A DNA stretch of 64,000 nt, from contig NZ_JAHBAH010000001.1 in the NCBI RefSeq assembly GCF_020510425.1, positions 372,001 through 436,000 on the forward strand, in the 5' to 3' direction. The first letter of the stretch is position 1, and every line of letters begins with the position of its first letter. The notes beneath the pieces are model-generated. The model did no database searches and was not told where the DNA came from. It worked only from the letters and a program-made list of their open reading frames with translations. The stretch comes from Quatrionicoccus australiensis (lineage in GTDB: Bacteria > Pseudomonadota > Gammaproteobacteria > Burkholderiales > Rhodocyclaceae). Made by a program: the position numbers and the translations under genes. Shown here piece by piece: positions 1 to 64,000 of this stretch.

Positions 1-576
1 GATGCTGGTATCGAGGAACGGATTGCAAAGACTTCGTTCAGTGGATTGGAAGGCCGGATTGCTTGTATCAGTTGGAAGATTGATGACGGCGAACCGTTCG
101 CTACTTCTGCCGAATTCACCGAGCGCCAAGTGATTCAGCAGTTCTACGCAAGCGTAGAGGCGCTTTCGCTTCGCCCACGGCACGAAGGAACGTATCAGAT
201 TGAAACCTCGTTTGTTGGTCACAACATCGCCGGTTTTGACCTTCCGTTCCTCAAGCATCGCAGCATCATCCTTGGCGTTACGCCACCGCAGATTTTCCGT
301 AAGGCGTTCGCTGCCAAGCCATGGGATTCGATCATCCAAGACACGATGTTGCTGTGGTCTAGCGACCCACATAAGCGCGGCAGCATGGATCGTCTGTGCC
401 GAGCATTCGGCATTCCTGGCAAGGGCGATTTCGACGGGTCAATGGTTGCAGCAACTTGGCCGACTGATCCGCAGAAAGTCATTGACTACTGCAAAGACGA
501 CGTTCGTCGTACGTGGGAAATGTACAAGCGCATCACATTCCAGTTTGACGACAAGCAGGAATTGAAAGCTGCCTAG
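1..576 (+). CDS. Phage 3'-5' exonuclease, DnaQ-like, 5' end outside window
   Basis: The frame is open to the left edge, so this is the C-terminal part of a longer protein; the first in-window start (TTG at 46) is probably not the real one. Two motifs of the DEDD exonuclease superfamily are visible. FVGHNIAGFD resembles Exo II, and YCKDDVRRTWEMY resembles Exo III with its Tyr/Asp pair. The Exo I DxE motif would lie upstream of the window. It resembles the predicted PolB-related 3'-5' exonucleases found in phage replication modules. It probably trims or proofreads DNA 3' ends during phage replication or recombination. A terminator follows directly. The superfamily is fairly secure; the biological role is inferred. 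Confidence 0.7.
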   Translation, partial: DAGIEERIAKTSFSGLEGRIACISWKIDDGEPFATSAEFTERQVIQQFYASVEALSLRPRHEGTYQIETSFVGHNIAGFDLPFLKHRSIILGVTPPQIFRKAFAAKPWDSIIQDTMLLWSSDPHKRGSMDRLCRAFGIPGKGDFDGSMVAATWPTDPQKVIDYCKDDVRRTWEMYKRITFQFDDKQELKAA

Positions 577-596
577 CCTACGCATCAAGTAACCAA

Positions 597-623
597 GCGC
601 CCGACTAAACACCGGGCGTTTTT
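597..623 (+). terminator. Rho-independent terminator after phage exonuclease
   Basis: The stem CGCCCG (598-603) pairs with CGGGCG (613-618) around a 9-nt loop and is followed by TTTTT (619-623). It lies 20 bp after the exonuclease stop and before the next ribosome binding site, so it separates two phage transcription units. Confidence 0.75.
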
Positions 624-636
624 CATGGAGTGACAA

Positions 637-939
637 ATGCTTAAACCGTACTTTGTTGAATTAAAGATTTCCGCTGTAGTTATGGCAGAAAGCAATATTG
701 ATGCGATGGCTGTTGCTGAAAACGGGCAATTTGATATTAGCTATGACTGCGAATTTACAGCAGATGAAGCCATTGAAATTAAAAGTATTGAGCACCTAAA
801 GCGGCTCGATGGATTGTGGGATGGAATGTGTTTGCCATACAACGGAGATGGGAACACTCGCCTAAAAGACTTACTTCCTGAAAGCGATCCATTTAAGGAC
901 ACAAATACACAGGACATGTTTGAGGCCTGCCGAGCCTGA
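637..939 (+). CDS. Phage hypothetical protein, 100 aa
   Basis: This is an acidic small protein of no recognised family, rich in Asp and Glu in its second half (for example ESDPFKDTNTQD). A GGAG Shine-Dalgarno sits about 7 nt before the ATG at 637. It follows a terminator and so probably starts a new unit or is read from a nearby promoter. Codon use is AT-richer than in the host genes right of 6000. No transmembrane segment is evident. Function unknown. Confidence 0.6.
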   Translation: MLKPYFVELKISAVVMAESNIDAMAVAENGQFDISYDCEFTADEAIEIKSIEHLKRLDGLWDGMCLPYNGDGNTRLKDLLPESDPFKDTNTQDMFEACRA

Positions 940-1023
940 CACACAAATCGGCTGCACCTTGGAAACAGGGTGCATTAGAGATGGCATCCAGTGTCATCCC
1001 TAATGATTAACGTGGAGATTGAT

Positions 1024-1344
1024 ATGAGCCTAGACGTAACTTTGATTGTTGATGGCGATGAGGTTTATTCGAGAAACATCACGCACAACCTGAACAAAAT
1101 GGCAGAAGCGGCAGGAATCTATATGCACCTGTGGCGACCAGATGAAATTGGCATTAACAGCGCAAGCGAGTTAATCGCACCGCTTCTTGCTGGTTATTCG
1201 TTGCTGATTTCAGAGCGCGAGAAGATGGAGAAATTTAACTCCCCTAATGGATGGGGAATGTACGAACACTTCTTGCCATTTGTCAGCGCATATATCGAAG
1301 CCTGCGCAATGAATCCGACTGCAACTGTTAAGGTTTCAAGATGA
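1024..1344 (+). CDS. Phage hypothetical protein, 106 aa
   Basis: I chose the ATG at 1024 because GGAG stands 8 nt before it; a GTG at 991 would extend the frame but lacks a comparable site. The C-terminal half contains FNSPNGWGMYEHF and ends in VKVSR. I recall this pattern from small phage proteins of unknown function that show strong conservation around the NGWG segment. The stop overlaps the start of the next small gene (ATGA at 1341-1344), so the two are probably translationally coupled. Function unknown. Confidence 0.65.
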   Translation: MSLDVTLIVDGDEVYSRNITHNLNKMAEAAGIYMHLWRPDEIGINSASELIAPLLAGYSLLISEREKMEKFNSPNGWGMYEHFLPFVSAYIEACAMNPTATVKVSR

Positions 1345-1490
1345 CTCCCGGCTACCAATTCCGCCTAGAAGGCGAACTATACGCAATCGACCTTATCGGC
1401 CCTGTAACCACTCTGCTGCTACGTGCTGACGGCGTTTATGTCCATGCCAAAACTTGGCAGCTTCGTGCTTATCTGGAGAACAATAAATGA
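1341..1490 (+). CDS. Phage small protein, 49 aa
   Basis: This short frame exactly bridges its neighbours. Its ATG overlaps the upstream stop (ATGA at 1341) and its own TGA (1488-1490) overlaps the next ATG (1487). The product begins MTPGYQFRLEGELYAIDLIG and ends AKTWQLRAYLENNK. It looks like a single small beta-rich domain without cysteines or a membrane segment. The double overlap is the main evidence that it is a real gene despite its size. Function unknown. Confidence 0.6.
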   Translation: MTPGYQFRLEGELYAIDLIGPVTTLLLRADGVYVHAKTWQLRAYLENNK

Positions 1491-2050
1491 GCGTACTAGC
1501 TCTGCTAATCAATGGTGGATATACGCCACCGCCAGGAATCGTATCAATCCGACACAAGGCAATCGGCGACGACGTTCCTATTCAGCACAAAGGAACGCAT
1601 GCCAATAAGATCAAGCGCATCGAAAGTATTTACTCTGCGATTGACGAAGGCATTAACACGGTGATTACGATTGCGAAGGAGATTGAATGCTCAATCTCCA
1701 CAACTCGCGAGGCTATTGCTGTTCTTGTGTCGCAGGATCGGATTGAACTGATCGAAGAATACAACCCGATCAAGCGTTATTACTACGTGACAAAAGGGAT
1801 GAAAGACTGCATTCCTAAATACGAATTATCGGGCAATAGCAAGAAGCAGCATGAAGCTACGCAAAAGTATCGCAACGCCATGCAGGAACCCGTAAGCGCA
1901 AGAGAAATTGCGGAAGCCGTAGGAGTTTCAATTGACGCCGTGCATGCATGCCTTCCGAATCTTGAAGGGAAACGCATGGTTAAGAAATGCGGCAAGCGTC
2001 CTGCGCCAAAGACAATGCCAGTCCAGTTGTGGATTTGGATCGGCGACTGA
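1487..2050 (+). CDS. Phage putative winged-helix protein, 187 aa
   Basis: The sequence reads like two helix-turn-helix or winged-helix units. The first is around residues 44-100 (IAKEIECSISTTREAIAVL, then a YYYV beta strand). The second is around 130-180 (SAREIAEAVGVSIDAV followed by LPNLEGKRMVKK). This arrangement suggests a DNA-binding regulator or replication accessory protein, but no named family is recognised. It starts by ATGA overlap with the 49-aa gene and is followed by a long inverted repeat that could end transcription. The fold is inferred from sequence patterns only. Confidence 0.55.
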   Translation: MSVLALLINGGYTPPPGIVSIRHKAIGDDVPIQHKGTHANKIKRIESIYSAIDEGINTVITIAKEIECSISTTREAIAVLVSQDRIELIEEYNPIKRYYYVTKGMKDCIPKYELSGNSKKQHEATQKYRNAMQEPVSAREIAEAVGVSIDAVHACLPNLEGKRMVKKCGKRPAPKTMPVQLWIWIGD

Positions 2051-2056
2051 TTACCC

Positions 2057-2130
2057 ACCCGCTCACCACCTCACCCCAAACCATTTAGCTTGTGTGCATT
2101 GATTGGTATTCGGTGAGCGGGTCTTTTATT
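2057..2130 (+). terminator. Long-loop inverted repeat with T-rich tail
   Basis: The arm ACCCGCTCACC (2057-2067) is perfectly complementary to GGTGAGCGGGT (2112-2122). The 44-nt loop is followed by CTTTTATT. It lies directly after the winged-helix gene and before a gene with its own ribosome binding site. A terminator is the simplest reading, but the loop is unusually long, so an operator or a structured RNA remains possible. Confidence 0.5.
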
Positions 2131-2176
2131 CAACTACTAATTACCAAGTGGATTAGTAGATAGTTAGGAGATTGAT

Positions 2177-2707
2177 ATGGCACTGACTGAAGAACAACTC
2201 CGCGCACTTGAAGCGCTGGAAAGCATGGACGACTTTGCTCGGATGGATACTGGAGTTGAGCCAATCGGTCCGTACAAAGTGCTTCGTGAATTTATAGAAT
2301 CCCCCATCGCCCAGCCTGCGAGTGCGCCGAGTGAGCAGAAGCTGGTGGCGCTTCCGTTCGCTATTTTCGATCAGGAAATGGCAGACCTTCGCCGCTTCCA
2401 CGAATGCTCCATGGACAACGAAGGGTACGACGTTCCGAAGGATCGCATGAAGCGCCTCGCAGAAATCGGGCTGGTTCGCCGCGTATCGGCAAACTATTAC
2501 GAGCACACAAATTTCGGACTGTCAGTTCTGGATGGCGACTTCGATACCTCACCTCAACCCGACTACAAGGCACAGCGGGATGCTTTACTGAAATGCCTTG
2601 CGCTAATTGATCCGAAACTTGACTTTTCTGGTTGGGAAAACGGACAAGGCGAAGACATCGGCGATGAGATTAATGCTGCCATCGCATCGGTGAAAGGCGG
2701 TGCGTGA
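2177..2707 (+). CDS. Phage hypothetical protein, 176 aa
   Basis: The ATG at 2177 has AGGAG 8 nt upstream. The N-terminal part is acidic and helical (EEQLRALEALESMDDFARMD). A central part with repeated Lys/Arg (DVPKDRMKRLAEIGLVRRVS) resembles one recognition helix plus wing of a MarR-like fold, ending in YYEHTNFGLSVLDGD. A DNA-binding role is possible but not established. The stop codon overlaps the next gene's start (TGATG at 2705-2709). Confidence 0.5.
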   Translation: MALTEEQLRALEALESMDDFARMDTGVEPIGPYKVLREFIESPIAQPASAPSEQKLVALPFAIFDQEMADLRRFHECSMDNEGYDVPKDRMKRLAEIGLVRRVSANYYEHTNFGLSVLDGDFDTSPQPDYKAQRDALLKCLALIDPKLDFSGWENGQGEDIGDEINAAIASVKGGA

Positions 2708-2988
2708 TGTCCTTTAACTCAGAGATTGCAGCTTACGTTCGCTCTGAACTGCTCACATGGATAGCTGAAGGGGAAGGAACGACAAGCGAATATTGGTTTC
2801 GGGTAGGGATGATTCTTTCTCCCGATGCCCAATCTGACCGTGATGAATTTGACGCTGACTTTAGCGATCGCGGTTGCACTTGTTTTATTTCTCCGCCGTG
2901 TAGCTTTTGCGTCCACCCGGGTAATCCACGCAACCAAGAAGAAAGTGACGAATGCTGGGTTAGTGCGATGAATGGAGGTGCAGCATGA
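2707..2988 (+). CDS. Phage hypothetical Cys-containing protein, 93 aa
   Basis: The ATG at 2707 shares one base with the preceding stop; a GTG one codon earlier is less likely. Residues around 55-80 hold a cluster of cysteines (GCTCFISPPCSFCVHPG, and DECW further on). This could bind a metal, although the spacing fits no zinc finger I know. The stop overlaps the next start by ATGA. Function unknown. Confidence 0.5.
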   Translation: MSFNSEIAAYVRSELLTWIAEGEGTTSEYWFRVGMILSPDAQSDRDEFDADFSDRGCTCFISPPCSFCVHPGNPRNQEESDECWVSAMNGGAA

Positions 2989-3194
2989 CCACCATCCACA
3001 TCCTAGCCCTAGCCGGCTACTTCCTGATCCTTGCCGAGTTCATCGCAATGCGCCACCGGGATATTTGCGCGGAGAGTGATGATGTAATTTATCGAGGGTT
3101 TCTGATTGACGCCCGCTCATGCTGGCCGGATGACGCAAACTGGGAACAGTTTTTAAACTCGCATAACCTCTACTGGAATCGAGGCACGAAATGA
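2985..3194 (+). CDS. Phage small membrane protein, 69 aa
   Basis: Residues 4-21 (IHILALAGYFLILAEFIA) form one hydrophobic segment, followed by a soluble tail rich in Asp and Trp (DDANWEQFLNSHNLYW). It starts and ends with 4-bp overlaps with its neighbours, placing it in the coupled gene chain 2177-4322. Function unknown; a single-pass membrane location is inferred. Confidence 0.5.
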   Translation: MTTIHILALAGYFLILAEFIAMRHRDICAESDDVIYRGFLIDARSCWPDDANWEQFLNSHNLYWNRGTK

Positions 3195-3385
3195 ACAAAG
3201 CCCCAATGCTCGCAGCAATGGCTTACGCACTGACAATCGGTTCCAGTGACGCAGCAAGCCGTTACTCTGGATATGTCATGCCCGGCGGTGTAGCCAGCAA
3301 GCCAAAGCGCAAATCAGATGCCAGGACCGCAAAGAAGCGTAAGCAATCTATCGCCGCAGAATCTCGAAGGAAGAACCGGAAATGA
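3191..3385 (+). CDS. Phage small basic protein, 64 aa
   Basis: The C-terminal third is strongly basic (KPKRKSDARTAKKRKQSIA and further Arg/Lys), while the N-terminal part is Ala/Met-rich. A nucleic-acid-binding tail is plausible. Both ends overlap their neighbours by four bases. No family is recognised. Confidence 0.45.
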   Translation: MNKAPMLAAMAYALTIGSSDAASRYSGYVMPGGVASKPKRKSDARTAKKRKQSIAAESRRKNRK

Positions 3386-4131
3386 CCACACTATCGAAAG
3401 AAGACGTTGTGCGGATGGCGGGAATCTCAGGTATCAGCATCGGTAATTCTGAGTCTTCTCCTTACCCTACCAATTTCCAGCTGCACGCCTTCGCCACCCT
3501 AGTCCGCGCTGACCTTGTGGCTGAGAACGAGCGGCTGACCGATAGCAACCAGATGTATCTTGATCGAATTGAGTATCTTGAACGCAAATACCGCTGCCAC
3601 AATGAATACGCAAAGCGCCCTATTCTCTACACAGATGGTGTAGATGGAGAGCAGTGCTGTCGCGATGATTTGTGGGCAGTAAGTACCGCAGAATTGAGCG
3701 CGATGACAGATCAACTAACCGCCACCCGCACCGCACTGGCCGCAGCAGAGGCGGATAACGAACGGTTGCGCATTGCCCTTGAGTACAAGCACGATTCCGT
3801 AGATGCGCTTATGACTTGGTGCGTCAAGAACGTTGATAAATGGGATTTTCCACAGTACGACGGCGTTGGCTATGCGATTGAAAAGATGCGCGATGCCCTC
3901 TCCAAGCCCCGCGACGACTCAGCCCTGCGCGAGATGATCGCCGGGGTTTATGAAGAGTGTGCGAAGGTGGCTGATCTGTTCGAGGAAAAAGCTGATGCGC
4001 TGAACGACTCAATCGCCGACGATGACGACGCGAACGAAGGCCGCAGCGAATACATCATGGGCAAAGCGACTGCATCCAGCCGGATCGCCAACGCCATCCG
4101 CGCACTGGCAGAGAAAGCGAAGGGGGAATGA
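3382..4131 (+). CDS. Phage coiled-coil hypothetical protein, 249 aa
   Basis: The protein has Leu/Glu heptad-like stretches around residues 45-75 and 110-135 (for example LTATRTALAAAEADNERL), between which lies a variable part with CC and DGVDGEQ. The C-terminal half is helical and acidic (SIADDDDANEGRSE). The layout recalls the variable Ea22-like proteins near integrase ends of lambdoid phages, but that is a resemblance only. The start overlaps the previous gene (ATGA) and the stop overlaps the next (ATGATG). Confidence 0.5.
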   Translation: MTTLSKEDVVRMAGISGISIGNSESSPYPTNFQLHAFATLVRADLVAENERLTDSNQMYLDRIEYLERKYRCHNEYAKRPILYTDGVDGEQCCRDDLWAVSTAELSAMTDQLTATRTALAAAEADNERLRIALEYKHDSVDALMTWCVKNVDKWDFPQYDGVGYAIEKMRDALSKPRDDSALREMIAGVYEECAKVADLFEEKADALNDSIADDDDANEGRSEYIMGKATASSRIANAIRALAEKAKGE

Positions 4132-4322
4132 TGGCAATCAACGACATTACCGGCGACACCATCGCATCAAAGCATCTATCCGGAGACGCTAAGCGCAGAT
4201 TTGACGATAGCTTTGACCGTATATTCGGCAAGCCTAGCGATGGTCAGTGCGAAAAGTGCGGAGGAATACTTATCCGCGACAAGTGCGAGTCTTGCAAGTC
4301 AGAACCCACACAGGCCGATTAG
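4128..4322 (+). CDS. Phage zinc-ribbon-like small protein, 64 aa
   Basis: The C-terminal half has CEKCGGILIRDKCESC, two CxxC knuckles typical of a small zinc ribbon. The N-terminal half is charged and probably helical. The first ATG overlaps the upstream stop; a second ATG follows directly at 4131. Such ribbons usually bind nucleic acid or protein partners, but the role here is unknown. Confidence 0.55.
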   Translation: MMAINDITGDTIASKHLSGDAKRRFDDSFDRIFGKPSDGQCEKCGGILIRDKCESCKSEPTQAD

Positions 4323-4346
4323 TCTGCATTTTTAACGGAGAGCAAT

Positions 4347-4646
4347 ATGCACAAGATTATGACGGTTGAAATGCCGGATGGCAGCAAATGGGGAGTGCCG
4401 GTAGAAATTATTGCCAGAAGCCGTGCTGCTCACTATGCACATGAGTTTGACGGCGACATTGAACGAAGCTTAGCGGAGGACACAATTCCACTGTTTGAGT
4501 CTGACGACTACGAGATTCAAGACTGGGCCGTTAATAACATGAACTGGGAAGATTTCGACGGCCATCAAGTAAAGATAGAGAGCGCCCCGTTGCCTGATTT
4601 TCAGGAAGCATGGATTAATGGAGAGAAGGGGTTTGTTGGCACATAA
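4347..4646 (+). CDS. Phage hypothetical protein, 99 aa
   Basis: GGAG about 8 nt before the ATG at 4347 supports the start. The product is acidic (IERSLAEDTIPLFESDDYEIQ segment, shortened here) with several Trp residues (DWAVNNMNWEDFDGH). I recall similar small proteins in phages of Proteobacteria, without known function. A terminator follows within 60 bp. Confidence 0.5.
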   Translation: MHKIMTVEMPDGSKWGVPVEIIARSRAAHYAHEFDGDIERSLAEDTIPLFESDDYEIQDWAVNNMNWEDFDGHQVKIESAPLPDFQEAWINGEKGFVGT

Positions 4647-4691
4647 CCTTGGAATAGCCGACAAACGCGGCGCTGACACACTAACCAACGA

Positions 4692-4712
4692 TCCCGCTGC
4701 GGCGGGATTTTT
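4692..4712 (+). terminator. Rho-independent terminator before the integrase unit
   Basis: The stem TCCCGC (4692-4697) pairs with GCGGGA (4702-4707) around the tetraloop TGCG and is followed by TTTTT (4708-4712). It ends the chain of small phage genes and separates it from the DUF4224-integrase pair. Confidence 0.75.
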
Positions 4713-4728
4713 AACGCCCGGATGAGAT

Positions 4729-4947
4729 ATGTTCCTTACTCAAGACGAGATTGAAACGCTTACCGGCTACGTTAAGCACAAGAAGCAAAGAGAGTGGCTT
4801 GCAAAGAATGGCTACTCATTCAAAGTTGCATGCTCTGGCCGCCCGATTGTTTCGCGAACTCATTCCGAGTCGCAGCTATCAGGATCGGCAAGCACGCAGC
4901 CGGCAAAGTGGGAGCCAAACTTTGACGCACTAAAGAAGGTGGCATAG
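4729..4947 (+). CDS. DUF4224-type phage protein, 72 aa
   Basis: The N-terminal sequence FLTQDEIETLTGYVKHKKQ, followed by WLAKNGYSFKV and GRPIVSR, matches the pattern of DUF4224, a small domain found next to phage integrases. Its position one base before the integrase start suggests an excisionase-like or integrase-regulating role; that is inference from position. It begins a separate unit after the terminator at 4692-4712. The last 25 residues are Ser/Thr/Pro-rich. Confidence 0.7.
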   Translation: MFLTQDEIETLTGYVKHKKQREWLAKNGYSFKVACSGRPIVSRTHSESQLSGSASTQPAKWEPNFDALKKVA

Positions 4948-4948
4948 C

Positions 4949-5953
4949 ATGTCAGGCTCAATGGGAAGACGCCGCCAATCAAACCTAGACCTTCCGCCAA
5001 GGATGCACCTAAAGTCTGGTGCATTCTATTACGTCACGACCACACTACCGAGAAAATGGATCAGGCTTGACGCCGATCTAACCAAGGCCCGTATCAAGTG
5101 GGCGCAGCTTGAGAATGGCGGATCAATCGGCGGATCGTTTTTCCCTGCTGTGCTTGTGCAATGGCTATCCAGCGAACAATACACAAAGCTTGCGCCGCTT
5201 ACTAAGCGCACCTATCAGACGCTGATAGACCTGCTTCCAACCGTATTTGACGGGCCTATGGAGATGATCAAGCCTGTTCATGTGGCAAGATTCATGGACG
5301 GCCATAGTTCAAAGTCTCAGGCAAACATCGGCAGAGTCATCCTGTCAAACGTGTTCGACTACGCTATCCGCAGAGGATTGATTGATTGCGTCAATCCTTG
5401 CAAGTCGATTAAGAAGCATGTGATTGAAGGTAGGACTCGGCACCTGAAAGACGATGAATTCCTGCTCATCAGAGAGAAGGCAAATCATTCTGTGCGCGTG
5501 GCGATGGACTTGGCGTACCTGACCGGCGCACGAATTACTGATGTATTGAAGATCAAGTTTTCAGACCTTCAAGACGATGGCCTGTACATCGAGCAGCACA
5601 AGACAGGGAAGCGCCAGCTTTTCGAGTGGTCAAAATACTTGCGCGAAGTCATCGCCAGAGCAAAGAAAATTCCACGGCCAGTCAAGAACCTGACGCACTT
5701 GCTTTGCACTAGGACAGGCAAGGCATATTGCTACTCAAGCTTCTATCAAGTGTGGGAAATCGCCGTCAGAAATGCCAAGGTGGAAGACGTTCATTTCCAC
5801 GATATTCGCGGGAATGCGGCTACCGAGGCAAAGAAACAGGGCCAAGATTATCAAGCAATCCTAGGCCATGCATCGCGTGCAATGTCTGAAAAGTACATCA
5901 AGGCGCGAGAGATTGAGAAAATCCAGACGGTTAAGCGATCTACAAAATTGTAG
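4949..5953 (+). CDS. int: Phage tyrosine-family integrase
   Basis: This 334-aa site-specific recombinase should insert and excise the prophage. The catalytic set of tyrosine recombinases is visible: Arg in LTGARITDVL, the HxxR box in HFHDIRGNAA, His in ILGHASRAMS and the nucleophile Tyr in SEKYIK close to the C-terminus. An N-terminal arm-binding region and a core-binding SAM-like region (around residues 55-150) precede the catalytic domain. It lies at the end of the phage segment, and its stop codon is part of an imperfect palindrome bordering host gene ppsR. This is the expected layout when the attachment site lies beside int. It is apparently intact. Confidence 0.93.
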   Translation: MSGSMGRRRQSNLDLPPRMHLKSGAFYYVTTTLPRKWIRLDADLTKARIKWAQLENGGSIGGSFFPAVLVQWLSSEQYTKLAPLTKRTYQTLIDLLPTVFDGPMEMIKPVHVARFMDGHSSKSQANIGRVILSNVFDYAIRRGLIDCVNPCKSIKKHVIEGRTRHLKDDEFLLIREKANHSVRVAMDLAYLTGARITDVLKIKFSDLQDDGLYIEQHKTGKRQLFEWSKYLREVIARAKKIPRPVKNLTHLLCTRTGKAYCYSSFYQVWEIAVRNAKVEDVHFHDIRGNAATEAKKQGQDYQAILGHASRAMSEKYIKAREIEKIQTVKRSTKL

Positions 5954-6005
5954 ATAACCAGCCACCAACAAACCGGAAACCATTGCAGCACAAGGCTTTT
6001 GAAAC
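5940..6005. other. Probable prophage-host junction (att region)
   Basis: The segment between the integrase end and the ppsR start contains CTACAA-AA-TTGTAG (5940-5953), which includes the integrase stop, then 52 bp of sequence without a tRNA gene. Base composition changes clearly across it. It is the natural place for one attachment site. The core cannot be defined without the other prophage end, which is outside the window. Confidence 0.5.
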
Positions 6006-6818
6006 ATGCAAATAAAACGCACCGTATTTTTCGTCTCGGACGGTACCGGCCTGACCGCCGAAGCGCTCGGCCACAGCTTGCTGACGCAGTTCGAGGAAGT
6101 CGAATTCAAGCAGATCCGCATCCCCTTCCTCGACAACATCGAGAAGGCGCAGGAAGCTGTTGCCCGCATCAATGCGCAGGGCGAGGCCGACGGCATGCGG
6201 CCGATCGTGTTCACGACGCTGGTCAATCAGGATCTGGCCGAAATCGTGCACCAGGCCGATGCCTTCTCGCTGTCCTACTTCGAGACCTATCTGTCGCCGC
6301 TCGAGGCCGAACTCGGCATCAAGTCCAGCCACACCATCGGCCGCTCACGCGACTCGACCGACAGTTCGGACTACAAGAAACGCATCGAGGCGATCAACTA
6401 CACGCTGGCGCACGACGACGGCATCACCGACCGCGACCTCGAGGAAGCCGACGTGATCCTGGTTGCCGTGTCGCGCTGCGGCAAGACGCCGACCTCGCTT
6501 TACCTGGCCATGCAGTTCGGCCTCAAGGTCGCCAACTTCCCGCTGATCCCGGAAGACTTCGATCGCGGCCGCCTGCCCAGCACGCTGGAAAAGCACCGCC
6601 CGAAACTGTTCGGCCTGACCATCCAGGCCGAACGCCTCGCCCAGATCCGCGAAGAACGGCGCGCCGCCAGCAAGTACGCCTCGTTGGCCAACTGTCGCTA
6701 CGAAATCGCCGAAGCCGAGAAGATGATGCGCCGCGAAGGTATTCGCTGGCTGGATTCGTCGACCAAGTCGATCGAGGAAATATCGACCACGGTGCTGCAG
6801 GAACTCAAGCTGCGCTGA
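6006..6818 (+). CDS. ppsR: PEP synthase regulatory protein (kinase/pyrophosphorylase)
   Basis: This 270-aa protein is of the DUF299/PpsR family. It inactivates phosphoenolpyruvate synthase by ADP-dependent phosphorylation of a Thr and reactivates it by Pi-dependent dephosphorylation. The N-terminal [11 protein letters not shown] (9-19) and the P-loop-like SRCGKTPTS (156-164) are the family signatures, and the length is normal. ppsA usually lies next to it in divergent orientation, but here the upstream neighbour is the prophage integrase. So the native promoter and ppsA may be at the far prophage end, and ppsR may now depend on phage-side sequence. A bidirectional terminator follows. Confidence 0.95.
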
Positions 6819-6842
6819 CCGTTAGTTCCCCGTTCTGGCATC

Positions 6843-6874
6843 AAAAAAAGCATCTGTTGGCAGATGCTTTTTTT
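6843..6874 (+). terminator. Strong hairpin terminator after ppsR
   Basis: GCATCTG (6850-6856) pairs with CAGATGC (6861-6867) around TTGG, flanked by seven A on the left and seven T on the right, so it can act in both directions. It lies 25 bp after the ppsR stop. Confidence 0.9.
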
Positions 6875-7039
6875 GCGCTCAAAAGCCCTCGTCAGCAAAC
6901 AGAAAAATACTGGCAATTTATGGTCAGAATTTGACTTGGCGCAACTCTTCCCCCGTATAGCAAGTGACAAGCAGCAAACAGAGGGGGCAAAATGGTCTTC
7001 GATCCCTAACGCCTTATTGCCAGGATTCCAGTATCGAAC

Positions 7040-9556
7040 ATGAAACATCACCTATTTGGAAACAAGAGCATCCACAATCGGATCTGGATCATTGTTGTGC
7101 TCTTCATCACCGGCACAATCCTCGCCCATCTAATTGATGCTTCGGCCCTGCGAGACTCGCTTTTACGTGAGAAGACCGCACAAACAAGGCATCTGGTCGA
7201 ATCCGGATACTCCATCCTGGCCCACTATCAAGGCCTGCAGGCGTCGGGAAAGCTGAGCGAAGCGGAAGCAAAAAAGATTGCCTCGGAAACCATTCGTTCA
7301 ATGCGCTACGGTGACAATGAGTATTTTTGGCTGAATGATACGGGGCAACCATTTCCAAAGATGATCATGCATCCTCTCCAGCCCGAACTGGAGGGAAAGA
7401 CACTTGAGTCGGAAAAATTCAACTCGGCGACGCAAGTCAGTTATGGCGACTCCGAGAACTTCGTAAATACGGATGGCCCGAAAAACCTGTTTATCGCCTT
7501 TGCGGACGTCGCCAATCGCTCAGGCTACGGCTTTGTTCGCTACGAATGGTACAAACAGACGAATGATGGGGCATCGAGCACGACAAAATACTCAAAGCTC
7601 TCCTTTGTTAAGAAATTTGAGCCTTGGGGATGGATCATCGGCTCGGGCATCTACATCGACGATATAGATGAAGCGTTGTCACTCCAGAGCCGGCATCAAC
7701 TGATACGCGCCACACTACTCTGCATTCTTTTGCTGATCGTTGCCGGGATAATTGCCCAAAGTACCCGAAAGATTGAGCTCGACCTGAAAAACAGCCAGGT
7801 TCGCATGCAGGCACTGATTGATGCGACGTCCGAAACAGTCCTGCTGCTCGGCCACAAAGGAGAAATTCAAGCAATAAACCAGTTTGGAGCCCAACGTTTC
7901 ACAAAAAAGCCAGAAGACCTGCTCGGCGAAAACTTTTTTGCCATGCTGCCAAAATCGTTGGCCAACTCGCGCCAGCTAGCGGTCGAGCAGGTCATTGCCA
8001 CAGCCGAGCCAATCACGCTAAACGATGAACGTAATGGCATTCAGTTCGAGAATTCGATTTATCCGGTTTACGATGCCAAAGGGTTGGCTGTCAGCGTAGC
8101 CGTTTACGCGAAGGACATCACCGAGCAGCACCAGGAAAAAGCGATTGCAGAAATCTTTCGCCACCTGGACATGGTTCTTCTGAAATGGCAAATGAATACC
8201 GCAACCGTTGCCCAGATTTTCTGCGACAACATTCTGCCTGTATTCAATCTTGCAGCAGCCTGGATTGGCAAGGCGGAAAGGGATGGACGAATCACTATCG
8301 TTGCCCAATCAGAAATGGTCGACCAGCACTTTCTCGACAGCGCGGAGCTTCCCCTGCATTGGAACCAGGCTGATACTGGCTGGCCACCCGTTCCTGCCGT
8401 GATCCGCAGCGGCTATCGTCAGATTAGCGAAGTCAGTGACAGTCTTGTCTTGCCACATTCACGCGCGGCAATCGATGCGGGGGTTCAATCAACGATAACG
8501 CTTCCCCTGACCTTGCAAGGTACGACCTGGGGCGCATTAGCCCTGTATAGCAAAAATGCCGCCTTAGTGACTGGCGCCCAGCAACGTTTAGCCGGGATTG
8601 CCAGCCGCCTCTCCGTGTCGCTCGAGTCAGCCCGACAACAGGAATGGCTCTCACTGCTCGACTTGGCACTAACCAGCGTCGAACAAGCTGTATTCATTTC
8701 TGATGCAAAAACCCATATTTTATGGGCCAACCAGGCCTTTTCCCGGATTAGCGGTTACACCCAGCAGGAGGTTATTGAGAAAACACCAGAACTGTTTCAC
8801 GTTCAGGATCAAGCCTCGACAAAGTTTTCTGAAATCCGCAATACAACAAGCAAAGGTCAGACATTTGACGGAGAAATTGATTTTGTTCATAAGGATGGAC
8901 ATATTTTCCAGGTTCACAAAATCATTACCCCTCTGCTTGACGAGAACAATCAGGTAAGCAATTTCGTCACTATCATCGAAGACATATCGCAACGAAAGGG
9001 TATGGAAGCTCAGGTTCAGCATATGGCCCATTACGACACGCTGACCGATCTGCCAAACCGCACCCTATTCCAGCAACTCCTCAAACAGGCGATTCCCGCC
9101 GCACGCCGTAGCGAAAAAATGGGGGCCCTACTTTTCATTGACCTCGATAAATTCAAGGCAATCAACGATAGAGAGGGGCATGCGGCAGGAGATTTCGTCT
9201 TGGTCGAAATTTCACGTCGATTGAAGGAATTAGTCCGGGAAAGCGACACAGTTGCCCGACTAGGTGGAGATGAATTTACCGCGATCCTTCCGGGGCTAAA
9301 TACACGGGAAGAGGCGCTGCTTATCGCCGAAAAAATTCGTTTGGCAATCAATAAACCCGTTGAGTTGGCAAGCGGCCCAATCTCCGTAGGCTGCAGTATC
9401 GGTATTGCCTATTTCCCGCAGGAAAACCAGGCCCCGGATGAGCTTCTAAGTACCGCAGATAAAGCGATGTATGAAGCAAAGCAGGCCGGGCACAACATGA
9501 TTCGAGAACAGGCCGGAGAGGCTGAAATGACAGCCCCTAAAACGGTCAGCAGCTAG
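7040..9556 (+). CDS. Membrane sensor diguanylate cyclase (Cache-PAS-GAF-PAS-GGDEF)
   Basis: This 838-aa protein is predicted to make cyclic di-GMP from two GTP. It has a transmembrane helix at about 12-32, a periplasmic Cache-type domain (about 40-205, with YFWLNDTGQPFPKMIMHP), a second transmembrane helix near 220-242, a PAS domain (about 255-350), a GAF-like region (about 370-530), and a second PAS (about 540-660). The C-terminal cyclase has an intact GGDEF at 742-746 and an RxxD inhibitory site (RESD, 733-736), so product feedback is likely. No EAL domain is present. The Cache domain suggests sensing of a small external ligand, unknown here. It stands alone and converges on the rRNA methyltransferase gene, overlapping it by 4 bp. 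Confidence 0.93.
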   Translation: MKHHLFGNKSIHNRIWIIVVLFITGTILAHLIDASALRDSLLREKTAQTRHLVESGYSILAHYQGLQASGKLSEAEAKKIASETIRSMRYGDNEYFWLNDTGQPFPKMIMHPLQPELEGKTLESEKFNSATQVSYGDSENFVNTDGPKNLFIAFADVANRSGYGFVRYEWYKQTNDGASSTTKYSKLSFVKKFEPWGWIIGSGIYIDDIDEALSLQSRHQLIRATLLCILLLIVAGIIAQSTRKIELDLKNSQVRMQALIDATSETVLLLGHKGEIQAINQFGAQRFTKKPEDLLGENFFAMLPKSLANSRQLAVEQVIATAEPITLNDERNGIQFENSIYPVYDAKGLAVSVAVYAKDITEQHQEKAIAEIFRHLDMVLLKWQMNTATVAQIFCDNILPVFNLAAAWIGKAERDGRITIVAQSEMVDQHFLDSAELPLHWNQADTGWPPVPAVIRSGYRQISEVSDSLVLPHSRAAIDAGVQSTITLPLTLQGTTWGALALYSKNAALVTGAQQRLAGIASRLSVSLESARQQEWLSLLDLALTSVEQAVFISDAKTHILWANQAFSRISGYTQQEVIEKTPELFHVQDQASTKFSEIRNTTSKGQTFDGEIDFVHKDGHIFQVHKIITPLLDENNQVSNFVTIIEDISQRKGMEAQVQHMAHYDTLTDLPNRTLFQQLLKQAIPAARRSEKMGALLFIDLDKFKAINDREGHAAGDFVLVEISRRLKELVRESDTVARLGGDEFTAILPGLNTREEALLIAEKIRLAINKPVELASGPISVGCSIGIAYFPQENQAPDELLSTADKAMYEAKQAGHNMIREQAGEAEMTAPKTVSS

Positions 9557-10323
9557 CCCAGCCTGCGACGCAGCATCTCGAACAGGCAAACGGCAGCGGC
9601 GGCAGCCACATTCAGCGACTCGACCGCACCCGGCATCGGAATACGGATACGCAGGCCGGCCGTAGCCAGCAATTCGGGCCGCACGCCCTGCCCTTCGGCA
9701 CCGAATACCCAGGCCAGCGGCCCGGACCAGGACGCTTCGAAAAGCGAAGTTGCCTGCTCCAGCGTGGTCACCGCCGTCGTGCCACGGTAATCGGCCATGA
9801 AGGCAGCGAGATCGACATCTTCATGGATGGCCAAGGCGAACTGGGCGCCCTGCCCGGCACGCAACACCTTGGGTGACCACGGCGAGGCGCAGCCCGGCGC
9901 CAGCAGCGCCTGCCTGATCCCAGCGGCGGCTGCAGTGCGCAGCAGCGTGCCGACATTGCCCGGATCCTGCACACCGTCGAGCAAAATGGCATCTTTTTCG
10001 TAGTCGACCGCCGGGCGCTGTGCGGGCATGGCTGCAATGGCCAGCAAACCGCTTGGCGTATCGACCAGGCCGAGATCGCGCAGCAGGCTGTCGGCAAGCA
10101 CGACGACATCGCGCCCGGCCGTGAAGCGGGCGATTTCGCCGACCTGCAGCGCCGATTCGGCGACGATCAGGCTGTCGACCGTACCGAATGCCGCTTCGTA
10201 AGCTTCGACCAGGTGCACGCCGTCGAGCAAGGTCTGGCCCGTCTTGCGCCGCTCACGCCCCGATTCAGCGAGACGCTTCAGGCTCTTGTAAAAGGCGTTG
10301 TCGCGCGACTGGATCAGCTTCAT
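9553..10323 (-). CDS. TrmH/SpoU-family RNA 2'-O-methyltransferase
   Basis: This 256-aa SPOUT-class methyltransferase probably transfers a methyl group from SAM to a ribose 2'-OH in rRNA or tRNA. The three SpoU motifs are present: [31 protein letters not shown], and the C-terminal knot [18 protein letters not shown]. The N-terminal 90 residues match the small substrate-binding domain of RlmB-like proteins. The exact target cannot be read from the sequence. Its start overlaps the end of rnhB by four bases, so it is the last gene of the minus-strand operon. Confidence 0.88.
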
Positions 10324-10910
10324 AGCAGGGAGAGCTGTTTCGCCACCGGCCCGAAACTGCGTCGATGCACCGGCGAAGCGCCATGTTGTTCCAGCGCAGC
10401 GAAGTGTGCGGCCGTCGGATAACCCATGTGGCGGTCAAAACCGTATTGCGGATACTGCGCATGCAATTCAAGCATCTCGGCATCACGCACCGTCTTGGCG
10501 AGAATCGAGGCAGCGGCGATCGAGGCGATCTTGCCGTCGCCCTTGACGATGGCCTCGACCGGAATATCCAGTTGCGGGCAGCGATTGCCATCGACCAGCG
10601 CACTCGTCGGCCGCACGGCAAGACCGGCCACGGCACGCTGCATGGCGAGCATCGTCGCGTGCAGGATATTGAGGCGGTCGATTTCCTCGACCGAGGCCGA
10701 GGCAACGCACCAGGCCACGGCCCGCTCGCGGATCAGCACCGCCAGCGCATCGCGCTTCTTTTCGGAAAGTTTTTTCGAATCATTGAGGCCGGCAATCGGC
10801 CGTGCCGGATCAAGAATGACTGCTGCCGCGACCACCGTACCAGCCAGCGGCCCGCGCCCGGCCTCGTCGATACCGCAGACCAGGCCCGGCGGGATCATCA
10901 GTTCAGGCAT
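10320..10910 (-). CDS. rnhB: Ribonuclease HII
   Basis: This 196-aa enzyme nicks RNA-DNA hybrids at embedded ribonucleotides. The catalytic [12 protein letters not shown] (13-24, with Asp15 and Glu16) and the later LVDGNRCP and [11 protein letters not shown] segments are characteristic of RNase HII. The C-terminal [14 protein letters not shown] is also typical. It overlaps lpxB by 13 bp, the usual lpxB-rnhB arrangement of Proteobacteria. Confidence 0.95.
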
Positions 10911-12043
10911 TGAATGACCGCGTTGGCGGCCTTTTCGGCGGTGTTCTGGCGCAATTGCCAGTGGATGTCGGTGAACACTTCAGCCACTGCCGCCGCGTTT
11001 TCCTTGTCCTCGTAGAGCTTGATCAGGGCTTCCGCCAGGTTTTCCGGCGTTGCCTGGTCCTGCAGTATCTCCGGCACCACTTCGCGCCCGGCCAGGACAT
11101 TGGGCAGGCCGACGAAAGCCTGGTAGGCCATGCGTTTCATGATCCAGTACGACAACTTGGCAATCTTGTAGGTGATCACCATCGGCCGCTTGATCAGCGC
11201 GGCTTCCAACGTCGCGGTACCACTCGCGACCAGCGACACGTCGGCCGCGCCAAGCGCATCCTGGGCGTGCCCGAACAGCAGTCGGAACGGGACCTCGCCG
11301 GCCTGCTGCGTGTACATCGCCATCTCGAACTGCAAGCGCGTCTCGCGCGTGGTCAGCGGCACGACAAACAAGGCGCCGGGCAGACGTTCGTGAATCAGTT
11401 TGGCCGTCTGCACGAAAGTCTCGGCCATCATCGCCAGCTCACCCTGACGACTACCGGGCAGCAAGGCGAAGATCGGCGCATCCTTGGGCATGGCGAGCTT
11501 CTCGCGCACTGCCGTTTTGCTGGTTTCCAGCGGAATGATGTCGGCCAGCGGATGCCCGACATAGGTCACCGGAATGTGCGCCTTCTCGTAGAGCGGCGGC
11601 TCCATCGGAAACAGCGCCAGAACACGGTTGACCGCCCGGCCGATCTTCTTGATGCGACCGCCGCGCCAGGCCCAGATCGACGGGCTGACGTAATGGATGG
11701 TCTTGATGCCAGCCGCCTTGAGATCGGTTTCCAGACCCAGATTGAAGTCCGGCGCATCGACCCCGATGAAGATGTCGGGCCGGATGTCGAGCAGACGCTT
11801 TTTCAGCTGGCGCCGGATGCCGGCAATCTCGCGATAATTCTTCAGGGCATCGACATAGCCCATGACCGCCAGCTTTTCAAGCGGCCACCAGGCGTCAAAA
11901 CCCTGCCCCTGCATGCGCGGACCGCCGATGCCATAGAACACGGCATCGGGCAGACGCGCCTTGAGCGCGGCGATCAGATGACTGGCCAGCAAGTCACCGG
12001 AGGCCTCGCCGGCCACCATCGCAATCCGTACCACGTTGCCCAT
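10898..12043 (-). CDS. lpxB: Lipid-A-disaccharide synthase
   Basis: This 381-aa GT19 glycosyltransferase joins UDP-2,3-diacylglucosamine and lipid X to give the lipid A disaccharide at the inner membrane. It opens with [20 protein letters not shown], shows [14 protein letters not shown] and the [17 protein letters not shown] motif, and has [10 protein letters not shown] and a C-terminal VASGTATLE donor-site segment. Its start abuts the lpxA stop, so translation is coupled. The length is normal. Confidence 0.96.
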
Positions 12044-12813
12044 CAGCGAATAATGCCGCGCTTGGACAGCTCAAGAAAATCGACAAAACGCTGCACATCG
12101 GGCTGCGTCTTGGCGTCTTCCGCCAGCTTCTGTTTGGCTTCCTCAAGCAGCAGGCCGGACTTGTAGAGCGTGCGGTAAGCGCGCTTCAGCGAGCTCAGCG
12201 ACTCGGCGGTAAAACCTCGACGCTTCAGGCCTTCAACATTGATGCCGTAAGGTTGCGCCGTGTTGCCGGCGGCCATCAGGTAAGGCGGCACATCCTGCAG
12301 GATCACGGTGCTGACCGCCGTCATGACGTGGGCGCCGATGCGGCAGAACTGGTGCACGCCGGTAAAGCCGCCGAGAATCGCCCAGTCATCCACGACAACG
12401 TGGCCGGCCAGGGAGGCATTGTTCGCAAAGGTGACCTTGTTGCCGACCTGGCAATCGTGTGCGATATGCACGTAGGCCATGATCCAGTTGTCGTCGCCGA
12501 TCTTGGTGACGCCGGCATCCTGCACGGTTCCCAGATTGAAAGTGCAGAACTCGCGGATCGTGTTGCGGTCGCCGATCTCGAGACGGGTCGGTTCGCCGGC
12601 GTACTTCTTGTCCTGCGGCACTTCGCCCAGCGAACAGAACTGGAAGATATGGTTGTCGCGACCAATGCGGGTATGCCCGGTAATGATCGTGTGCGGCCCG
12701 ATTTTCGTGCCGTCGCCGATCTCGACGTGGGGACCGATGATCGAATAGGCGCCGATCTCGACATTGGCACCGATCCTGGCGCCCGGATCGACAATGGCTG
12801 TTGGATGAATCAT
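12043..12813 (-). CDS. lpxA: UDP-N-acetylglucosamine acyltransferase
   Basis: This 256-aa left-handed beta-helix protein catalyses the first lipid A step, 3-O-acylation of UDP-GlcNAc by acyl-ACP. Hexapeptide repeats fill residues 1-185, and the catalytic His lies in [14 protein letters not shown]-terminal helical domain follows. I chose the ATG at 12813, one base after the fabZ stop, because the family begins [12 protein letters not shown]. An upstream GTG would add 7 residues. Confidence 0.95.
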
Positions 12814-12814
12814 G

Positions 12815-13255
12815 TCAGAGATCCCGCTTGGCACACATCAGCTTGGCCGAGGCAGCCAGTTGGCCGTCGACACGGGCTTCGGCGATGAATTTCCAGACGC
12901 CGCGCATCTGGCGCTCGATTTCGACATGCAGGTGCAACTGGTCACCAGGCACAACCGGACGCTTGAAACGGGCATCGTCGATGCCGGCAAAGTAGAACAC
13001 GGTATCCGCCGACGGCTTTTCGTCCATCGACTTGAAGGAAAGGATGCCCGCCGCCTGGGCCAGCGCTTCCATGATCAGCACGCCCGGCATGACCGGATGG
13101 TGCGGAAAATGGCCGACGAAGTACGGCTCGTTCATCGTGATGTTCTTGTAGGCGTGAATCGACTTGCCGGGCTCGATCTCGAGCACGCGATCGACCAGCA
13201 GGAACGGGTAACGATGCGGCAGATGCTCGAGAATTTGTTGAATGTCCATTTCCAT
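12815..13255 (-). CDS. fabZ: 3-hydroxyacyl-ACP dehydratase FabZ
   Basis: This 146-aa hot-dog-fold enzyme dehydrates (3R)-hydroxyacyl-ACP in fatty acid elongation. [13 protein letters not shown] and the active-site [19 protein letters not shown] (His49, Glu63) are intact. Between lpxD and lpxA it competes with them for the shared hydroxyacyl-ACP pool. An alternative ATG two codons later (13249) is possible. Confidence 0.96.
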
Positions 13256-13258
13256 TTT

Positions 13259-14302
13259 TCAGCCCTCTACATTGGTATTTTTAAGTTTTTTCTCGAGTTC
13301 CGTAACCCGCTCAGCCAACCTGGCCAGATGCCTGATCTGCGCTGCATTGTGCAACCAATTTCCGTGCTCTTCCAACGGGAAGACACTGGTGTATTGCCCC
13401 GGTTTGGTGATGTTCTTCATGACCAGGGAGCCACCGGAAATCACCGCCCCGGAGGCAATCGTCACATGCCCGGCAATCATCGCCGCCCCGCCGATGATCA
13501 CGTTGTCCTGCAAGGTGACACTGCCCGCCACCGCGGCACAGGCGGCGATGACGCAATGCTTGCCGATCTGGCAGTTGTGGCCGATCTGGATCTGGTTGTC
13601 GATCTTGCTGCCGTCGCCAATCACGGTGTCGTCGAGTGCGCCACGGTCGACCGTCGTACTGGCGCCAATTTCAACGTTGTCGCCAATGATGACCCGACCG
13701 ATCTGCGGAATCTTGATCCACTGTCCCTGGTCCGGAGCGAAACCGAAACCATCGGCACCGATCACGACGCCGGAATGCAGGATGACATTGCTCCCGATCT
13801 CGCAACCAGCGTAGATGCTGACATTCGGATAGAGAATGCTACCGGCACCAATTACAACATCGTCACCGAGCACACAACCGGCATGAAGGACGACGCCCTC
13901 GCCCAGACTGACCCGAGCCCCGATCGTGACCTGCGGGCCGATACTGGCACTGGCCGGCACTTCCGAAGCGCAGCAGGCACTCGGATGCACGCCGGCAGCC
14001 ATCGCCGGCCGCGGATTGAGCAGCGTTGCCAGGCGGGCGTAATAGGCATAAGGATTTTTGCTGACAATGCGCGGCAAATCGACGGCATCGGCAAAATCCG
14101 GTGCGACGATTACGGCCGACGCGCGCGTCGTCGCCAACTGACTCCGGTATTTCAGATTGGTCAGAAAGCCGATTTCGCCAGCGCCCGCCGAAGCCAGCGT
14201 CGCCACCTGCCTGATCTGCGTTTCGGCGTCACCAAGCACATCGCCGCCCAGTCGGGCGGCGATGTCAGCCAGGGAAAGCGGAGTACCCCCAGCCACCGGC
14301 AT
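13259..14302 (-). CDS. lpxD: UDP-3-O-(3-hydroxyacyl)glucosamine N-acyltransferase
   Basis: This 347-aa protein has an N-terminal uridine-binding domain (about 1-100, with IGFLTNLKYRSQL) and a left-handed beta-helix of hexapeptide repeats (about 100-310). The catalytic His region is QIGHNCQIGKHCVIA. A C-terminal helical tail is rich in Lys/Glu. It performs the third lipid A step, N-acylation. The start overlaps the skp stop by TAATG. Confidence 0.95.
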   Translation of the reverse strand: MPVAGGTPLSLADIAARLGGDVLGDAETQIRQVATLASAGAGEIGFLTNLKYRSQLATTRASAVIVAPDFADAVDLPRIVSKNPYAYYARLATLLNPRPAMAAGVHPSACCASEVPASASIGPQVTIGARVSLGEGVVLHAGCVLGDDVVIGAGSILYPNVSIYAGCEIGSNVILHSGVVIGADGFGFAPDQGQWIKIPQIGRVIIGDNVEIGASTTVDRGALDDTVIGDGSKIDNQIQIGHNCQIGKHCVIAACAAVAGSVTLQDNVIIGGAAMIAGHVTIASGAVISGGSLVMKNITKPGQYTSVFPLEEHGNWLHNAAQIRHLARLAERVTELEKKLKNTNVEG

Positions 14303-14805
14303 TACTTGCCTTCGGCAAGAGCCTTGATCACACGATCGGTAATATCCAGCTTCGGGCTGACCCAGACCACGTCCTGAAGAATCAGATCGAACTTGTCGCC
14401 TTCGGCGATCTGCTTGATGGCCTTGTTGGCCTTCTCGATCACGGCGGCATTTTCTTCGTTCTGACGCAAGTTCAGATCTTCGCGGAATTCGCGCTGCTTG
14501 CGCTGGAACTCACGCGACAACTCGCCGAATTCCTTTTCCTTGTTGCGGCGGTCACCCTCCGACATGGTCACGGAATTCTTTTCCAGATTTTCCTGCAGAC
14601 CCTGCAACTGCTTGGCCATGCGCTGGAGATCCTGGTCTCGCTTGGCGAACTCGCCTTCCAGCTTCTTGGCAGCCTTCTGGGCAGCCGGTGCATCGCGGAA
14701 AATGCGCTGGGTATTGACGTAACCGACCTTCAATTCATTGGCACTGACCCCCGTCACGAACAGGGCGGACATCAGCGATGCGAGAACTAGAGACTTAACT
14801 TTCAA
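14302..14805 (-). CDS. skp: Periplasmic chaperone Skp/OmpH
   Basis: This 167-aa protein has a signal peptide ending VSA before NELKVGYVNTQ, then long charged helices (about 45-120) that form the tentacles of the trimeric jellyfish-shaped chaperone. It binds unfolded outer membrane proteins and hands them to BamA, encoded just upstream. The basic coiled region KRDQDLQRMAKQLQG is typical. Confidence 0.93.
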   Translation of the reverse strand: MKVKSLVLASLMSALFVTGVSANELKVGYVNTQRIFRDAPAAQKAAKKLEGEFAKRDQDLQRMAKQLQGLQENLEKNSVTMSEGDRRNKEKEFGELSREFQRKQREFREDLNLRQNEENAAVIEKANKAIKQIAEGDKFDLILQDVVWVSPKLDITDRVIKALAEGK

Positions 14806-14820
14806 CTTGAGACTCCTGAA

Positions 14821-17097
14821 TCAAAATGTAGTGCCCATCTGGAACTGGAAGGCTTCTGCCTTGTCGGTGGACGACTTGTTGAGCGGCCTGCCGAAACTGA
14901 ATTTTAACGGACCCATCGGCGAAATCCACGCGGCAGAAAGACCGGTTGAATAGCGAAGTTGCCCCAGATCAAACTTTTCGTCCGTCTGATAGACCTGACC
15001 CGCATCAAAGAACCACCCCATGCGGAAAGTCTTTTCCATCCCGGGGAAACCCCATAGCAACTCTGCATTGGCGATAACACGACGATTACCACCAACATGG
15101 TATTCCGTTCCATTCCATGGCGTACCGAGTGAGGAGGCCTTATAGCCACGCACCGAACCGACGCCACCCGCGTAAAAGTTCTTGAAGAACGGCAACTCCA
15201 TGCCACCATAACCATTTGCATAACCCAACTCGCCGTTCAGCATAATCGTAAACTTGCTGTTCAGCGGAATGAAATGCTGCAACTGGTAATTGGCACGATA
15301 GTACTTCAGGTCGCCACCAGGCAAGGCCAGTTCGATGCCGGCACGCTGGTAGGTTCCCTTGGTCGGGAAGAAATAATTGTCCTTGCTGTCACTGGCCCAA
15401 TTAAGGGTTACCGGCAAGGAAAGATTGCGATTACCAAACTTGTCGACAAAATCCTGATAGTACTTTGGGCTATCGCTTGTCGTGGTGATGTTGGTCGAAT
15501 CTAACCCCAAGCCAATGCCCAAGGACTCCTTTTCGCCAATCGGAAAACCAAAACGAATACCACCACCAGTTGAGGATGAGGTGTAATAAGCAATCGCCGT
15601 TGAACTCGTATTCACCGTACGATGATATATATCGAAGCCTTGGCTTACGCCATCCTGCGTGAAGTAAGGATTCGTATAGGAAAAAGCATAGGTTCGATAC
15701 GACTTGGCCGAGTTGACTTGAACCGAGACATTGTTGCCGCTACCCAGGAAGTTGTTCTGGGAAATCGACCCGGAAAGGATGACCTTGTCGGTGCTGGAGG
15801 TTCCCACACCCAGCATCAGATTACCGGTCGGCTTTTCGACCACCGCCAGATTGACATCAATCTGGTCTGCCGTACCAGGCACTGCCGGGGTATCAACGAC
15901 AACCTCAGTAAAATACCCCAGTCGATCCAAGCGCTGCTTTGACGCAGTCACGCGCTCAGCGTCATACCAGCCGCCTTCCATCTGACGAACTTCACGACGC
16001 ACGACCTCATCACGCGTCTTGGTATTGCCGGTCACGTTAACCCGGCGCACATAAACCCGTTTTCCCGGATCGACAAAAATGGTGAAGGCGACCTTGCGCT
16101 TTTCCTTGTCTATTTCGGGTGCGGCATTGACATTGGCAAAGGCATAACCTTCCTTGCCCAGTCGCTCGCTAATCGCCTTGGTCGACTCGTTCAGACGCTC
16201 ACGCGAGAACACATCGCCGGCCTTGACCTTGACCAGATTGCGCAACTCGTCTTCGGAAACGCTGAATTCACCGGCCAGCTTGACCGAGGAAACCTGATAA
16301 CGCTCACCCTCCACCACATTGACAGTGATGAACACATCCTGCTTGTCGGGAGAAATCGAAACCTGGGTCGACTCGACATTGAATTCCAGGTAGCCCTGAT
16401 TCATGTAGAAAGACTTCAGTTTTTCCAGGTCGGCCGAGAGCTTTTGCCGCGAATACTGGTCACTCTTCGAATACCAAGTCAACCAGCCCGGTGTCGTCAA
16501 TTCGAACTGGGACAAAAGCTCCTTGTCGCTAAAGGACTTGGCGCCAACGAAATTGATCTGGCGGATCTTGGCAGCAACACCTTCTTCGATATTGAAATTG
16601 ATCCCGACCCGGTTCCGCTCAAGCGGCGTTACCGTCGTCGTGATATTCACACCGTATTTGCCACGCGTCAGATACTGACGCTTGAGTTCCTGCTCGGCCT
16701 TCTCCAGCAGTGCGCGATCGAAGATCCGGCCTTCGGCAATCCCGGTATCCTTCAGGGCCTTGACGATGACATCCTTGTCGAATTCTTTCAAACCAACGAA
16801 GTCAAGCTTGGCGACGGCGGGACGCTCCTGCACGACAACGACCATGACATCGCGATCAATCTCGAGACGCACGTCCTTGAAAAAACCCGTGGCAAAAAGC
16901 GCCTTGATCGACTGGGCAGCCTTTTCATCGGTGAGCGTATCGCCGACCTTGACCGGCAGGTAACTGAAGACGGTACCCGCTTCGGTACGCTGGATGCCCT
17001 CAACACGGATATCCTTGACCGCAAAAGGCTCGAAAGCCAGCGCGGGCGTGGCAAAGAGGCCAGCAATCAGGAAAGACAGCAGCGATTTGTTCATCAT
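14821..17097 (-). CDS. bamA: Outer membrane assembly factor BamA
   Basis: This 758-aa Omp85 protein inserts beta-barrel proteins into the outer membrane. It has a signal peptide ending TPALA, five POTRA domains over roughly residues 22-420 and a C-terminal 16-strand barrel. The barrel includes the VRGY motif in AGGVGSVRGYK and ends in Phe (FQMGTTF), as expected. Two adjacent ATGs follow the rseP stop without a gap; the first was used. Confidence 0.96.
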   Translation of the reverse strand: MMNKSLLSFLIAGLFATPALAFEPFAVKDIRVEGIQRTEAGTVFSYLPVKVGDTLTDEKAAQSIKALFATGFFKDVRLEIDRDVMVVVVQERPAVAKLDFVGLKEFDKDVIVKALKDTGIAEGRIFDRALLEKAEQELKRQYLTRGKYGVNITTTVTPLERNRVGINFNIEEGVAAKIRQINFVGAKSFSDKELLSQFELTTPGWLTWYSKSDQYSRQKLSADLEKLKSFYMNQGYLEFNVESTQVSISPDKQDVFITVNVVEGERYQVSSVKLAGEFSVSEDELRNLVKVKAGDVFSRERLNESTKAISERLGKEGYAFANVNAAPEIDKEKRKVAFTIFVDPGKRVYVRRVNVTGNTKTRDEVVRREVRQMEGGWYDAERVTASKQRLDRLGYFTEVVVDTPAVPGTADQIDVNLAVVEKPTGNLMLGVGTSSTDKVILSGSISQNNFLGSGNNVSVQVNSAKSYRTYAFSYTNPYFTQDGVSQGFDIYHRTVNTSSTAIAYYTSSSTGGGIRFGFPIGEKESLGIGLGLDSTNITTTSDSPKYYQDFVDKFGNRNLSLPVTLNWASDSKDNYFFPTKGTYQRAGIELALPGGDLKYYRANYQLQHFIPLNSKFTIMLNGELGYANGYGGMELPFFKNFYAGGVGSVRGYKASSLGTPWNGTEYHVGGNRRVIANAELLWGFPGMEKTFRMGWFFDAGQVYQTDEKFDLGQLRYSTGLSAAWISPMGPLKFSFGRPLNKSSTDKAEAFQFQMGTTF

Positions 17098-18465
17098 TCA
17101 GCCAGTGACCAGGCGATTTATGTCGTTAAAAAAGGCGAAAGCCATCAAGACGAAAAGTATGGACAGACCAATACGCTGCCCCAACTCCATGGCCCGCTCC
17201 GAGAGCGGCCTGCGCCTGACGACTTCGATCATATGATACATCAAATGCCCCCCATCCAGCACCGGGATGGGCAGCAGATTCAGGACGCCCAGACTGATGC
17301 TGACCAGCGCCATGAACTTCAGATAATAGTCGAGACCAAGACGAGCCGATTGGCCGGCATAGTCGGCAATCGTCACCGGACCGGACAGGTTCCGCCAGGA
17401 AACTTCGCCGGTCAGCATCTTGCCCAGCATAAGCAGACTGAATACCGACTTGTCCCAGGTTTCTGCCAGCGCCTTGCCACCAGCCGCAAAGAAGCCATAA
17501 CTGACGAAAGTCCGCATTTCCCGATGCAATTCGGCGTTATCCGCAACCGCCACACCGATCCGGCCTATCGTCTGACCGCGCTCGGCAAAAGCTTCCGGCA
17601 CCACATCAAGAGCAAGGAGCTCGCCCCGCCGTTCAACATCCAGATGCAGAACACTGCCCGCCGAGTCGCGTACCTTGCCAACCAGTTCATGCCAGAATTG
17701 AATGGCCTTGCCGTTGGCCGCCAGAATCCGGTCACCCGGTTTCAACCCGGCCAGATCAGCAACGCCACCACTGACAACCTGCCCCAACACGGCCGGAACC
17801 TTCGGACGATAAAAGCCGACCCCCAGACGCAGCAGCGCATCACCCTCCCAACCGCCTTCACCTGCAGCCTGCAGATAAAGCCTGCGCAAGGAAATCTCCT
17901 GCTGCTCGTTGATCACTTCCAGCTCGACGCTTTCCTGATCGACCGCCTTCTGCAACAGCGTCCAGCGCAAATCGTTCCAGGTCGCGACCGGTTCGCCGTC
18001 GATCCGGCGCACCTGCTCACCATTGCGTACACCAGCCATGGCTGCGGGCGAATCGACCGGCGGACTGCCCAGCACCGGCAGCAACTCCTGGCTGCCGTAC
18101 ATGAAAATTCCCCAGTAGAGCAGGATGGCCAGGACAAAATTGGCAAGCGGTCCGGCGGCAACGATCAGGCTGCGCTTACCGACGCCCTGCCGGTTGAAAG
18201 CCCGATCCAACTCCTCAACAGCCACCTCGCCTTCGCGCTCGTCGAGCATCTTGACGTAGCCACCCAAAGGAAAAACACTGAGCGCCCATTCGGTCTGGTC
18301 ACGCCCCAGTTTTTTCTGCCACAGCACCGGACCGAAGCCGAGCGAAAAACGCAGCACCTTGACACCGCAAAAGCGGGCTGCCGCGTAGTGGCCAAACTCA
18401 TGCACGACAATCAGGACACCGAGCACCACCAGGAAAGCGGCGAGATAGAACGGGAAATTACTCAC
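17098..18465 (-). CDS. rseP: RIP metalloprotease RseP (site-2 protease)
   Basis: This 455-aa inner-membrane zinc protease cleaves anti-sigma factors in the sigma-E envelope stress response and clears signal peptides. The zinc site [12 protein letters not shown] (HExxH at 22-26) lies in the first transmembrane helix and the second motif is [12 protein letters not shown] near residue 400. Two PDZ domains lie between (about 115-200 and 210-290). It sits between bamA and dxr, the normal order, and overlaps dxr by 4 bp. Confidence 0.96.
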
Positions 18466-19652
18466 GCGAAGCGACGCTCACGGATCATCTGGCTGGCGAG
18501 ATGCCGCGCCTCGACATCTGCGGCCATGACGTCACCCAGATTACCCTGCGGACCAGCCGGCAAAGCAGCAAGGACAGCCTCGTTGAGACGGGCAATTCCC
18601 AGGAAGGGCAAGTCACGCTCAAGAAAGGCGGCAACCGCGACTTCGTTGGCTGCATTGAGAATGGCCGAGGCCGTTCCACCGGTCGCCAACACGTCGTAAG
18701 CCAGTTGCAGACAGCGGAAACGTTCGAAATCGGGCGCATGAAAATCCAGACGCGCAATCTTGAACAGATCGAGCGGCTCGACCCCGGCCGCAATCCGCTC
18801 CGGCCAGGCCATGGCGTAGGCAATCGGTGTGCGCATATCGGGATTGCCCAGCTGGGCAAGCACCGAGCCATCGGCATATTCGACCGCGGAATGGATCACG
18901 CTCTGCGGATGGACAACGACCTGGATTTGCTGCGGCGGCGCCGCAAACAGCCAGTGCGCCTCGATGACTTCGAGACCCTTGTTCATCATGGTCGCCGAAT
19001 CGACCGAAATCTTGCGTCCCATGACCCAGTTCGGGTGAGCACAGGCCTGCTCCGGCGTAACATGCGCCAGCGTATCGAGCGGCGCATTGCGGAAGGGGCC
19101 GCCCGAGGCCGTCAGCAGGATGCGACGCACGCCGCAGGCATCGAGGCCGCGCACAAAGTCGGCCGGCAAAGCCTGGAAAATGGCATTGTGTTCGCTGTCG
19201 ACCGGTAGCAGCGTCGCACCATGCGCACGCACGGCATGCATGAAGAGTTCGCCGGCCATGACCAGCACTTCCTTGTTGGCCAGCATGACGCGCTTGCCGG
19301 CGCGCGCCGCGGCCAGGGTCGGCTCGAGACCGGCAGCACCGACGATCGCCGCCATCACGGCATCGACTTCGGGCAACGCCGACAACTCGATCAGCGCTTC
19401 AACACCGTGGCGCACCTCGGTCTTCAACCCTGCGGCGCGCAAACGATCAGTCAGTTGCGCCGCAAGTGTCGCATCGCGCAACACGGCAAAACGCGGCTGG
19501 AATTCACGGCATTGTTCGAACAGCTTGTCGACCTGGCTGTGCGCGCAGAGTGCAAATGCTTGATAGCGATCCGGATGACGGCGAATGACGTTCAGCGTAC
19601 TGACGCCGATCGAACCGGTCGAGCCCAGCACCGTAATATTTTGCACAGTCAT
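18462..19652 (-). CDS. dxr: 1-deoxy-D-xylulose 5-phosphate reductoisomerase
   Basis: This 396-aa enzyme makes 2-C-methyl-D-erythritol 4-phosphate with NADPH, the committed step of the MEP isoprenoid pathway. [13 protein letters not shown] is the NADPH-binding loop, [15 protein letters not shown] the metal and substrate site, and [17 protein letters not shown] the flexible-loop and catalytic region. Start and stop overlap both neighbours by ATGA. Confidence 0.96.
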
Positions 19653-20488
19653 CCTTTGGACGATGCGAGCAGCAACCAGAGCAAGGCAACTACCGGCAGC
19701 GTCGACGTCAGGCTGTCGATACGGTCGAGCACACCGCCATGCCCGGGCAGCACATTGCTGCTGTCCTTGATGCCGGCCTTGCGCTTGAGCAGCGACTCGT
19801 AAAGGTCGCCAATGATGCTGATGGCAGTAACGCCGAGCAGCAACAGGATCCAGAGCGGCAGCGCCGGAGCGTCCAGCGCAAAAGCGGCGCGCACCACGAT
19901 ACCGTAAATGACCACACCAAGCGCCGCACCTGCGGCACCTTCCCAGGTCTTGCCCGGACTGATCGACGGCGCCAGCTTGCGCTTACCGAAGGCCTTGCCG
20001 GAAAAATACGCGGCAATATCGGCCATCCAGACCACGGCGAAAATCGCCAGCAATACGGCCGGACCAAGGATGCGCAACTGCACCATGGCCAGCCAGGTCG
20101 GCAACAGCACGACCGCGCCGACCAGAACACCGACGACACCACCGCCCAGCGCCCACTTGTGCTTGAGCCAAAGCGGAATCAACAGACACCAGAACAAGGC
20201 CGAAACCCCGTAAAAAACCAAAACCCAGGTCTGCGCAGGGTCGACCGTCTGGCCGGCACCGAGCGCATCGGGAAAACGCAGCGCCAAACCGGTACAGAGC
20301 AAGGCAGTCAGCCCACCGAGAATCCGCCGGGCTCGGCCGCTCCAACCGAGCAACGCCCCCCATTCCCAGGCGGCAACACCGATGAAGGCGGCAACCAGAA
20401 TGGCCCAGGAGGCTTGCGGCAGCAGGAAAATACTCGGCAGCAAAAGCGCCATCAGGACCAGCGCCGTGATCACACGGGTCTTAAGCAT
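19649..20488 (-). CDS. cdsA: Phosphatidate cytidylyltransferase
   Basis: This 279-aa integral membrane enzyme forms CDP-diacylglycerol from phosphatidate and CTP. Eight or so hydrophobic segments are visible. The C-terminal signature is built from [20 protein letters not shown] and [15 protein letters not shown] chose the ATG at 20488 ([15 protein letters not shown]), which overlaps the uppS stop by 8 bp; the frame extends further upstream but only inside uppS. Confidence 0.95.
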
Positions 20489-21242
20489 TGGGGCTTTCCA
20501 CCAGCTGTTCGCTGGTTCGACCGAAACGACGCTCGCGTTGCTGATAGGAAGCAATCGCCTTGTCGAATTCGGCGGTATCGAAGTCCGGCCACAGCGTGCC
20601 GGTGAAATAGAGTTCGGTATAAGCCAGTTGCCAGAGCAGGAAATTGCTGATCCGTTCCTCGCCGCCTGTGCGGATGAACAGATCGGGCTCCGGCGCATAG
20701 CTCATCGCCAGCCACGGCTCGAGATCAGCCTCGGTCCAGCCGGCATGCTTTTCCGGCTGCGCCGCGCACATCCGGTTGACCGCCTGCATGATGTCCCAGC
20801 GTCCGCCGTAATTGGCGGCGATGGTCAGTTCCAGGCGCTGGTTGCCGGCCGTCTTGTCCTGCGCATCCTGGATCAGTTGCTGCAAGCGGGAATCGAAAGG
20901 CGACAGATCGCCGACGATACGCAAACGCACGCCATTGCGATCAAGTTTTTCGACTTCCTGCTCAAGTGCCTTGACGAACAACTGCATGAGCAGGGAAACC
21001 TCTTCCTGCGGTCGACGCCAGTTTTCGGACGAAAATGCAAAAAGGGTCAGGTACTTGACGCCGCGCTCGAGGCAGGCCCGCACCATTTCGCGAACCAGTT
21101 CGACACCCTTGACGTGACCGGCAACGCGCGGAAGGAAGCGCTTTTTTGCCCAGCGCCCGTTGCCATCCATGATGACCGCGACGTGCCGAGGCACGGCGGC
21201 AATCGTCGGAACCTGGCGCGTTGAACTCGAGAACAGAGCCAT
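20481..21242 (-). CDS. uppS: Undecaprenyl diphosphate synthase
   Basis: This 253-aa cis-prenyltransferase makes the C55 lipid carrier for cell wall and LPS. The substrate loop [16 protein letters not shown] (Asp27) is intact, as are [14 protein letters not shown] and [21 protein letters not shown] typical neighbour of cdsA. The start lies 29 bp after frr. Confidence 0.96.
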
Positions 21243-21271
21243 TCAGCGAGAAAACTCAGCCGAAGAAAGGC

Positions 21272-21829
21272 TCAAACCTGCATCAGCTCGGCCTCTTTGG
21301 CGGCGAGCATCTTGTCGACTTCAACAATGTAACGGTCGGTCAGCTTCTGCACGTCGTCCTGGGCGCGACGCTCGTCATCCTCGGGAATCTCGCCCTTCTT
21401 GAGCGCATCCTTCAGATGGGTATTGGCATCGCGACGCAGATTGCGAATCGCAACCTTGGCGGCTTCGCCTTCGGTCTTGACGACCTTGATCAGGTCACGC
21501 CGACGCTCTTCGGTCAGGGCCGGCATCGGCACACGGATCAGGTCACCTTGCGAAGCCGGATTCAGACCCAGATCGGAGTCACGGATCGCCTTTTCGATTT
21601 TCTGGCCCATCGGCTTTTCCCACGGCTGAACACCGATGGTACGCGCGTCGATCAGCGTGATATTGGCGACCTGATTGACCGGCACCATGGAGCCGTAGTA
21701 ATCGACCTGGACATGATCCAGCAGACCGGTATGAGCACGGCCGGTACGGATTTTCTGGAGATCGTTCTTCAACGATTCCAGCGACTTCTGCATCTTGCCT
21801 TCGGCAGTTTTCTTGAGTTCGGCGATCAT
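21272..21829 (-). CDS. frr: Ribosome recycling factor
   Basis: This 185-aa protein splits post-termination ribosomes together with EF-G. The sequence shows the standard three-helix bundle plus beta domain, including LRTGRAH-like [15 protein letters not shown] and [15 protein letters not shown]. Length matches the family (about 185). It lies 9 bp after pyrH in the order rpsB-tsf-pyrH-frr. Confidence 0.96.
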
Positions 21830-21838
21830 CTTGTTTCC

Positions 21839-22555
21839 TCAGCAATAGACCAGCGTACCTTCATCTTCGCCACAGACCACGCGCTTCAGCGCGCCGGCCT
21901 TGAAGATGGAGAACACATTGATCGGCAATTTCTGGTCGCGGCACAGCGCGAAGGCGGTCGCATCCATGACCGCCAGATTACTGGAGATCGCCTCATTGAA
22001 GCTGATCTTGTCAAAACGCGTGGCAGAAGGATCCTTTTTCGGGTCGGCGGTATAGATGCCATCGACCTTGGTCGCCTTGAGCACGATTTCCGCACCGATT
22101 TCCGAACCGCGCAGGGCTGCAGCAGTATCGGTGGTGAAGAAGGGATTGCCGGTACCAGCACCGAAGATGACAACCTTGCCTTCTTCGAGATAGCGGATCG
22201 CCTTGCCGCGGATGTACGGCTCGACGACTTGCTCGATATTCAGCGCCGATTGCACGCGAGCATTCAGACCGCCCTGGCGCATGGCATCGGACAGTGCCAT
22301 GGCATTCATCACCGTGGCCAGCATGCCCATGTAATCAGCGGTGGCTCTATCCATCCCGGTGGCCGTACCGGCCATGCCGCGAAAGATGTTGCCGCCGCCA
22401 ATCACGACGCCAATTTCCACACCCATATCGGATACTGCCTTGATCTCCGCGACGATCCCGGCGATGACCTGCGGGTTGATGCCGTAGGCGTCATTACCCA
22501 TCAGGGCTTCGCCGGAGAGTTTGAGGAGAATCCGCTTGTACTTGGGCGTGGTCAT
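21839..22555 (-). CDS. pyrH: Uridylate kinase
   Basis: This 238-aa amino-acid-kinase-fold enzyme phosphorylates UMP to UDP. It shows [24 protein letters not shown], the [19 protein letters not shown] segment and [15 protein letters not shown], all typical of bacterial UMP kinase. It lies 17 bp after tsf. Confidence 0.96.
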
Positions 22556-22572
22556 TGGCGTTTCCTTAACAA

Positions 22573-23472
22573 TTACTTCTTGGCAGCAGCAGCGGCAGCC
22601 TGGGCAGCAACTTCAGCAGCGAAGTCGTCAACCTTCTTCTCGATGCCTTCACCAACCAGGAACAGGCTGAAGCCAGCGACGGAAGCGCCCTTGGCCTTGA
22701 GCAGCTGCTCGATAGTTTGCTTGCCGTCTTCAGCCTTGACGAAGACCTGACCGAGCAGGGTCACGTCCTTCAGGTACTTCTGAACGGTGCCTTCGGCGAT
22801 CTTTTCGAGCATGGCTTCCGGCTTGCCGGCTTCACGGGCCTTTTCGATGGCGACGCGACGTTCGGTATCGAGCAGTTCGGCAGAAACACCGGATGCATCG
22901 AGCGACTTCGGCTTGGAAGCAGCGATGTGCATCGCCAGATCCTTGCCCAGCTGGTCATCACCACCGACCACATCGATCACGACGCCAACCTTGGAACCGC
23001 CGTGGATGTAGGACTGCAGCTTGCCCTTGGCTTCGAAGCGGACAAAACGACGGATCGTCATGTTTTCGCCGATCTTGCCAACCAGAGCGGAACGGGTCGA
23101 TTCGACGGTACCTTCGCCCATCGGCAGAGCCGACAGCGCAGCCACGTCGGCCGGGTTGTGCGCAGCCACCAGGGCAGCACTGCCATTGGCCAGCGCGAGG
23201 AATTCGTCGTTCTTGGCAACGAAGTCGGTTTCGCTATTGACTTCGATCATGGCACCGGTCTTGCCGTCAGCAGCGATGCTGATTGCCACAACACCTTCAG
23301 CGGCGATGCGGGTAGCGGCCTTGGAGGCCTTGTTACCCAGCTTGACGCGAAGGATTTCTTCGGCCTTGACCATGTCGCCATCGGCTTCGGTCAGTGCCTT
23401 CTTGCATTCCATCATGGGCGCATCGGTCTTGCCGCGCAGTTCTGCCACCATGCCTGCGGTAATTGCCGCCAT
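22573..23472 (-). CDS. tsf: Elongation factor Ts
   Basis: This 299-aa guanine nucleotide exchange factor recycles EF-Tu. The N-terminal domain carries [19 protein letters not shown], followed by the [10 protein letters not shown] motif that contacts EF-Tu. A dimerisation domain and C-terminal helical module follow. It is downstream of rpsB across a 9-bp-stem hairpin. Confidence 0.96.
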
Positions 23473-23498
23473 AACTATCTCCTGAACTTGTTCAAACA

Positions 23499-23519
23499 GG
23501 CGGAGCCTAGGGCTCCGCC
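23499..23519 (-). promoter_or_regulatory. Hairpin between rpsB and tsf
   Basis: GGCGGAGCC (23499-23507) and GGCTCCGCC (23511-23519) form a perfect 9-bp stem with a 3-nt loop. No T-run follows on either strand, so it is more likely an attenuator, pause or processing site than a full terminator. It would lower tsf relative to rpsB or stabilise the upstream RNA. Confidence 0.6.
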
Positions 23520-23528
23520 ATTGCAGCT

Positions 23529-24278
23529 TTATTGCGCTGCTTCTTCCTGGACTTCGACGAACTCGTCATCACCACCGGCAGCGACGATGTCTTGCAGAAC
23601 CTGGCTACGACCTTCGAGGATGGCATCAGCCACGCCGCGAGCGTAGAGCTGGATGGCGCGCGAGGAGTCATCGTTACCCGGAATGACGTAAGCAACGCCT
23701 TCCGGAGAGTGGTTGGTATCGACCACGCCGATGACCGGGATACCGAGCTTTTCGGCTTCGGTAATGGCAATCTTGTGGTAACCGACGTCGATCACGAAGA
23801 TGGCATCCGGCAGACCGGCCATATCCTTGATGCCACCGATGGACTTTTGCAGCTTTTCCAGTTCGCGACGGAAGGTCAGCGCTTCCTTCTTCGGCATGCG
23901 CTCAAGTTCGCCGGCTTCAACAGCCAGTTCCATTTCCTTCAGGCGCTTGATCGAGGTCTTGACCGTCTTGAAGTTGGTCAGCATGCCACCCAGCCAACGC
24001 TGGTCAACATACGGCACGCCAGCGCGCTGGGCTTCCTGGGCCAGGATTTCACGAGCTTGACGCTTGGTGCTGACGAACAGGATGTTGCCGCGATTGGCGG
24101 ACAGCTTCTTCACGAAAGCGATGGCTTCGTTGTACTTGGCCAGGGTCTTTTCGAGATTGACGATGTGAATCTTGTTGCGGGCGCCGAAGATATACGGGGC
24201 CATCTTGGGGGACCAGAAACGGGTTTGGTGACCGAAGTGGACACCGGCTTCCAGCATTTCGCGCATGGTAACGGACAT
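23529..24278 (-). CDS. rpsB: 30S ribosomal protein S2
   Basis: This 249-aa small-subunit protein begins [18 protein letters not shown] and shows [28 protein letters not shown] and [13 protein letters not shown], all typical of S2. The ATG at 24278 has AAGGAG 8 nt upstream. The frame stays open beyond it, but that part is leader RNA. First gene of the unit rpsB-tsf-pyrH-frr-uppS-cdsA and probably beyond. Confidence 0.97.
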
Positions 24279-24426
24279 GTAAAACTCCTTAAGGGTTGAA
24301 CCGCCACCCGCCGGAAACGTACGCCAGGACTGAATCTTGACGCACACCCTTAATCGGCGGATGTGAGGATTTTGATTGCACACACCACGTGCACAACCAT
24401 TTTTTTGGCTAACACAGCCAGAAAAA

Positions 24427-24461
24427 CCGGTCGATTATAGCAGCAGAACGCCCGCTCTCAA
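24427..24461 (-). promoter_or_regulatory. Sigma-70 promoter of rpsB operon
   Basis: On the minus strand TTGAGA (24461-24456) and a perfect TATAAT (24439-24434) are separated by 16 bp, giving a start near 24427 and a leader of about 150 nt before rpsB. S2 is known to control its own mRNA in E. coli through the leader. Whether this leader does so cannot be judged by eye. Confidence 0.75.
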
Positions 24462-24476
24462 AGAGCCACAAGCACG

Positions 24477-25376
24477 CTACCTGGTCGCCAACCGCTCCAG
24501 CATGCGTACCAGAGATGCTTGCCAGCCCGGCATCTGCAGCCCGAAATCGTTTTCGAGGCGGCTGCAGTCGAGCCGCGAATTGGCCGGACGGACAGCCGCC
24601 GTCGGATATTCGCCTGTCGTGATCGCACGAATTGCCTCCGCCTTGAGGCGCAGATCGAAGCCCGGCATCTGCCCGGCCAGATCGACAATCGCACGTGCGA
24701 ACCCGCACCAGCTGAGCGGCTCGGCCGAAGCAAGGTGATACAGCCGGTTTTCGCCCTTTTCGAGACGTTGACCGCCACGCAGTATGGCCAGCACCACGGC
24801 GCTGACGTCGGCGATCAATTCGGCCGGCGTCGGCGCACCGACCTGATCGTCGACGACATTCAGGCTTTCCTTGTCACGCGCCAGCCGCAGGATGGTCTTG
24901 ACGAAATTGCCGCCATGCTCGCCGAACACCCAGCTGGTGCGAAAGATCAGCGACTTGCCGCCGACCGCACGAATCGCCGCCTCGCCAGCCAGCTTGCTGC
25001 GCCCGTAAACGCTTTGCGGATTGGTCGCATCGCTTTCGACATAAGGCGTCGCCTTGCAACCGTCGTAAACGTAATCGGTCGAGTAATGCAGCAGCGTCGC
25101 GTCAAGTTGCAACGCTTCCTCTGCCAGCACGCCCGGTGCCACGGCATTGATCCGGTGCGCCAGTTCCGGCTCCGACTCGGCCTTGTCCACGGCGGTATAC
25201 GCAGTCGCATTGACGATGATCGCCGGCCTGGATTGACGAATCAGGGAACGAATCCGCGCTGCATCTGCCAGATCACATTCAGCACGGCCGCAGGCCAGCA
25301 CTGGCCCCAACGGTGCCAGCGCCCGCTGCAATTGCCAGCCAACCTGCCCGTCCTTGCCCAACAAGAGAATAGTCAT
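24477..25376 (-). CDS. rfbD: dTDP-4-dehydrorhamnose reductase
   Basis: This 299-aa short-chain-type reductase makes dTDP-L-rhamnose for surface polysaccharide. The N-terminus MTILLLGKDGQVGWQLQ holds the nucleotide loop, YSTDYVYDG and YGRSKLAGE (Tyr/Lys catalytic pair) follow, and FRTSWVFGEHGGNFVKT is typical. I chose the ATG at 25376 since earlier starts lack family sequence. No other rhamnose gene (rfbA/B/C) is adjacent, so it stands alone here. It is divergent from map. Confidence 0.92.
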   Translation of the reverse strand: MTILLLGKDGQVGWQLQRALAPLGPVLACGRAECDLADAARIRSLIRQSRPAIIVNATAYTAVDKAESEPELAHRINAVAPGVLAEEALQLDATLLHYSTDYVYDGCKATPYVESDATNPQSVYGRSKLAGEAAIRAVGGKSLIFRTSWVFGEHGGNFVKTILRLARDKESLNVVDDQVGAPTPAELIADVSAVVLAILRGGQRLEKGENRLYHLASAEPLSWCGFARAIVDLAGQMPGFDLRLKAEAIRAITTGEYPTAAVRPANSRLDCSRLENDFGLQMPGWQASLVRMLERLATR

Positions 25377-25499
25377 CGCACCACTGCCCAGCCCGTCGAT
25401 TGCACAAGCCCGAAGTATGCCATTTCCCGCCAGGCCGGCTTTGAGAAACAAAGCCCATCATTTATCCTTGCCCATTGCCCACCGCTTAACAGAACAACC

Positions 25500-26300
25500 A
25501 TGAGCATCACGATCAAGACGCCGGACGAAGTTGAAAAAATGCGCGTCGCCGGCCGCCTCGCCGCCGAAGTCCTCGACTACATCGAACCCTTCGTCAAGGC
25601 GGGCGTCACCACCGAAGAACTGGACCGCCTCTGCCACGACTACATGGTCAATGTGCAAGACTGCATCCCGGCACCGCTGAATTACGCCCCCTCCGGCTAC
25701 GACCCGTATCCGAAGTCGATCTGCACCTCGATCAACCAGCAGGTCTGCCACGGCGTACCGAGCGACCGCGTGCTCAAGAACGGCGACATCGTCAATCTCG
25801 ACATCACGACCATCAAGGACGGTTATCACGGCGACACCAGCCGCATGTTCATCGTCGGCGAAGGCTCGATCCAGGCCAAGCGCCTTTGCGAAATCACCTT
25901 CGAATGCCTGTGGCTGGGCATCTCGGTGGTGCGTGCCGGCGCTTACCTGGGCGACATCGGCGCCATCATCCAGAAACACGCCGAGAAGAACGGCTACTCG
26001 GTGGTGCGCGAATTCTGCGGCCACGGCATCGGCAAGAAATTCCACGAAGATCCGCAAGTCGTCCATTACGGCAAGGCCGGCACCGGCCCGCGTCTGGAAG
26101 CCGGCATGATGTTCACCATCGAGCCGATGATCAACGCCGGCAAGGCCGCCATCCGCGAAATGAACGACGGCTGGACCATCGTCACCAAGGATCGCAGCCT
26201 GTCTGCGCAATACGAGCACACCCTGCTCGTCACCGAAACCGGCTACGAAATCATGACCCTTTCCGCCGGATGCCGCCCCAAGCCAGACTGGATCAAGTAA
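25500..26300 (+). CDS. map: Type I methionine aminopeptidase
   Basis: This 266-aa metalloprotease removes N-terminal Met from new proteins. The metal ligands are visible in [44 protein letters not shown] and QYEHTLLVT. The family start [20 protein letters not shown] fixes the ATG at 25500. The stop overlaps the glnD start (TAATG), so the two form an operon. In many Proteobacteria map is read with rpsB; here it is just beyond rfbD. Confidence 0.96.
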
Positions 26301-28861
26301 TGAGCTGTGATGTCGGCGCCCTGCGCGCAGAAGTGAAGGCCATCCAAAGCGGGCTGAAACAGGATTACGAGCAGAACCAGGACGCCGTCGCCCTGCTCCG
26401 CTCGCGCTGCGTGCAGGTCGATGCGGTGCTCGCCAAGCTGTGGAACGCCCTCGACTTTCCTGCCACGCTGTCGCTTGCCGCCGTTGGCGGTTATGGCCGC
26501 GGCGAACTCTACCCGGCCTCCGACATCGATCTGCTGATCCTGCTGCCGCGCGAAGCCGGCGCGGCGCTGCAGGAAAAGCTGGAAAGACTGGTCGGCCACT
26601 TCTGGGACATCGGCCTCGAAATCGGCCACAGCGTGCGCACCATTCAGGAATGCCTGGACGAAGCCGGCAATGACATCACGGTCCAGACGGCCCTGCTCGA
26701 AGCCCGCCTGCTGACCGGCAACGAAAAGCTGTTCACCACCTTCCAGAAACGCCTGCACGGCAACCTCGACCCGCTGGTCTTCTTCGAAGCCAAGCGCCTG
26801 GAACAGCAGGAACGCTACCTGCGCTTCAACGAAACGCCATACAGCCTGGAACCGAACTGCAAGGATGCGCCAGGCGGTCAACGCGATTTGCAGGTCATTT
26901 TCTGGATCGCCAAGGCAGCCGGTTACGGTGCGACCTGGGCCGAACTCGAACAAAACGGCATCATCACCGAAGAAGGCGCACGCCAGGCCGAGGCCTGCGA
27001 GGATTATCTGCGCCACTTGCGCATCCGCATGCACCTCACGGTCGGCCGCCGCGAAGACCGCCTGCTCTTCGACTACCAGAGCACGCTGGCCGCCCAGTAC
27101 GGTTTTGTCTCGAACGAAGCGAAGCGCGCTTCCGAGCAGCTGATGCAGGGTTACTACCGCAATGCCAAGTCAGTCACCGTTCTCAACACCATCCTTCTGC
27201 AGAACATGGGCGCTGCGCTGGCGCCGGAAAGCGAACTGACGCCGCAATACATCGACGAGGACTTCCAGTCGGTCGGCAACCTGCTCGACATCCGCGACGA
27301 GGCCCTGTTCGAGAAAAAACCGGCGGCGATTTTCGACAGTTTCCAGGTCATGCAGGAAAGCCACGAGTTGCACGGCATGACGGCACGCACCCTGCGCGCC
27401 CTGTGGCGTGCCGGCGAGTCGGTGATCAATGACGACTTCCGCGCCGATCCGGCCAACCGCGCCGCCTTCATGCGCCTGCTGCACAGCGAACGCGGTGTCG
27501 TGCATGAATTCCGCCGCATGAACCAGCTCGACATTCTCGGCGCCTACCTGCCCAATTTCGGCCGCATCGTCGGCCAGATGCAGCACGACCTGTTCCACGT
27601 CTACACCGTCGATCAGCACATCCTGCAGGTCATGCGCAACATCCGGCGCTTCACGATGAGCGAGTTTGCGCACGAATACCCGCTCTGTTCGCGCGTCATG
27701 AGCGAATTCGACGCGCCCTGGCTGCTCTACGCTGCCGCCCTTTTCCACGACATCGCCAAGGGACGTGGTGGCGACCATTCCGAGCTGGGCACCAGCGATG
27801 CGCAGATTTTCTGCGAGCAGCACGGCCTGTCGCCGGAAGACTCTGAATTGGTCGTCTGGCTGGTGCGCAATCACCTGAACATGTCGCAAGTCGCGCAAAA
27901 GGAAGACCTCAGCGACCCCGATGTCGTCGCCGGCTTTGCCCGCCGCGTCGGCGATGCCCGCCATCTCGCCGCGCTCTACCTGCTCACCCACGCCGACATC
28001 CGCGGCACCAGCCCGAAAGTCTGGAACCAGTGGAAAGGCAAGCTGCTCGCCGACCTCTATTACCAGACCCTGCACTACCTCGGCCAGGACGAGGCACCGG
28101 CCCGTCAGGGCATCATCGCCGAACGCCAGGCCGAGGCGATGCGCCTGCTGCGCTTCTTCGCCCTGTCCGACACCGTGCATGAGCGCCTGTGGAAGCAGCT
28201 CGACACCGTCTATTTCCTGCGCCACTCGGCCGAGGAAATCGCCTGGCACACGCGCTCGCTGCATTACCGCATCTACAACAACCAGCCGGTCGTGCGCGCC
28301 CGCCTCTACCAGGAAGGCGAAGGCCTGCAGGTCATGGTCTACACCCAGGACCAGCCCGACCTCTTCGCCCGCATCGTCGGCTTCTTCGCGCGTGCCGGCT
28401 ACAGCATTGTCGATGCCAAGATCCACACCACAGCACACGGCTACGCGCTCGACAGCTTTGTCGTGCTCGACATCGAAAACCGCGAATCCGACCGCGAAAT
28501 GGTTGCCTACATCGAGCACGAACTCGAACAGCGCCTGATCCAGCAGCTACCGCCCGACATTCCGTCGTCCGGCCGCCTGTCGCGCCAGGTCAAGCATTTC
28601 CCGATCAAGCCCGAAGCCAGCATCCGCGGCGACGAGCGCGGCGCCCACTTCCTGCTTTCGCTGACCGCCGCCGACCGCCCCGGTTTGCTGTACACGGTCG
28701 CCAACACGCTGGCCGAACACGGCGCCAACCTGCATACCGCCAAGATCACGACGCTCGGCGAGCGGGCGGAAGACGTTTTCCTGATCAGCGGCGGCGACCT
28801 GCGCGAAAGTGGCAGCCGCATCCGCCTGGAAACCGAGCTGATGGAGCGCCTCAAGGTCTGA
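26300..28861 (+). CDS. glnD: Bifunctional uridylyltransferase/uridylyl-removing enzyme GlnD
   Basis: This 853-aa nitrogen sensor adds UMP to PII proteins when glutamine is low and removes it when glutamine is high. The nucleotidyltransferase motif [17 protein letters not shown] lies at 63-79, the HD hydrolase motif [16 protein letters not shown] at about 482-497, and two ACT domains occupy roughly 675-750 and 780-853. Length is near the usual 860-890. A link to the urea and purine genes at 39-58 kb through PII and NtrBC is plausible but is not shown by this sequence. Confidence 0.96.
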
Positions 28862-28879
28862 GCTTTTGCCGCAGCAAAC

Positions 28880-28905
28880 AAAAAGGGCGCCGCGGCGCCC
28901 TTTTT
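28880..28905. terminator. Bidirectional terminator between glnD and mtnP
   Basis: GGGCGCC (28885-28891) and GGCGCCC (28894-28900) form a GC-rich palindrome with A-rich sequence on the left and TTTTT on the right. It serves glnD on the plus strand and mtnP on the minus strand, whose stops face each other here. Confidence 0.85.
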
Positions 28906-28928
28906 GCATTATTCCAGCGGTCGACCGT

Positions 28929-29684
28929 TCAGCGCTGGCAAATATCCTGGCAGCCGACCAGTTTCTCGATCACCGAACGCACCCGGCCCATCGCGCCCTG
29001 CAGGACTTCATCGAGGCTTTCGAAGCGGATGCCGTGTTCGCTGCTGCCGCGCCCGGCGGCATGGTTGGCGATCACGTTGATGGCGGCGTAGGGCAAGCCG
29101 AGTTCGCGCGCCAGCACCGCTTCCGGCATGCCGGTCATGCCGACCAGATCGGCACCATCGCGCTCCAGGCGATTGATTTCGGCCGCGGTTTCGAGGCGGG
29201 GTCCCTGGGTCGCGGCATAGACGCCACCCGATTTCATCGGAATGCCGAGCACCTCGCCGGCCGCGCGAATGCGGCCGCACAGTTCAGCATCGTAAGGCTC
29301 GGTGAAATCGACATGCGTCACCGGCGTGCCGTTGCCATCGAAATAGGTCGATTTGCGGCCCCAGGTGTAATCGATGATCTGGTGCGGCAAAACGATGTCG
29401 CCCGGCTGCAGGTCGCTGCGGATGCCGCCGACCGACGCGACCGAGATGACGCCGGTTGCCTTGTGGTGGTGCAGCGCCCACATGTTGGCGCGGTAGTTGA
29501 CCATATGCGGCGGGATGGTGTGACCGTAGCCGTGGCGCGGCAGGAACATCGCCGGCTGGCCGCAGATCTGGCCAAAAACCACCGGCCCGGAAGGTTCACC
29601 GTAAGGCGTACGAACGACTTCGCGATGCGAGACGTCAAGATTGGACAGGGTCGTCAGACCGCTGCCGCCGATGATTGCCAGCAT
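28929..29684 (-). CDS. mtnP: S-methyl-5'-thioinosine/thioadenosine phosphorylase
   Basis: This 251-aa PNP/MTAP-family enzyme cleaves the glycosidic bond of a methylthio-nucleoside with phosphate. It starts MLAIIGGSGLTTL (phosphate loop) and contains PRHGYGHTIPPH, SVGGIRSDLQPGD, YAATQGPRLETAAEI and GMTGMPEAVLARELG. It is shorter than MTAPs (about 280 aa) and lacks their C-terminal substrate segment. The region INVIANHAAGRG suggests the thioinosine-specific type known from Pseudomonas PA3004. Substrate choice is inference. It follows the methyltransferase gene by 1 bp. Confidence 0.85.
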   Translation of the reverse strand: MLAIIGGSGLTTLSNLDVSHREVVRTPYGEPSGPVVFGQICGQPAMFLPRHGYGHTIPPHMVNYRANMWALHHHKATGVISVASVGGIRSDLQPGDIVLPHQIIDYTWGRKSTYFDGNGTPVTHVDFTEPYDAELCGRIRAAGEVLGIPMKSGGVYAATQGPRLETAAEINRLERDGADLVGMTGMPEAVLARELGLPYAAINVIANHAAGRGSSEHGIRFESLDEVLQGAMGRVRSVIEKLVGCQDICQR

Positions 29685-29685
29685 A

Positions 29686-30387
29686 TTATTTTTTCCTTTC
29701 GGCCAGCAGCGAAGCCAGCACGGGCACCGCACTCTTCAGCGAGGGGTGCGATTTGCGCATTCTTTCGATTTCCGGCGAGTTGCCATCGATCTTGCGATAC
29801 AGCGCGTGCTTGCGCTCGGCAAGCAGCGGCAGATCGCGCAGGGTCTTGCCGGCGTGGTAACCGACCAGGGTATCGCGGCCGATATCCTTGGCCTGCCAGG
29901 GAATCACCGTCCGGTCGACGAGGTGGAACGCCTGCACGCTCGGCAGGCTGGCCGCCAGTTCGGCGATGCCGCGGTGTATTTTCTCGCGGTAGGCGACCAC
30001 CGCCTTGCCGCCATCGCTCGCCGTCGCACCGGTGACCGTGGCCGGCGCGCCCATCAGCCAGCAAACCACGGCATCCGGCGCAAAATCGGCGATTTCAAGA
30101 CGTTGACCGTCTGACAAGGCCATGACGTCGGCTTCGAGCAGCGTGACATCCTGCCCCGCCACGCGCGCCTGCGTCGCGGCCAGACATTCCGGCAGCGTGT
30201 CGATGGCGAGCACGGACAAGCCGCGCGCCGCCAGCGCCTGCGTCGCAAACCCCACGCCGCAGCCGACTTCCAGCACCCGCTTGCCCGGCACCAGCGCTGC
30301 CATCCATTCGTAGTCGCCGCGCCGCACGTAGTGCTGCCCTTCCGCTTCCCAGTAGCCGAGAAACTCGGCGACGGTGGCACCGCTCAT
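29686..30387 (-). CDS. Class I SAM-dependent methyltransferase
   Basis: This 233-aa Rossmann methyltransferase carries motif I VLEVGCGVGFATQAL (38-52) and the acidic motif II LAIDTLPECL. The later part (IADFAPDAVVCWLMGAP) corresponds to motif IV. Substrate unknown. It is placed between hpt and mtnP, both purine-salvage genes, and overlaps the hpt stop by one base, but that is weak evidence for a role in nucleoside metabolism. Confidence 0.75.
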   Translation of the reverse strand: MSGATVAEFLGYWEAEGQHYVRRGDYEWMAALVPGKRVLEVGCGVGFATQALAARGLSVLAIDTLPECLAATQARVAGQDVTLLEADVMALSDGQRLEIADFAPDAVVCWLMGAPATVTGATASDGGKAVVAYREKIHRGIAELAASLPSVQAFHLVDRTVIPWQAKDIGRDTLVGYHAGKTLRDLPLLAERKHALYRKIDGNSPEIERMRKSHPSLKSAVPVLASLLAERKK

Positions 30388-30932
30388 CAGTCTTCTTTCA
30401 TCGCATAGATAGCCGGCAGGTTGCGCCAGGCACCATCGACATCCATGCCGTAACCGAAGACGAAACGATCCGGCACCGGCAAGGCAACGAAGTCGGCGGT
30501 AATCGGCTTGTTCTTGCCATTCAGCTTGTCGGTAAACACGGCGAGCAGGACCTCGTCGGCACCGAGTTGCAGCAGGCTGTCCTTGACCGCGGCCAGGGTG
30601 ACGCCTTCGTCGAGGATGTCATCCACCACCAGCACGGTGCGCCCCTTGACCGAAGTCCACGGCGCCATGCGCCAGGAGATCTTGCCGCCCTGGGTGTCGG
30701 CGCCATAGCGCGTCGCGTGCAGATAATCGAAGTCGAGCGGAAAATCGAGCTTGGGCAGCAGTTGACCGGTAAAGATCACGCCGCCGGTCATCACGCAGAG
30801 GACCAGCGGATTCTTCTCGGACAACTGGCTGCGGATACGCCCGGCAACCTCGTCGAGCGCCGCCTGCACGGTGGCCTCGGAGTGGATCAGTTCGGCCTCG
30901 GCGAGCAGCTTGCGAGCTTTTTGTGCGTCCAT
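30387..30932 (-). CDS. hpt: Hypoxanthine-guanine phosphoribosyltransferase
   Basis: This 181-aa type I phosphoribosyltransferase salvages hypoxanthine and guanine to IMP and GMP with PRPP. The PRPP loop VLVVDDILDEGVTLAAV lies at about 100-116; FTGQLLPKLDFPLDFDYLHA and the C-terminal base-contacting VPDRFVFGYGMDVDG also fit. The next gene upstream is galU, which ends one base before. Confidence 0.9.
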   Translation of the reverse strand: MDAQKARKLLAEAELIHSEATVQAALDEVAGRIRSQLSEKNPLVLCVMTGGVIFTGQLLPKLDFPLDFDYLHATRYGADTQGGKISWRMAPWTSVKGRTVLVVDDILDEGVTLAAVKDSLLQLGADEVLLAVFTDKLNGKNKPITADFVALPVPDRFVFGYGMDVDGAWRNLPAIYAMKED

Positions 30933-35474
<4,542 letters not shown>

Positions 35475-35478
<4 letters not shown>

Positions 35479-38400
35479 GCATCCCTCATCTTCAAAGCTT
35501 CTTCGATATCCACTTCCACCACGCGCGAAACACCGGATTCCTGCATGGTGACGCCGACCAGCTGTTCGGCCATTTCCATCGCGATTTTATTATGGGAAAT
35601 AAATAAGAACTGCGTATTCGCCGACATTTTCTTCACCATGCCGCAAAAACGCTCGGTATTGGAATCGTCGAGCGGCGCATCGACCTCGTCGAGCAGGCAG
35701 AACGGCGCCGGGTTCAACTGGAACATCGAGAAAACCAGCGCAATCGCGGTCAGCGCCTTTTCGCCGCCGGAAAGCAGGTGAATGGTCGAATTCTTCTTGC
35801 CCGGCGGCTGCGCGATGACCTGCACGCCGGCATCGAGGATCTCCTCGCCGGTCATCACCAGCTCGGCGCGGCCACCGCCGAACAGTTCCGGGAAAAGTTG
35901 CCCGAAATGGCCGTTGACCGTATCAAAGGTGGTTTGCAGCAAGTCGCGCGTCTCGCGGTCGATGCGGCGGATCGCGTTTTCCAGGGTTTCCATCGCTTCG
36001 TTGAGGTCGGCCGCCTGCATGTCGAGGTAGCCCTTGCGCTCGGTCGCCGTGTCCAGTTCCTGCAAGGCGGCAAGATTGACCGCACCGAGTTCGGTAATCG
36101 CGTTGCCGAGCCGCGTGATTTCACCCTGCAGGCTGGCCGGTTTGGCGTTGCCCAATTCAGGCAGCAAGGCTGCCTCGTCTGCACCGGCTTCGAGCAACTG
36201 TAGCGCGAATTGTTCGGTATTGAGCGCCGCCGCCTGCTCCTTGAGCTTGAGCTCGCCGATCCGGACGCGCAGCGGTTCCAGGCCCTGCTCGATCTTCATG
36301 CGTTGTTCTTCGAGGCCGCGCAGCGCGTTGGTTGCCGCCTCCAGCGCATCGCGCTTTTCGGCCAGCGCCATTTCGCGCTCCTGGCGCAGTTCGAGCGCGA
36401 TCTGCAGGTTGTCTTCCATGACGTCGGCCGGCGCCGCCTCGACCTGCTCGGCGCATTGCGCCAAGTCCTTGCCGACCCGGTTCAGCTCGCGCTGCGCCGT
36501 CGCCTGCTGCGCGAAGACGTCCTGCAGCTTGCCCTGCGCCTCGCGCAGCGAGAACTGCGCCTCGCGCAAGGCGCGGTCGAAATCGGAATTGCGCTCGCGC
36601 TCGGCACGCACTGCCCGTTCGCACTCGTCGAGACGCGACTGGGCTCCGACGACAAGGACGCGGATGCGGCCGAGGCCGTCGCGCACTTCGGCGATCTTCT
36701 CGTCCGCCGCCATCTCGCGCTCGCGCTCGGCTTCTTCTTCCTCGGCCAGTTCGGCCATCTGTTCCTGCAGGCGTTCGCGCTGCTCGCGATGGCGCTCGAT
36801 CGCCTGGCTCAGCTTGACCACTTCGAGCTGCACGGCATGCACGCGCTGCTGACGGTCGGTGACGTACTGGCGGATTTCGCCGATTTCTTCCTGCTTGTCG
36901 CTGAATTGCTCGTCGAGCAATTCAACCTGCTCGCGCCCGGCTTCGGCCTTTTCGGCGAAATCGGCAATGCCGTCAGCCAGGCTTTCGATTTCCCGCTGGC
37001 GCTCGAGCAAGCCGTGCTCGCCCTTGTCGGGCGCAAAGAAATTCAGGCTGCAGCGGGTGATCAGGTCGCCGCCCTGGGTGACCAGCACTTCGCCGGGACG
37101 CAGTTCGCCGCGTCGGGCAAGCGCCGCATCGAGCGACTCGGCGGTGAGCACCGGCGCCAGCCAGTCGGCGAGCACGCCGGCCAGTTCGGGATCGGTGCAG
37201 CGCACGCGCTGGCCGAGATGCGCCGCGGTCGACGCCGTTTCCGGAGGCAAATCCGCCGGCGCCGGCAGCATCACGCTGAGCCGCGCCTCGGGCCGATCGT
37301 GCAGCCATTCGTCGAGCTTGCCGCTGTCGGCACAGGCAATCGCGTTGAGGCGTTCGCGCAGCACCGCTTCGACCGCCGACTCCCAGCCGGCTTCGACGTG
37401 AATCTGCTGCCACAGCGGCACGGCGGCATCGAGACCATGCCGGCGCAACCACTCGGGCAAGGTGCCGCTGTCGCGCACGCGCGCCTGCATCTGTTCAAGC
37501 GCGGCGCGGCGCGCCTGGCCGGCGGCCAGTTCGCGCTCGATGCGCTGCAGTTCCTCGCGCACTTGGCGGCGGCTGGCTTCGAGTTGCGGCAGCTCCTGCT
37601 GCAGTTGCTGCAGGTGATCCTGGTCGCCAGCCAGTTCCTCGCGCAGCAGGTCGAGCTCTTCTTCCTTCTCGGCGAGGTCCATGGCATCCGGCGCATTCTG
37701 GCCGCCGCCCTCGTCGCGCAGGCGTTCGCGACGCTGGACGATGCCCTGCAGGGCGCGCTGGGCGTGTGCCTTGTTGGTCAGTTCGACTTCGAGACGCTGC
37801 TCGGCGTTGGCGGTGCGGGTTTTCAGGCGCTGCAGTTCGTCGAGCGCCTGGGCGTGGTCTTCCTCGACCTGCGGCGCGATGTCCATCTGTTCGTTGAGGC
37901 GCTCGGCGGCTTCCTCGACCTTGAGACGGGCGATTTCCTCGGTTTCTTCCCATTTTTGCCGGTCGACCGCCAACTGCTCGGCGGTTTGCGTCCATTGCGC
38001 CAGTTCCCCTTCGAGCTGGACGATGCGCGCCTCAAGCTGGCTGCGCGATTCGCGGCGATGGCGGATTTCGGCTTCAAGCTTGGCAACTTCGGCATTGGCC
38101 GCATACATGTCGCTCTGCGCCTGATGCAGGGCGTCGCCGGCGGCGAAATGCGTCTCGCGCATGGCTTCGGCACGCGCCTCGGTTTCGCGCAGAGCGGCGC
38201 TTTGCGCTTCGAGATCGGTGGTGGCGCGCTCGACTTCGAGCGACAGGCGCTGGCGTTCGGCCTCGGCCTCGCGTTTTTTCAACAGCCAGAGAATCTGCTG
38301 GCGCTGCACCAGCTGTTCGTTCAGCGCGTGGTAACGGCGCGCCACTTCGGCCTGGGCGCCGAGGCGCTCGATCTGGTTACCGAGTTCCTGGCGAATATCC

Positions 38401-38984
38401 TCGACACGCAGCAGGTTTTCGCGCGTGTCCTCGAGACGGCCGTTGGTTTCCTTGCGCCGCTCCTTGTAGCGCGTCACGCCGGCGGCTTCTTCGAGGAAGA
38501 CGCGCAGGTCGTCCGGGCGCGCCTCGATGATGCGGGCGATCATGCCCTGGCCGATGATGGCGTAGGCGCGCGGGCCGAGGCCGGTACCGAGAAAGAGATC
38601 GGTGATGTCTTTGCGGCGGACCTTCTGGTTGTTGATGAAGTAGTCCGACTGGCCCTGGCGGGTCAGCGTGCGCTTCACCGAAAGCTCGGAATACTGCGTC
38701 CATTGGCCGAGGGCGCGGCCGAGCAGATTGTCGAAAATCAGTTCGACCGAGGCGCGCGACACCGGCTTGCGATTCGACGAGCCGTTGAAGATGACGTCCA
38801 TCATCGACTCGCCGCGCAGCTCGGAGGCCTTGGACTCGCCCAGCACCCAGCGTACGGCATCCATGATGTTGGATTTACCGCAGCCATTGGGGCCGACGAC
38901 GCCGACCAGCTGCCCGGGCAGGGCAACCGCAGTCGGATCGACAAAGGATTTGAAACCGGCGAGTTTGAGTTTGGTCAGTCGCAT
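35475..38984 (-). CDS. smc: Chromosome segregation SMC protein
   Basis: This 1169-aa ATPase folds chromosomal DNA. The Walker A GPNGCGKSN (31-39) is N-terminal, long coiled coils flank a hinge around 510-640, and the C-terminal head has the signature LLSGGEKALTAIALVFSMF and Walker B PFCLLDEVDAPLDD. Length is normal. It needs ScpA and ScpB partners, which are not in the window. It is transcribed away from the permease-kinase gene, 183 bp apart. Confidence 0.96.
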
Positions 38985-39167
38985 GAGGCTGTGGCGGAAG
39001 CAAATGCCCCTGCCATGACGGGGGCCGTATCATAACATCGACCGATTTGATCGCCGGCACCGCACTTGCACGAAGCTGGCCGGGCAATGTGCCGCAAAAG
39101 GGCCACGCCCCGCAACAAACTTCCGCCGGGCAAACGGCGAGCGGAAAAATCATGTTCTAATTTCTCC

Positions 39168-42100
39168 ATGAATCCCGCTGCCGCCACCCAGAAAGTCATC
39201 AAGATCCGCCGCGACTACAACACCTGGGTCGCCAACGAGACGCTTGAAGATTACGCCCTGCGTTTCACGCCGCGCAGTTTCCGCAAATGGTCGGAAATGC
39301 GCGTTGCCAACACCGCCTTCGGCGCCGCTTCCTTCCTGGTGCTCGAAGCGGTCGGCGCGACGATGATGGTGCAGGCCGGTTTCATCAATGCCTTCTGGGC
39401 GATTTTCGCGACCGGCCTGATCATTTTCCTGATCGGCCTGCCGATCAGCAGCACCGCCGCCCGCTACGGCCTGGACATGGACCTGCTGACGCGCGGCGCC
39501 GGCTTCGGCTACATCGGCTCGACCATCACCTCGCTGATCTACGCCAGTTTCACCTTCATCTTCTTCGCCCTCGAAGCGGCGATCATGGCTTACGCGCTCG
39601 AACTCGCCTTCGGCATTCCGCCGGCCTGGGGCTACCTGATCTGCGCCCTGGTCGTCATTCCGCTGGTCACCCACGGCGTCACCGCGATCAGCAAGCTGCA
39701 GGCGTGGACGCAGCCGCTCTGGCTGTTCCTGCTCGTGCTGCCCTACGCCTTCCTGTTCATCGAGGAACCGCAGGCCCTGGCCGGGCTGTGGAGTTACGGC
39801 GGCGAACATGGCGCGCCGCCCGGTTTCGATCCGCACCTGTTCGGCGCGGCACTGACCGTCGGCATCGCCATGGTCACGCAGATGGGCGAGCAGGTCGATT
39901 ACCTGCGCTTCATGCCGGAAAAGACGCCGGCCAACGCGCGCCGCTGGTGGTTCGGCGTCATCGTCGGCGGTCCGGGCTGGGTCGTGCCCGGCATCCTGAA
40001 AATGCTGGGTGGCGCCCTGCTCGCCTGGCTGGCGCTGCGCAACGCGGTGCCAGCGGCGAAGGCAGTCGATCCCAACCAGATGTACCTGATCGGCTTCTCG
40101 CATGTCTTCGACAACACGACGCTGGCGATTGCCGCGACGACGCTGTTCGTCGTCGTCTCGCAACTGAAGATCAATGTCACCAACGCCTACGCCGGCTCGC
40201 TGGCCTGGTCCAATTTCTTCGCCCGCCTGACCCACAGCCATCCGGGGCGCGTCGTCTGGGTTGTCTTCAACACGCTGATCGCGCTCCTGCTGATGGAACT
40301 CAACGTCTTCCAGGCGCTCGGCCAGGTACTCGGCCTCTATTCCAACATCGCCATTTCGTGGATGGCGGCGGTCGTCGCCGATCTCGTCATCAACAAGCCG
40401 CTCGGCCTGTCGCCGCCGGGCATGGAATTCAAGCGCAGCAATCTCTACGACATCAACCCGGTCGGCGTCGGCGCCATGGGTATCGCCTCGCTGCTCTCGA
40501 TCGCCGCCTTCGTCGGCCTGCTCGGCAGCGAGATCCAGCCTTACGCGTCCTTCGTCGCGCTCGGCACCGCCCTGCTCTGTTCGCCGCTGCTTGCCTGGGC
40601 GACTGGCGGCCGTTATTACCTGGCGCGCCCGGCCCAGCCGCCAGCGGTCGACGTCCAGAAATGCGTGATTTGCGAGCGCGATTACGAGAGCGAGGACATG
40701 GCGCACTGCCCGGCCTACCAGGGCCAGATCTGCTCGCTGTGCTGCTCGCTCGACGCCCGCTGCCACGACCTTTGCAAGCCGCAGGCCAATCTCGCGGCGC
40801 AATGGAACGGCGTGCTGCGCCGCCTGCTGCCGGCGGTCGCCCGGCCCTACCTGGAAACCGGGCTGGGCCATTACCTGCTGCTGATGGCCGGCATCGTACC
40901 GATCCTGGCGCTCGTCCTCGGCGTGCTGTACACGCACGAACTGCTCGCCCTCGGGGCCGGACAGACGCTGCTCATCGCCGCGTTGCAGGATACGTTCATC
41001 AAGGCTTTTGCCGCTCTCCTCATGCTCGCCGGCGTCGTCGCCTGGTGGATGGTGCTGACCCAGCAAAGCCGGCAGGTCGCACAGGAAGAGTCAAACCGCC
41101 AGACGCAATTGCTGATCCAGGAAATCGAGTCGCACCAGCGCACCGACGAAGCCCTGCAAAAGGCCCGCCAGGTCGCCGAACAGGCCAACCAGGCGAAAAG
41201 CCGCTACATCACGGCGATCAGCCACGAACTGCGCACGCCGCTCAACAGCATCCTCGGCTACGCGCAGATTCTCGATGCCGACGAAAACATTCCGCCCAGC
41301 CGCAAGCAGGCGGTTAGCGTCATCCGCAAAAGCGGCGACCACCTGCTCTCGGTGATCGAGGGCACGCTCGACATCGCGCGCATCGAGGGCGGCAAGCTGA
41401 CCCTTGAGGTCAAGCCGCTCGACTTCCCCGACTTCCTGCAGCAGATCGTCGGCATGTTCGAATTGCAGGCGCGCAACAAGGGGCTGTCCTTCGACTACCA
41501 GCCGAGCGGCGAGATTCCCGCCATCGTCCGCGCCGACGAAAGACGCCTGCGCCAGATCCTGATCAACGTGCTCGGCAACGCGATCAAGTTCACCGTGCGC
41601 GGCGGCGTCTCCTTCAAGGTCGAATGCCGGCGCGAGATGGCCGTCTTCGAGATTCGCGACAGCGGCCCCGGCATCGCTGCCGCCGACCTCGAGCGCATCT
41701 TCGAACCCTTCGTGCGCGGCAGCAGCGTGCAGGCCGGCGGCAGCGGCGTCGGCCTGACCATCGCCCGCATGCTGACCGACCTGATGGGCGGCGAAATGCA
41801 GCTGAGCAGCACGCCCGGCGAGGGCACGCTGTTCCGCATCCGCCTCTTCCTGCCGCAGGTGCATGCCCGCCAGGCAGCGCGCGAACTGAGCCGGCTCAAC
41901 CGCATCGGCTATGTCGGCGTGCGCCGGCGCATCCTCGTCGTCGATAACGAAAAGGTCGATCGCGACATGCTGCAAAGCGTGCTCGAACCGCTCGGCTTCA
42001 TCGTCGAACAGGCGGCCAGCGGCTACGAATGCCTGGCCAGCGTTCCGCGCTTCGCGCCGCACCTGATTTTCATGGATCTCGGCATGCCCGGCATCGACGG

Positions 42101-42539
42101 CTGGGAAACCATCCGCCGCATCCGCCAGCAAGGCCTCAGCGACGCCCACATCGCCATCCTTTCGGCCAATGCCTTCGACAAGGGCCTGGACAACGATGTC
42201 GGCATCGCGCCGCAGGATTTCATCGTCAAGCCGCTGCGCGTCAATGAACTGCTCGACTGGATCGGCCGCCAGTTGCAACTCGAATGGATCACCGCCGACA
42301 GCCCGCCGCCGGTTGCCGCGCCGGCCGAACCGCCACCGCTGATCGCGCCCGACGCCAGCCACCTGGCGGCGCTCGACGAGCTGATCAACCTCGGCTACCT
42401 GCGCGGCATGCTCAACAAGCTCGCCGAAATCGAACGCCTCGACCCGCAACACGGCGAGTTCGTCCGCGTCCTGCGCGATCTGGCGCGCCAGTTCCAGTTC
42501 GATGCGATGAAGGAAATTCTCAGGAAAATGCGCCCATGA
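39168..42539 (+). CDS. NCS1-type permease fused to hybrid histidine kinase
   Basis: This 1123-aa protein begins with about 470 residues resembling cytosine/purine/allantoin permeases of the NCS1 family (about 12 transmembrane helices; MDLLTRGAGFGYIGSTITS, MVTQMGEQVDYLRFMP). Residues 499-536 hold eight cysteines (CVICERDY, HCPAYQGQICSLCCS, CHDLC), probably a zinc module. Two further transmembrane helices (about 555-625) lead to a HisKA domain with His686 in ISHELRTPLNSILGY, a HATPase domain, and a receiver domain with Asp970 in FMDLGMPGIDGW. A short C-terminal helical part follows. I infer that the permease half senses a nucleobase or a purine breakdown product. The response regulator overlaps its stop (ATGA). 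The start at 39168 fits family alignment; a longer frame to 39066 is unlikely. Confidence 0.88.
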   Translation: MNPAAATQKVIKIRRDYNTWVANETLEDYALRFTPRSFRKWSEMRVANTAFGAASFLVLEAVGATMMVQAGFINAFWAIFATGLIIFLIGLPISSTAARYGLDMDLLTRGAGFGYIGSTITSLIYASFTFIFFALEAAIMAYALELAFGIPPAWGYLICALVVIPLVTHGVTAISKLQAWTQPLWLFLLVLPYAFLFIEEPQALAGLWSYGGEHGAPPGFDPHLFGAALTVGIAMVTQMGEQVDYLRFMPEKTPANARRWWFGVIVGGPGWVVPGILKMLGGALLAWLALRNAVPAAKAVDPNQMYLIGFSHVFDNTTLAIAATTLFVVVSQLKINVTNAYAGSLAWSNFFARLTHSHPGRVVWVVFNTLIALLLMELNVFQALGQVLGLYSNIAISWMAAVVADLVINKPLGLSPPGMEFKRSNLYDINPVGVGAMGIASLLSIAAFVGLLGSEIQPYASFVALGTALLCSPLLAWATGGRYYLARPAQPPAVDVQKCVICERDYESEDMAHCPAYQGQICSLCCSLDARCHDLCKPQANLAAQWNGVLRRLLPAVARPYLETGLGHYLLLMAGIVPILALVLGVLYTHELLALGAGQTLLIAALQDTFIKAFAALLMLAGVVAWWMVLTQQSRQVAQEESNRQTQLLIQEIESHQRTDEALQKARQVAEQANQAKSRYITAISHELRTPLNSILGYAQILDADENIPPSRKQAVSVIRKSGDHLLSVIEGTLDIARIEGGKLTLEVKPLDFPDFLQQIVGMFELQARNKGLSFDYQPSGEIPAIVRADERRLRQILINVLGNAIKFTVRGGVSFKVECRREMAVFEIRDSGPGIAAADLERIFEPFVRGSSVQAGGSGVGLTIARMLTDLMGGEMQLSSTPGEGTLFRIRLFLPQVHARQAARELSRLNRIGYVGVRRRILVVDNEKVDRDMLQSVLEPLGFIVEQAASGYECLASVPRFAPHLIFMDLGMPGIDGWETIRRIRQQGLSDAHIAILSANAFDKGLDNDVGIAPQDFIVKPLRVNELLDWIGRQLQLEWITADSPPPVAAPAEPPPLIAPDASHLAALDELINLGYLRGMLNKLAEIERLDPQHGEFVRVLRDLARQFQFDAMKEILRKMRP

Positions 42540-43480
42540 CGACCGTCGACCGTACGCCGCCCATCGCCAATACCATTTCGGACATCGTGCTGATCGTCGA
42601 TGACGTACCGGAAAATCTCTCGCTACTGCATGACGCACTCGACGACACCGGCTACACCGTGCTTGTCGCGACCAACGGCGAATCGGCGCTGCAACGCGCC
42701 CGCCAGAGCCTGCCCGACGTGATCCTGCTCGACGCGCTGATGCCGGGCATGGACGGCTTCGAGGTGGCGCGCCGGCTGAAGGCCGATTTCTCGACGCAGC
42801 ACATTCCCATCGTCTTCATGACCGGGCTCACCGAAACCGAGCATGTCGTCGCCGCCTTCGCGGCCGGCGGCGCCGATTACGTGACCAAGCCGATCCGTCC
42901 GCCGGAAGTCCTGGCGCGCATCGCCGCGCACATGCAGAACGCCCGCCAGATGAAGCAGGCGCGGACGGCGCTCGACGCCTTCGGCCAGGCCACGGTGGCG
43001 GTGCGCGCCGCCGACAGCCGCATCGTCTGGCAGACGCCGCTGGCCAGGAAGCTGCTCAACGACTACTTCGCCAACCCGGAAGACGTCGCCCCGGAAGAAC
43101 TCCTGAACTGGATCGCCGGCGCCCACAAGGCGCGCCGCGACAACCGCGAGCCCGGCCCGCTGCTCTGCGCCAACGGCAGCCGCCGCCTGCTCGCTTCCTT
43201 CCACGACCAGACCGGCGACGACGAATGGCTGGTCGTGCTGCGCGAGGAAAACGACGCCTCCGCCATCGAATCGCTGATCGCCGCCTTCCGCCTGACCCAG
43301 CGCGAAGCCGAGGTGCTCTACTGGGTCGCTCAGGGCAAGACCAGCAACGACATCGGCGACATCCTCGGCAACAGCCCGCGCACGGTCAACAAGCATCTGG
43401 AGCATGTTTTCGAGAAACTCGGCGTCGAGACCCGCACTGCGGCGGCGAATCTGGCGACCAGCAAGATGCGTGGCGGCTGA
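42536..43480 (+). CDS. LuxR/NarL-type response regulator
   Basis: This 314-aa regulator has an N-terminal receiver (phosphoacceptor Asp66 in ILLDALMPGMDG, acidic pair Asp22/Asp23, Lys in VTKPIRPPE), a middle region of about 110 residues that looks PAS-like (AFGQATVAVRAADSRIVWQ), and a LuxR helix-turn-helix (about 248-305, LTQREAEVLYWVAQGKTS and SPRTVNKHLEHVFEKLGV). It overlaps the permease-kinase by ATGA, so the pair is one two-component system. The likely target is the urt promoter 340 bp downstream, which carries a NarL-like inverted heptamer pair. That link is inference. Confidence 0.92.
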   Translation: MTTVDRTPPIANTISDIVLIVDDVPENLSLLHDALDDTGYTVLVATNGESALQRARQSLPDVILLDALMPGMDGFEVARRLKADFSTQHIPIVFMTGLTETEHVVAAFAAGGADYVTKPIRPPEVLARIAAHMQNARQMKQARTALDAFGQATVAVRAADSRIVWQTPLARKLLNDYFANPEDVAPEELLNWIAGAHKARRDNREPGPLLCANGSRRLLASFHDQTGDDEWLVVLREENDASAIESLIAAFRLTQREAEVLYWVAQGKTSNDIGDILGNSPRTVNKHLEHVFEKLGVETRTAAANLATSKMRGG

Positions 43481-43486
43481 GCCAGC

Positions 43487-43651
43487 TTACAAGTCGGTTT
43501 GCTGCCGGCTGGCCTGCAGGCGGGCCAGCGCTTCGCGCGCCGGATCGCGCCCCTGCTGCGTTGCCGGAAGGGCTACAAAACGCGGGGCCGCCACGCGCAC
43601 GACGGGCGGCAAGTGGGGCACGACGGGAATCGGCTGCTGGTTGATATTCAT
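43487..43651 (-). CDS. Candidate small Pro-rich protein, 54 aa
   Basis: A complete minus-strand frame begins MNINQQPIPVVPHLPPVVRV and ends with the helical, charged segment PAREALARLQASRQQTDL before TAA. A GGAG lies 9 nt before the ATG. It occupies the region between the response regulator and urtA, on the opposite strand. There is no signal peptide or known domain. The composition looks like a real small protein, but the size makes chance occurrence possible in GC-rich DNA. Confidence 0.4.
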   Translation of the reverse strand: MNINQQPIPVVPHLPPVVRVAAPRFVALPATQQGRDPAREALARLQASRQQTDL

Positions 43652-43823
43652 GATGTCTCGCTCCGCAAATCGCGAATCGAATCGCGCGGTTCGGCGCTTC
43701 TTGCCGGCGCCTGGAAAAGAACGCCAGACTACGCCAGCCAGGTTACAGATTAACGAAACAACGATGACGCCGTTCTACCAATCGCTGATAAGAAAATACT
43801 GCCGACAGGCATATCCATCGACC

Positions 43824-43886
43824 TACGCAATCTAACGTATTCCGCCAAAACCGCCCGCTCCTTAATCTGGCGCTGCACTGCAACAA
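43824..43886 (+). promoter_or_regulatory. urtA promoter block, copy A of duplicated element
   Basis: This 63-bp block matches 46556-46618 without gaps at 46 of 63 positions. Its left end is TACGCAA-TC-TAACGTA (43824-43839), two inverted heptamers spaced by 2 bp as in NarL/FixJ-type sites. TAATCT (43863-43868) could be the -10 box, which would centre the heptamer pair near -43, a class II activator position. The 3' part TCGCTGCAC-like (GCGCTGCACTGCAACAA) is the best conserved. No strong -35 is seen, which fits activator dependence. Confidence 0.55.
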
Positions 43887-43922
43887 CGCAGTAAGACCAG
43901 ACCCCCAAACCGAGGAGCTTCC

Positions 43923-45185
43923 ATGAGCAATCGTCGCAACTTCATCAAGGCAACCGTACTCTCCGCCGCCCTGGCTTCCATCGGCATGACGGCCCACGCC
44001 GCCGATACCATCAAGGTCGGCGTGCTGCATTCCCTCTCCGGCACCATGGCCATTTCCGAGACCGCGCTCAAGGAAACCGTGCTGATGACCATCGACGAAA
44101 TCAACAAGTCCGGCGGCGTACTCGGCAAGAAGCTCGAGCCGGTCGTCGTCGACCCGGCTTCCAACTGGCCGCTGTTCGCCGAAAAGGCCCGCCAGCTGCT
44201 GACCAAGGACAAGGTTGCCGTGACCTTCGGCTGCTGGACCTCGGTGTCGCGCAAGTCGGTGCTGCCGGTTTACAAGGAACTGAACGGCCTGCTCTTCTAC
44301 CCGGTCCAGTACGAAGGCGAAGAGCTTGAGAAGAACGTCTTCTACACCGGCGCCGCACCCAATCAGCAAGCCATCCCGGCCGTCGAATACCTGATGTCCA
44401 AGGACGGCGGCGAAGCCAAGCGCTTCGTGCTGCTTGGCACCGACTACGTCTATCCGCGCACCACCAACAAGATCCTGCGCGCTTTCCTGAAATCGAAGGG
44501 CGTTGCTGACGCCGACATCATGGAAGACTACACGCCGTTCGGTCACAGCGATTACCAGACCATCATCGCCAAGATCAAGAAGTTCGCCTCCGAAGGCAAG
44601 AAGACCGCCGTGGTTTCGACCATCAACGGTGACTCCAACGTGCCCTTCTACAAGGAACTCGGCAACGCCGGCCTGAAAGCCACCGATGTGCCGGTCGTCG
44701 CCTTCTCGGTTGGCGAAGAGGAACTGCGCGGCGTTGATACCAAGCCGCTGGTCGGCCACCTGGCGTCGTGGAACTACTTCATGTCGCTCAAGAACCCGGA
44801 AAACGACAAGTTCGTGAAGATGTACCGCGACTGGGCCAAGAAGGCCAAGCTGCCGAACGCCGACAAGGTCGTCACCAACGACCCGATGGAAGCCACCTAC
44901 ATCGGCATCCACATGTGGAAGCAGGCCGTCGAGAAGGCCAAGTCGACCGACACCGACAAGGTCATCGCCGCCATGGCCGGCCAGACCTTCAAGGCACCGA
45001 GCGGCATCCTCTCCAAGATGGATGAAAAGAACCACCACCTGCACAAGTCGGTATTCATCGGCGAAGTGAAGGCCGACGGCCAGTTCAACGTCGTCTGGAA
45101 GACGCCCGGCCCGGTCAAGGCTCAGCCGTGGAGCCCGTTCATCGCCGGCAACGACAAGAAGAAGGACGAGCCGGAAATGAAGTAA
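43923..45185 (+). CDS. urtA: Urea ABC transporter, substrate-binding protein
   Basis: This 420-aa periplasmic protein binds urea. The N-terminus MSNRRNFIKATVLSAALAS carries a twin-arginine-like motif and an Ala-rich segment, with cleavage probable at AHA before ADTIKVGVLHSLSGTMAIS. GLLFYPVQYEGEE and FVLLGTDYVYPRTTNKIL are characteristic of UrtA-type rather than leucine-type receptors. GAGGAG-like sequence precedes the ATG. A strong terminator follows, so urtA can be expressed above the membrane components. Confidence 0.95.
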   Translation: MSNRRNFIKATVLSAALASIGMTAHAADTIKVGVLHSLSGTMAISETALKETVLMTIDEINKSGGVLGKKLEPVVVDPASNWPLFAEKARQLLTKDKVAVTFGCWTSVSRKSVLPVYKELNGLLFYPVQYEGEELEKNVFYTGAAPNQQAIPAVEYLMSKDGGEAKRFVLLGTDYVYPRTTNKILRAFLKSKGVADADIMEDYTPFGHSDYQTIIAKIKKFASEGKKTAVVSTINGDSNVPFYKELGNAGLKATDVPVVAFSVGEEELRGVDTKPLVGHLASWNYFMSLKNPENDKFVKMYRDWAKKAKLPNADKVVTNDPMEATYIGIHMWKQAVEKAKSTDTDKVIAAMAGQTFKAPSGILSKMDEKNHHLHKSVFIGEVKADGQFNVVWKTPGPVKAQPWSPFIAGNDKKKDEPEMK

Positions 45186-45212
45186 TCCGGAGCTACTGTC
45201 AGTCGCAGAAAC

Positions 45213-45234
45213 GGGGGCCTCGGCCCCCTTTTTT
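45213..45234 (+). terminator. Terminator after urtA
   Basis: GGGGGCC (45213-45219) and GGCCCCC (45222-45228) form a stem followed by six T. It lies 28 bp after the urtA stop and before the GGDEF gene, so downstream urt genes need read-through or their own promoter. Confidence 0.85.
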
Positions 45235-45336
45235 ACGTGCGGCTTACCTGCCAGCTGTGACATTGTCAAACGATGACAGGAACATCTCGATCAGGCATAG
45301 TCGGTCCATGCACAGACCTGATCAACCCCAGTCCCC

Positions 45337-46503
45337 ATGACGACCGACACCCGGACCGACATCCGGCTGGCCCAGTTGCACCTGTATGTGGATATCCATC
45401 TGCACGACCGCTACCTGGCACCGCCACTGACCCTGGTTGTCGCCGCGATGCTGACCAACTGGGTGCCCGTTGCATGGGCGACCAGCTGGGCGATTGCAGA
45501 ACTTCTGATCATCGCCAACTACATTCGTGTCTATCGCGCTTTCAAGTGCAGCAAGGCCGCGCCGGGCGACGAAACGCACTGGGTCCGGCGCATTGCCCTC
45601 GCCCACGGCGCCCACATGCTGGCCTGGTCGTCGCTGGTTTTCTGGGCCTGGCAACAAGGCAGTTTTCCCAGCCTGGTTTTCATCATGCTGGTGCACATCG
45701 GCCTGATCGCGCTGACCACCTCGATGAGCAATGCCCACCTGCGCATGCTCGCCTTCGACATGATCTTCCCGATTCTCGCCCTGCTCGGCCCGCCGCTACT
45801 CGACCCTGGCCTGTTCAACATCGGCCTCTGCCTGCTCGGCGCCGGCTTCAGCGCCCTGATGATCCAGGTTGCCCGGCAAATAAATGCCTACGCAACCGAG
45901 GCCTTGCAACTGCGCCAACGCAACGAAATACTGATCAGCGAACTTGAGTCGCAAGCCTCGCGCGACGCCCTGACCGGCCTGATCAATCGCCGCTATTTCC
46001 TGACCGCCGCCGAACAGCTGTTGCAGACAGCGCAGCGCACCCCGCAGGTGCTGGCCCTGCTGATCATCGATCTCGATCACTTCAAGCAGGTCAATGACCA
46101 GTACGGACACCTGGCCGGCGACGAAGTGCTGGTTGCCGTGGTCAATGCCTTTACCCGGCATTTGCGTAGCGGCGACTGCCTGGGCCGGCTGGGCGGCGAG
46201 GAATTCGCCCTGCTCCTGCCCGAGACGACGCTGAGCGACGCAATCGACACGGCCGAACGCCTGCGTCAGACAACGGCAGACTTGCGTCTGAATCTCCAGG
46301 GACACCCGGTACAACCCACGGTCAGCATCGGCATTGCCTTGCTGCAAGAGGAGGATCGGAGCCTGTCCAGCCTGATGCACCGGGCCGACCTGGCGATGTA
46401 CGCGGCCAAGACCCAAGGTCGCAACCGCGTCGTCTGCGCTACGCCGGAAACAGCGCCGGAGATGCGAAACCCGGCCGCAAATACAGCAAGCACCCCGGCC
46501 TAG
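45337..46503 (+). CDS. Membrane diguanylate cyclase within the urt cluster
   Basis: This 388-aa protein has about six hydrophobic segments in residues 25-190 and a C-terminal GGDEF domain with the active variant GGEEF (in GRLGGEEFALLLPET) and RxxD inhibitory site (RSGD) five residues before it. DALTGLINRRYF starts the cyclase. It is predicted to make c-di-GMP. It sits between urtA and urtB, in the same direction, which is not the usual urt order; a duplicated promoter block follows it. The membrane part shows no known sensor family. The start at 45337 follows a non-obvious ribosome binding site. Confidence 0.88.
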   Translation: MTTDTRTDIRLAQLHLYVDIHLHDRYLAPPLTLVVAAMLTNWVPVAWATSWAIAELLIIANYIRVYRAFKCSKAAPGDETHWVRRIALAHGAHMLAWSSLVFWAWQQGSFPSLVFIMLVHIGLIALTTSMSNAHLRMLAFDMIFPILALLGPPLLDPGLFNIGLCLLGAGFSALMIQVARQINAYATEALQLRQRNEILISELESQASRDALTGLINRRYFLTAAEQLLQTAQRTPQVLALLIIDLDHFKQVNDQYGHLAGDEVLVAVVNAFTRHLRSGDCLGRLGGEEFALLLPETTLSDAIDTAERLRQTTADLRLNLQGHPVQPTVSIGIALLQEEDRSLSSLMHRADLAMYAAKTQGRNRVVCATPETAPEMRNPAANTASTPA

Positions 46504-46555
46504 CTTAGCAAGGGAGCCCCCGGTTTGTCGGGAGATACTCAGCAGGGCCCCACCC

Positions 46556-46618
46556 TACGCAATTCGCCGTATTCCTGATCCGCCGTCCCGTCCGTAATCT
46601 GTCGCTGCACCGCAACAA
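46556..46618 (+). promoter_or_regulatory. urtB promoter block, copy B of duplicated element
   Basis: This is the second 63-bp copy, ending 17 bp before the urtB ATG. It carries TACGCAA-TT-CGCCGTA (46556-46571), GTAATCT with a possible -10 TAATCT (46595-46600), and CGCTGCACCGCAACAA. The same length and order as copy A, and 73% identity, argue for a shared control protein and for origin by duplication. Confidence 0.55.
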
Positions 46619-46635
46619 TTGCGAACGGAACGTTG

Positions 46636-48213
46636 ATGACAAAAATCCTTTTCACCCTCCTGCTCTGTGCCGGCACGCTGCCGGCCTGGGCTGCGCTTGA
46701 TCCGGCGCAGGTTCGCCAGCTGGCGGCCGAGGACTCCAGCGAAAAAGTCGCCGCCATCCGGCAACTGACCCAGACCGCCGACCCGGACGCCGTGCGCGTC
46801 CTCAAGGCCATGGCCGAAGACAGCCTGTTCCTGGCCGGCGACAAGGTCGTCATCATCGATGGCGACAAGGCCTTTGATGGTACGACGGGTGAAGTGGTCA
46901 AGATGCCGGCCAGCCCGGAGTCGCCAACGGTCAACAACCGGATTCGCGGCGAATTGGCCAGCGCGCTGGCCGCGCTCAAATTGTTCGACACCGACGCCAG
47001 CGTCCGCCTCGCCTCGGCCCAGAAGCTGCAAAGCCAGGTGACGCCGGAAATGGCGCCGTTGCTGGCGCGGGCGCTGGAGAAGGAAAGCAACGCCGAAATC
47101 AAGGCACTGCTGACCCTCGCTTACGCCCAGGCCAATCTCGGCAACGCCGATCCGGCCGCCCGCCTGGCCGCCGTCAAGGCGCTGGCCGAAACCTCGTCGC
47201 CAACCATCAAGAGCGTCCTGCTGCCGCTCACCGAAAAGGCCGGCGAACCCGACGACAAGGTGCGCTATGAAGCCATCGCCGCGGTCAAGGCCATCGACAG
47301 CCGGCTGGCCATCGCCGAGAACGTCGGCCGCGCCTTCTCCGGTCTGTCGCTGGGCAGCATCCTACTCCTCGGCGCGCTCGGGCTGGCCATCACCTACGGC
47401 GTCATGGGCATCATCAACATGGCGCACGGCGAGTTGCTGATGGTCGGTGCCTACGCCACCTACGGCATGCAGACGCTGTTCCGCGCCTACTTCCCGGACG
47501 CCATCGACTGGTATCTGCCGGCCGCCATCCCGGTCGCCTTCTTTGCCGCCGCAATGGTCGGCGTGCTCATGGAACGCACGGTGATTCGCTGGCTCTACGG
47601 CCGCACGCTGGAAACCCTGCTCGCCACCTGGGGCCTGTCGCTGGTCCTGATCCAGTCGGCGCGCGTGCTGTTCGGCGCGCAGAACGTCGAAGTGTCCAAC
47701 CCGAGCTGGATGTCGGGCGGCATCGAAATCATGCCCAACCTGATCCTGCCGTGGAACCGCATCATCATCGTCGGCTTCGCCATGTTCGTGCTCTTCCTCG
47801 TCTGGGTGCTGATGAACAAGACGCGGCTCGGCATGTTCGTGCGCGCCGTGACGCAGAATCGACCGATGGCCGGCTGCGTCGGCGTGCCGACGGCGCGCAT
47901 CGACACCATGGCCTTCGCGCTGGGTGCCGGCATCGCCGGGCTGGGCGGCGTGGCGCTGTCGCAGATTTCCAACGTCGGCCCGGACATGGGCCAGGGCTAC
48001 ATCGTCGATTCCTTCATGGTGGTTGTGGTCGGCGGCGTCGGACAACTCGCCGGCGCGGTCTGGGCGGCACTTGGCCTGGGCATCTTCAGCAAGTTGCTCG
48101 AAGGCTGGGCCGGGGCGGTCATCGCCAAGATCAGCATCCTCGTCTGCATCATCATCTTCATCCAGAAACGGCCGCAGGGCATCTTCGCCCTCAAGGGTCG
48201 CTTCGTCGAGTAA
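46636..48213 (+). CDS. urtB: Urea ABC transporter, permease UrtB
   Basis: This 525-aa protein has a signal-like start MTKILFTLLLCAGTLPAWA and an N-terminal soluble region of about 210 residues with HEAT-like Ala/Leu repeats (LASALAALKLFDTDASVRL), seen in UrtB but not in LivH. The permease domain follows (SLGSILLLGALGLAITYGVM, then NMAHGELLMVGAY, the LivH signature). About eight transmembrane helices are visible. ATG at 46636 is preferred to the TTG codon just before it. Confidence 0.94.
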   Translation: MTKILFTLLLCAGTLPAWAALDPAQVRQLAAEDSSEKVAAIRQLTQTADPDAVRVLKAMAEDSLFLAGDKVVIIDGDKAFDGTTGEVVKMPASPESPTVNNRIRGELASALAALKLFDTDASVRLASAQKLQSQVTPEMAPLLARALEKESNAEIKALLTLAYAQANLGNADPAARLAAVKALAETSSPTIKSVLLPLTEKAGEPDDKVRYEAIAAVKAIDSRLAIAENVGRAFSGLSLGSILLLGALGLAITYGVMGIINMAHGELLMVGAYATYGMQTLFRAYFPDAIDWYLPAAIPVAFFAAAMVGVLMERTVIRWLYGRTLETLLATWGLSLVLIQSARVLFGAQNVEVSNPSWMSGGIEIMPNLILPWNRIIIVGFAMFVLFLVWVLMNKTRLGMFVRAVTQNRPMAGCVGVPTARIDTMAFALGAGIAGLGGVALSQISNVGPDMGQGYIVDSFMVVVVGGVGQLAGAVWAALGLGIFSKLLEGWAGAVIAKISILVCIIIFIQKRPQGIFALKGRFVE

Positions 48214-48264
48214 GGCTATGGACATGTTTTTGATACTTGGAATTCAACCCCAAACCCCCCCCAG

Positions 48265-48334
48265 CCCCCCCTTGTCAGGGGGGGTGACAAACGCCTCGTG
48301 CTTGACGCTTTGCTCCTCCCCTGAAAAGGGGAGG
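48265..48334. repeat. Two GC hairpins between urtB and urtC
   Basis: CCCCCCC-TTGTCA-GGGGGGG (48265-48284) and CCTCCCC-TGAAAA-GGGGAGG (48315-48334) are two perfect 7-bp stems 30 bp apart in the 164-bp urtB-urtC gap. C-tracts lie before and G-tracts after. Similar C/G-tract hairpins occur as interspersed intergenic repeats in many Betaproteobacteria. They may stabilise or process the urt mRNA. Confidence 0.7.
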
Positions 48335-48377
48335 CCGGGAGGGGTTGCCGTTTGCCCAGATATTGCCCGGAGCCACC

Positions 48378-49498
48378 ATGCGTAAGCCCCTCACCCTCCG
48401 CATCCTGTCCTCCCTCGACAAAAAGAGCTGGATCGCCCTCGGCATCTTCCTCGCCCTCGCGCTGGTCGTCGTGCCCGTCCTCCACCTCGGCTTCCCGGAA
48501 GACAGCGCTTTCCACGTCTCGACCTACGCCATCACGCTGATCGGCAAGATCATGTGCTACGCGCTGGTCGCCGTGGCCATGGACCTGATCTGGGGCTACG
48601 GCGGCATCCTGTCGCTCGGCCACGGCCTGTTCTTCGCGCTCGGCGGCTACGCCTTTGGCATGTACCTGATGCGCCAGATCGGCCGCGACGGCTCCTACGG
48701 CGCCGATCTGCCGGACTTCATGGTCTTCCTCGACTGGAAGGAATTGCCCTGGTTCTGGGTCGGCAGCGACAGCTTCGGCTGGGTCGCCTTCCTGGTCATG
48801 GCCGTGCCCGCGCTGGTTGCCTTCATATTTGGCTACTTCGCCTTCCGTTCGCGGATCAAGGGCGTCTATTTTTCGATCATCACCCAGGCGCTGACCTACG
48901 CCGCGATGCTGCTCTTCTTCCGCAACGAAACCGGCTTTGGCGGCAACAACGGCTTCACCGATTTCAAGCGGGTACTCGGCTACAGCGTCACCTCATCGGA
49001 AACCCGGCTGGTGCTGTTCGGCCTGACTGCCATCGCCCTCGCACTGACCCTGGTTTTCGCCGCCTGGCTGGTCAAATCCAAGTTCGGCCGCGTGTTGACC
49101 GCCATCCGCGACGCCGAAAACCGGGTCATGTTCATCGGCTACAACCCGCTCTGGTACAAGCTCACGATCTGGGTCATCTCGGCCGTGCTCTGTGGCATCG
49201 CCGGCGCGCTCTACGTGCCGCAGGTCGGCATCATCAACCCGAGCGAAATGAGCCCCGGCAACTCCATCGAAATCGCCATCTGGGTCGCGGTCGGCGGGCG
49301 CGGCACGCTGATCGGGCCGATCATCGGCGCCTTCGTGGTCAATCTCGCCAAGAGCTGGTTCACGGTCAGCTTCCCCGAATACTGGCTGTTCTTCCTCGGT
49401 CTGCTGTTCATCGTCGTGACGCTGATGCTGCCGCAAGGCCTGGTCGGCCTGTGGAAGAAACTGATGGAAAAGTACGAAAGCCGCAAAGGAGCCGCCGC

Positions 49499-49502
<4 letters not shown>
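48378..49502 (+). CDS. urtC: Urea ABC transporter, permease UrtC
   Basis: This 374-aa integral membrane protein of the LivM family has about ten hydrophobic segments. GYGGILSLGHGLFFALGGYAF is shortened here to its core LSLGHGLFFALGGYA, and AVGGRGTLIGPIIGAFVV is the EAA-like loop region. The start at 48378 has GGAG 6 nt upstream and gives a normal N-terminus; an earlier start at 48345 lacks support. Stop overlaps urtD by ATGA. Confidence 0.94.
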
Positions 49503-50332
<830 letters not shown>

Positions 50333-50375
50333 GGGGAGTCTCGACTATTTGGCGCTGGGTTCCGCCCTGCCAGGC

Positions 50376-50990
50376 GTCTCGCCTACGGAAGATGTTGTTC
50401 TTGTTTGGCGTGATGGTTCCGCCTTGCGGGCGGGCGTACTTTCTTTTGCTTCGCCAAAAGAAAGTAGCCAAAGAAAAGGCGACCCCAGGGTCGGCGCCGG
50501 CTTCGCCGGTTCCTTGCGCTACTCGAAACCGGCGGGGGCTGCGGAACTCGGGGCTACGCCCCTCAGACAGTCCTCGCCCTCTTTCCGCCGTTTTCTGCGT
50601 TGCTCAGCGCCTCTCATGGGGACCCCAAAAACGTCTCGGAACAACGGCTCTGCCCAGGAACAGAAAATGCCGCTTTTTAGCGGTCGACCGCTCGAAACAG
50701 GTCAAAACCATCTCCACCGGTTCGGCGGCGACGCCTTTCGGGTCCCCCTGAGAGGCGCTGAGCAACGCAGGCTGGCCGGGGGCTTTCGGCTTGCGTCTGT
50801 CCGAGCCGCAGGCGAGTTTAGCAAGCCGCCCGGACAACCGAGTAGCGCAAGGGACCGGGCGCAGCCCGGCGCTGACCCGGGGGGCGCCTTTTCTTTGGCT
50901 ACTTTCTTTTGGCGAAGCAAAAGAAAGTACGCCCGCCCGCAAGGCGGAACCCCAACGTAAAACGAGCACAAACCCCACCGTAGCCGAGAC
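50376..50990. repeat. 615-bp inverted-repeat element between urtD and urtE
   Basis: Perfect 67-bp inverted arms lie at 50415-50481 and 50885-50951. Outside them 39-bp segments (50376-50414 and 50952-50990) are also related but diverged. Inner arms at 50595-50624 and 50741-50770 match 29 of 30. Each 67-bp arm contains its own hairpin TTTCTTTTG-CTTCGC-CAAAAGAAA. No convincing gene is present; frames inside it are side effects of the repeats. The arm sequence resembles a family of intergenic repeats I recall from several Proteobacteria, so a non-autonomous mobile or MITE-like origin is likely. No target duplication was identified. Confidence 0.8.
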
Positions 50991-51040
50991 TACAAGCAAA
51001 ACGCCACGCGAACCAAACACCTGAGCCGGAGAACCCCACC

Positions 51041-51733
51041 ATGCTGAAAATCGACACCCTCAACCAAGCCTATGGCGGCAGCCACATCCTCCGTGGCCTC
51101 TCCTTCGAGGTCAAAACCGGCGAAGTCACCACCCTCCTCGGCCGCAACGGCGTCGGCAAGACCACCCTGCTCAAATCCCTGATGGGCCTGGTCAAGACAA
51201 AATCCGGCAGCATCACCTTCGATGGCAAGGACATCACGAACCTGCCGCCGCACGAACGCGTCAAGGCCGGCATCGGCTACGTGCCGCAAGGGCGCGAGAT
51301 CTTCCCGCGCCTGACCGTCGAGGAAAACCTGCTGATGGGCCTCGCCACCAAGCCGGGCAGCACGAAGATTCCCGAACGCATTTTCGAGATGTTCCCGGTC
51401 CTCAAGCAGATGATGCACCGCCGCGGCGGCGACCTTTCCGGCGGCCAGCAGCAACAACTCGCCATCGGCCGCGCCCTGGCCATGGGGCCGAAACTGCTCA
51501 TCCTCGACGAACCGACCGAAGGCATCCAGCCGTCGATCATCAAGGACATCGAACGCGCCATCCGCATGCTCGCCGCCACCGGCGAAATGGCGATTCTGCT
51601 GGTCGAGCAGTATTACGACTTCGCCGAAGCACTGGCCGACCAGTACCTGCTGATGGAGCGCGGCGAGTTCATCATGCGCGGCCGCGGTGAAACCATGCCG
51701 CAAGACGGCGTGCGCCAGGCGTTGGCAGTCTGA
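51041..51733 (+). CDS. urtE: Urea ABC transporter, ATPase UrtE
   Basis: This 230-aa LivF-type ATPase contains Walker A GRNGVGKTTLLKSL, GIGYVPQGREIFPRLTVEEN (Q-loop), signature DLSGGQQQQLAIGRAL and Walker B LLILDEPTEGIQPS. It completes UrtABCDE. GGAG lies 9 nt before the ATG, directly after the inverted-repeat element, so its expression depends on read-through of the element or a promoter within it. Confidence 0.95.
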   Translation: MLKIDTLNQAYGGSHILRGLSFEVKTGEVTTLLGRNGVGKTTLLKSLMGLVKTKSGSITFDGKDITNLPPHERVKAGIGYVPQGREIFPRLTVEENLLMGLATKPGSTKIPERIFEMFPVLKQMMHRRGGDLSGGQQQQLAIGRALAMGPKLLILDEPTEGIQPSIIKDIERAIRMLAATGEMAILLVEQYYDFAEALADQYLLMERGEFIMRGRGETMPQDGVRQALAV

Positions 51734-51928
51734 GGCGGTCGACGCAAAACCAGGCATCGAATTGGGGCGCATGCGGCTTTCAGTGCGCAAAAGCGGTGCG
51801 CAAAAAGAGCATGTCGAGTTAGCCGAAACCCCGATCCGGCCTGGATTGCTGACTTTTCGGTCAGCAGACAATGAGGCGCACTTATTGCTTAAGTCAGCTA
51901 TCAACGCCGAATCGTCAGAGGGAAAAAA

Positions 51929-52915
51929 ATGGCAACGACTTGTTCCTGGGAATCCATCGATGTGCATCTGCTGCAGGTCTTGCATGCGCTGCTCACCGAA
52001 TGCAGCGTCTCCAACGCCGCCCGCCGCCTGAACCAGTCGCAGCCGGCGGTGAGTACCGCCCTGCGCCGCCTGCGCGACATCACCGGCGACCAGTTGCTGG
52101 TGCGCAGCCGCAACGGCATGACGCCGACCGAGCGCGGCCAGTCGCTGCTCGAGCCGGTCAAGATCGCGCTTGCCCAGATCGAGGCGATCGGCTTGCAACA
52201 GGTGCGTTTCGACCCGATGAAGTCGAAACGCGTCTTCAACATCGCAACGCCGGATTACCTGAACGCCATCCTGATCGGCAACATCGTCGCCCGCCTGCGC
52301 AAGCTGGCGCCGAATTCGCAGGTCGTGCTGCATTCCTTCGGGCCGGATTACGACTACGCCCGCGCCCTCGAATCGGGCGAACTCGACACCGTCATCGGCA
52401 ACTGGCCGCAGCCGCCCGAACACCTGCGCCTGGCACCGCTCTTTGACGACGACGTGGTCTGTCTGATGCGCAAGGATCACCCGCTGGCCGGCCACAAGCT
52501 GACCCAGGACGACTACCTGAATGCAGAGCACCTGGTGCCGACGCCCTACGCGGTCGGCCAGCGCGGCGTCATCGACATGCAGCTGGCGCGCGAGCGCCTC
52601 AAGCGCAACATCGTCGCCAGCGTGCCCTACTTCAATCTGGTGCCCTACGTGCTGTTGCAGAACGACATCATCTTCTCGGCACCGCGCATCTTTGCCGAGC
52701 ACTGCTGCTCGCTGGGCGATCTGTGCTTCGCCGAATCGCCGCTTGAGTTCCCCAAGATGCGCTTCTACCTGCTCTGGCACGACCGTTCGCACCATTCCGA
52801 GGAATGCCGCTGGTTCCGCGAGCAGATCGTCGATGTCATCCGCGAACGCGTCGGCAACAAGACTGACAGCGTCCAGGCCGTTGCCCCGGTCGCCAAGAAG
52901 CGCGCCCTGGCCTGA
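51929..52915 (+). CDS. LysR-family transcriptional regulator
   Basis: This 328-aa protein has an N-terminal winged helix (about 10-70, NAARRLNQSQPAVSTALRRL) and a C-terminal periplasmic-binding-like effector domain (about 95-305, FNIATPDYLNAILIG). It stands between urtE and the urate genes, in the same direction as urtE, and could control uraD or uraH-puuD. The effector is unknown; urate or allantoin would suit the location, but the sequence does not show it. There are 195 bp upstream of it with no clear terminator. Confidence 0.9.
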   Translation: MATTCSWESIDVHLLQVLHALLTECSVSNAARRLNQSQPAVSTALRRLRDITGDQLLVRSRNGMTPTERGQSLLEPVKIALAQIEAIGLQQVRFDPMKSKRVFNIATPDYLNAILIGNIVARLRKLAPNSQVVLHSFGPDYDYARALESGELDTVIGNWPQPPEHLRLAPLFDDDVVCLMRKDHPLAGHKLTQDDYLNAEHLVPTPYAVGQRGVIDMQLARERLKRNIVASVPYFNLVPYVLLQNDIIFSAPRIFAEHCCSLGDLCFAESPLEFPKMRFYLLWHDRSHHSEECRWFREQIVDVIRERVGNKTDSVQAVAPVAKKRALA

Positions 52916-52945
52916 TTTTGCCCCGGTCGACGCGGTCGACCGGGT

Positions 52946-53467
52946 TTATTCGGCCGAAATCAAATCGTCGAGACGGAAGCTGGCGATGCGCAGGATTTGC
53001 GTCAGCGCTTCGGCGAATTCATCTTCCGGCCGGCGCGTCAGACGTGCCGCCATCGCCGCGATGATTTCCTGCCGGCCCAGTCCCTTGACCGCGATGATGA
53101 AGGGCCAGCCGAATCGTTCCCGGTAGGCTGAATTCAATTTCTGGATGCTGGCGAATTCCTCCGGCGTGCAGGCATTGAGCCCGGCCCCGGCCTGTTCGCG
53201 CGCCGAATCGGCAGTCAAATCACCGCGCACTGCCGCCTTGCCGGCCAGCTCCGGGTGGGCATTGATCAGGGCGAGCAGTTCGCCGCGGTCGGCCTCGGCC
53301 AGCACCGTACGCAACACCTCGAGCAGCGCCGCACGGTTGGCGAAGGGACGCCGCTCCCAGGCCCGCTCCATGACCCAGGGCGAGTGCTCGAAGACCGCAC
53401 CGACGGCGACCATGAAGCTGGCGCGATCGAGGCGGGAAAGACTGTCTATGGTCAGATGTTCGAGCAT
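52946..53467 (-). CDS. uraD: OHCU decarboxylase
   Basis: This 173-aa enzyme decarboxylates 2-oxo-4-hydroxy-4-carboxy-5-ureidoimidazoline to S-allantoin, the third urate step. The catalytic His lies in NAHPELAGKAA, with SAREQAGAGL and FGWPFIIAVKG as further active-site segments. It is all alpha-helical and of normal length. It is divergent from uraH, with 221 bp between them. Confidence 0.93.
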   Translation of the reverse strand: MLEHLTIDSLSRLDRASFMVAVGAVFEHSPWVMERAWERRPFANRAALLEVLRTVLAEADRGELLALINAHPELAGKAAVRGDLTADSAREQAGAGLNACTPEEFASIQKLNSAYRERFGWPFIIAVKGLGRQEIIAAMAARLTRRPEDEFAEALTQILRIASFRLDDLISAE

Positions 53468-53648
53468 GGGGAAAGGAAGGCAGTTGAACGTTGGCCTAGC
53501 TTACGGAGGTCGCCCCCCTTCCAGCAAGCCGCCGGGCAATATAACGATCTTGCGCGCTTTCATATATCGCCGGGCGCAGCGGCACCAAATCGGCCTTCAT
53601 CTGGAAAACCCGATAGCCTTTATAAACCCGCCGGCGGCCGAGGCTTCC

Positions 53649-53654
53649 TATAAT
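53649..53654 (+). promoter_or_regulatory. Possible -10 box of uraH-puuD
   Basis: A perfect TATAAT lies 34 bp before the uraH ATG, but the region 17 bp upstream has no -35 match, so an activator such as the nearby LysR protein may be needed. The same intergenic region must also hold the divergent uraD promoter. Confidence 0.3.
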
Positions 53655-53688
53655 CGCCCCATCGCCATTTCCGTTTCCGGAGAAGCCC

Positions 53689-54042
53689 ATGGGGCGCCTG
53701 ACCACGCATGTACTCGACACCGCCAACGGCCGGCCCGCCGCCGGCATGCCCTTCACGCTGTACCGCATCGACGGCGCCACGCGCACGCAACTGCTCGCCG
53801 GCACGACCAACGCCGACGGCCGTTTTGACCCCCCGCTGCTCGAAGGCGAGGCGCTGACGCCGGGCACCTACGAACTGGTTTTCGCCAGCGCCGATTATTT
53901 CCGCGCCCTGGGTACCGAGTTGTCCGAGCCGCCCTTCCTCGACCGGATCAGCCTGGCCTTCGGCATTGCCGATGCAGCCAGCCATTACCACGTGCCCCTG
54001 CTCGTCTCGCCGTGGGCCTACTCGACCTACCGGGGCAGTTGA
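53689..54042 (+). CDS. uraH: 5-hydroxyisourate hydrolase (transthyretin-like)
   Basis: This 117-aa protein opens 5-hydroxyisourate to OHCU. Family marks are [16 protein letters not shown] near the N-terminus and the C-terminal YRGS. Length is typical for the tetrameric enzyme. The stop overlaps the puuD start (TGATG). Confidence 0.95.
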
Positions 54043-55226
54043 TGGACAGCGCTTACCTGATCGAAATCGGCTCGCTGCTGCTGCGCTGGTTGCACCTGAT
54101 CGTCGGCATCGCCTGGATCGGCTCGTCGTTCTATTTCGTCTGGCTCGACAACACGCTCAAGGCGCCGAGCGATCCCGATCTGATCGCCAAGGGCGTCGGC
54201 GGCGAGCTGTGGGCAGTGCACGGCGGCGGCTTCTACAACCCGCAGAAATACCTGGTCGCGCCCAAGAACCTGCCGGACGACCTGCACTGGTTCAAGTGGG
54301 AGTCCTACTCGACCTGGATCACCGGCTTCTTCCTGCTCGGCGTGCTCTATTACTCGCAGGCCGCGACCTACATGGTCGATCCGGCCAAGGCGGCACTGAC
54401 GCCGGGCCAGGCGATTGGCGTCGGCCTGGCAACGCTGGCCAGTGGCTGGCTGGTCTACGACGGCCTGTGCCGGCTGCTGATGAAGCGCAGCCTGCTGCTC
54501 TTCGCCGTGCTCTATTTCATCTTCGTGGTTGCCGTCGCCTACGTGCTGACCCACCTGCTCTCCGGCCGTGCCGCCTTCCTGCATGTCGGGGCGATGATCG
54601 CGACAACGATGAGCGGCAACGTCTTCTTCTGGATCATTCCCGGCCAGAAAACCACGGTCGCCGCCATGCAGCGCGGCGAGGTACCGGACGCCATCCACGG
54701 CCAGCGGGCCAAGCAGCGCAGCGTGCATAACAACTACCTGACGCTGCCGGTGCTGTTCTGCATGATCTCGAATCATTACGCCTTCACCTACAACCACCAG
54801 CAGGCCTGGCTGGTGCTGGCGGCGATCATGCTTGCCGCGGTGCTCATCCGCCATTTCTTCAATCTCAAGCACAAGGGCATTTTTGCCTGGCAATACCCGT
54901 TGACCGGTGGCGCCATCCTGCTTGCCGTCTTCGTCTGGCTGGCGCCGGCACCACTCGCCGTTTCGGCGGCCGCCGCACCGCAACTGGCCGACGTTCAACC
55001 GATCATCGCGGCGCGCTGCACCGGTTGCCACGCCACCGCACCAACGCTGATGCCAGCCGCGCCGGCCGGCGTGCTGCTCGACAATCCGGCCGCCATCCGC
55101 GCCAACGGCCCGCGCATCCTGGCCCAGGCCGTGCAGTTGAAGGCCATGCCGCTCGGCAACATCACCGCAATGACCGATGCCGAGCGCGCCAAACTGGCCG
55201 CCTGGGCGGCCGGCGGTTACCGCTGA
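54042..55226 (+). CDS. puuD: Membrane urate hydroxylase PuuD with cytochrome c domain
   Basis: This 394-aa protein has about eight to nine transmembrane helices (WLHLIVGIAWIGSSFYFVW at the start; SNHYAFTYNHQQAWLVL further on) and a C-terminal cytochrome c domain with CTGCH at 326-330 and possible axial Met369 in KAMPLGN. This is the membrane urate oxidase type that passes electrons to a cytochrome instead of making hydrogen peroxide. ATG at 54042 is coupled to uraH. A longer frame at 54012 lies within uraH. Confidence 0.9.
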   Translation: MDSAYLIEIGSLLLRWLHLIVGIAWIGSSFYFVWLDNTLKAPSDPDLIAKGVGGELWAVHGGGFYNPQKYLVAPKNLPDDLHWFKWESYSTWITGFFLLGVLYYSQAATYMVDPAKAALTPGQAIGVGLATLASGWLVYDGLCRLLMKRSLLLFAVLYFIFVVAVAYVLTHLLSGRAAFLHVGAMIATTMSGNVFFWIIPGQKTTVAAMQRGEVPDAIHGQRAKQRSVHNNYLTLPVLFCMISNHYAFTYNHQQAWLVLAAIMLAAVLIRHFFNLKHKGIFAWQYPLTGGAILLAVFVWLAPAPLAVSAAAAPQLADVQPIIAARCTGCHATAPTLMPAAPAGVLLDNPAAIRANGPRILAQAVQLKAMPLGNITAMTDAERAKLAAWAAGGYR

Positions 55227-55742
55227 TTACGGAGCAGCGCGATGCTTCTTCATCGGCGGCACGAACTGGTAGTCGATATCCCAGGGGAAGTAGATCCACT
55301 TGTCCTGGCTGAACTGCTTGACGCAGAGATCGACCACCTCGCGCCCCTGCGGCTTGGCGTAGAGCGTCGCGAAATAGGCCTTGGGCAGCAGCTTGCGGAT
55401 GACGCGCGCGGTGTTGCCGGTATCGACCAGGTCGTCGATCAGCAGAAAGCCTTCGCCATCGTGATCGACGCCCTTGAGTATCTTGACTTCCTTGCGTGCA
55501 GTCTGCGCCGCGTCGTCGGAAGCCGCCTCGTAGCTCGAAGCGCAGATCGTGTCGACCAGGCGGATTTCCAGCTCGCGCGCGACCAGCGCGGCCGGGATCA
55601 GGCCGCCGCGGGCGATGGCGATGATGCCCTTGAACGGTCCCTTTTCCAGCAATTGATGGCAGAGCAGGCGCGTGTCGCGATGCAGCTCCGGCCAGGAGAT
55701 CACGATATCGTCGCGGTAGGGGCTGGCGGGGGTATTTTCCAT
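55227..55742 (-). CDS. gpt: Xanthine-guanine phosphoribosyltransferase
   Basis: This 171-aa type I phosphoribosyltransferase resembles E. coli Gpt: KGIIAIARGGLIPAALVARE, the PRPP loop GFLLIDDLVDTGNTARV and the C-terminal KWIYFPWDIDYQFVPP, which is the characteristic base-binding part. It salvages xanthine and guanine, the same compounds that feed the urate pathway around it. It starts 50 bp from puuE on the opposite strand and shares that intergenic region. Confidence 0.92.
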   Translation of the reverse strand: MENTPASPYRDDIVISWPELHRDTRLLCHQLLEKGPFKGIIAIARGGLIPAALVARELEIRLVDTICASSYEAASDDAAQTARKEVKILKGVDHDGEGFLLIDDLVDTGNTARVIRKLLPKAYFATLYAKPQGREVVDLCVKQFSQDKWIYFPWDIDYQFVPPMKKHRAAP

Positions 55743-55792
55743 GGTGCATTCCCGAGAAAAAAGAATGGGCCGCAGTATAGTTGGAGGCAGCT

Positions 55793-56740
55793 ATGAGCCA
55801 TATACGCAAAACCGAATACCCGCGTGATCTGATTGGATATGGTGCGCGCCCGCCGCATGCCGCCTGGCCCGGCAATGCCCGGATTGCCGTGCAGTTCGTG
55901 CTCAATTATGAAGAAGGCGGCGAGAACTGCGTGCTGCATGGCGACGCCGGCTCCGAGCAGTTCCTCTCCGAGATGTTCAACCCGGCCAGCTATCCGGAAC
56001 GCCACCTGTCGATGGAGTCGATCTACGAATACGGCTCGCGCGTCGGCGTCTGGCGCATCCTGCGTGAATTCGAAAAGCGCGGCCTGCCGCTCACCGTGTT
56101 CGGCGTTGGCATGGCGCTGCAACGCCACCCGGAACTGACCGCCGCCTTTGTCGAACTCGGCCACGAAATCGCCTGCCACGGCTGGCGCTGGATCCACTAC
56201 CAGCATGTTGACGAAGCCATTGAGCGCGAGCACATGCGCCTGGCACTGGAGGTCATCGAACAGATGACCGGCCAGCGCCCGCTCGGCTGGTACACCGGCC
56301 GCGACAGCCCGAACACGCGCCGTCTGGTCGCCGACGACGGTCGACTGCTCTACGACAGCGATTATTACGGCGACGACCTGCCCTTCTGGACCGAAGTCAC
56401 CAAGAGCGACGGCACGCCGGTGCCGCACCTGATCGTGCCCTACACGCTCGACACCAACGACATGCGTTTTTGCCTGCCGCAAGGCTTCAGCCACGGCGAT
56501 CCGTTCTTCCAGTATTTGAAGGACAGTTTCGACGTGCTCTACGCCGAAGGCGACGAATCGCCCAAGATGCTGTCGATCGGCATGCACTGCCGCCTGCTCG
56601 GCCGGCCCGGCCGCTTCCTGGCGCTGCAACGCTTTCTCGACCATATCGAACAACACGACCGGGTCTGGGTCTGTCGCCGCCTCGACATCGCCCGCCACTG
56701 GATCGCCACCCACCCATACCGCAAGGACTCCGCACTATGA
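55793..56740 (+). CDS. puuE: Allantoinase PuuE (polysaccharide-deacetylase-like)
   Basis: This 315-aa protein belongs to the cofactor-less allantoinase type of the NodB fold. [43 protein letters not shown] and [15 protein letters not shown] match the family. It converts allantoin to allantoate. GGAG precedes the ATG at 55793. The stop overlaps alc by ATGA. Confidence 0.93.
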
Positions 56741-57768
56741 GCGACGCTGCGCCCATCGTTTCCGCCCCCGCCACCCTGCCCGACTGGGCGACCCGTTCGG
56801 TGAACCTCGCCGACGCCCGCATCGGCGCGCGCGCCATCGCCGCCAGCGACGAATTCTTCGCGCCGCTCGAACGCCTGCTCAACCCGGAACCGGCAGTGTT
56901 CATCCCCGGCAAGTACGACGCCAACGGCAAATGGATGGACGGCTGGGAAACCCGCCGCAAGCGCACCGCCGGCTACGACTGGAGCCTGGTCAAGCTCGGC
57001 CGGCGCGGCATCGTGCGCGGCTTCGACGTCGACACCAGCCACTTCACCGGCAACTTCGCGCCGGCCATCTCGATCGACGCCACCGATTGCGAATCGGACG
57101 ACCCGGCCGTGCTCGCCAACGCCCGCTGGACGCGCATCCTGCCGTCCACGACCTTGTCGGGCAACAGCCATCACCTGCTCGAAATCAGCAGCACCGACAC
57201 CTGGAGCCACCTGCGCCTGAACATCTACCCGGATGGCGGCATCGCCCGCCTGCGCGTCTATGGCCAGCCGGTCGGCGTCTTCGATGCCAACGAGCCGGAA
57301 CGTATCTACGACCTCGTCGCGCTGGAAAACGGCGGCCGCGCCGTGGCCTGGAACGACGCCCACTTCGGCTGCGCCGCCAACCTGATCGCGCCGGGCCGCG
57401 GCATCAACATGGGCGACGGCTGGGAAACCCGGCGCCGGCGCGAACCCGGCAACGACTGGTGCATCCTGCAACTGGGCACGCCCGGCAGCATCGAGCGCAT
57501 CGAAGTCGACACCGCCCACTTCAAGGGCAACTACCCCGACCGCTTCTCGCTGCAGGCGGCGCGCATGGACGGCGGCACCGACCAGTCGGTGATCACGCAG
57601 AGCATGTTCTGGCCCTTCCTGATCAGCGAACAGAAGCTCTCGATGGACGCCATCCACACCTTCAGCGGCAACCTCGCCGACCTCGGCCCGGTCACGCATG
57701 TGCGCCTCAACATCATCCCCGACGGCGGCGTCTCGCGCCTGCGCCTGTGGGGCAAGGTGGCCTGGTGA
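56737..57768 (+). CDS. alc: Allantoicase
   Basis: This 343-aa enzyme splits allantoate to ureidoglycolate and urea. Two repeats of the same fold are visible: each has DGWETRRKR or DGWETRRRR, then [12 protein letters not shown] or [12 protein letters not shown], and [16 protein letters not shown] or [16 protein letters not shown]. Length is normal. The stop overlaps the GTG start of allA. Confidence 0.96.
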
Positions 57769-58259
57769 AAAAGCTCGTTCCGGAAGCGTTGACCGCTGCC
57801 GCCTTCGCGCCCTTCGGCGACGTCATGGCGGTCGACGCCGCAAAAACGCCGATTTCCATCAACGGCGGCAACACCGAGCGCTACCACGACCTGGCCAGAC
57901 TCGACGCCGGCCCGGACGGCAAGCTGATCGTCAGCATCTTCCGCGGCCAGCCACGCTCGCTGCCCTTCGCCGTCAGCATGATGGAACGCCACCCGCTCGG
58001 CTCGCAGGCCTTCATGCCGCTCGGCAACCAGCCCTACCTGGTCGTCGTCGCCCGCCCCGGCCCGGCGCCCGGCCCGGACGACCTGCGCGCCTTCCTCGCC
58101 CAGCCCGGCCAGGGCGTCAATTACGCAACCGGCGTCTGGCATCACCCGCTGCTCGCGCTCAATGAAATTGGCGATTTTCTGGTGGTCGACCGTTCAGGGC
58201 CGGGCAACAACTGCGACGAAGTCAGCATCGAACCGCCAGTCAGCCTGAGCCTGGATTAA
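57765..58259 (+). CDS. allA: Ureidoglycolate lyase
   Basis: This 164-aa cupin-like enzyme gives glyoxylate and a second urea. Family segments are [42 protein letters not shown] and [10 protein letters not shown]. The GTG start at 57765 overlaps the alc stop (GTGA) and fits the family N-terminus; no ATG is available there. It closes the urate to urea route. Confidence 0.93.
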
Positions 58260-58345
58260 TCGGGCAAACCCGGCCGGCAACAAGGCGCGCGAAGCGGGCA
58301 GCGTAAAATGGCGGCGCCCTCCGCCCTCACCTTGTTTCCCGCCCC

Positions 58346-58939
58346 ATGGCCCAAACCCTCGCCGCGCCCGTCCATAGCGAACTGCTAATCAAGAAAAGCC
58401 GCTTCCTCGGCTGCGTGCAACCGGTCGCCGACCGCGCCGCGGCGCAGGCCGTCATCGCCCAATTGCGCGCCGCCCACCCCGGCGCCGCGCACGTCTGCTG
58501 GGCCTTGCTCGCCGGCGGCCAGTCGGCCGCGGTCGATGACGGCGAACCGAGCGGCACCGCCGGCCGCCCCATGCTCGAAGTGCTGCGCCACCAGGATTTC
58601 GACGGCGTGCTCGCCAGCGTCGTGCGCTACTACGGCGGCATCCAGCTCGGCGCCGGCGGCCTGCTGCGCGCCTACACCGACAGCATCGCCCAGGCCCTGC
58701 GCGACGCCCGCAAAATCCCCATCGTCAAGCAACGTGAACTGCGTTGCGAACTGCCCTACGCGCTGGAAGGCCTGCTGCGTCGCGAAATCGAGGCGGTCGG
58801 AGCAAGCCTGACCGGCATCGAGCACGGCGCGCAGGTGAACTGCGTTTTCCGGCTGGCGGAAAGTGAAGCCCCCGCCTTGATCGCCCGGCTCAATGAGGCT
58901 GGGCAAGGACGGGTTGTTTGGCTGGAGGATGGGGTTTAG
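58346..58939 (+). CDS. YigZ/IMPACT family protein
   Basis: This 197-aa protein shows SRFLGCVQPVADRAAAQAVI, ALLAGGQSAAVDDGEPSGTA and VVRYYGGIQLGAGGLLRAY, the conserved core of the IMPACT/YigZ family; a C-terminal DUF1949-like half follows. The bacterial role is not settled; links to translation have been proposed. It has no evident tie to the allantoin genes before it, from which it is separated by 86 bp. Confidence 0.9.
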   Translation: MAQTLAAPVHSELLIKKSRFLGCVQPVADRAAAQAVIAQLRAAHPGAAHVCWALLAGGQSAAVDDGEPSGTAGRPMLEVLRHQDFDGVLASVVRYYGGIQLGAGGLLRAYTDSIAQALRDARKIPIVKQRELRCELPYALEGLLRREIEAVGASLTGIEHGAQVNCVFRLAESEAPALIARLNEAGQGRVVWLEDGV

Positions 58940-59257
58940 GGGGAGAGGTTGCGGATAGTGCGGGACGACAGAAGGCTGTTCATCGGCCTTTGCTGTCGTT
59001 GATGGCTCTTGCGGAAGTAGTCCGCAATGGAGCGGAGAGCAGTCGTTCATAAGTCAACGAAACGGTCGACTTGTTCGAACGCGCACTCCGACTGATTAGT
59101 CAATAGGTTACGTTACGTCAACAGCCTGCTACCATTCAATATCCAAACTTCATCGACAGCAGCGCTTTTCTTTAAGTATGGCTGCATTTGTGAAGCCATC
59201 GGTAACGCTTGGCTCAATTTCCATAACGGCTCTAGTCCTCCACAAAAAGGATCTCGC
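58940..59257. other. Intergenic region before the STAND nuclease gene
   Basis: This stretch has no convincing gene. It contains one imperfect hairpin (58965-58999), ACGACAG..AAGGC pairing with GCC..CTGTCGT, and a short direct repeat GTTACGTTAC near 59108-59117. Composition turns AT-richer from about 59050. No clear sigma-70 promoter could be assigned. Confidence 0.5.
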
Positions 59258-59287
59258 ATGGCGAGTTTGATTCGCGACCATTTATGA
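59258..59287 (+). CDS. 9-codon leader ORF upstream of STAND nuclease
   Basis: The frame MASLIRDHL ends in TGA (59285-59287), which overlaps the ATG of the large gene at 59284 (ATGA). It has a strong Shine-Dalgarno (AAAAAGGA, about 6 nt before its ATG), while the large gene has none of its own. Translation of the big protein may thus depend on re-initiation after the mini-ORF. Whether the peptide itself matters is unknown. Confidence 0.45.
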   Translation: MASLIRDHL

Positions 59288-62200
59288 CGAAATTTGTCGG
59301 AATCCCAAATCGTGACGCGACAGCCAGCATTCGTGGGTATGTCTATCAGATATACCAAAGCGTGTTGGCCTGGATGCTCCTCGGTGAAAACGAAGTCCTC
59401 GTTCTGGAAGGTGCTGAGGACTTTGATGTTCAGTCAGGGTTATCAATTGTAACAACTCAAGTCAAACATCAGTCCGGTAATGTCACACTACGTTCATCGG
59501 CGGTGGTCGATGCCATCAATAACTTTTGGATCCACCAACGGAGCAATACCGATTTTCAAGTTACCCTCCGCTTCCTCAGCACAGCGGAGGCTGGTTGCGA
59601 GCAAGGCGCCCCGTTTGGATCGGATAGATGTGGACTGGAGTATTGGCGTTCCACTGCTCACGGCGCGACGGACGGTGAGAGTCTGCGCCAGTTTTTCCTC
59701 ACGTTACCCCTCGATGAAGCTCTGCTCGAGTTCATTCGTTCGGCTTCAGCAGTCGCTCTATGCGATCGCCTCCTTGCCCGCATTCAGTGGGACTTGGGTT
59801 CAAAAGACACAGCGGCACTCCAATATGTAATTGAAAACAAGCTGAAAGTGCATGGGGCGAAACGGGGCATTAACACTCACTATTCGACCCATGCGCTCCC
59901 ACATCTTCTTAAAAGAGTCGCCGACCTTCTAACAAAAGATGGGTTGAAGCAACTTTACTATGGCGATTTTCTAAGCGCTTTCGATGAAGCGACAAGTGAG
60001 GTGATTCCTCGTGGCGCCCTGGACGCCATGCAAAATTCCGGTGCTATGCAGTTGACTTTTAGGATGCAAGAGGCCGGTGAGATTGCGCGCCTCGCGGCGA
60101 TGCCACCTAGCTTGGGTACCCCTCTCCCCAGGGTCAGGGGCGCAATTGGCCGGGCCAATCTTGTTAGTCGAATTGCGGCACTATTAAAGTCGACAAAGAC
60201 TGTTTTCCTTTACGGGAGTAGCGGTGTCGGAAAGACAAACCTAGCCTCGTTAGTCACAGAAGAGATCGGTGGCGCATGGCTTTGGGCAGGATTTCGCGGG
60301 CGTTCCCCTGAACAAGTTCGGGAGGGGCTAACAAGAGCAACATACGAGATCGAATCCGTCGACGATCCTATCCTTATGGTTCTTGATGACGTTGAACTCG
60401 GTCGTATCTCTCAATTTGAGCGGGAGTTCGTTGCTCTTATCTTTGCGGTAGCGCAACGAGATGGCCTTGTCCTGATTACGGGCATTGCTCGACCGCCTTT
60501 GCAGCTTTTCCCCAAATTATGGCTGACAACCGACTGCGAGGTACCGGTTCCGTACTTCGACGAGTCTGAGGTCAATCATTTGCTTTTGGAACATGGGCTA
60601 TCCGACAGCAGACTGCGGGAGGGGTGGGCGCGTGTCATCTTCCTGTCCACGTATGGGCATCCTCAATTGGTTCATGCGAGAGTACGAACCCTAAGTGCCC
60701 AAGGTTGGCCGCCAGTAACGCTTTCCGACTTAACCGGAAGTGAGGACATAACAAGGGTTCGCCAGGAGGCGCGCCAGCGATTGCTTGAGCAATTCCCCAG
60801 CGACGCAACGCGTACGCTGGCGTACCGCTTAAGTGTGATAATTGGGTCGTTTTCTCGACAAACAGTCATTGCTGTCGCGAATGCCCCGCAAGCGATTCCA
60901 TTGGCCGGAGAAGCATTTGACCACCTTGTTGGGCCGTGGATTGAGCGAGAAGATGAAAATCGCTTCCGAGTATCTCCCCTGCTTGGAGGGGCTGCTGAGA
61001 CAGTTCTGCCGCCCGGCGAAATTAAAGCTGTCCACGTTGCGATAGCGCAAAACTACCTTGGCAGGCGCACCCTAAATCAGTATGAACTCGCCACCGCATT
61101 CTTCCATGCATTCATGGCGAAAGACCTAGCAACATTGGCGGCGATTGCTAATGGCATTGTCTTGGAAGATGGCGAGCATATTGGCCTGCTATATGATGCG
61201 ATGACGTGGTTCCCGCATCTTGCTCTGGAAGCCGGCCAGCGGATCGTCGAAGAAAATCCGAACGTTGATTTGTTGCTCCGTTTGGCTCAATTCAGATTCG
61301 TCACCTCATCAGTCAATACGGAGAATGCGTTAAAGATTGTCGATCGTCTGGAAGAGCTTCTGGCGGCAATGGAAGACTCCAGCCTGAAGAAGATGTCCGA
61401 GGCGATGGTCTATGGGGTTGTCTTAAATACGATCGACATTCATATTCCGTCGCAAACCGTTGTTCGGATGTTGTCCTGCTTGATCGATACGGCGACGACA
61501 CCAGACCTGAAGGATATTTATGCAAATCTGGGGCGGAATCGTCCACCTGGGATGCCTCGCATAGGAAGCGACCGGCCGGAGCAACTGCTGTTCTCCTACC
61601 AAGCAGTTCGTTTGAGTGGGCTAGATGATCTTGAGGCACTCGTTGCATCCCTAGATGAACTCCCTAAGGACAAGCGTGATTTGCTTCTTGGTGTATGCGA
61701 TTCGGATATTTGTTTTGCCTCCCTCCTCATTGGAAATGCTTGGTGGTCCGATGTAAAAGATGGATTGCTTGATGTCGGCAAAGCTTTAACCGTACTTAAG
61801 ACTGTCGAACTAACATCGCGGTGCTGGGGAGCCAATGAAATTGTTCAGGCATGCCAGGTTGCGACCTCAGTCATACACGATGAGTACGGTAATTCTGCTG
61901 AGAACGCATTGGCAGTGCTCGATAAAGCTGAGGCCGAATTTCCAAACATTGCAAACCTGGTCAACCAGCGAGCCAAGGTGCTCTTCCATGCAAAACGCGA
62001 GCTGGATGCAATACCTATTGCCGGAAAAGCGTTGTCCTTGCCAGGACTCTCGAATGTCGAGTACGTGTATACCTGCCGCCATGCCGGGATAGCGGCCGCA
62101 AATCTTGGAAACTGGGCACGTGCGACGGAATTCTTCGAAACGGGATCCCAACGCGCATTGAAGTCGACTGTGCAGAAACCCATGGGTATTGGCTTGATGG

Positions 62201-63339
62201 CTGACGCTGCATTCGGCTACTGGAAGCAAGGCAAGCAGCAACAGAGCATTTCTAGGTTTGCAAATACGCTTGAATTACTGGAACCTGTCCCGGTTACAGA
62301 CGACATCAAACTGCGCAATCTCCACGCCACAGTTCGCCATTGCGTAACTTGGATTCACCTTGAAGCGGTCAAGGAGCGATCAGAGCATATAGCCGAACCG
62401 CGCCCCGGAATGTGTAGTAACCAGGAACCGCATGAGGGAATTAAGAGCCATAGGATTGTCGCGATATCGGGAGCTTGGGCGCTTCTGCGTAGTACCGAAC
62501 AAGCGCTTGGCCTAGATTGCGGAATTCGGACACATGCAGACAAATTCTCCGAGGCAGAGCAGCCTCTCTTCGTTGCGGGATACCAGCGAACTGTAGCGTT
62601 TGAGGCTGCCCTAAAAACCCCCCCTTGGGATGGTTTGGTCTCAGCGTATGTACGAATGCACGAGGCGATGCATTACTCCAAAGCACTCAGGATTGAAGAG
62701 CGCGAAGAGGACGGCTGGCAGCTTGGGGAAATCCCACCACTGCCGGAGGATTACTGGAGAAAGCCGGGAAATTGGGGGCTAACGTATCAAATATTCTTGG
62801 CTGCCTGCGTGAATTGTTTGGCTCGCCATCCCGACCAATCATTCCCCGTTGAGCAGTGGCGAGCAGATTTGTCCACACTAGCTCCATTACCCAGCGAAGT
62901 CGCGCAGTTTTTGGATGTTCTTGAAGGCTGCTCGGCCGATGAATCTTTATGCCAGAAGCTTGGTGCTGGGTTGGTTGCGCTACACCATGGTCCCGTTTCG
63001 GCGGATGAATTATGGAAGATATCCTTCCGGCTTCTGAATGCTCTTGAACCAGTAAAGCGATGGATTGAACTAGATGCTGAAACGTTGGCAATCAGGAAAT
63101 GGCTTTTTGCGGTCGATAATCAGCAGTTTGCTTTCGCAGCCCCCCGGATGGCTATTCCCGCAATTAAGGCTTCATGTGTGGACAACTCTCTAAACGGACT
63201 GGCGAAGGTCGCTACAGTGCTCTCTATTGCTGCGCCTTATCTGTCAATTCGGATGTCAGTTGAGGCAAGGGCGATGCTAACAAAAATCGCTGCGACCCCG
63301 ACAGGGGACTCAACGGTCAGGAGTCCCCAAAATTGCTGA
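59284..63339 (+). CDS. STAND NTPase with Cap4-like nuclease, candidate antiphage protein
   Basis: This 1351-aa protein has an N-terminal DUF4297/Cap4-type nuclease. Its RGYVYQ (17-22), LEGAEDFD (41-48) and TQVKH (58-62) match the PD-(D/E)xK pattern with Glu/Asp and Lys61. A STAND-type P-loop NTPase follows, with Walker A GSSGVGKT (311-318), Walker B ILMVLDDVE (363-371) and a sensor-like ITGIAR (398-403). A winged-helix part ends near 600. The remainder (about 620-1350) is alpha-helical, TPR-like and probably senses a ligand. This layout is that of Avs-type antiviral proteins. It stands alone between YigZ and DsbA genes, and its base composition is AT-richer than theirs. The defence role is inferred from domains; no phage target can be named. 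Confidence 0.8.
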   Translation: MTKFVGIPNRDATASIRGYVYQIYQSVLAWMLLGENEVLVLEGAEDFDVQSGLSIVTTQVKHQSGNVTLRSSAVVDAINNFWIHQRSNTDFQVTLRFLSTAEAGCEQGAPFGSDRCGLEYWRSTAHGATDGESLRQFFLTLPLDEALLEFIRSASAVALCDRLLARIQWDLGSKDTAALQYVIENKLKVHGAKRGINTHYSTHALPHLLKRVADLLTKDGLKQLYYGDFLSAFDEATSEVIPRGALDAMQNSGAMQLTFRMQEAGEIARLAAMPPSLGTPLPRVRGAIGRANLVSRIAALLKSTKTVFLYGSSGVGKTNLASLVTEEIGGAWLWAGFRGRSPEQVREGLTRATYEIESVDDPILMVLDDVELGRISQFEREFVALIFAVAQRDGLVLITGIARPPLQLFPKLWLTTDCEVPVPYFDESEVNHLLLEHGLSDSRLREGWARVIFLSTYGHPQLVHARVRTLSAQGWPPVTLSDLTGSEDITRVRQEARQRLLEQFPSDATRTLAYRLSVIIGSFSRQTVIAVANAPQAIPLAGEAFDHLVGPWIEREDENRFRVSPLLGGAAETVLPPGEIKAVHVAIAQNYLGRRTLNQYELATAFFHAFMAKDLATLAAIANGIVLEDGEHIGLLYDAMTWFPHLALEAGQRIVEENPNVDLLLRLAQFRFVTSSVNTENALKIVDRLEELLAAMEDSSLKKMSEAMVYGVVLNTIDIHIPSQTVVRMLSCLIDTATTPDLKDIYANLGRNRPPGMPRIGSDRPEQLLFSYQAVRLSGLDDLEALVASLDELPKDKRDLLLGVCDSDICFASLLIGNAWWSDVKDGLLDVGKALTVLKTVELTSRCWGANEIVQACQVATSVIHDEYGNSAENALAVLDKAEAEFPNIANLVNQRAKVLFHAKRELDAIPIAGKALSLPGLSNVEYVYTCRHAGIAAANLGNWARATEFFETGSQRALKSTVQKPMGIGLMADAAFGYWKQGKQQQSISRFANTLELLEPVPVTDDIKLRNLHATVRHCVTWIHLEAVKERSEHIAEPRPGMCSNQEPHEGIKSHRIVAISGAWALLRSTEQALGLDCGIRTHADKFSEAEQPLFVAGYQRTVAFEAALKTPPWDGLVSAYVRMHEAMHYSKALRIEEREEDGWQLGEIPPLPEDYWRKPGNWGLTYQIFLAACVNCLARHPDQSFPVEQWRADLSTLAPLPSEVAQFLDVLEGCSADESLCQKLGAGLVALHHGPVSADELWKISFRLLNALEPVKRWIELDAETLAIRKWLFAVDNQQFAFAAPRMAIPAIKASCVDNSLNGLAKVATVLSIAAPYLSIRMSVEARAMLTKIAATPTGDSTVRSPQNC

Positions 63340-63412
63340 CGTTGCCAGCGAGACAATCCAATGTCAGCTCCGGCCGAGAACCAGCCACCAACCATCTAGC
63401 CCTCTCTCCGCT

Positions 63413-64000
63413 TCAGACGCCACAGCCATTAATGTCGCAGACCGGCGCATCACCCGCATTCCCGCCCTTCGCCCCCGAAACCTGGCCGCGCAACCAATCC
63501 TGAAAAGCTTGCGGCTGGCCCAGGTAGCCCCCGATGTCGATGCGCTGCAAGACGCCATCAGTTTCGAGCACGAAGCAGGGAAAGCCGCGGGCGCCCACTT
63601 CGGCCATCAAATGCCGGGTTTCCTCGATGTGACGCTGGACAGCGGCGCCGGATTGTTGCGCAAAGGCGGCGGCAAAGGCCTGCGTGTCGAGGCCGAGCTC
63701 GCCGGCGACTTCGTTCAGGGTGCTTGCTTCGGCAATCCGCCGGCCTTCGACGTAATGCGCGATCTGCAGTTGCGCCAGCATGTCGAGCCCGCGCCCGGCG
63801 ATCGCTTCGGCGGCCAGGATGGCCGCCGTGGGCGGTTCTGAATCGAGTACGACGCCGCTGGCGTGCAGCAGGCCGTCAGCGTAGGCCGGGCCAAAGGGCT
63901 GGCCGGTCAGTTGCGCGATGCGCGCGTCGTGCTGCTTGACGTAGGCGCGCAGTTGCGGCGTCACCTGCTGGCGGTTGGCGCCGGTCATCATGCCGCCGCC
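63413..64000 (-). CDS. DsbA-family thioredoxin-fold protein, 5' end outside window
   Basis: The frame runs past the right edge, so the N-terminal part with the CxxC active site is missing. The visible 196 residues begin GGMMTGANRQQVTPQLRAYV, which I recall from cytoplasmic DsbA-like (FrnE-type) proteins of about 210 residues. The helical insertion and the C-terminal cis-Pro region GARGFPCFVLET fit. The C-terminus is Cys-containing (DAPVCDINGCGV). Function unclear; possibly disulfide chemistry or dithiol-based isomerisation. Confidence 0.75.
   Translation of the reverse strand, partial: GGGMMTGANRQQVTPQLRAYVKQHDARIAQLTGQPFGPAYADGLLHASGVVLDSEPPTAAILAAEAIAGRGLDMLAQLQIAHYVEGRRIAEASTLNEVAGELGLDTQAFAAAFAQQSGAAVQRHIEETRHLMAEVGARGFPCFVLETDGVLQRIDIGGYLGQPQAFQDWLRGQVSGAKGGNAGDAPVCDINGCGV

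Follow-up and report, generated by a model that had tools for sequence, protein, structure and literature searches.

The open reading frame (ORF) at 59284..63339 (+) of the Quatrionicoccus australiensis window encodes a Cap4-like nuclease / STAND NTPase / helical-TPR protein of 1351 aa and is best read as a candidate for a new Avs-like antiviral STAND family. The window is the whole stretch of DNA that was analysed, 64,000 nucleotides in length, and all positions refer to it. The protein is quite probably a self-contained antiviral STAND (Avs-like) sensor-nuclease, an activity that is predicted. Its family appears to be rare and to lack a name in the catalogues searched.

Relatives and their neighbourhoods

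The ORF starts with ATG, is intact and is present as a single copy in the genome. Full-length homologues with 49-52% identity are found in four contigs, two of which are identical over the ORF, and homologues with 24-32% identity are found in 17 plasmid records, although only 2 of the 17 have at least 80% of the query covered in one place. The ORF is therefore real and not a chance reading frame. Overall, the relatives span about 20-52% identity.

The relatives are rare and patchy in distribution. Matches occur in 2/369 genomes of the class, in 1/399 of the order (the own genome only) and in 2/398 of the phylum, these being the own genome and G1100, which has a C-terminal fragment; the family of G1100 has matches in 6/341 genomes, two of the six being fragments only, and one further search set has 1/4. 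The NTPase profile matches 2/376 genomes in the class of G1100, one match being a 59-position fragment. As only a few first-look candidates were scored in each genome, these prevalence counts are lower bounds. The 12 other genomes of the same genus and family in the order-level sample have no match. No relative was found in a phage collection of 50,697 records, and in viral contigs none was confirmed when the window protein, L014 and L009 served as queries. The tree contains a 100/100 clade of four members from three phyla (as labelled). The horizontal transfer proposed in the first-pass annotation is supported by this cross-phylum clade and by the patchy distribution.

Defence genes are frequent beside the relatives. 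Hand-picked neighbours from 14 loci were scored against PADLOC at 1e-20 or better, and 9 of the 14 loci have a matching neighbour (BREX, Gabija, Qat, CBASS, PD-Lambda-4, type III R-M or Lamassu-like). BREX PglX/PglZ/BrxL genes stand beside a homologue, which in L002 lies 57 bases behind brxL. Gabija is found beside the homologues in L011, L013 and L015, Qat in L014, a CBASS 4TM effector in L010, PD-Lambda-4_A in L047 and type III R-M in L023. Loci L003, L005 and L007/L050 have no defence neighbour by eye. In an unselected comparison on ten plasmids, the 80 flanking ORFs produced matches to 129 PADLOC models at 1e-20, many of them redundant, versus 2 models for 80 control ORFs. The two control models are mad3, matched by 5/80 ORFs, and PDC-S24, matched by 1/80 at 2.5e-203; by ORF count the contrast between flanks and controls is small if mad3 is not a generic model; it is taken to be generic here. 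Homologues thus do not lie consistently in housekeeping operons, and many stand beside BREX, Gabija, Qat, CBASS, PD-Lambda-4 or R-M genes.

The same neighbourhoods can be read in another way. Many copies are plasmid-borne, which could mean competition between elements, and the copy directly behind the BREX genes could serve as a second line that comes into action once BREX has been inhibited. Published STAND proteins with non-phage inducers include MalT (PMC10427625, available in part). The same machine might then act against plasmids or other mobile DNA, or be fired by a host cue such as DNA damage or the loss of another defence system, instead of by a phage protein that binds to it directly. 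We regard this as rather unlikely, because the known nuclease-STAND proteins described in the available part of PMC12931631 sense phage terminase or portal and no host signal or fixed partner gene is linked to the family in these data. Phage sensing remains the preferred reading.

The gene in its locus

The gene has a GC content of 0.522, compared with 0.674 in 56000-58939 and 0.668 in the downstream gene, which bears out the AT-rich composition first remarked on. Among the 43 other mechanical ORFs of the window, GC is lower in 3 and GC3 in 2; low GC is not unique to this ORF within the window. The flanking genes had been described as two conserved host genes, a description that does not hold: the upstream gene (58346-58939) has a match in only 4/40 genus genomes and the downstream gene (63413-63991) in 6/40, the own genome included in both counts (E<=1e-20). 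The sole other genome with both genes, G1128, carries them on different contigs. Because of this rarity and separation, neither an insertion boundary nor a target-site duplication nor an empty site is definable at the gene, and the case for transfer does not draw on conserved flanks. Repeats at the gene borders are limited to short, chance-like ones, and the window has no tRNA that could serve as an integration site. The promoter scan is uninformative (1 site versus 3.4 expected); terminator-like sites number 9 versus 4.8 expected. When the window ORFs were read by eye, no defence neighbour of this copy was recognised; it stands alone in a neighbourhood that reads as metabolic.

A solitary gene whose GC differs from its near flanks, with fragmentary and split copies among its relatives, could be an orphan or decaying passenger that arrived by transfer and is at present without function in the host. 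This is very unlikely, since the ORF is full-length and uninterrupted with all catalytic and NTPase motifs present, and the full-length relatives at 49-52% identity keep these motifs as well.

Domains of the protein

The Cap4/DUF4297-like nuclease core occupies residues 9-125 (59308..59658, +). The N-terminal LmuA model of PADLOC matches residues 9-106 (9.3e-11), PADLOC DUF4297 matches the protein at 2e-6, and NCBIfam DUF4297_antiphage (NF042945) matches at 6.9e-9 with 35.2 bits, which is below its full-protein cut-off of 300. PF14130 has no match to the window protein at E<=1 and matches 2/16 relatives at E<=0.01. Judged by these scores, the protein is one that has a DUF4297 domain and is not itself a DUF4297 protein, the curated full-length cut-off being unmet. 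A family profile of residues 1-280 (20 rows) has as its top three PDB matches 8xav (5.9e-8), 8ziq (3.3e-5) and 9c1m (0.011), all of them DUF4297 (Cap4-like) nucleases. The Cap4-like nuclease N-terminus of the first-pass annotation is thus confirmed by LmuA, DUF4297_antiphage and 8xav. Within residues 1-160, the match to nuclease structures comes from the family sequence profile, which also aligns the catalytic residues.

The catalytic motif E42...D46...Q59-V-K61 lies in residues 42-61 (59407..59466, +). The profile aligns D46/Q59/K61 with D40/Q53/K55 of 8xav, active-site positions that were mutated in the HerA-DUF4297 study from which structure 8xav comes; according to the available part of that paper, mutation of the PD-(D/E)xK motif lowers nuclease activity and disruption of the nuclease site abolishes defence (PMC11291478). 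In the 20 aligned rows, E42 is conserved in 20/20, D46 in 20/20, Q59 in 19/20 and K61 in 16/20, with R in the remaining 4/20. Copies with R may include some weak or dead nucleases. Glu42, Asp46 and Lys61 of the motif originally proposed therefore stand; Asp48, which is D in only 9/20 rows, does not. Q59, which was absent from that motif, is among the conserved catalytic positions. In the least probable alternative, the N-terminal domain would be a nuclease fold that has lost catalysis and binds DNA or nucleotide, which would make the protein a regulator. The K61 replacements, the variable D48 and the inactive REase domains of BREX helicases (PMC12839542, available in part) could be cited for it. 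It is very unlikely, since the window protein retains E42, D46, Q59 and K61, E and D do not vary in any of the 20 rows, conservation is highest in the nuclease core, and no other output domain was found with Pfam, PADLOC or NCBIfam.

A less conserved linker, residues 126-279 (59659..60120, +), joins the nuclease to the NTPase. It is delimited by per-region conservation and by L048, where the nuclease and the remainder are separate ORFs with a junction at about profile position 290.

The STAND NOD (NTPase, helical domain and presumed winged helix) spans residues 280-600 (60121..61083, +). It contains a Walker A motif, GSSGVGKT, at residues 311-318 (60214..60237, +; G316 and K317 19/19), a Walker B motif, LMVLDD, at residues 364-369 (60373..60390, +; D368 18/19, D369 19/19) and GHP, the STAND GxP motif, at residues 458-460 (60655..60663, +; G458 19/19, H 18/19, P460 17/19). 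This conservation confirms the P-loop NTPase that was first reported. A GPWIE...RVSPLL block at residues 548-567 (60925..60984, +), in which L548, G550, W552 and L566 are invariant in 19 rows, stands where the winged-helix domain is expected. The AF2 model of residues 1-660 (four rows) has a pLDDT of 43.6 and is unusable, so that the nuclease fold and the winged helix are predicted from sequence profiles. Against the PDB, the NTPase profile finds PH0952 (6mfv), a TPR-sensor STAND, at 8.4e-6, and generic AAA+ ATPases outscore it. The best Pfam NTPase match has 24 bits, under the curated cut-off of 32.6, and a PDB search with residues 372-640 gives 4 matches at E<=10, none of them credible.

The sensor half begins with a variable helical arm at residues 601-846 (61084..61821, +), which AF2 models as helical with low to medium confidence. 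The TPR core follows at residues 847-1060 (61822..62463, +), where the TPR matches fall, and contains the loop motif PGMCSNQEP at residues 1041-1049 (62404..62430, +), which reads PGxxSNPEP or near in many relatives. The C-terminal helical part, residues 1061-1351 (62464..63336, +), shows the lowest conservation of all regions. AF2 models the C-terminal half as helical except for isolated residues (mean pLDDT 65.9, 209/792 residues <50), in agreement with the helical character of the 730-residue C-terminus noted earlier; TPR is assigned at about 847-1060, and the remainder is helical outside any assigned repeat family. A Foldseek search with the AF2 model yields unspecific TPR or superhelical proteins that superpose with very large rmsd. 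Avs chains are absent from the 50 matches listed, an absence that carries no weight. VIA-align finds TPR folds, and no family match of the sensor goes beyond generic TPR.

Comparison with known systems

Like the window protein, the Avs (AVAST) nuclease-STAND proteins, above all those with a Cap4 effector, have an N-terminal Cap4-type nuclease, a central STAND NTPase and a long C-terminal helical repeat. The effector - STAND - repeat plan of Avs1-5 is present in the window protein in one polypeptide, and both families are single genes in defence-rich neighbourhoods. Avs2 has a Cap4 effector, and Avs3 is longer than the 1351 aa of the window protein. A Cap4 effector is likewise carried by Avs3 (PMC11291478, available in part). 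The window protein differs in its NTPase, whose residues 372-640 lack a credible PDB relative. No Avs-named model is among its PADLOC and NCBIfam matches at E<=1, nor among those of 16 relatives (PADLOC, 0.001) or 6 relatives (NCBIfam, 0.05); NCBIfam contains NF041814 (Avs5), and the presence of Avs1-4 models in the libraries is not established. These two results favour the earlier suggestion that the subfamily may be new. Among the open-access papers that literature searches listed, no title or abstract describes the family, which is weak evidence of novelty, and no antiviral assay of a member was found.

HerA-DUF4297 has the nuclease domain and catalytic D/Q/K in common with the window protein, in which, however, the nuclease is fused to STAND-TPR; no HerA partner gene was read among the adjacent ORFs. 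The same fusion sets it apart from Lamassu, whose LmuA supplies the N-terminal model that matches residues 9-106. No SMC-like LmuB was seen among the adjacent ORFs (by reading, not by family search), and membership in Lamassu is therefore rejected. An SMC-like ORF at 35478-38984, some 20 kb from the gene, reads as chromosomal Smc. A simple transcription regulator is also rejected, as no DNA-binding output domain was matched in Pfam, PADLOC or NCBIfam. PH0952 shares the NOD, TPR sensor and GxP motif; the available part of PMC6468293 gives its NBD as starting at residue 102 and names no nuclease.

Two distant hypothetical proteins have the NOD but not the nuclease, namely L021 on an Aulosira laxa plasmid and L022 on a Priestia aryabhattai plasmid. 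Both have the same NOD including the GxW...SPLL block (hhalign 99.8% and 99.4%, respectively) and weak C-terminal TPR matches, as in the TPR half of the window protein. Unlike it, they have no Cap4 nuclease profile match, and their effector is absent, separate or different.

Proposed mechanism and significance

By analogy with established families, the C-terminal helical/TPR half would keep the protein shut and is the putative site at which an infection cue, probably a phage protein, is bound. The bound cue would free the STAND NTPase, until then closed and ADP-held, and ATP-driven oligomerisation would then pair the N-terminal Cap4-like nuclease domains as active dimers. These dimers would cut double-stranded DNA of both phage and host, resulting in abortion of the infection. 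The ADP/ATP switch, oligomerisation, activation of the nuclease by dimerisation and the abortive outcome are all modelled on those families.

More tentatively, and with the balance somewhat against it, the proteins could form an undescribed antiviral STAND class with its own NOD (GHPQLV, GPWxE...SPLL) and a PGxxSNPEP-loop sensor. Its NOD would occur in Pseudomonadota, MAGs labelled Thermodesulfobacteriota and Myxococcota, Deinococcota, Cyanobacteriota and Bacillota, with swapped N-terminal effectors, and the phage component sensed would be other than terminase, portal, Ksap1 and JADA, the triggers of Avs1-5.

With relatives at about 20-52% identity available, it should be straightforward to map the trigger and to compare domains. 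The BREX-linked copy in L002 makes STAND back-up of a modification-based system testable. If confirmed, the finding would add a sequence-distinct family, with a compact single-gene layout and an interpretable catalytic triad, to the bacterial counterparts of NLR immune receptors.

Domain composition

The open reading frame at 59284-63339 (+) starts with ATG and encodes 1351 aa with no interruption, exactly as the first-pass annotation gave it, and is present as a single copy in the genome (4.3 Mb, two contigs). Conservation along the protein is highest in residues 1-125. The predicted nuclease fold of the N-terminus rests on sequence profiles, and these bear out the earlier assignment as Cap4-like. 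A 20-row profile of residues 1-280, searched against all PDB sequences (E<=5), gave 9 matches, and the best three are all DUF4297 nucleases (8xav, 5.9e-8; 8ziq, 3.3e-5; 9c1m, 0.011). 8XAV is a DUF4297-HerA structure (PMC11291478); the profile alignment places D46, Q59 and K61 on its D40, Q53 and K55 (numbering counted from chain residue 2). Passages of the same paper report that mutation of the PD-(D/E)xK motif lowers the nuclease activity of DUF4297, that disruption of the nuclease site abolishes defence by DUF4297-HerA, and that D40A/Q53A/K55A is the DUF4297 mutant of the growth assays. E42 and D46 occur in all 20 rows, Q59 in 19/20 and K61 in 16/20. E42, D46 and K61 agree with the catalytic residues first proposed, whereas Q59 was not among these and the proposed D48 is D in only 9/20. 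The K61 position is R in four relatives (L008, L012, L015 and L016), which suggests that some family members have changed or lost their nuclease activity.

A single-sequence scan with PADLOC, a library of defence-system models, matched LmuA (9.3e-11) and DUF4297 (2e-6), and among 16 relatives (query counted, E<=0.001) LmuA was found in 12 and DUF4297 in 7. The NCBIfam DUF4297_antiphage match (6.9e-9) is local and far under the full-length cut-off. The AF2 model of residues 1-660, built on an input alignment of four rows, has a pLDDT of 43.6.

The assignment of a P-loop NTPase was upheld, since the Walker A residues G316/K317 and the Walker B residue D369 are invariant (19/19 rows) and the GxP motif is present as GHP (G 19/19, P 17/19). 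A conserved GPW...SPLL block lies downstream of this motif. Pfam AAA_16 scored below cut-off (6.3e-5). Among the best 60 of 139 PDB matches to the NTPase profile, generic AAA+ ATPases rank highest, across the Walker region, and the STAND TPR sensor PH0952 is also matched (6mfv, 8.4e-6). The layout of PH0952, as described in part of PMC6468293, is an NBD, a helical domain with GxP, a winged helix, an arm and a TPR sensor; the window protein shares with it the GxP motif. Residues 372-640 alone have no credible relative in the PDB (4 matches, E<=10). A PGxxSNPEP-like loop (62404-62430) is kept in many relatives within the otherwise fast-evolving sensor.

The domains are also found apart. L048 carries the nuclease (profile 6-293) and the NTPase-sensor (290-1333) on separate ORFs, and the sensor of L018 is likewise split off. 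An alignment of about 300 columns links the NTPase profile to proteins on plasmids of the cyanobacterium Aulosira laxa (L021, hhalign 99.8%) and of Priestia (L022, 99.4%), but the nuclease profile aligns to neither; the NOD-repeat scaffold thus occurs both with a Cap4-like effector and without one. The Priestia protein (L022:8347-12171) has about 200 residues ahead of the common NTPase, with a glycine-rich hydrophobic start and no Cap4 match, possibly a different effector.

Defence neighbourhoods

The survey of homologue neighbourhoods found defence genes beside several relatives. Among 29 suspicious neighbours picked by hand at 14 loci, a PADLOC match at <=1e-20 lies beside the homologue in 9/14: BREX PglX, PglZ and BrxL (L002), a CBASS 4TM effector (L010), Gabija (L011, L013, L015), LmuB-like (L012, 9.1e-34), Qat (L014), type III R-M adjoining a C-terminal fragment of the family (L023) and PD-Lambda-4_A (L047). 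Weaker matches are AbiLi/AriA-like (L008, 1.7e-13) and PDC-S66 (L019, 7.7e-12), and the hand-picked neighbours in L009, L017 and L018 did not reach 1e-20. The scan covered these 14 loci; L016, L020-L022, L046, L048, L049 and L051 are not among them. The L002 homologue starts 57 bases past brxL on the same strand; L002:2171-14011 holds the BREX genes and then the STAND homologue, with SbcC/SbcD-like genes next on the opposite strand, by eye. The Agrobacterium plasmids L012, L014, L015 and L023 share one integrase/RHE_PE00001 hotspot, so these loci are not fully independent. Its cargo differs (Lamassu-like plus SIR2, Qat, Gabija and type III R-M), each with a family member or fragment.

Since hand-picking is a biased choice, the 8 longest ORFs around the homologue on ten plasmids (80 flanking ORFs, called directly from sequence) were compared with the 8 longest on the opposite side of each plasmid (80 control ORFs). 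At 1e-20 the flanking ORFs matched 129 models and the controls 2, although the contrast is weaker at the level of ORFs because those behind the 129 models are not itemised; nearly all of the 25 models listed are alternative GajA/GajB models, each matched by two ORFs. Judged by the hand-picked neighbours, a match lies beside the homologue on five or more of these plasmids (L010, L011, L012, L014, L015). The control matches are mad3 in 5 ORFs (best 1.4e-36), presumed to be a generic ABC-type ATPase model, and PDC-S24 in 1 ORF (2.5e-203). Control-window annotations on the ten plasmids include no defence-named product except one short "DNA methyltransferase" CDS. The window itself, L003, L005 and L007/L050 have no recognisable defence neighbour among ORFs read by eye, which counts against a defence role.

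Distribution and descent

Homologues are rare, occurring in 1/399 genomes of the order (its own only, in a sample with 5 other genus members and 7 of the family) and 2/369 in the class. In a 16-row tree with weak deepest forks and several long end branches, the window gene groups with L002 (recorded as Pseudomonadota), L003 (as Myxococcota) and L005 (as Thermodesulfobacteriota) at support 100/100; plasmid relatives from Paraburkholderia and Janthinobacterium fall outside this group. The ORF, 4173 bases long, has exactly the same sequence in L004 (labelled Shewanella) and L005 (labelled Geopsychrobacter). MAG binning is therefore a caveat, and one of the two bins is probably contaminated.

Rarity and tree grouping support the proposed transfer of the gene, but the argument from two conserved host genes as flanks fails. 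The flanks, by eye, are presumably YigZ-like and DsbA-like. Of 40 genomes in the genus, the window's own among them, only 4 match the first and 6 the second (E<=1e-20), and the one other genome with both has them on separate contigs; such rare flanks do not show transfer. The AT-rich claim holds against the near flanks (GC 0.522, versus 0.674 at 56000-58939 and 0.668 in the downstream gene) but is not unique, as 3 of the window's 43 other ORFs have a lower GC and 2 of the 43 a lower GC3. Purine catabolism genes (ureide, adenosine, guanine, xanthine) were seen by eye on either side of the gene, at 54012-58260 and in L036 past the window. At 1-7000 a low-GC stretch holds a tyrosine recombinase (4949-5950; matched under the cut-off, at 1e-8, by an NCBIfam XerA-type model) and, by eye, an exonuclease-like ORF (46-573); it resembles the border of a prophage or other integrated element.

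Proposed function and classification

Passages of PMC12931631 describe known nuclease Avs as cutting phage and host DNA once a terminase or portal protein is recognised. The STAND domain of Avs3 is described as assembling the nuclease domains (part of PMC12198126), and like nuclease dimerisation is reported for DUF4297 (parts of PMC12198126 and PMC11291478). The nuclease and NTPase residues needed by such a mechanism are present in the window protein. By analogy with Cap4-type Avs, it should be an autoinhibited monomer at rest; binding of a cue to the helical half would open the monomer, and the opened protein would form an oligomer with active Cap4-like dimers. A self-contained antiviral STAND sensor-nuclease is the best explanation and a likely one, with confidence slightly lowered after the control windows were re-checked.

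By domain plan the protein is an antiviral STAND candidate. It shares this plan with Avs, but no Avs-named model was among its PADLOC or NCBIfam matches, and NCBIfam does include Avs5; the suggestion that the subfamily may be new is in keeping with this. A search of open-access papers found no publication describing the family. Given an Avs-like plan with no Avs-named match, the protein is placed with the antiviral STANDs, and is called here a putative member with its own NOD family.
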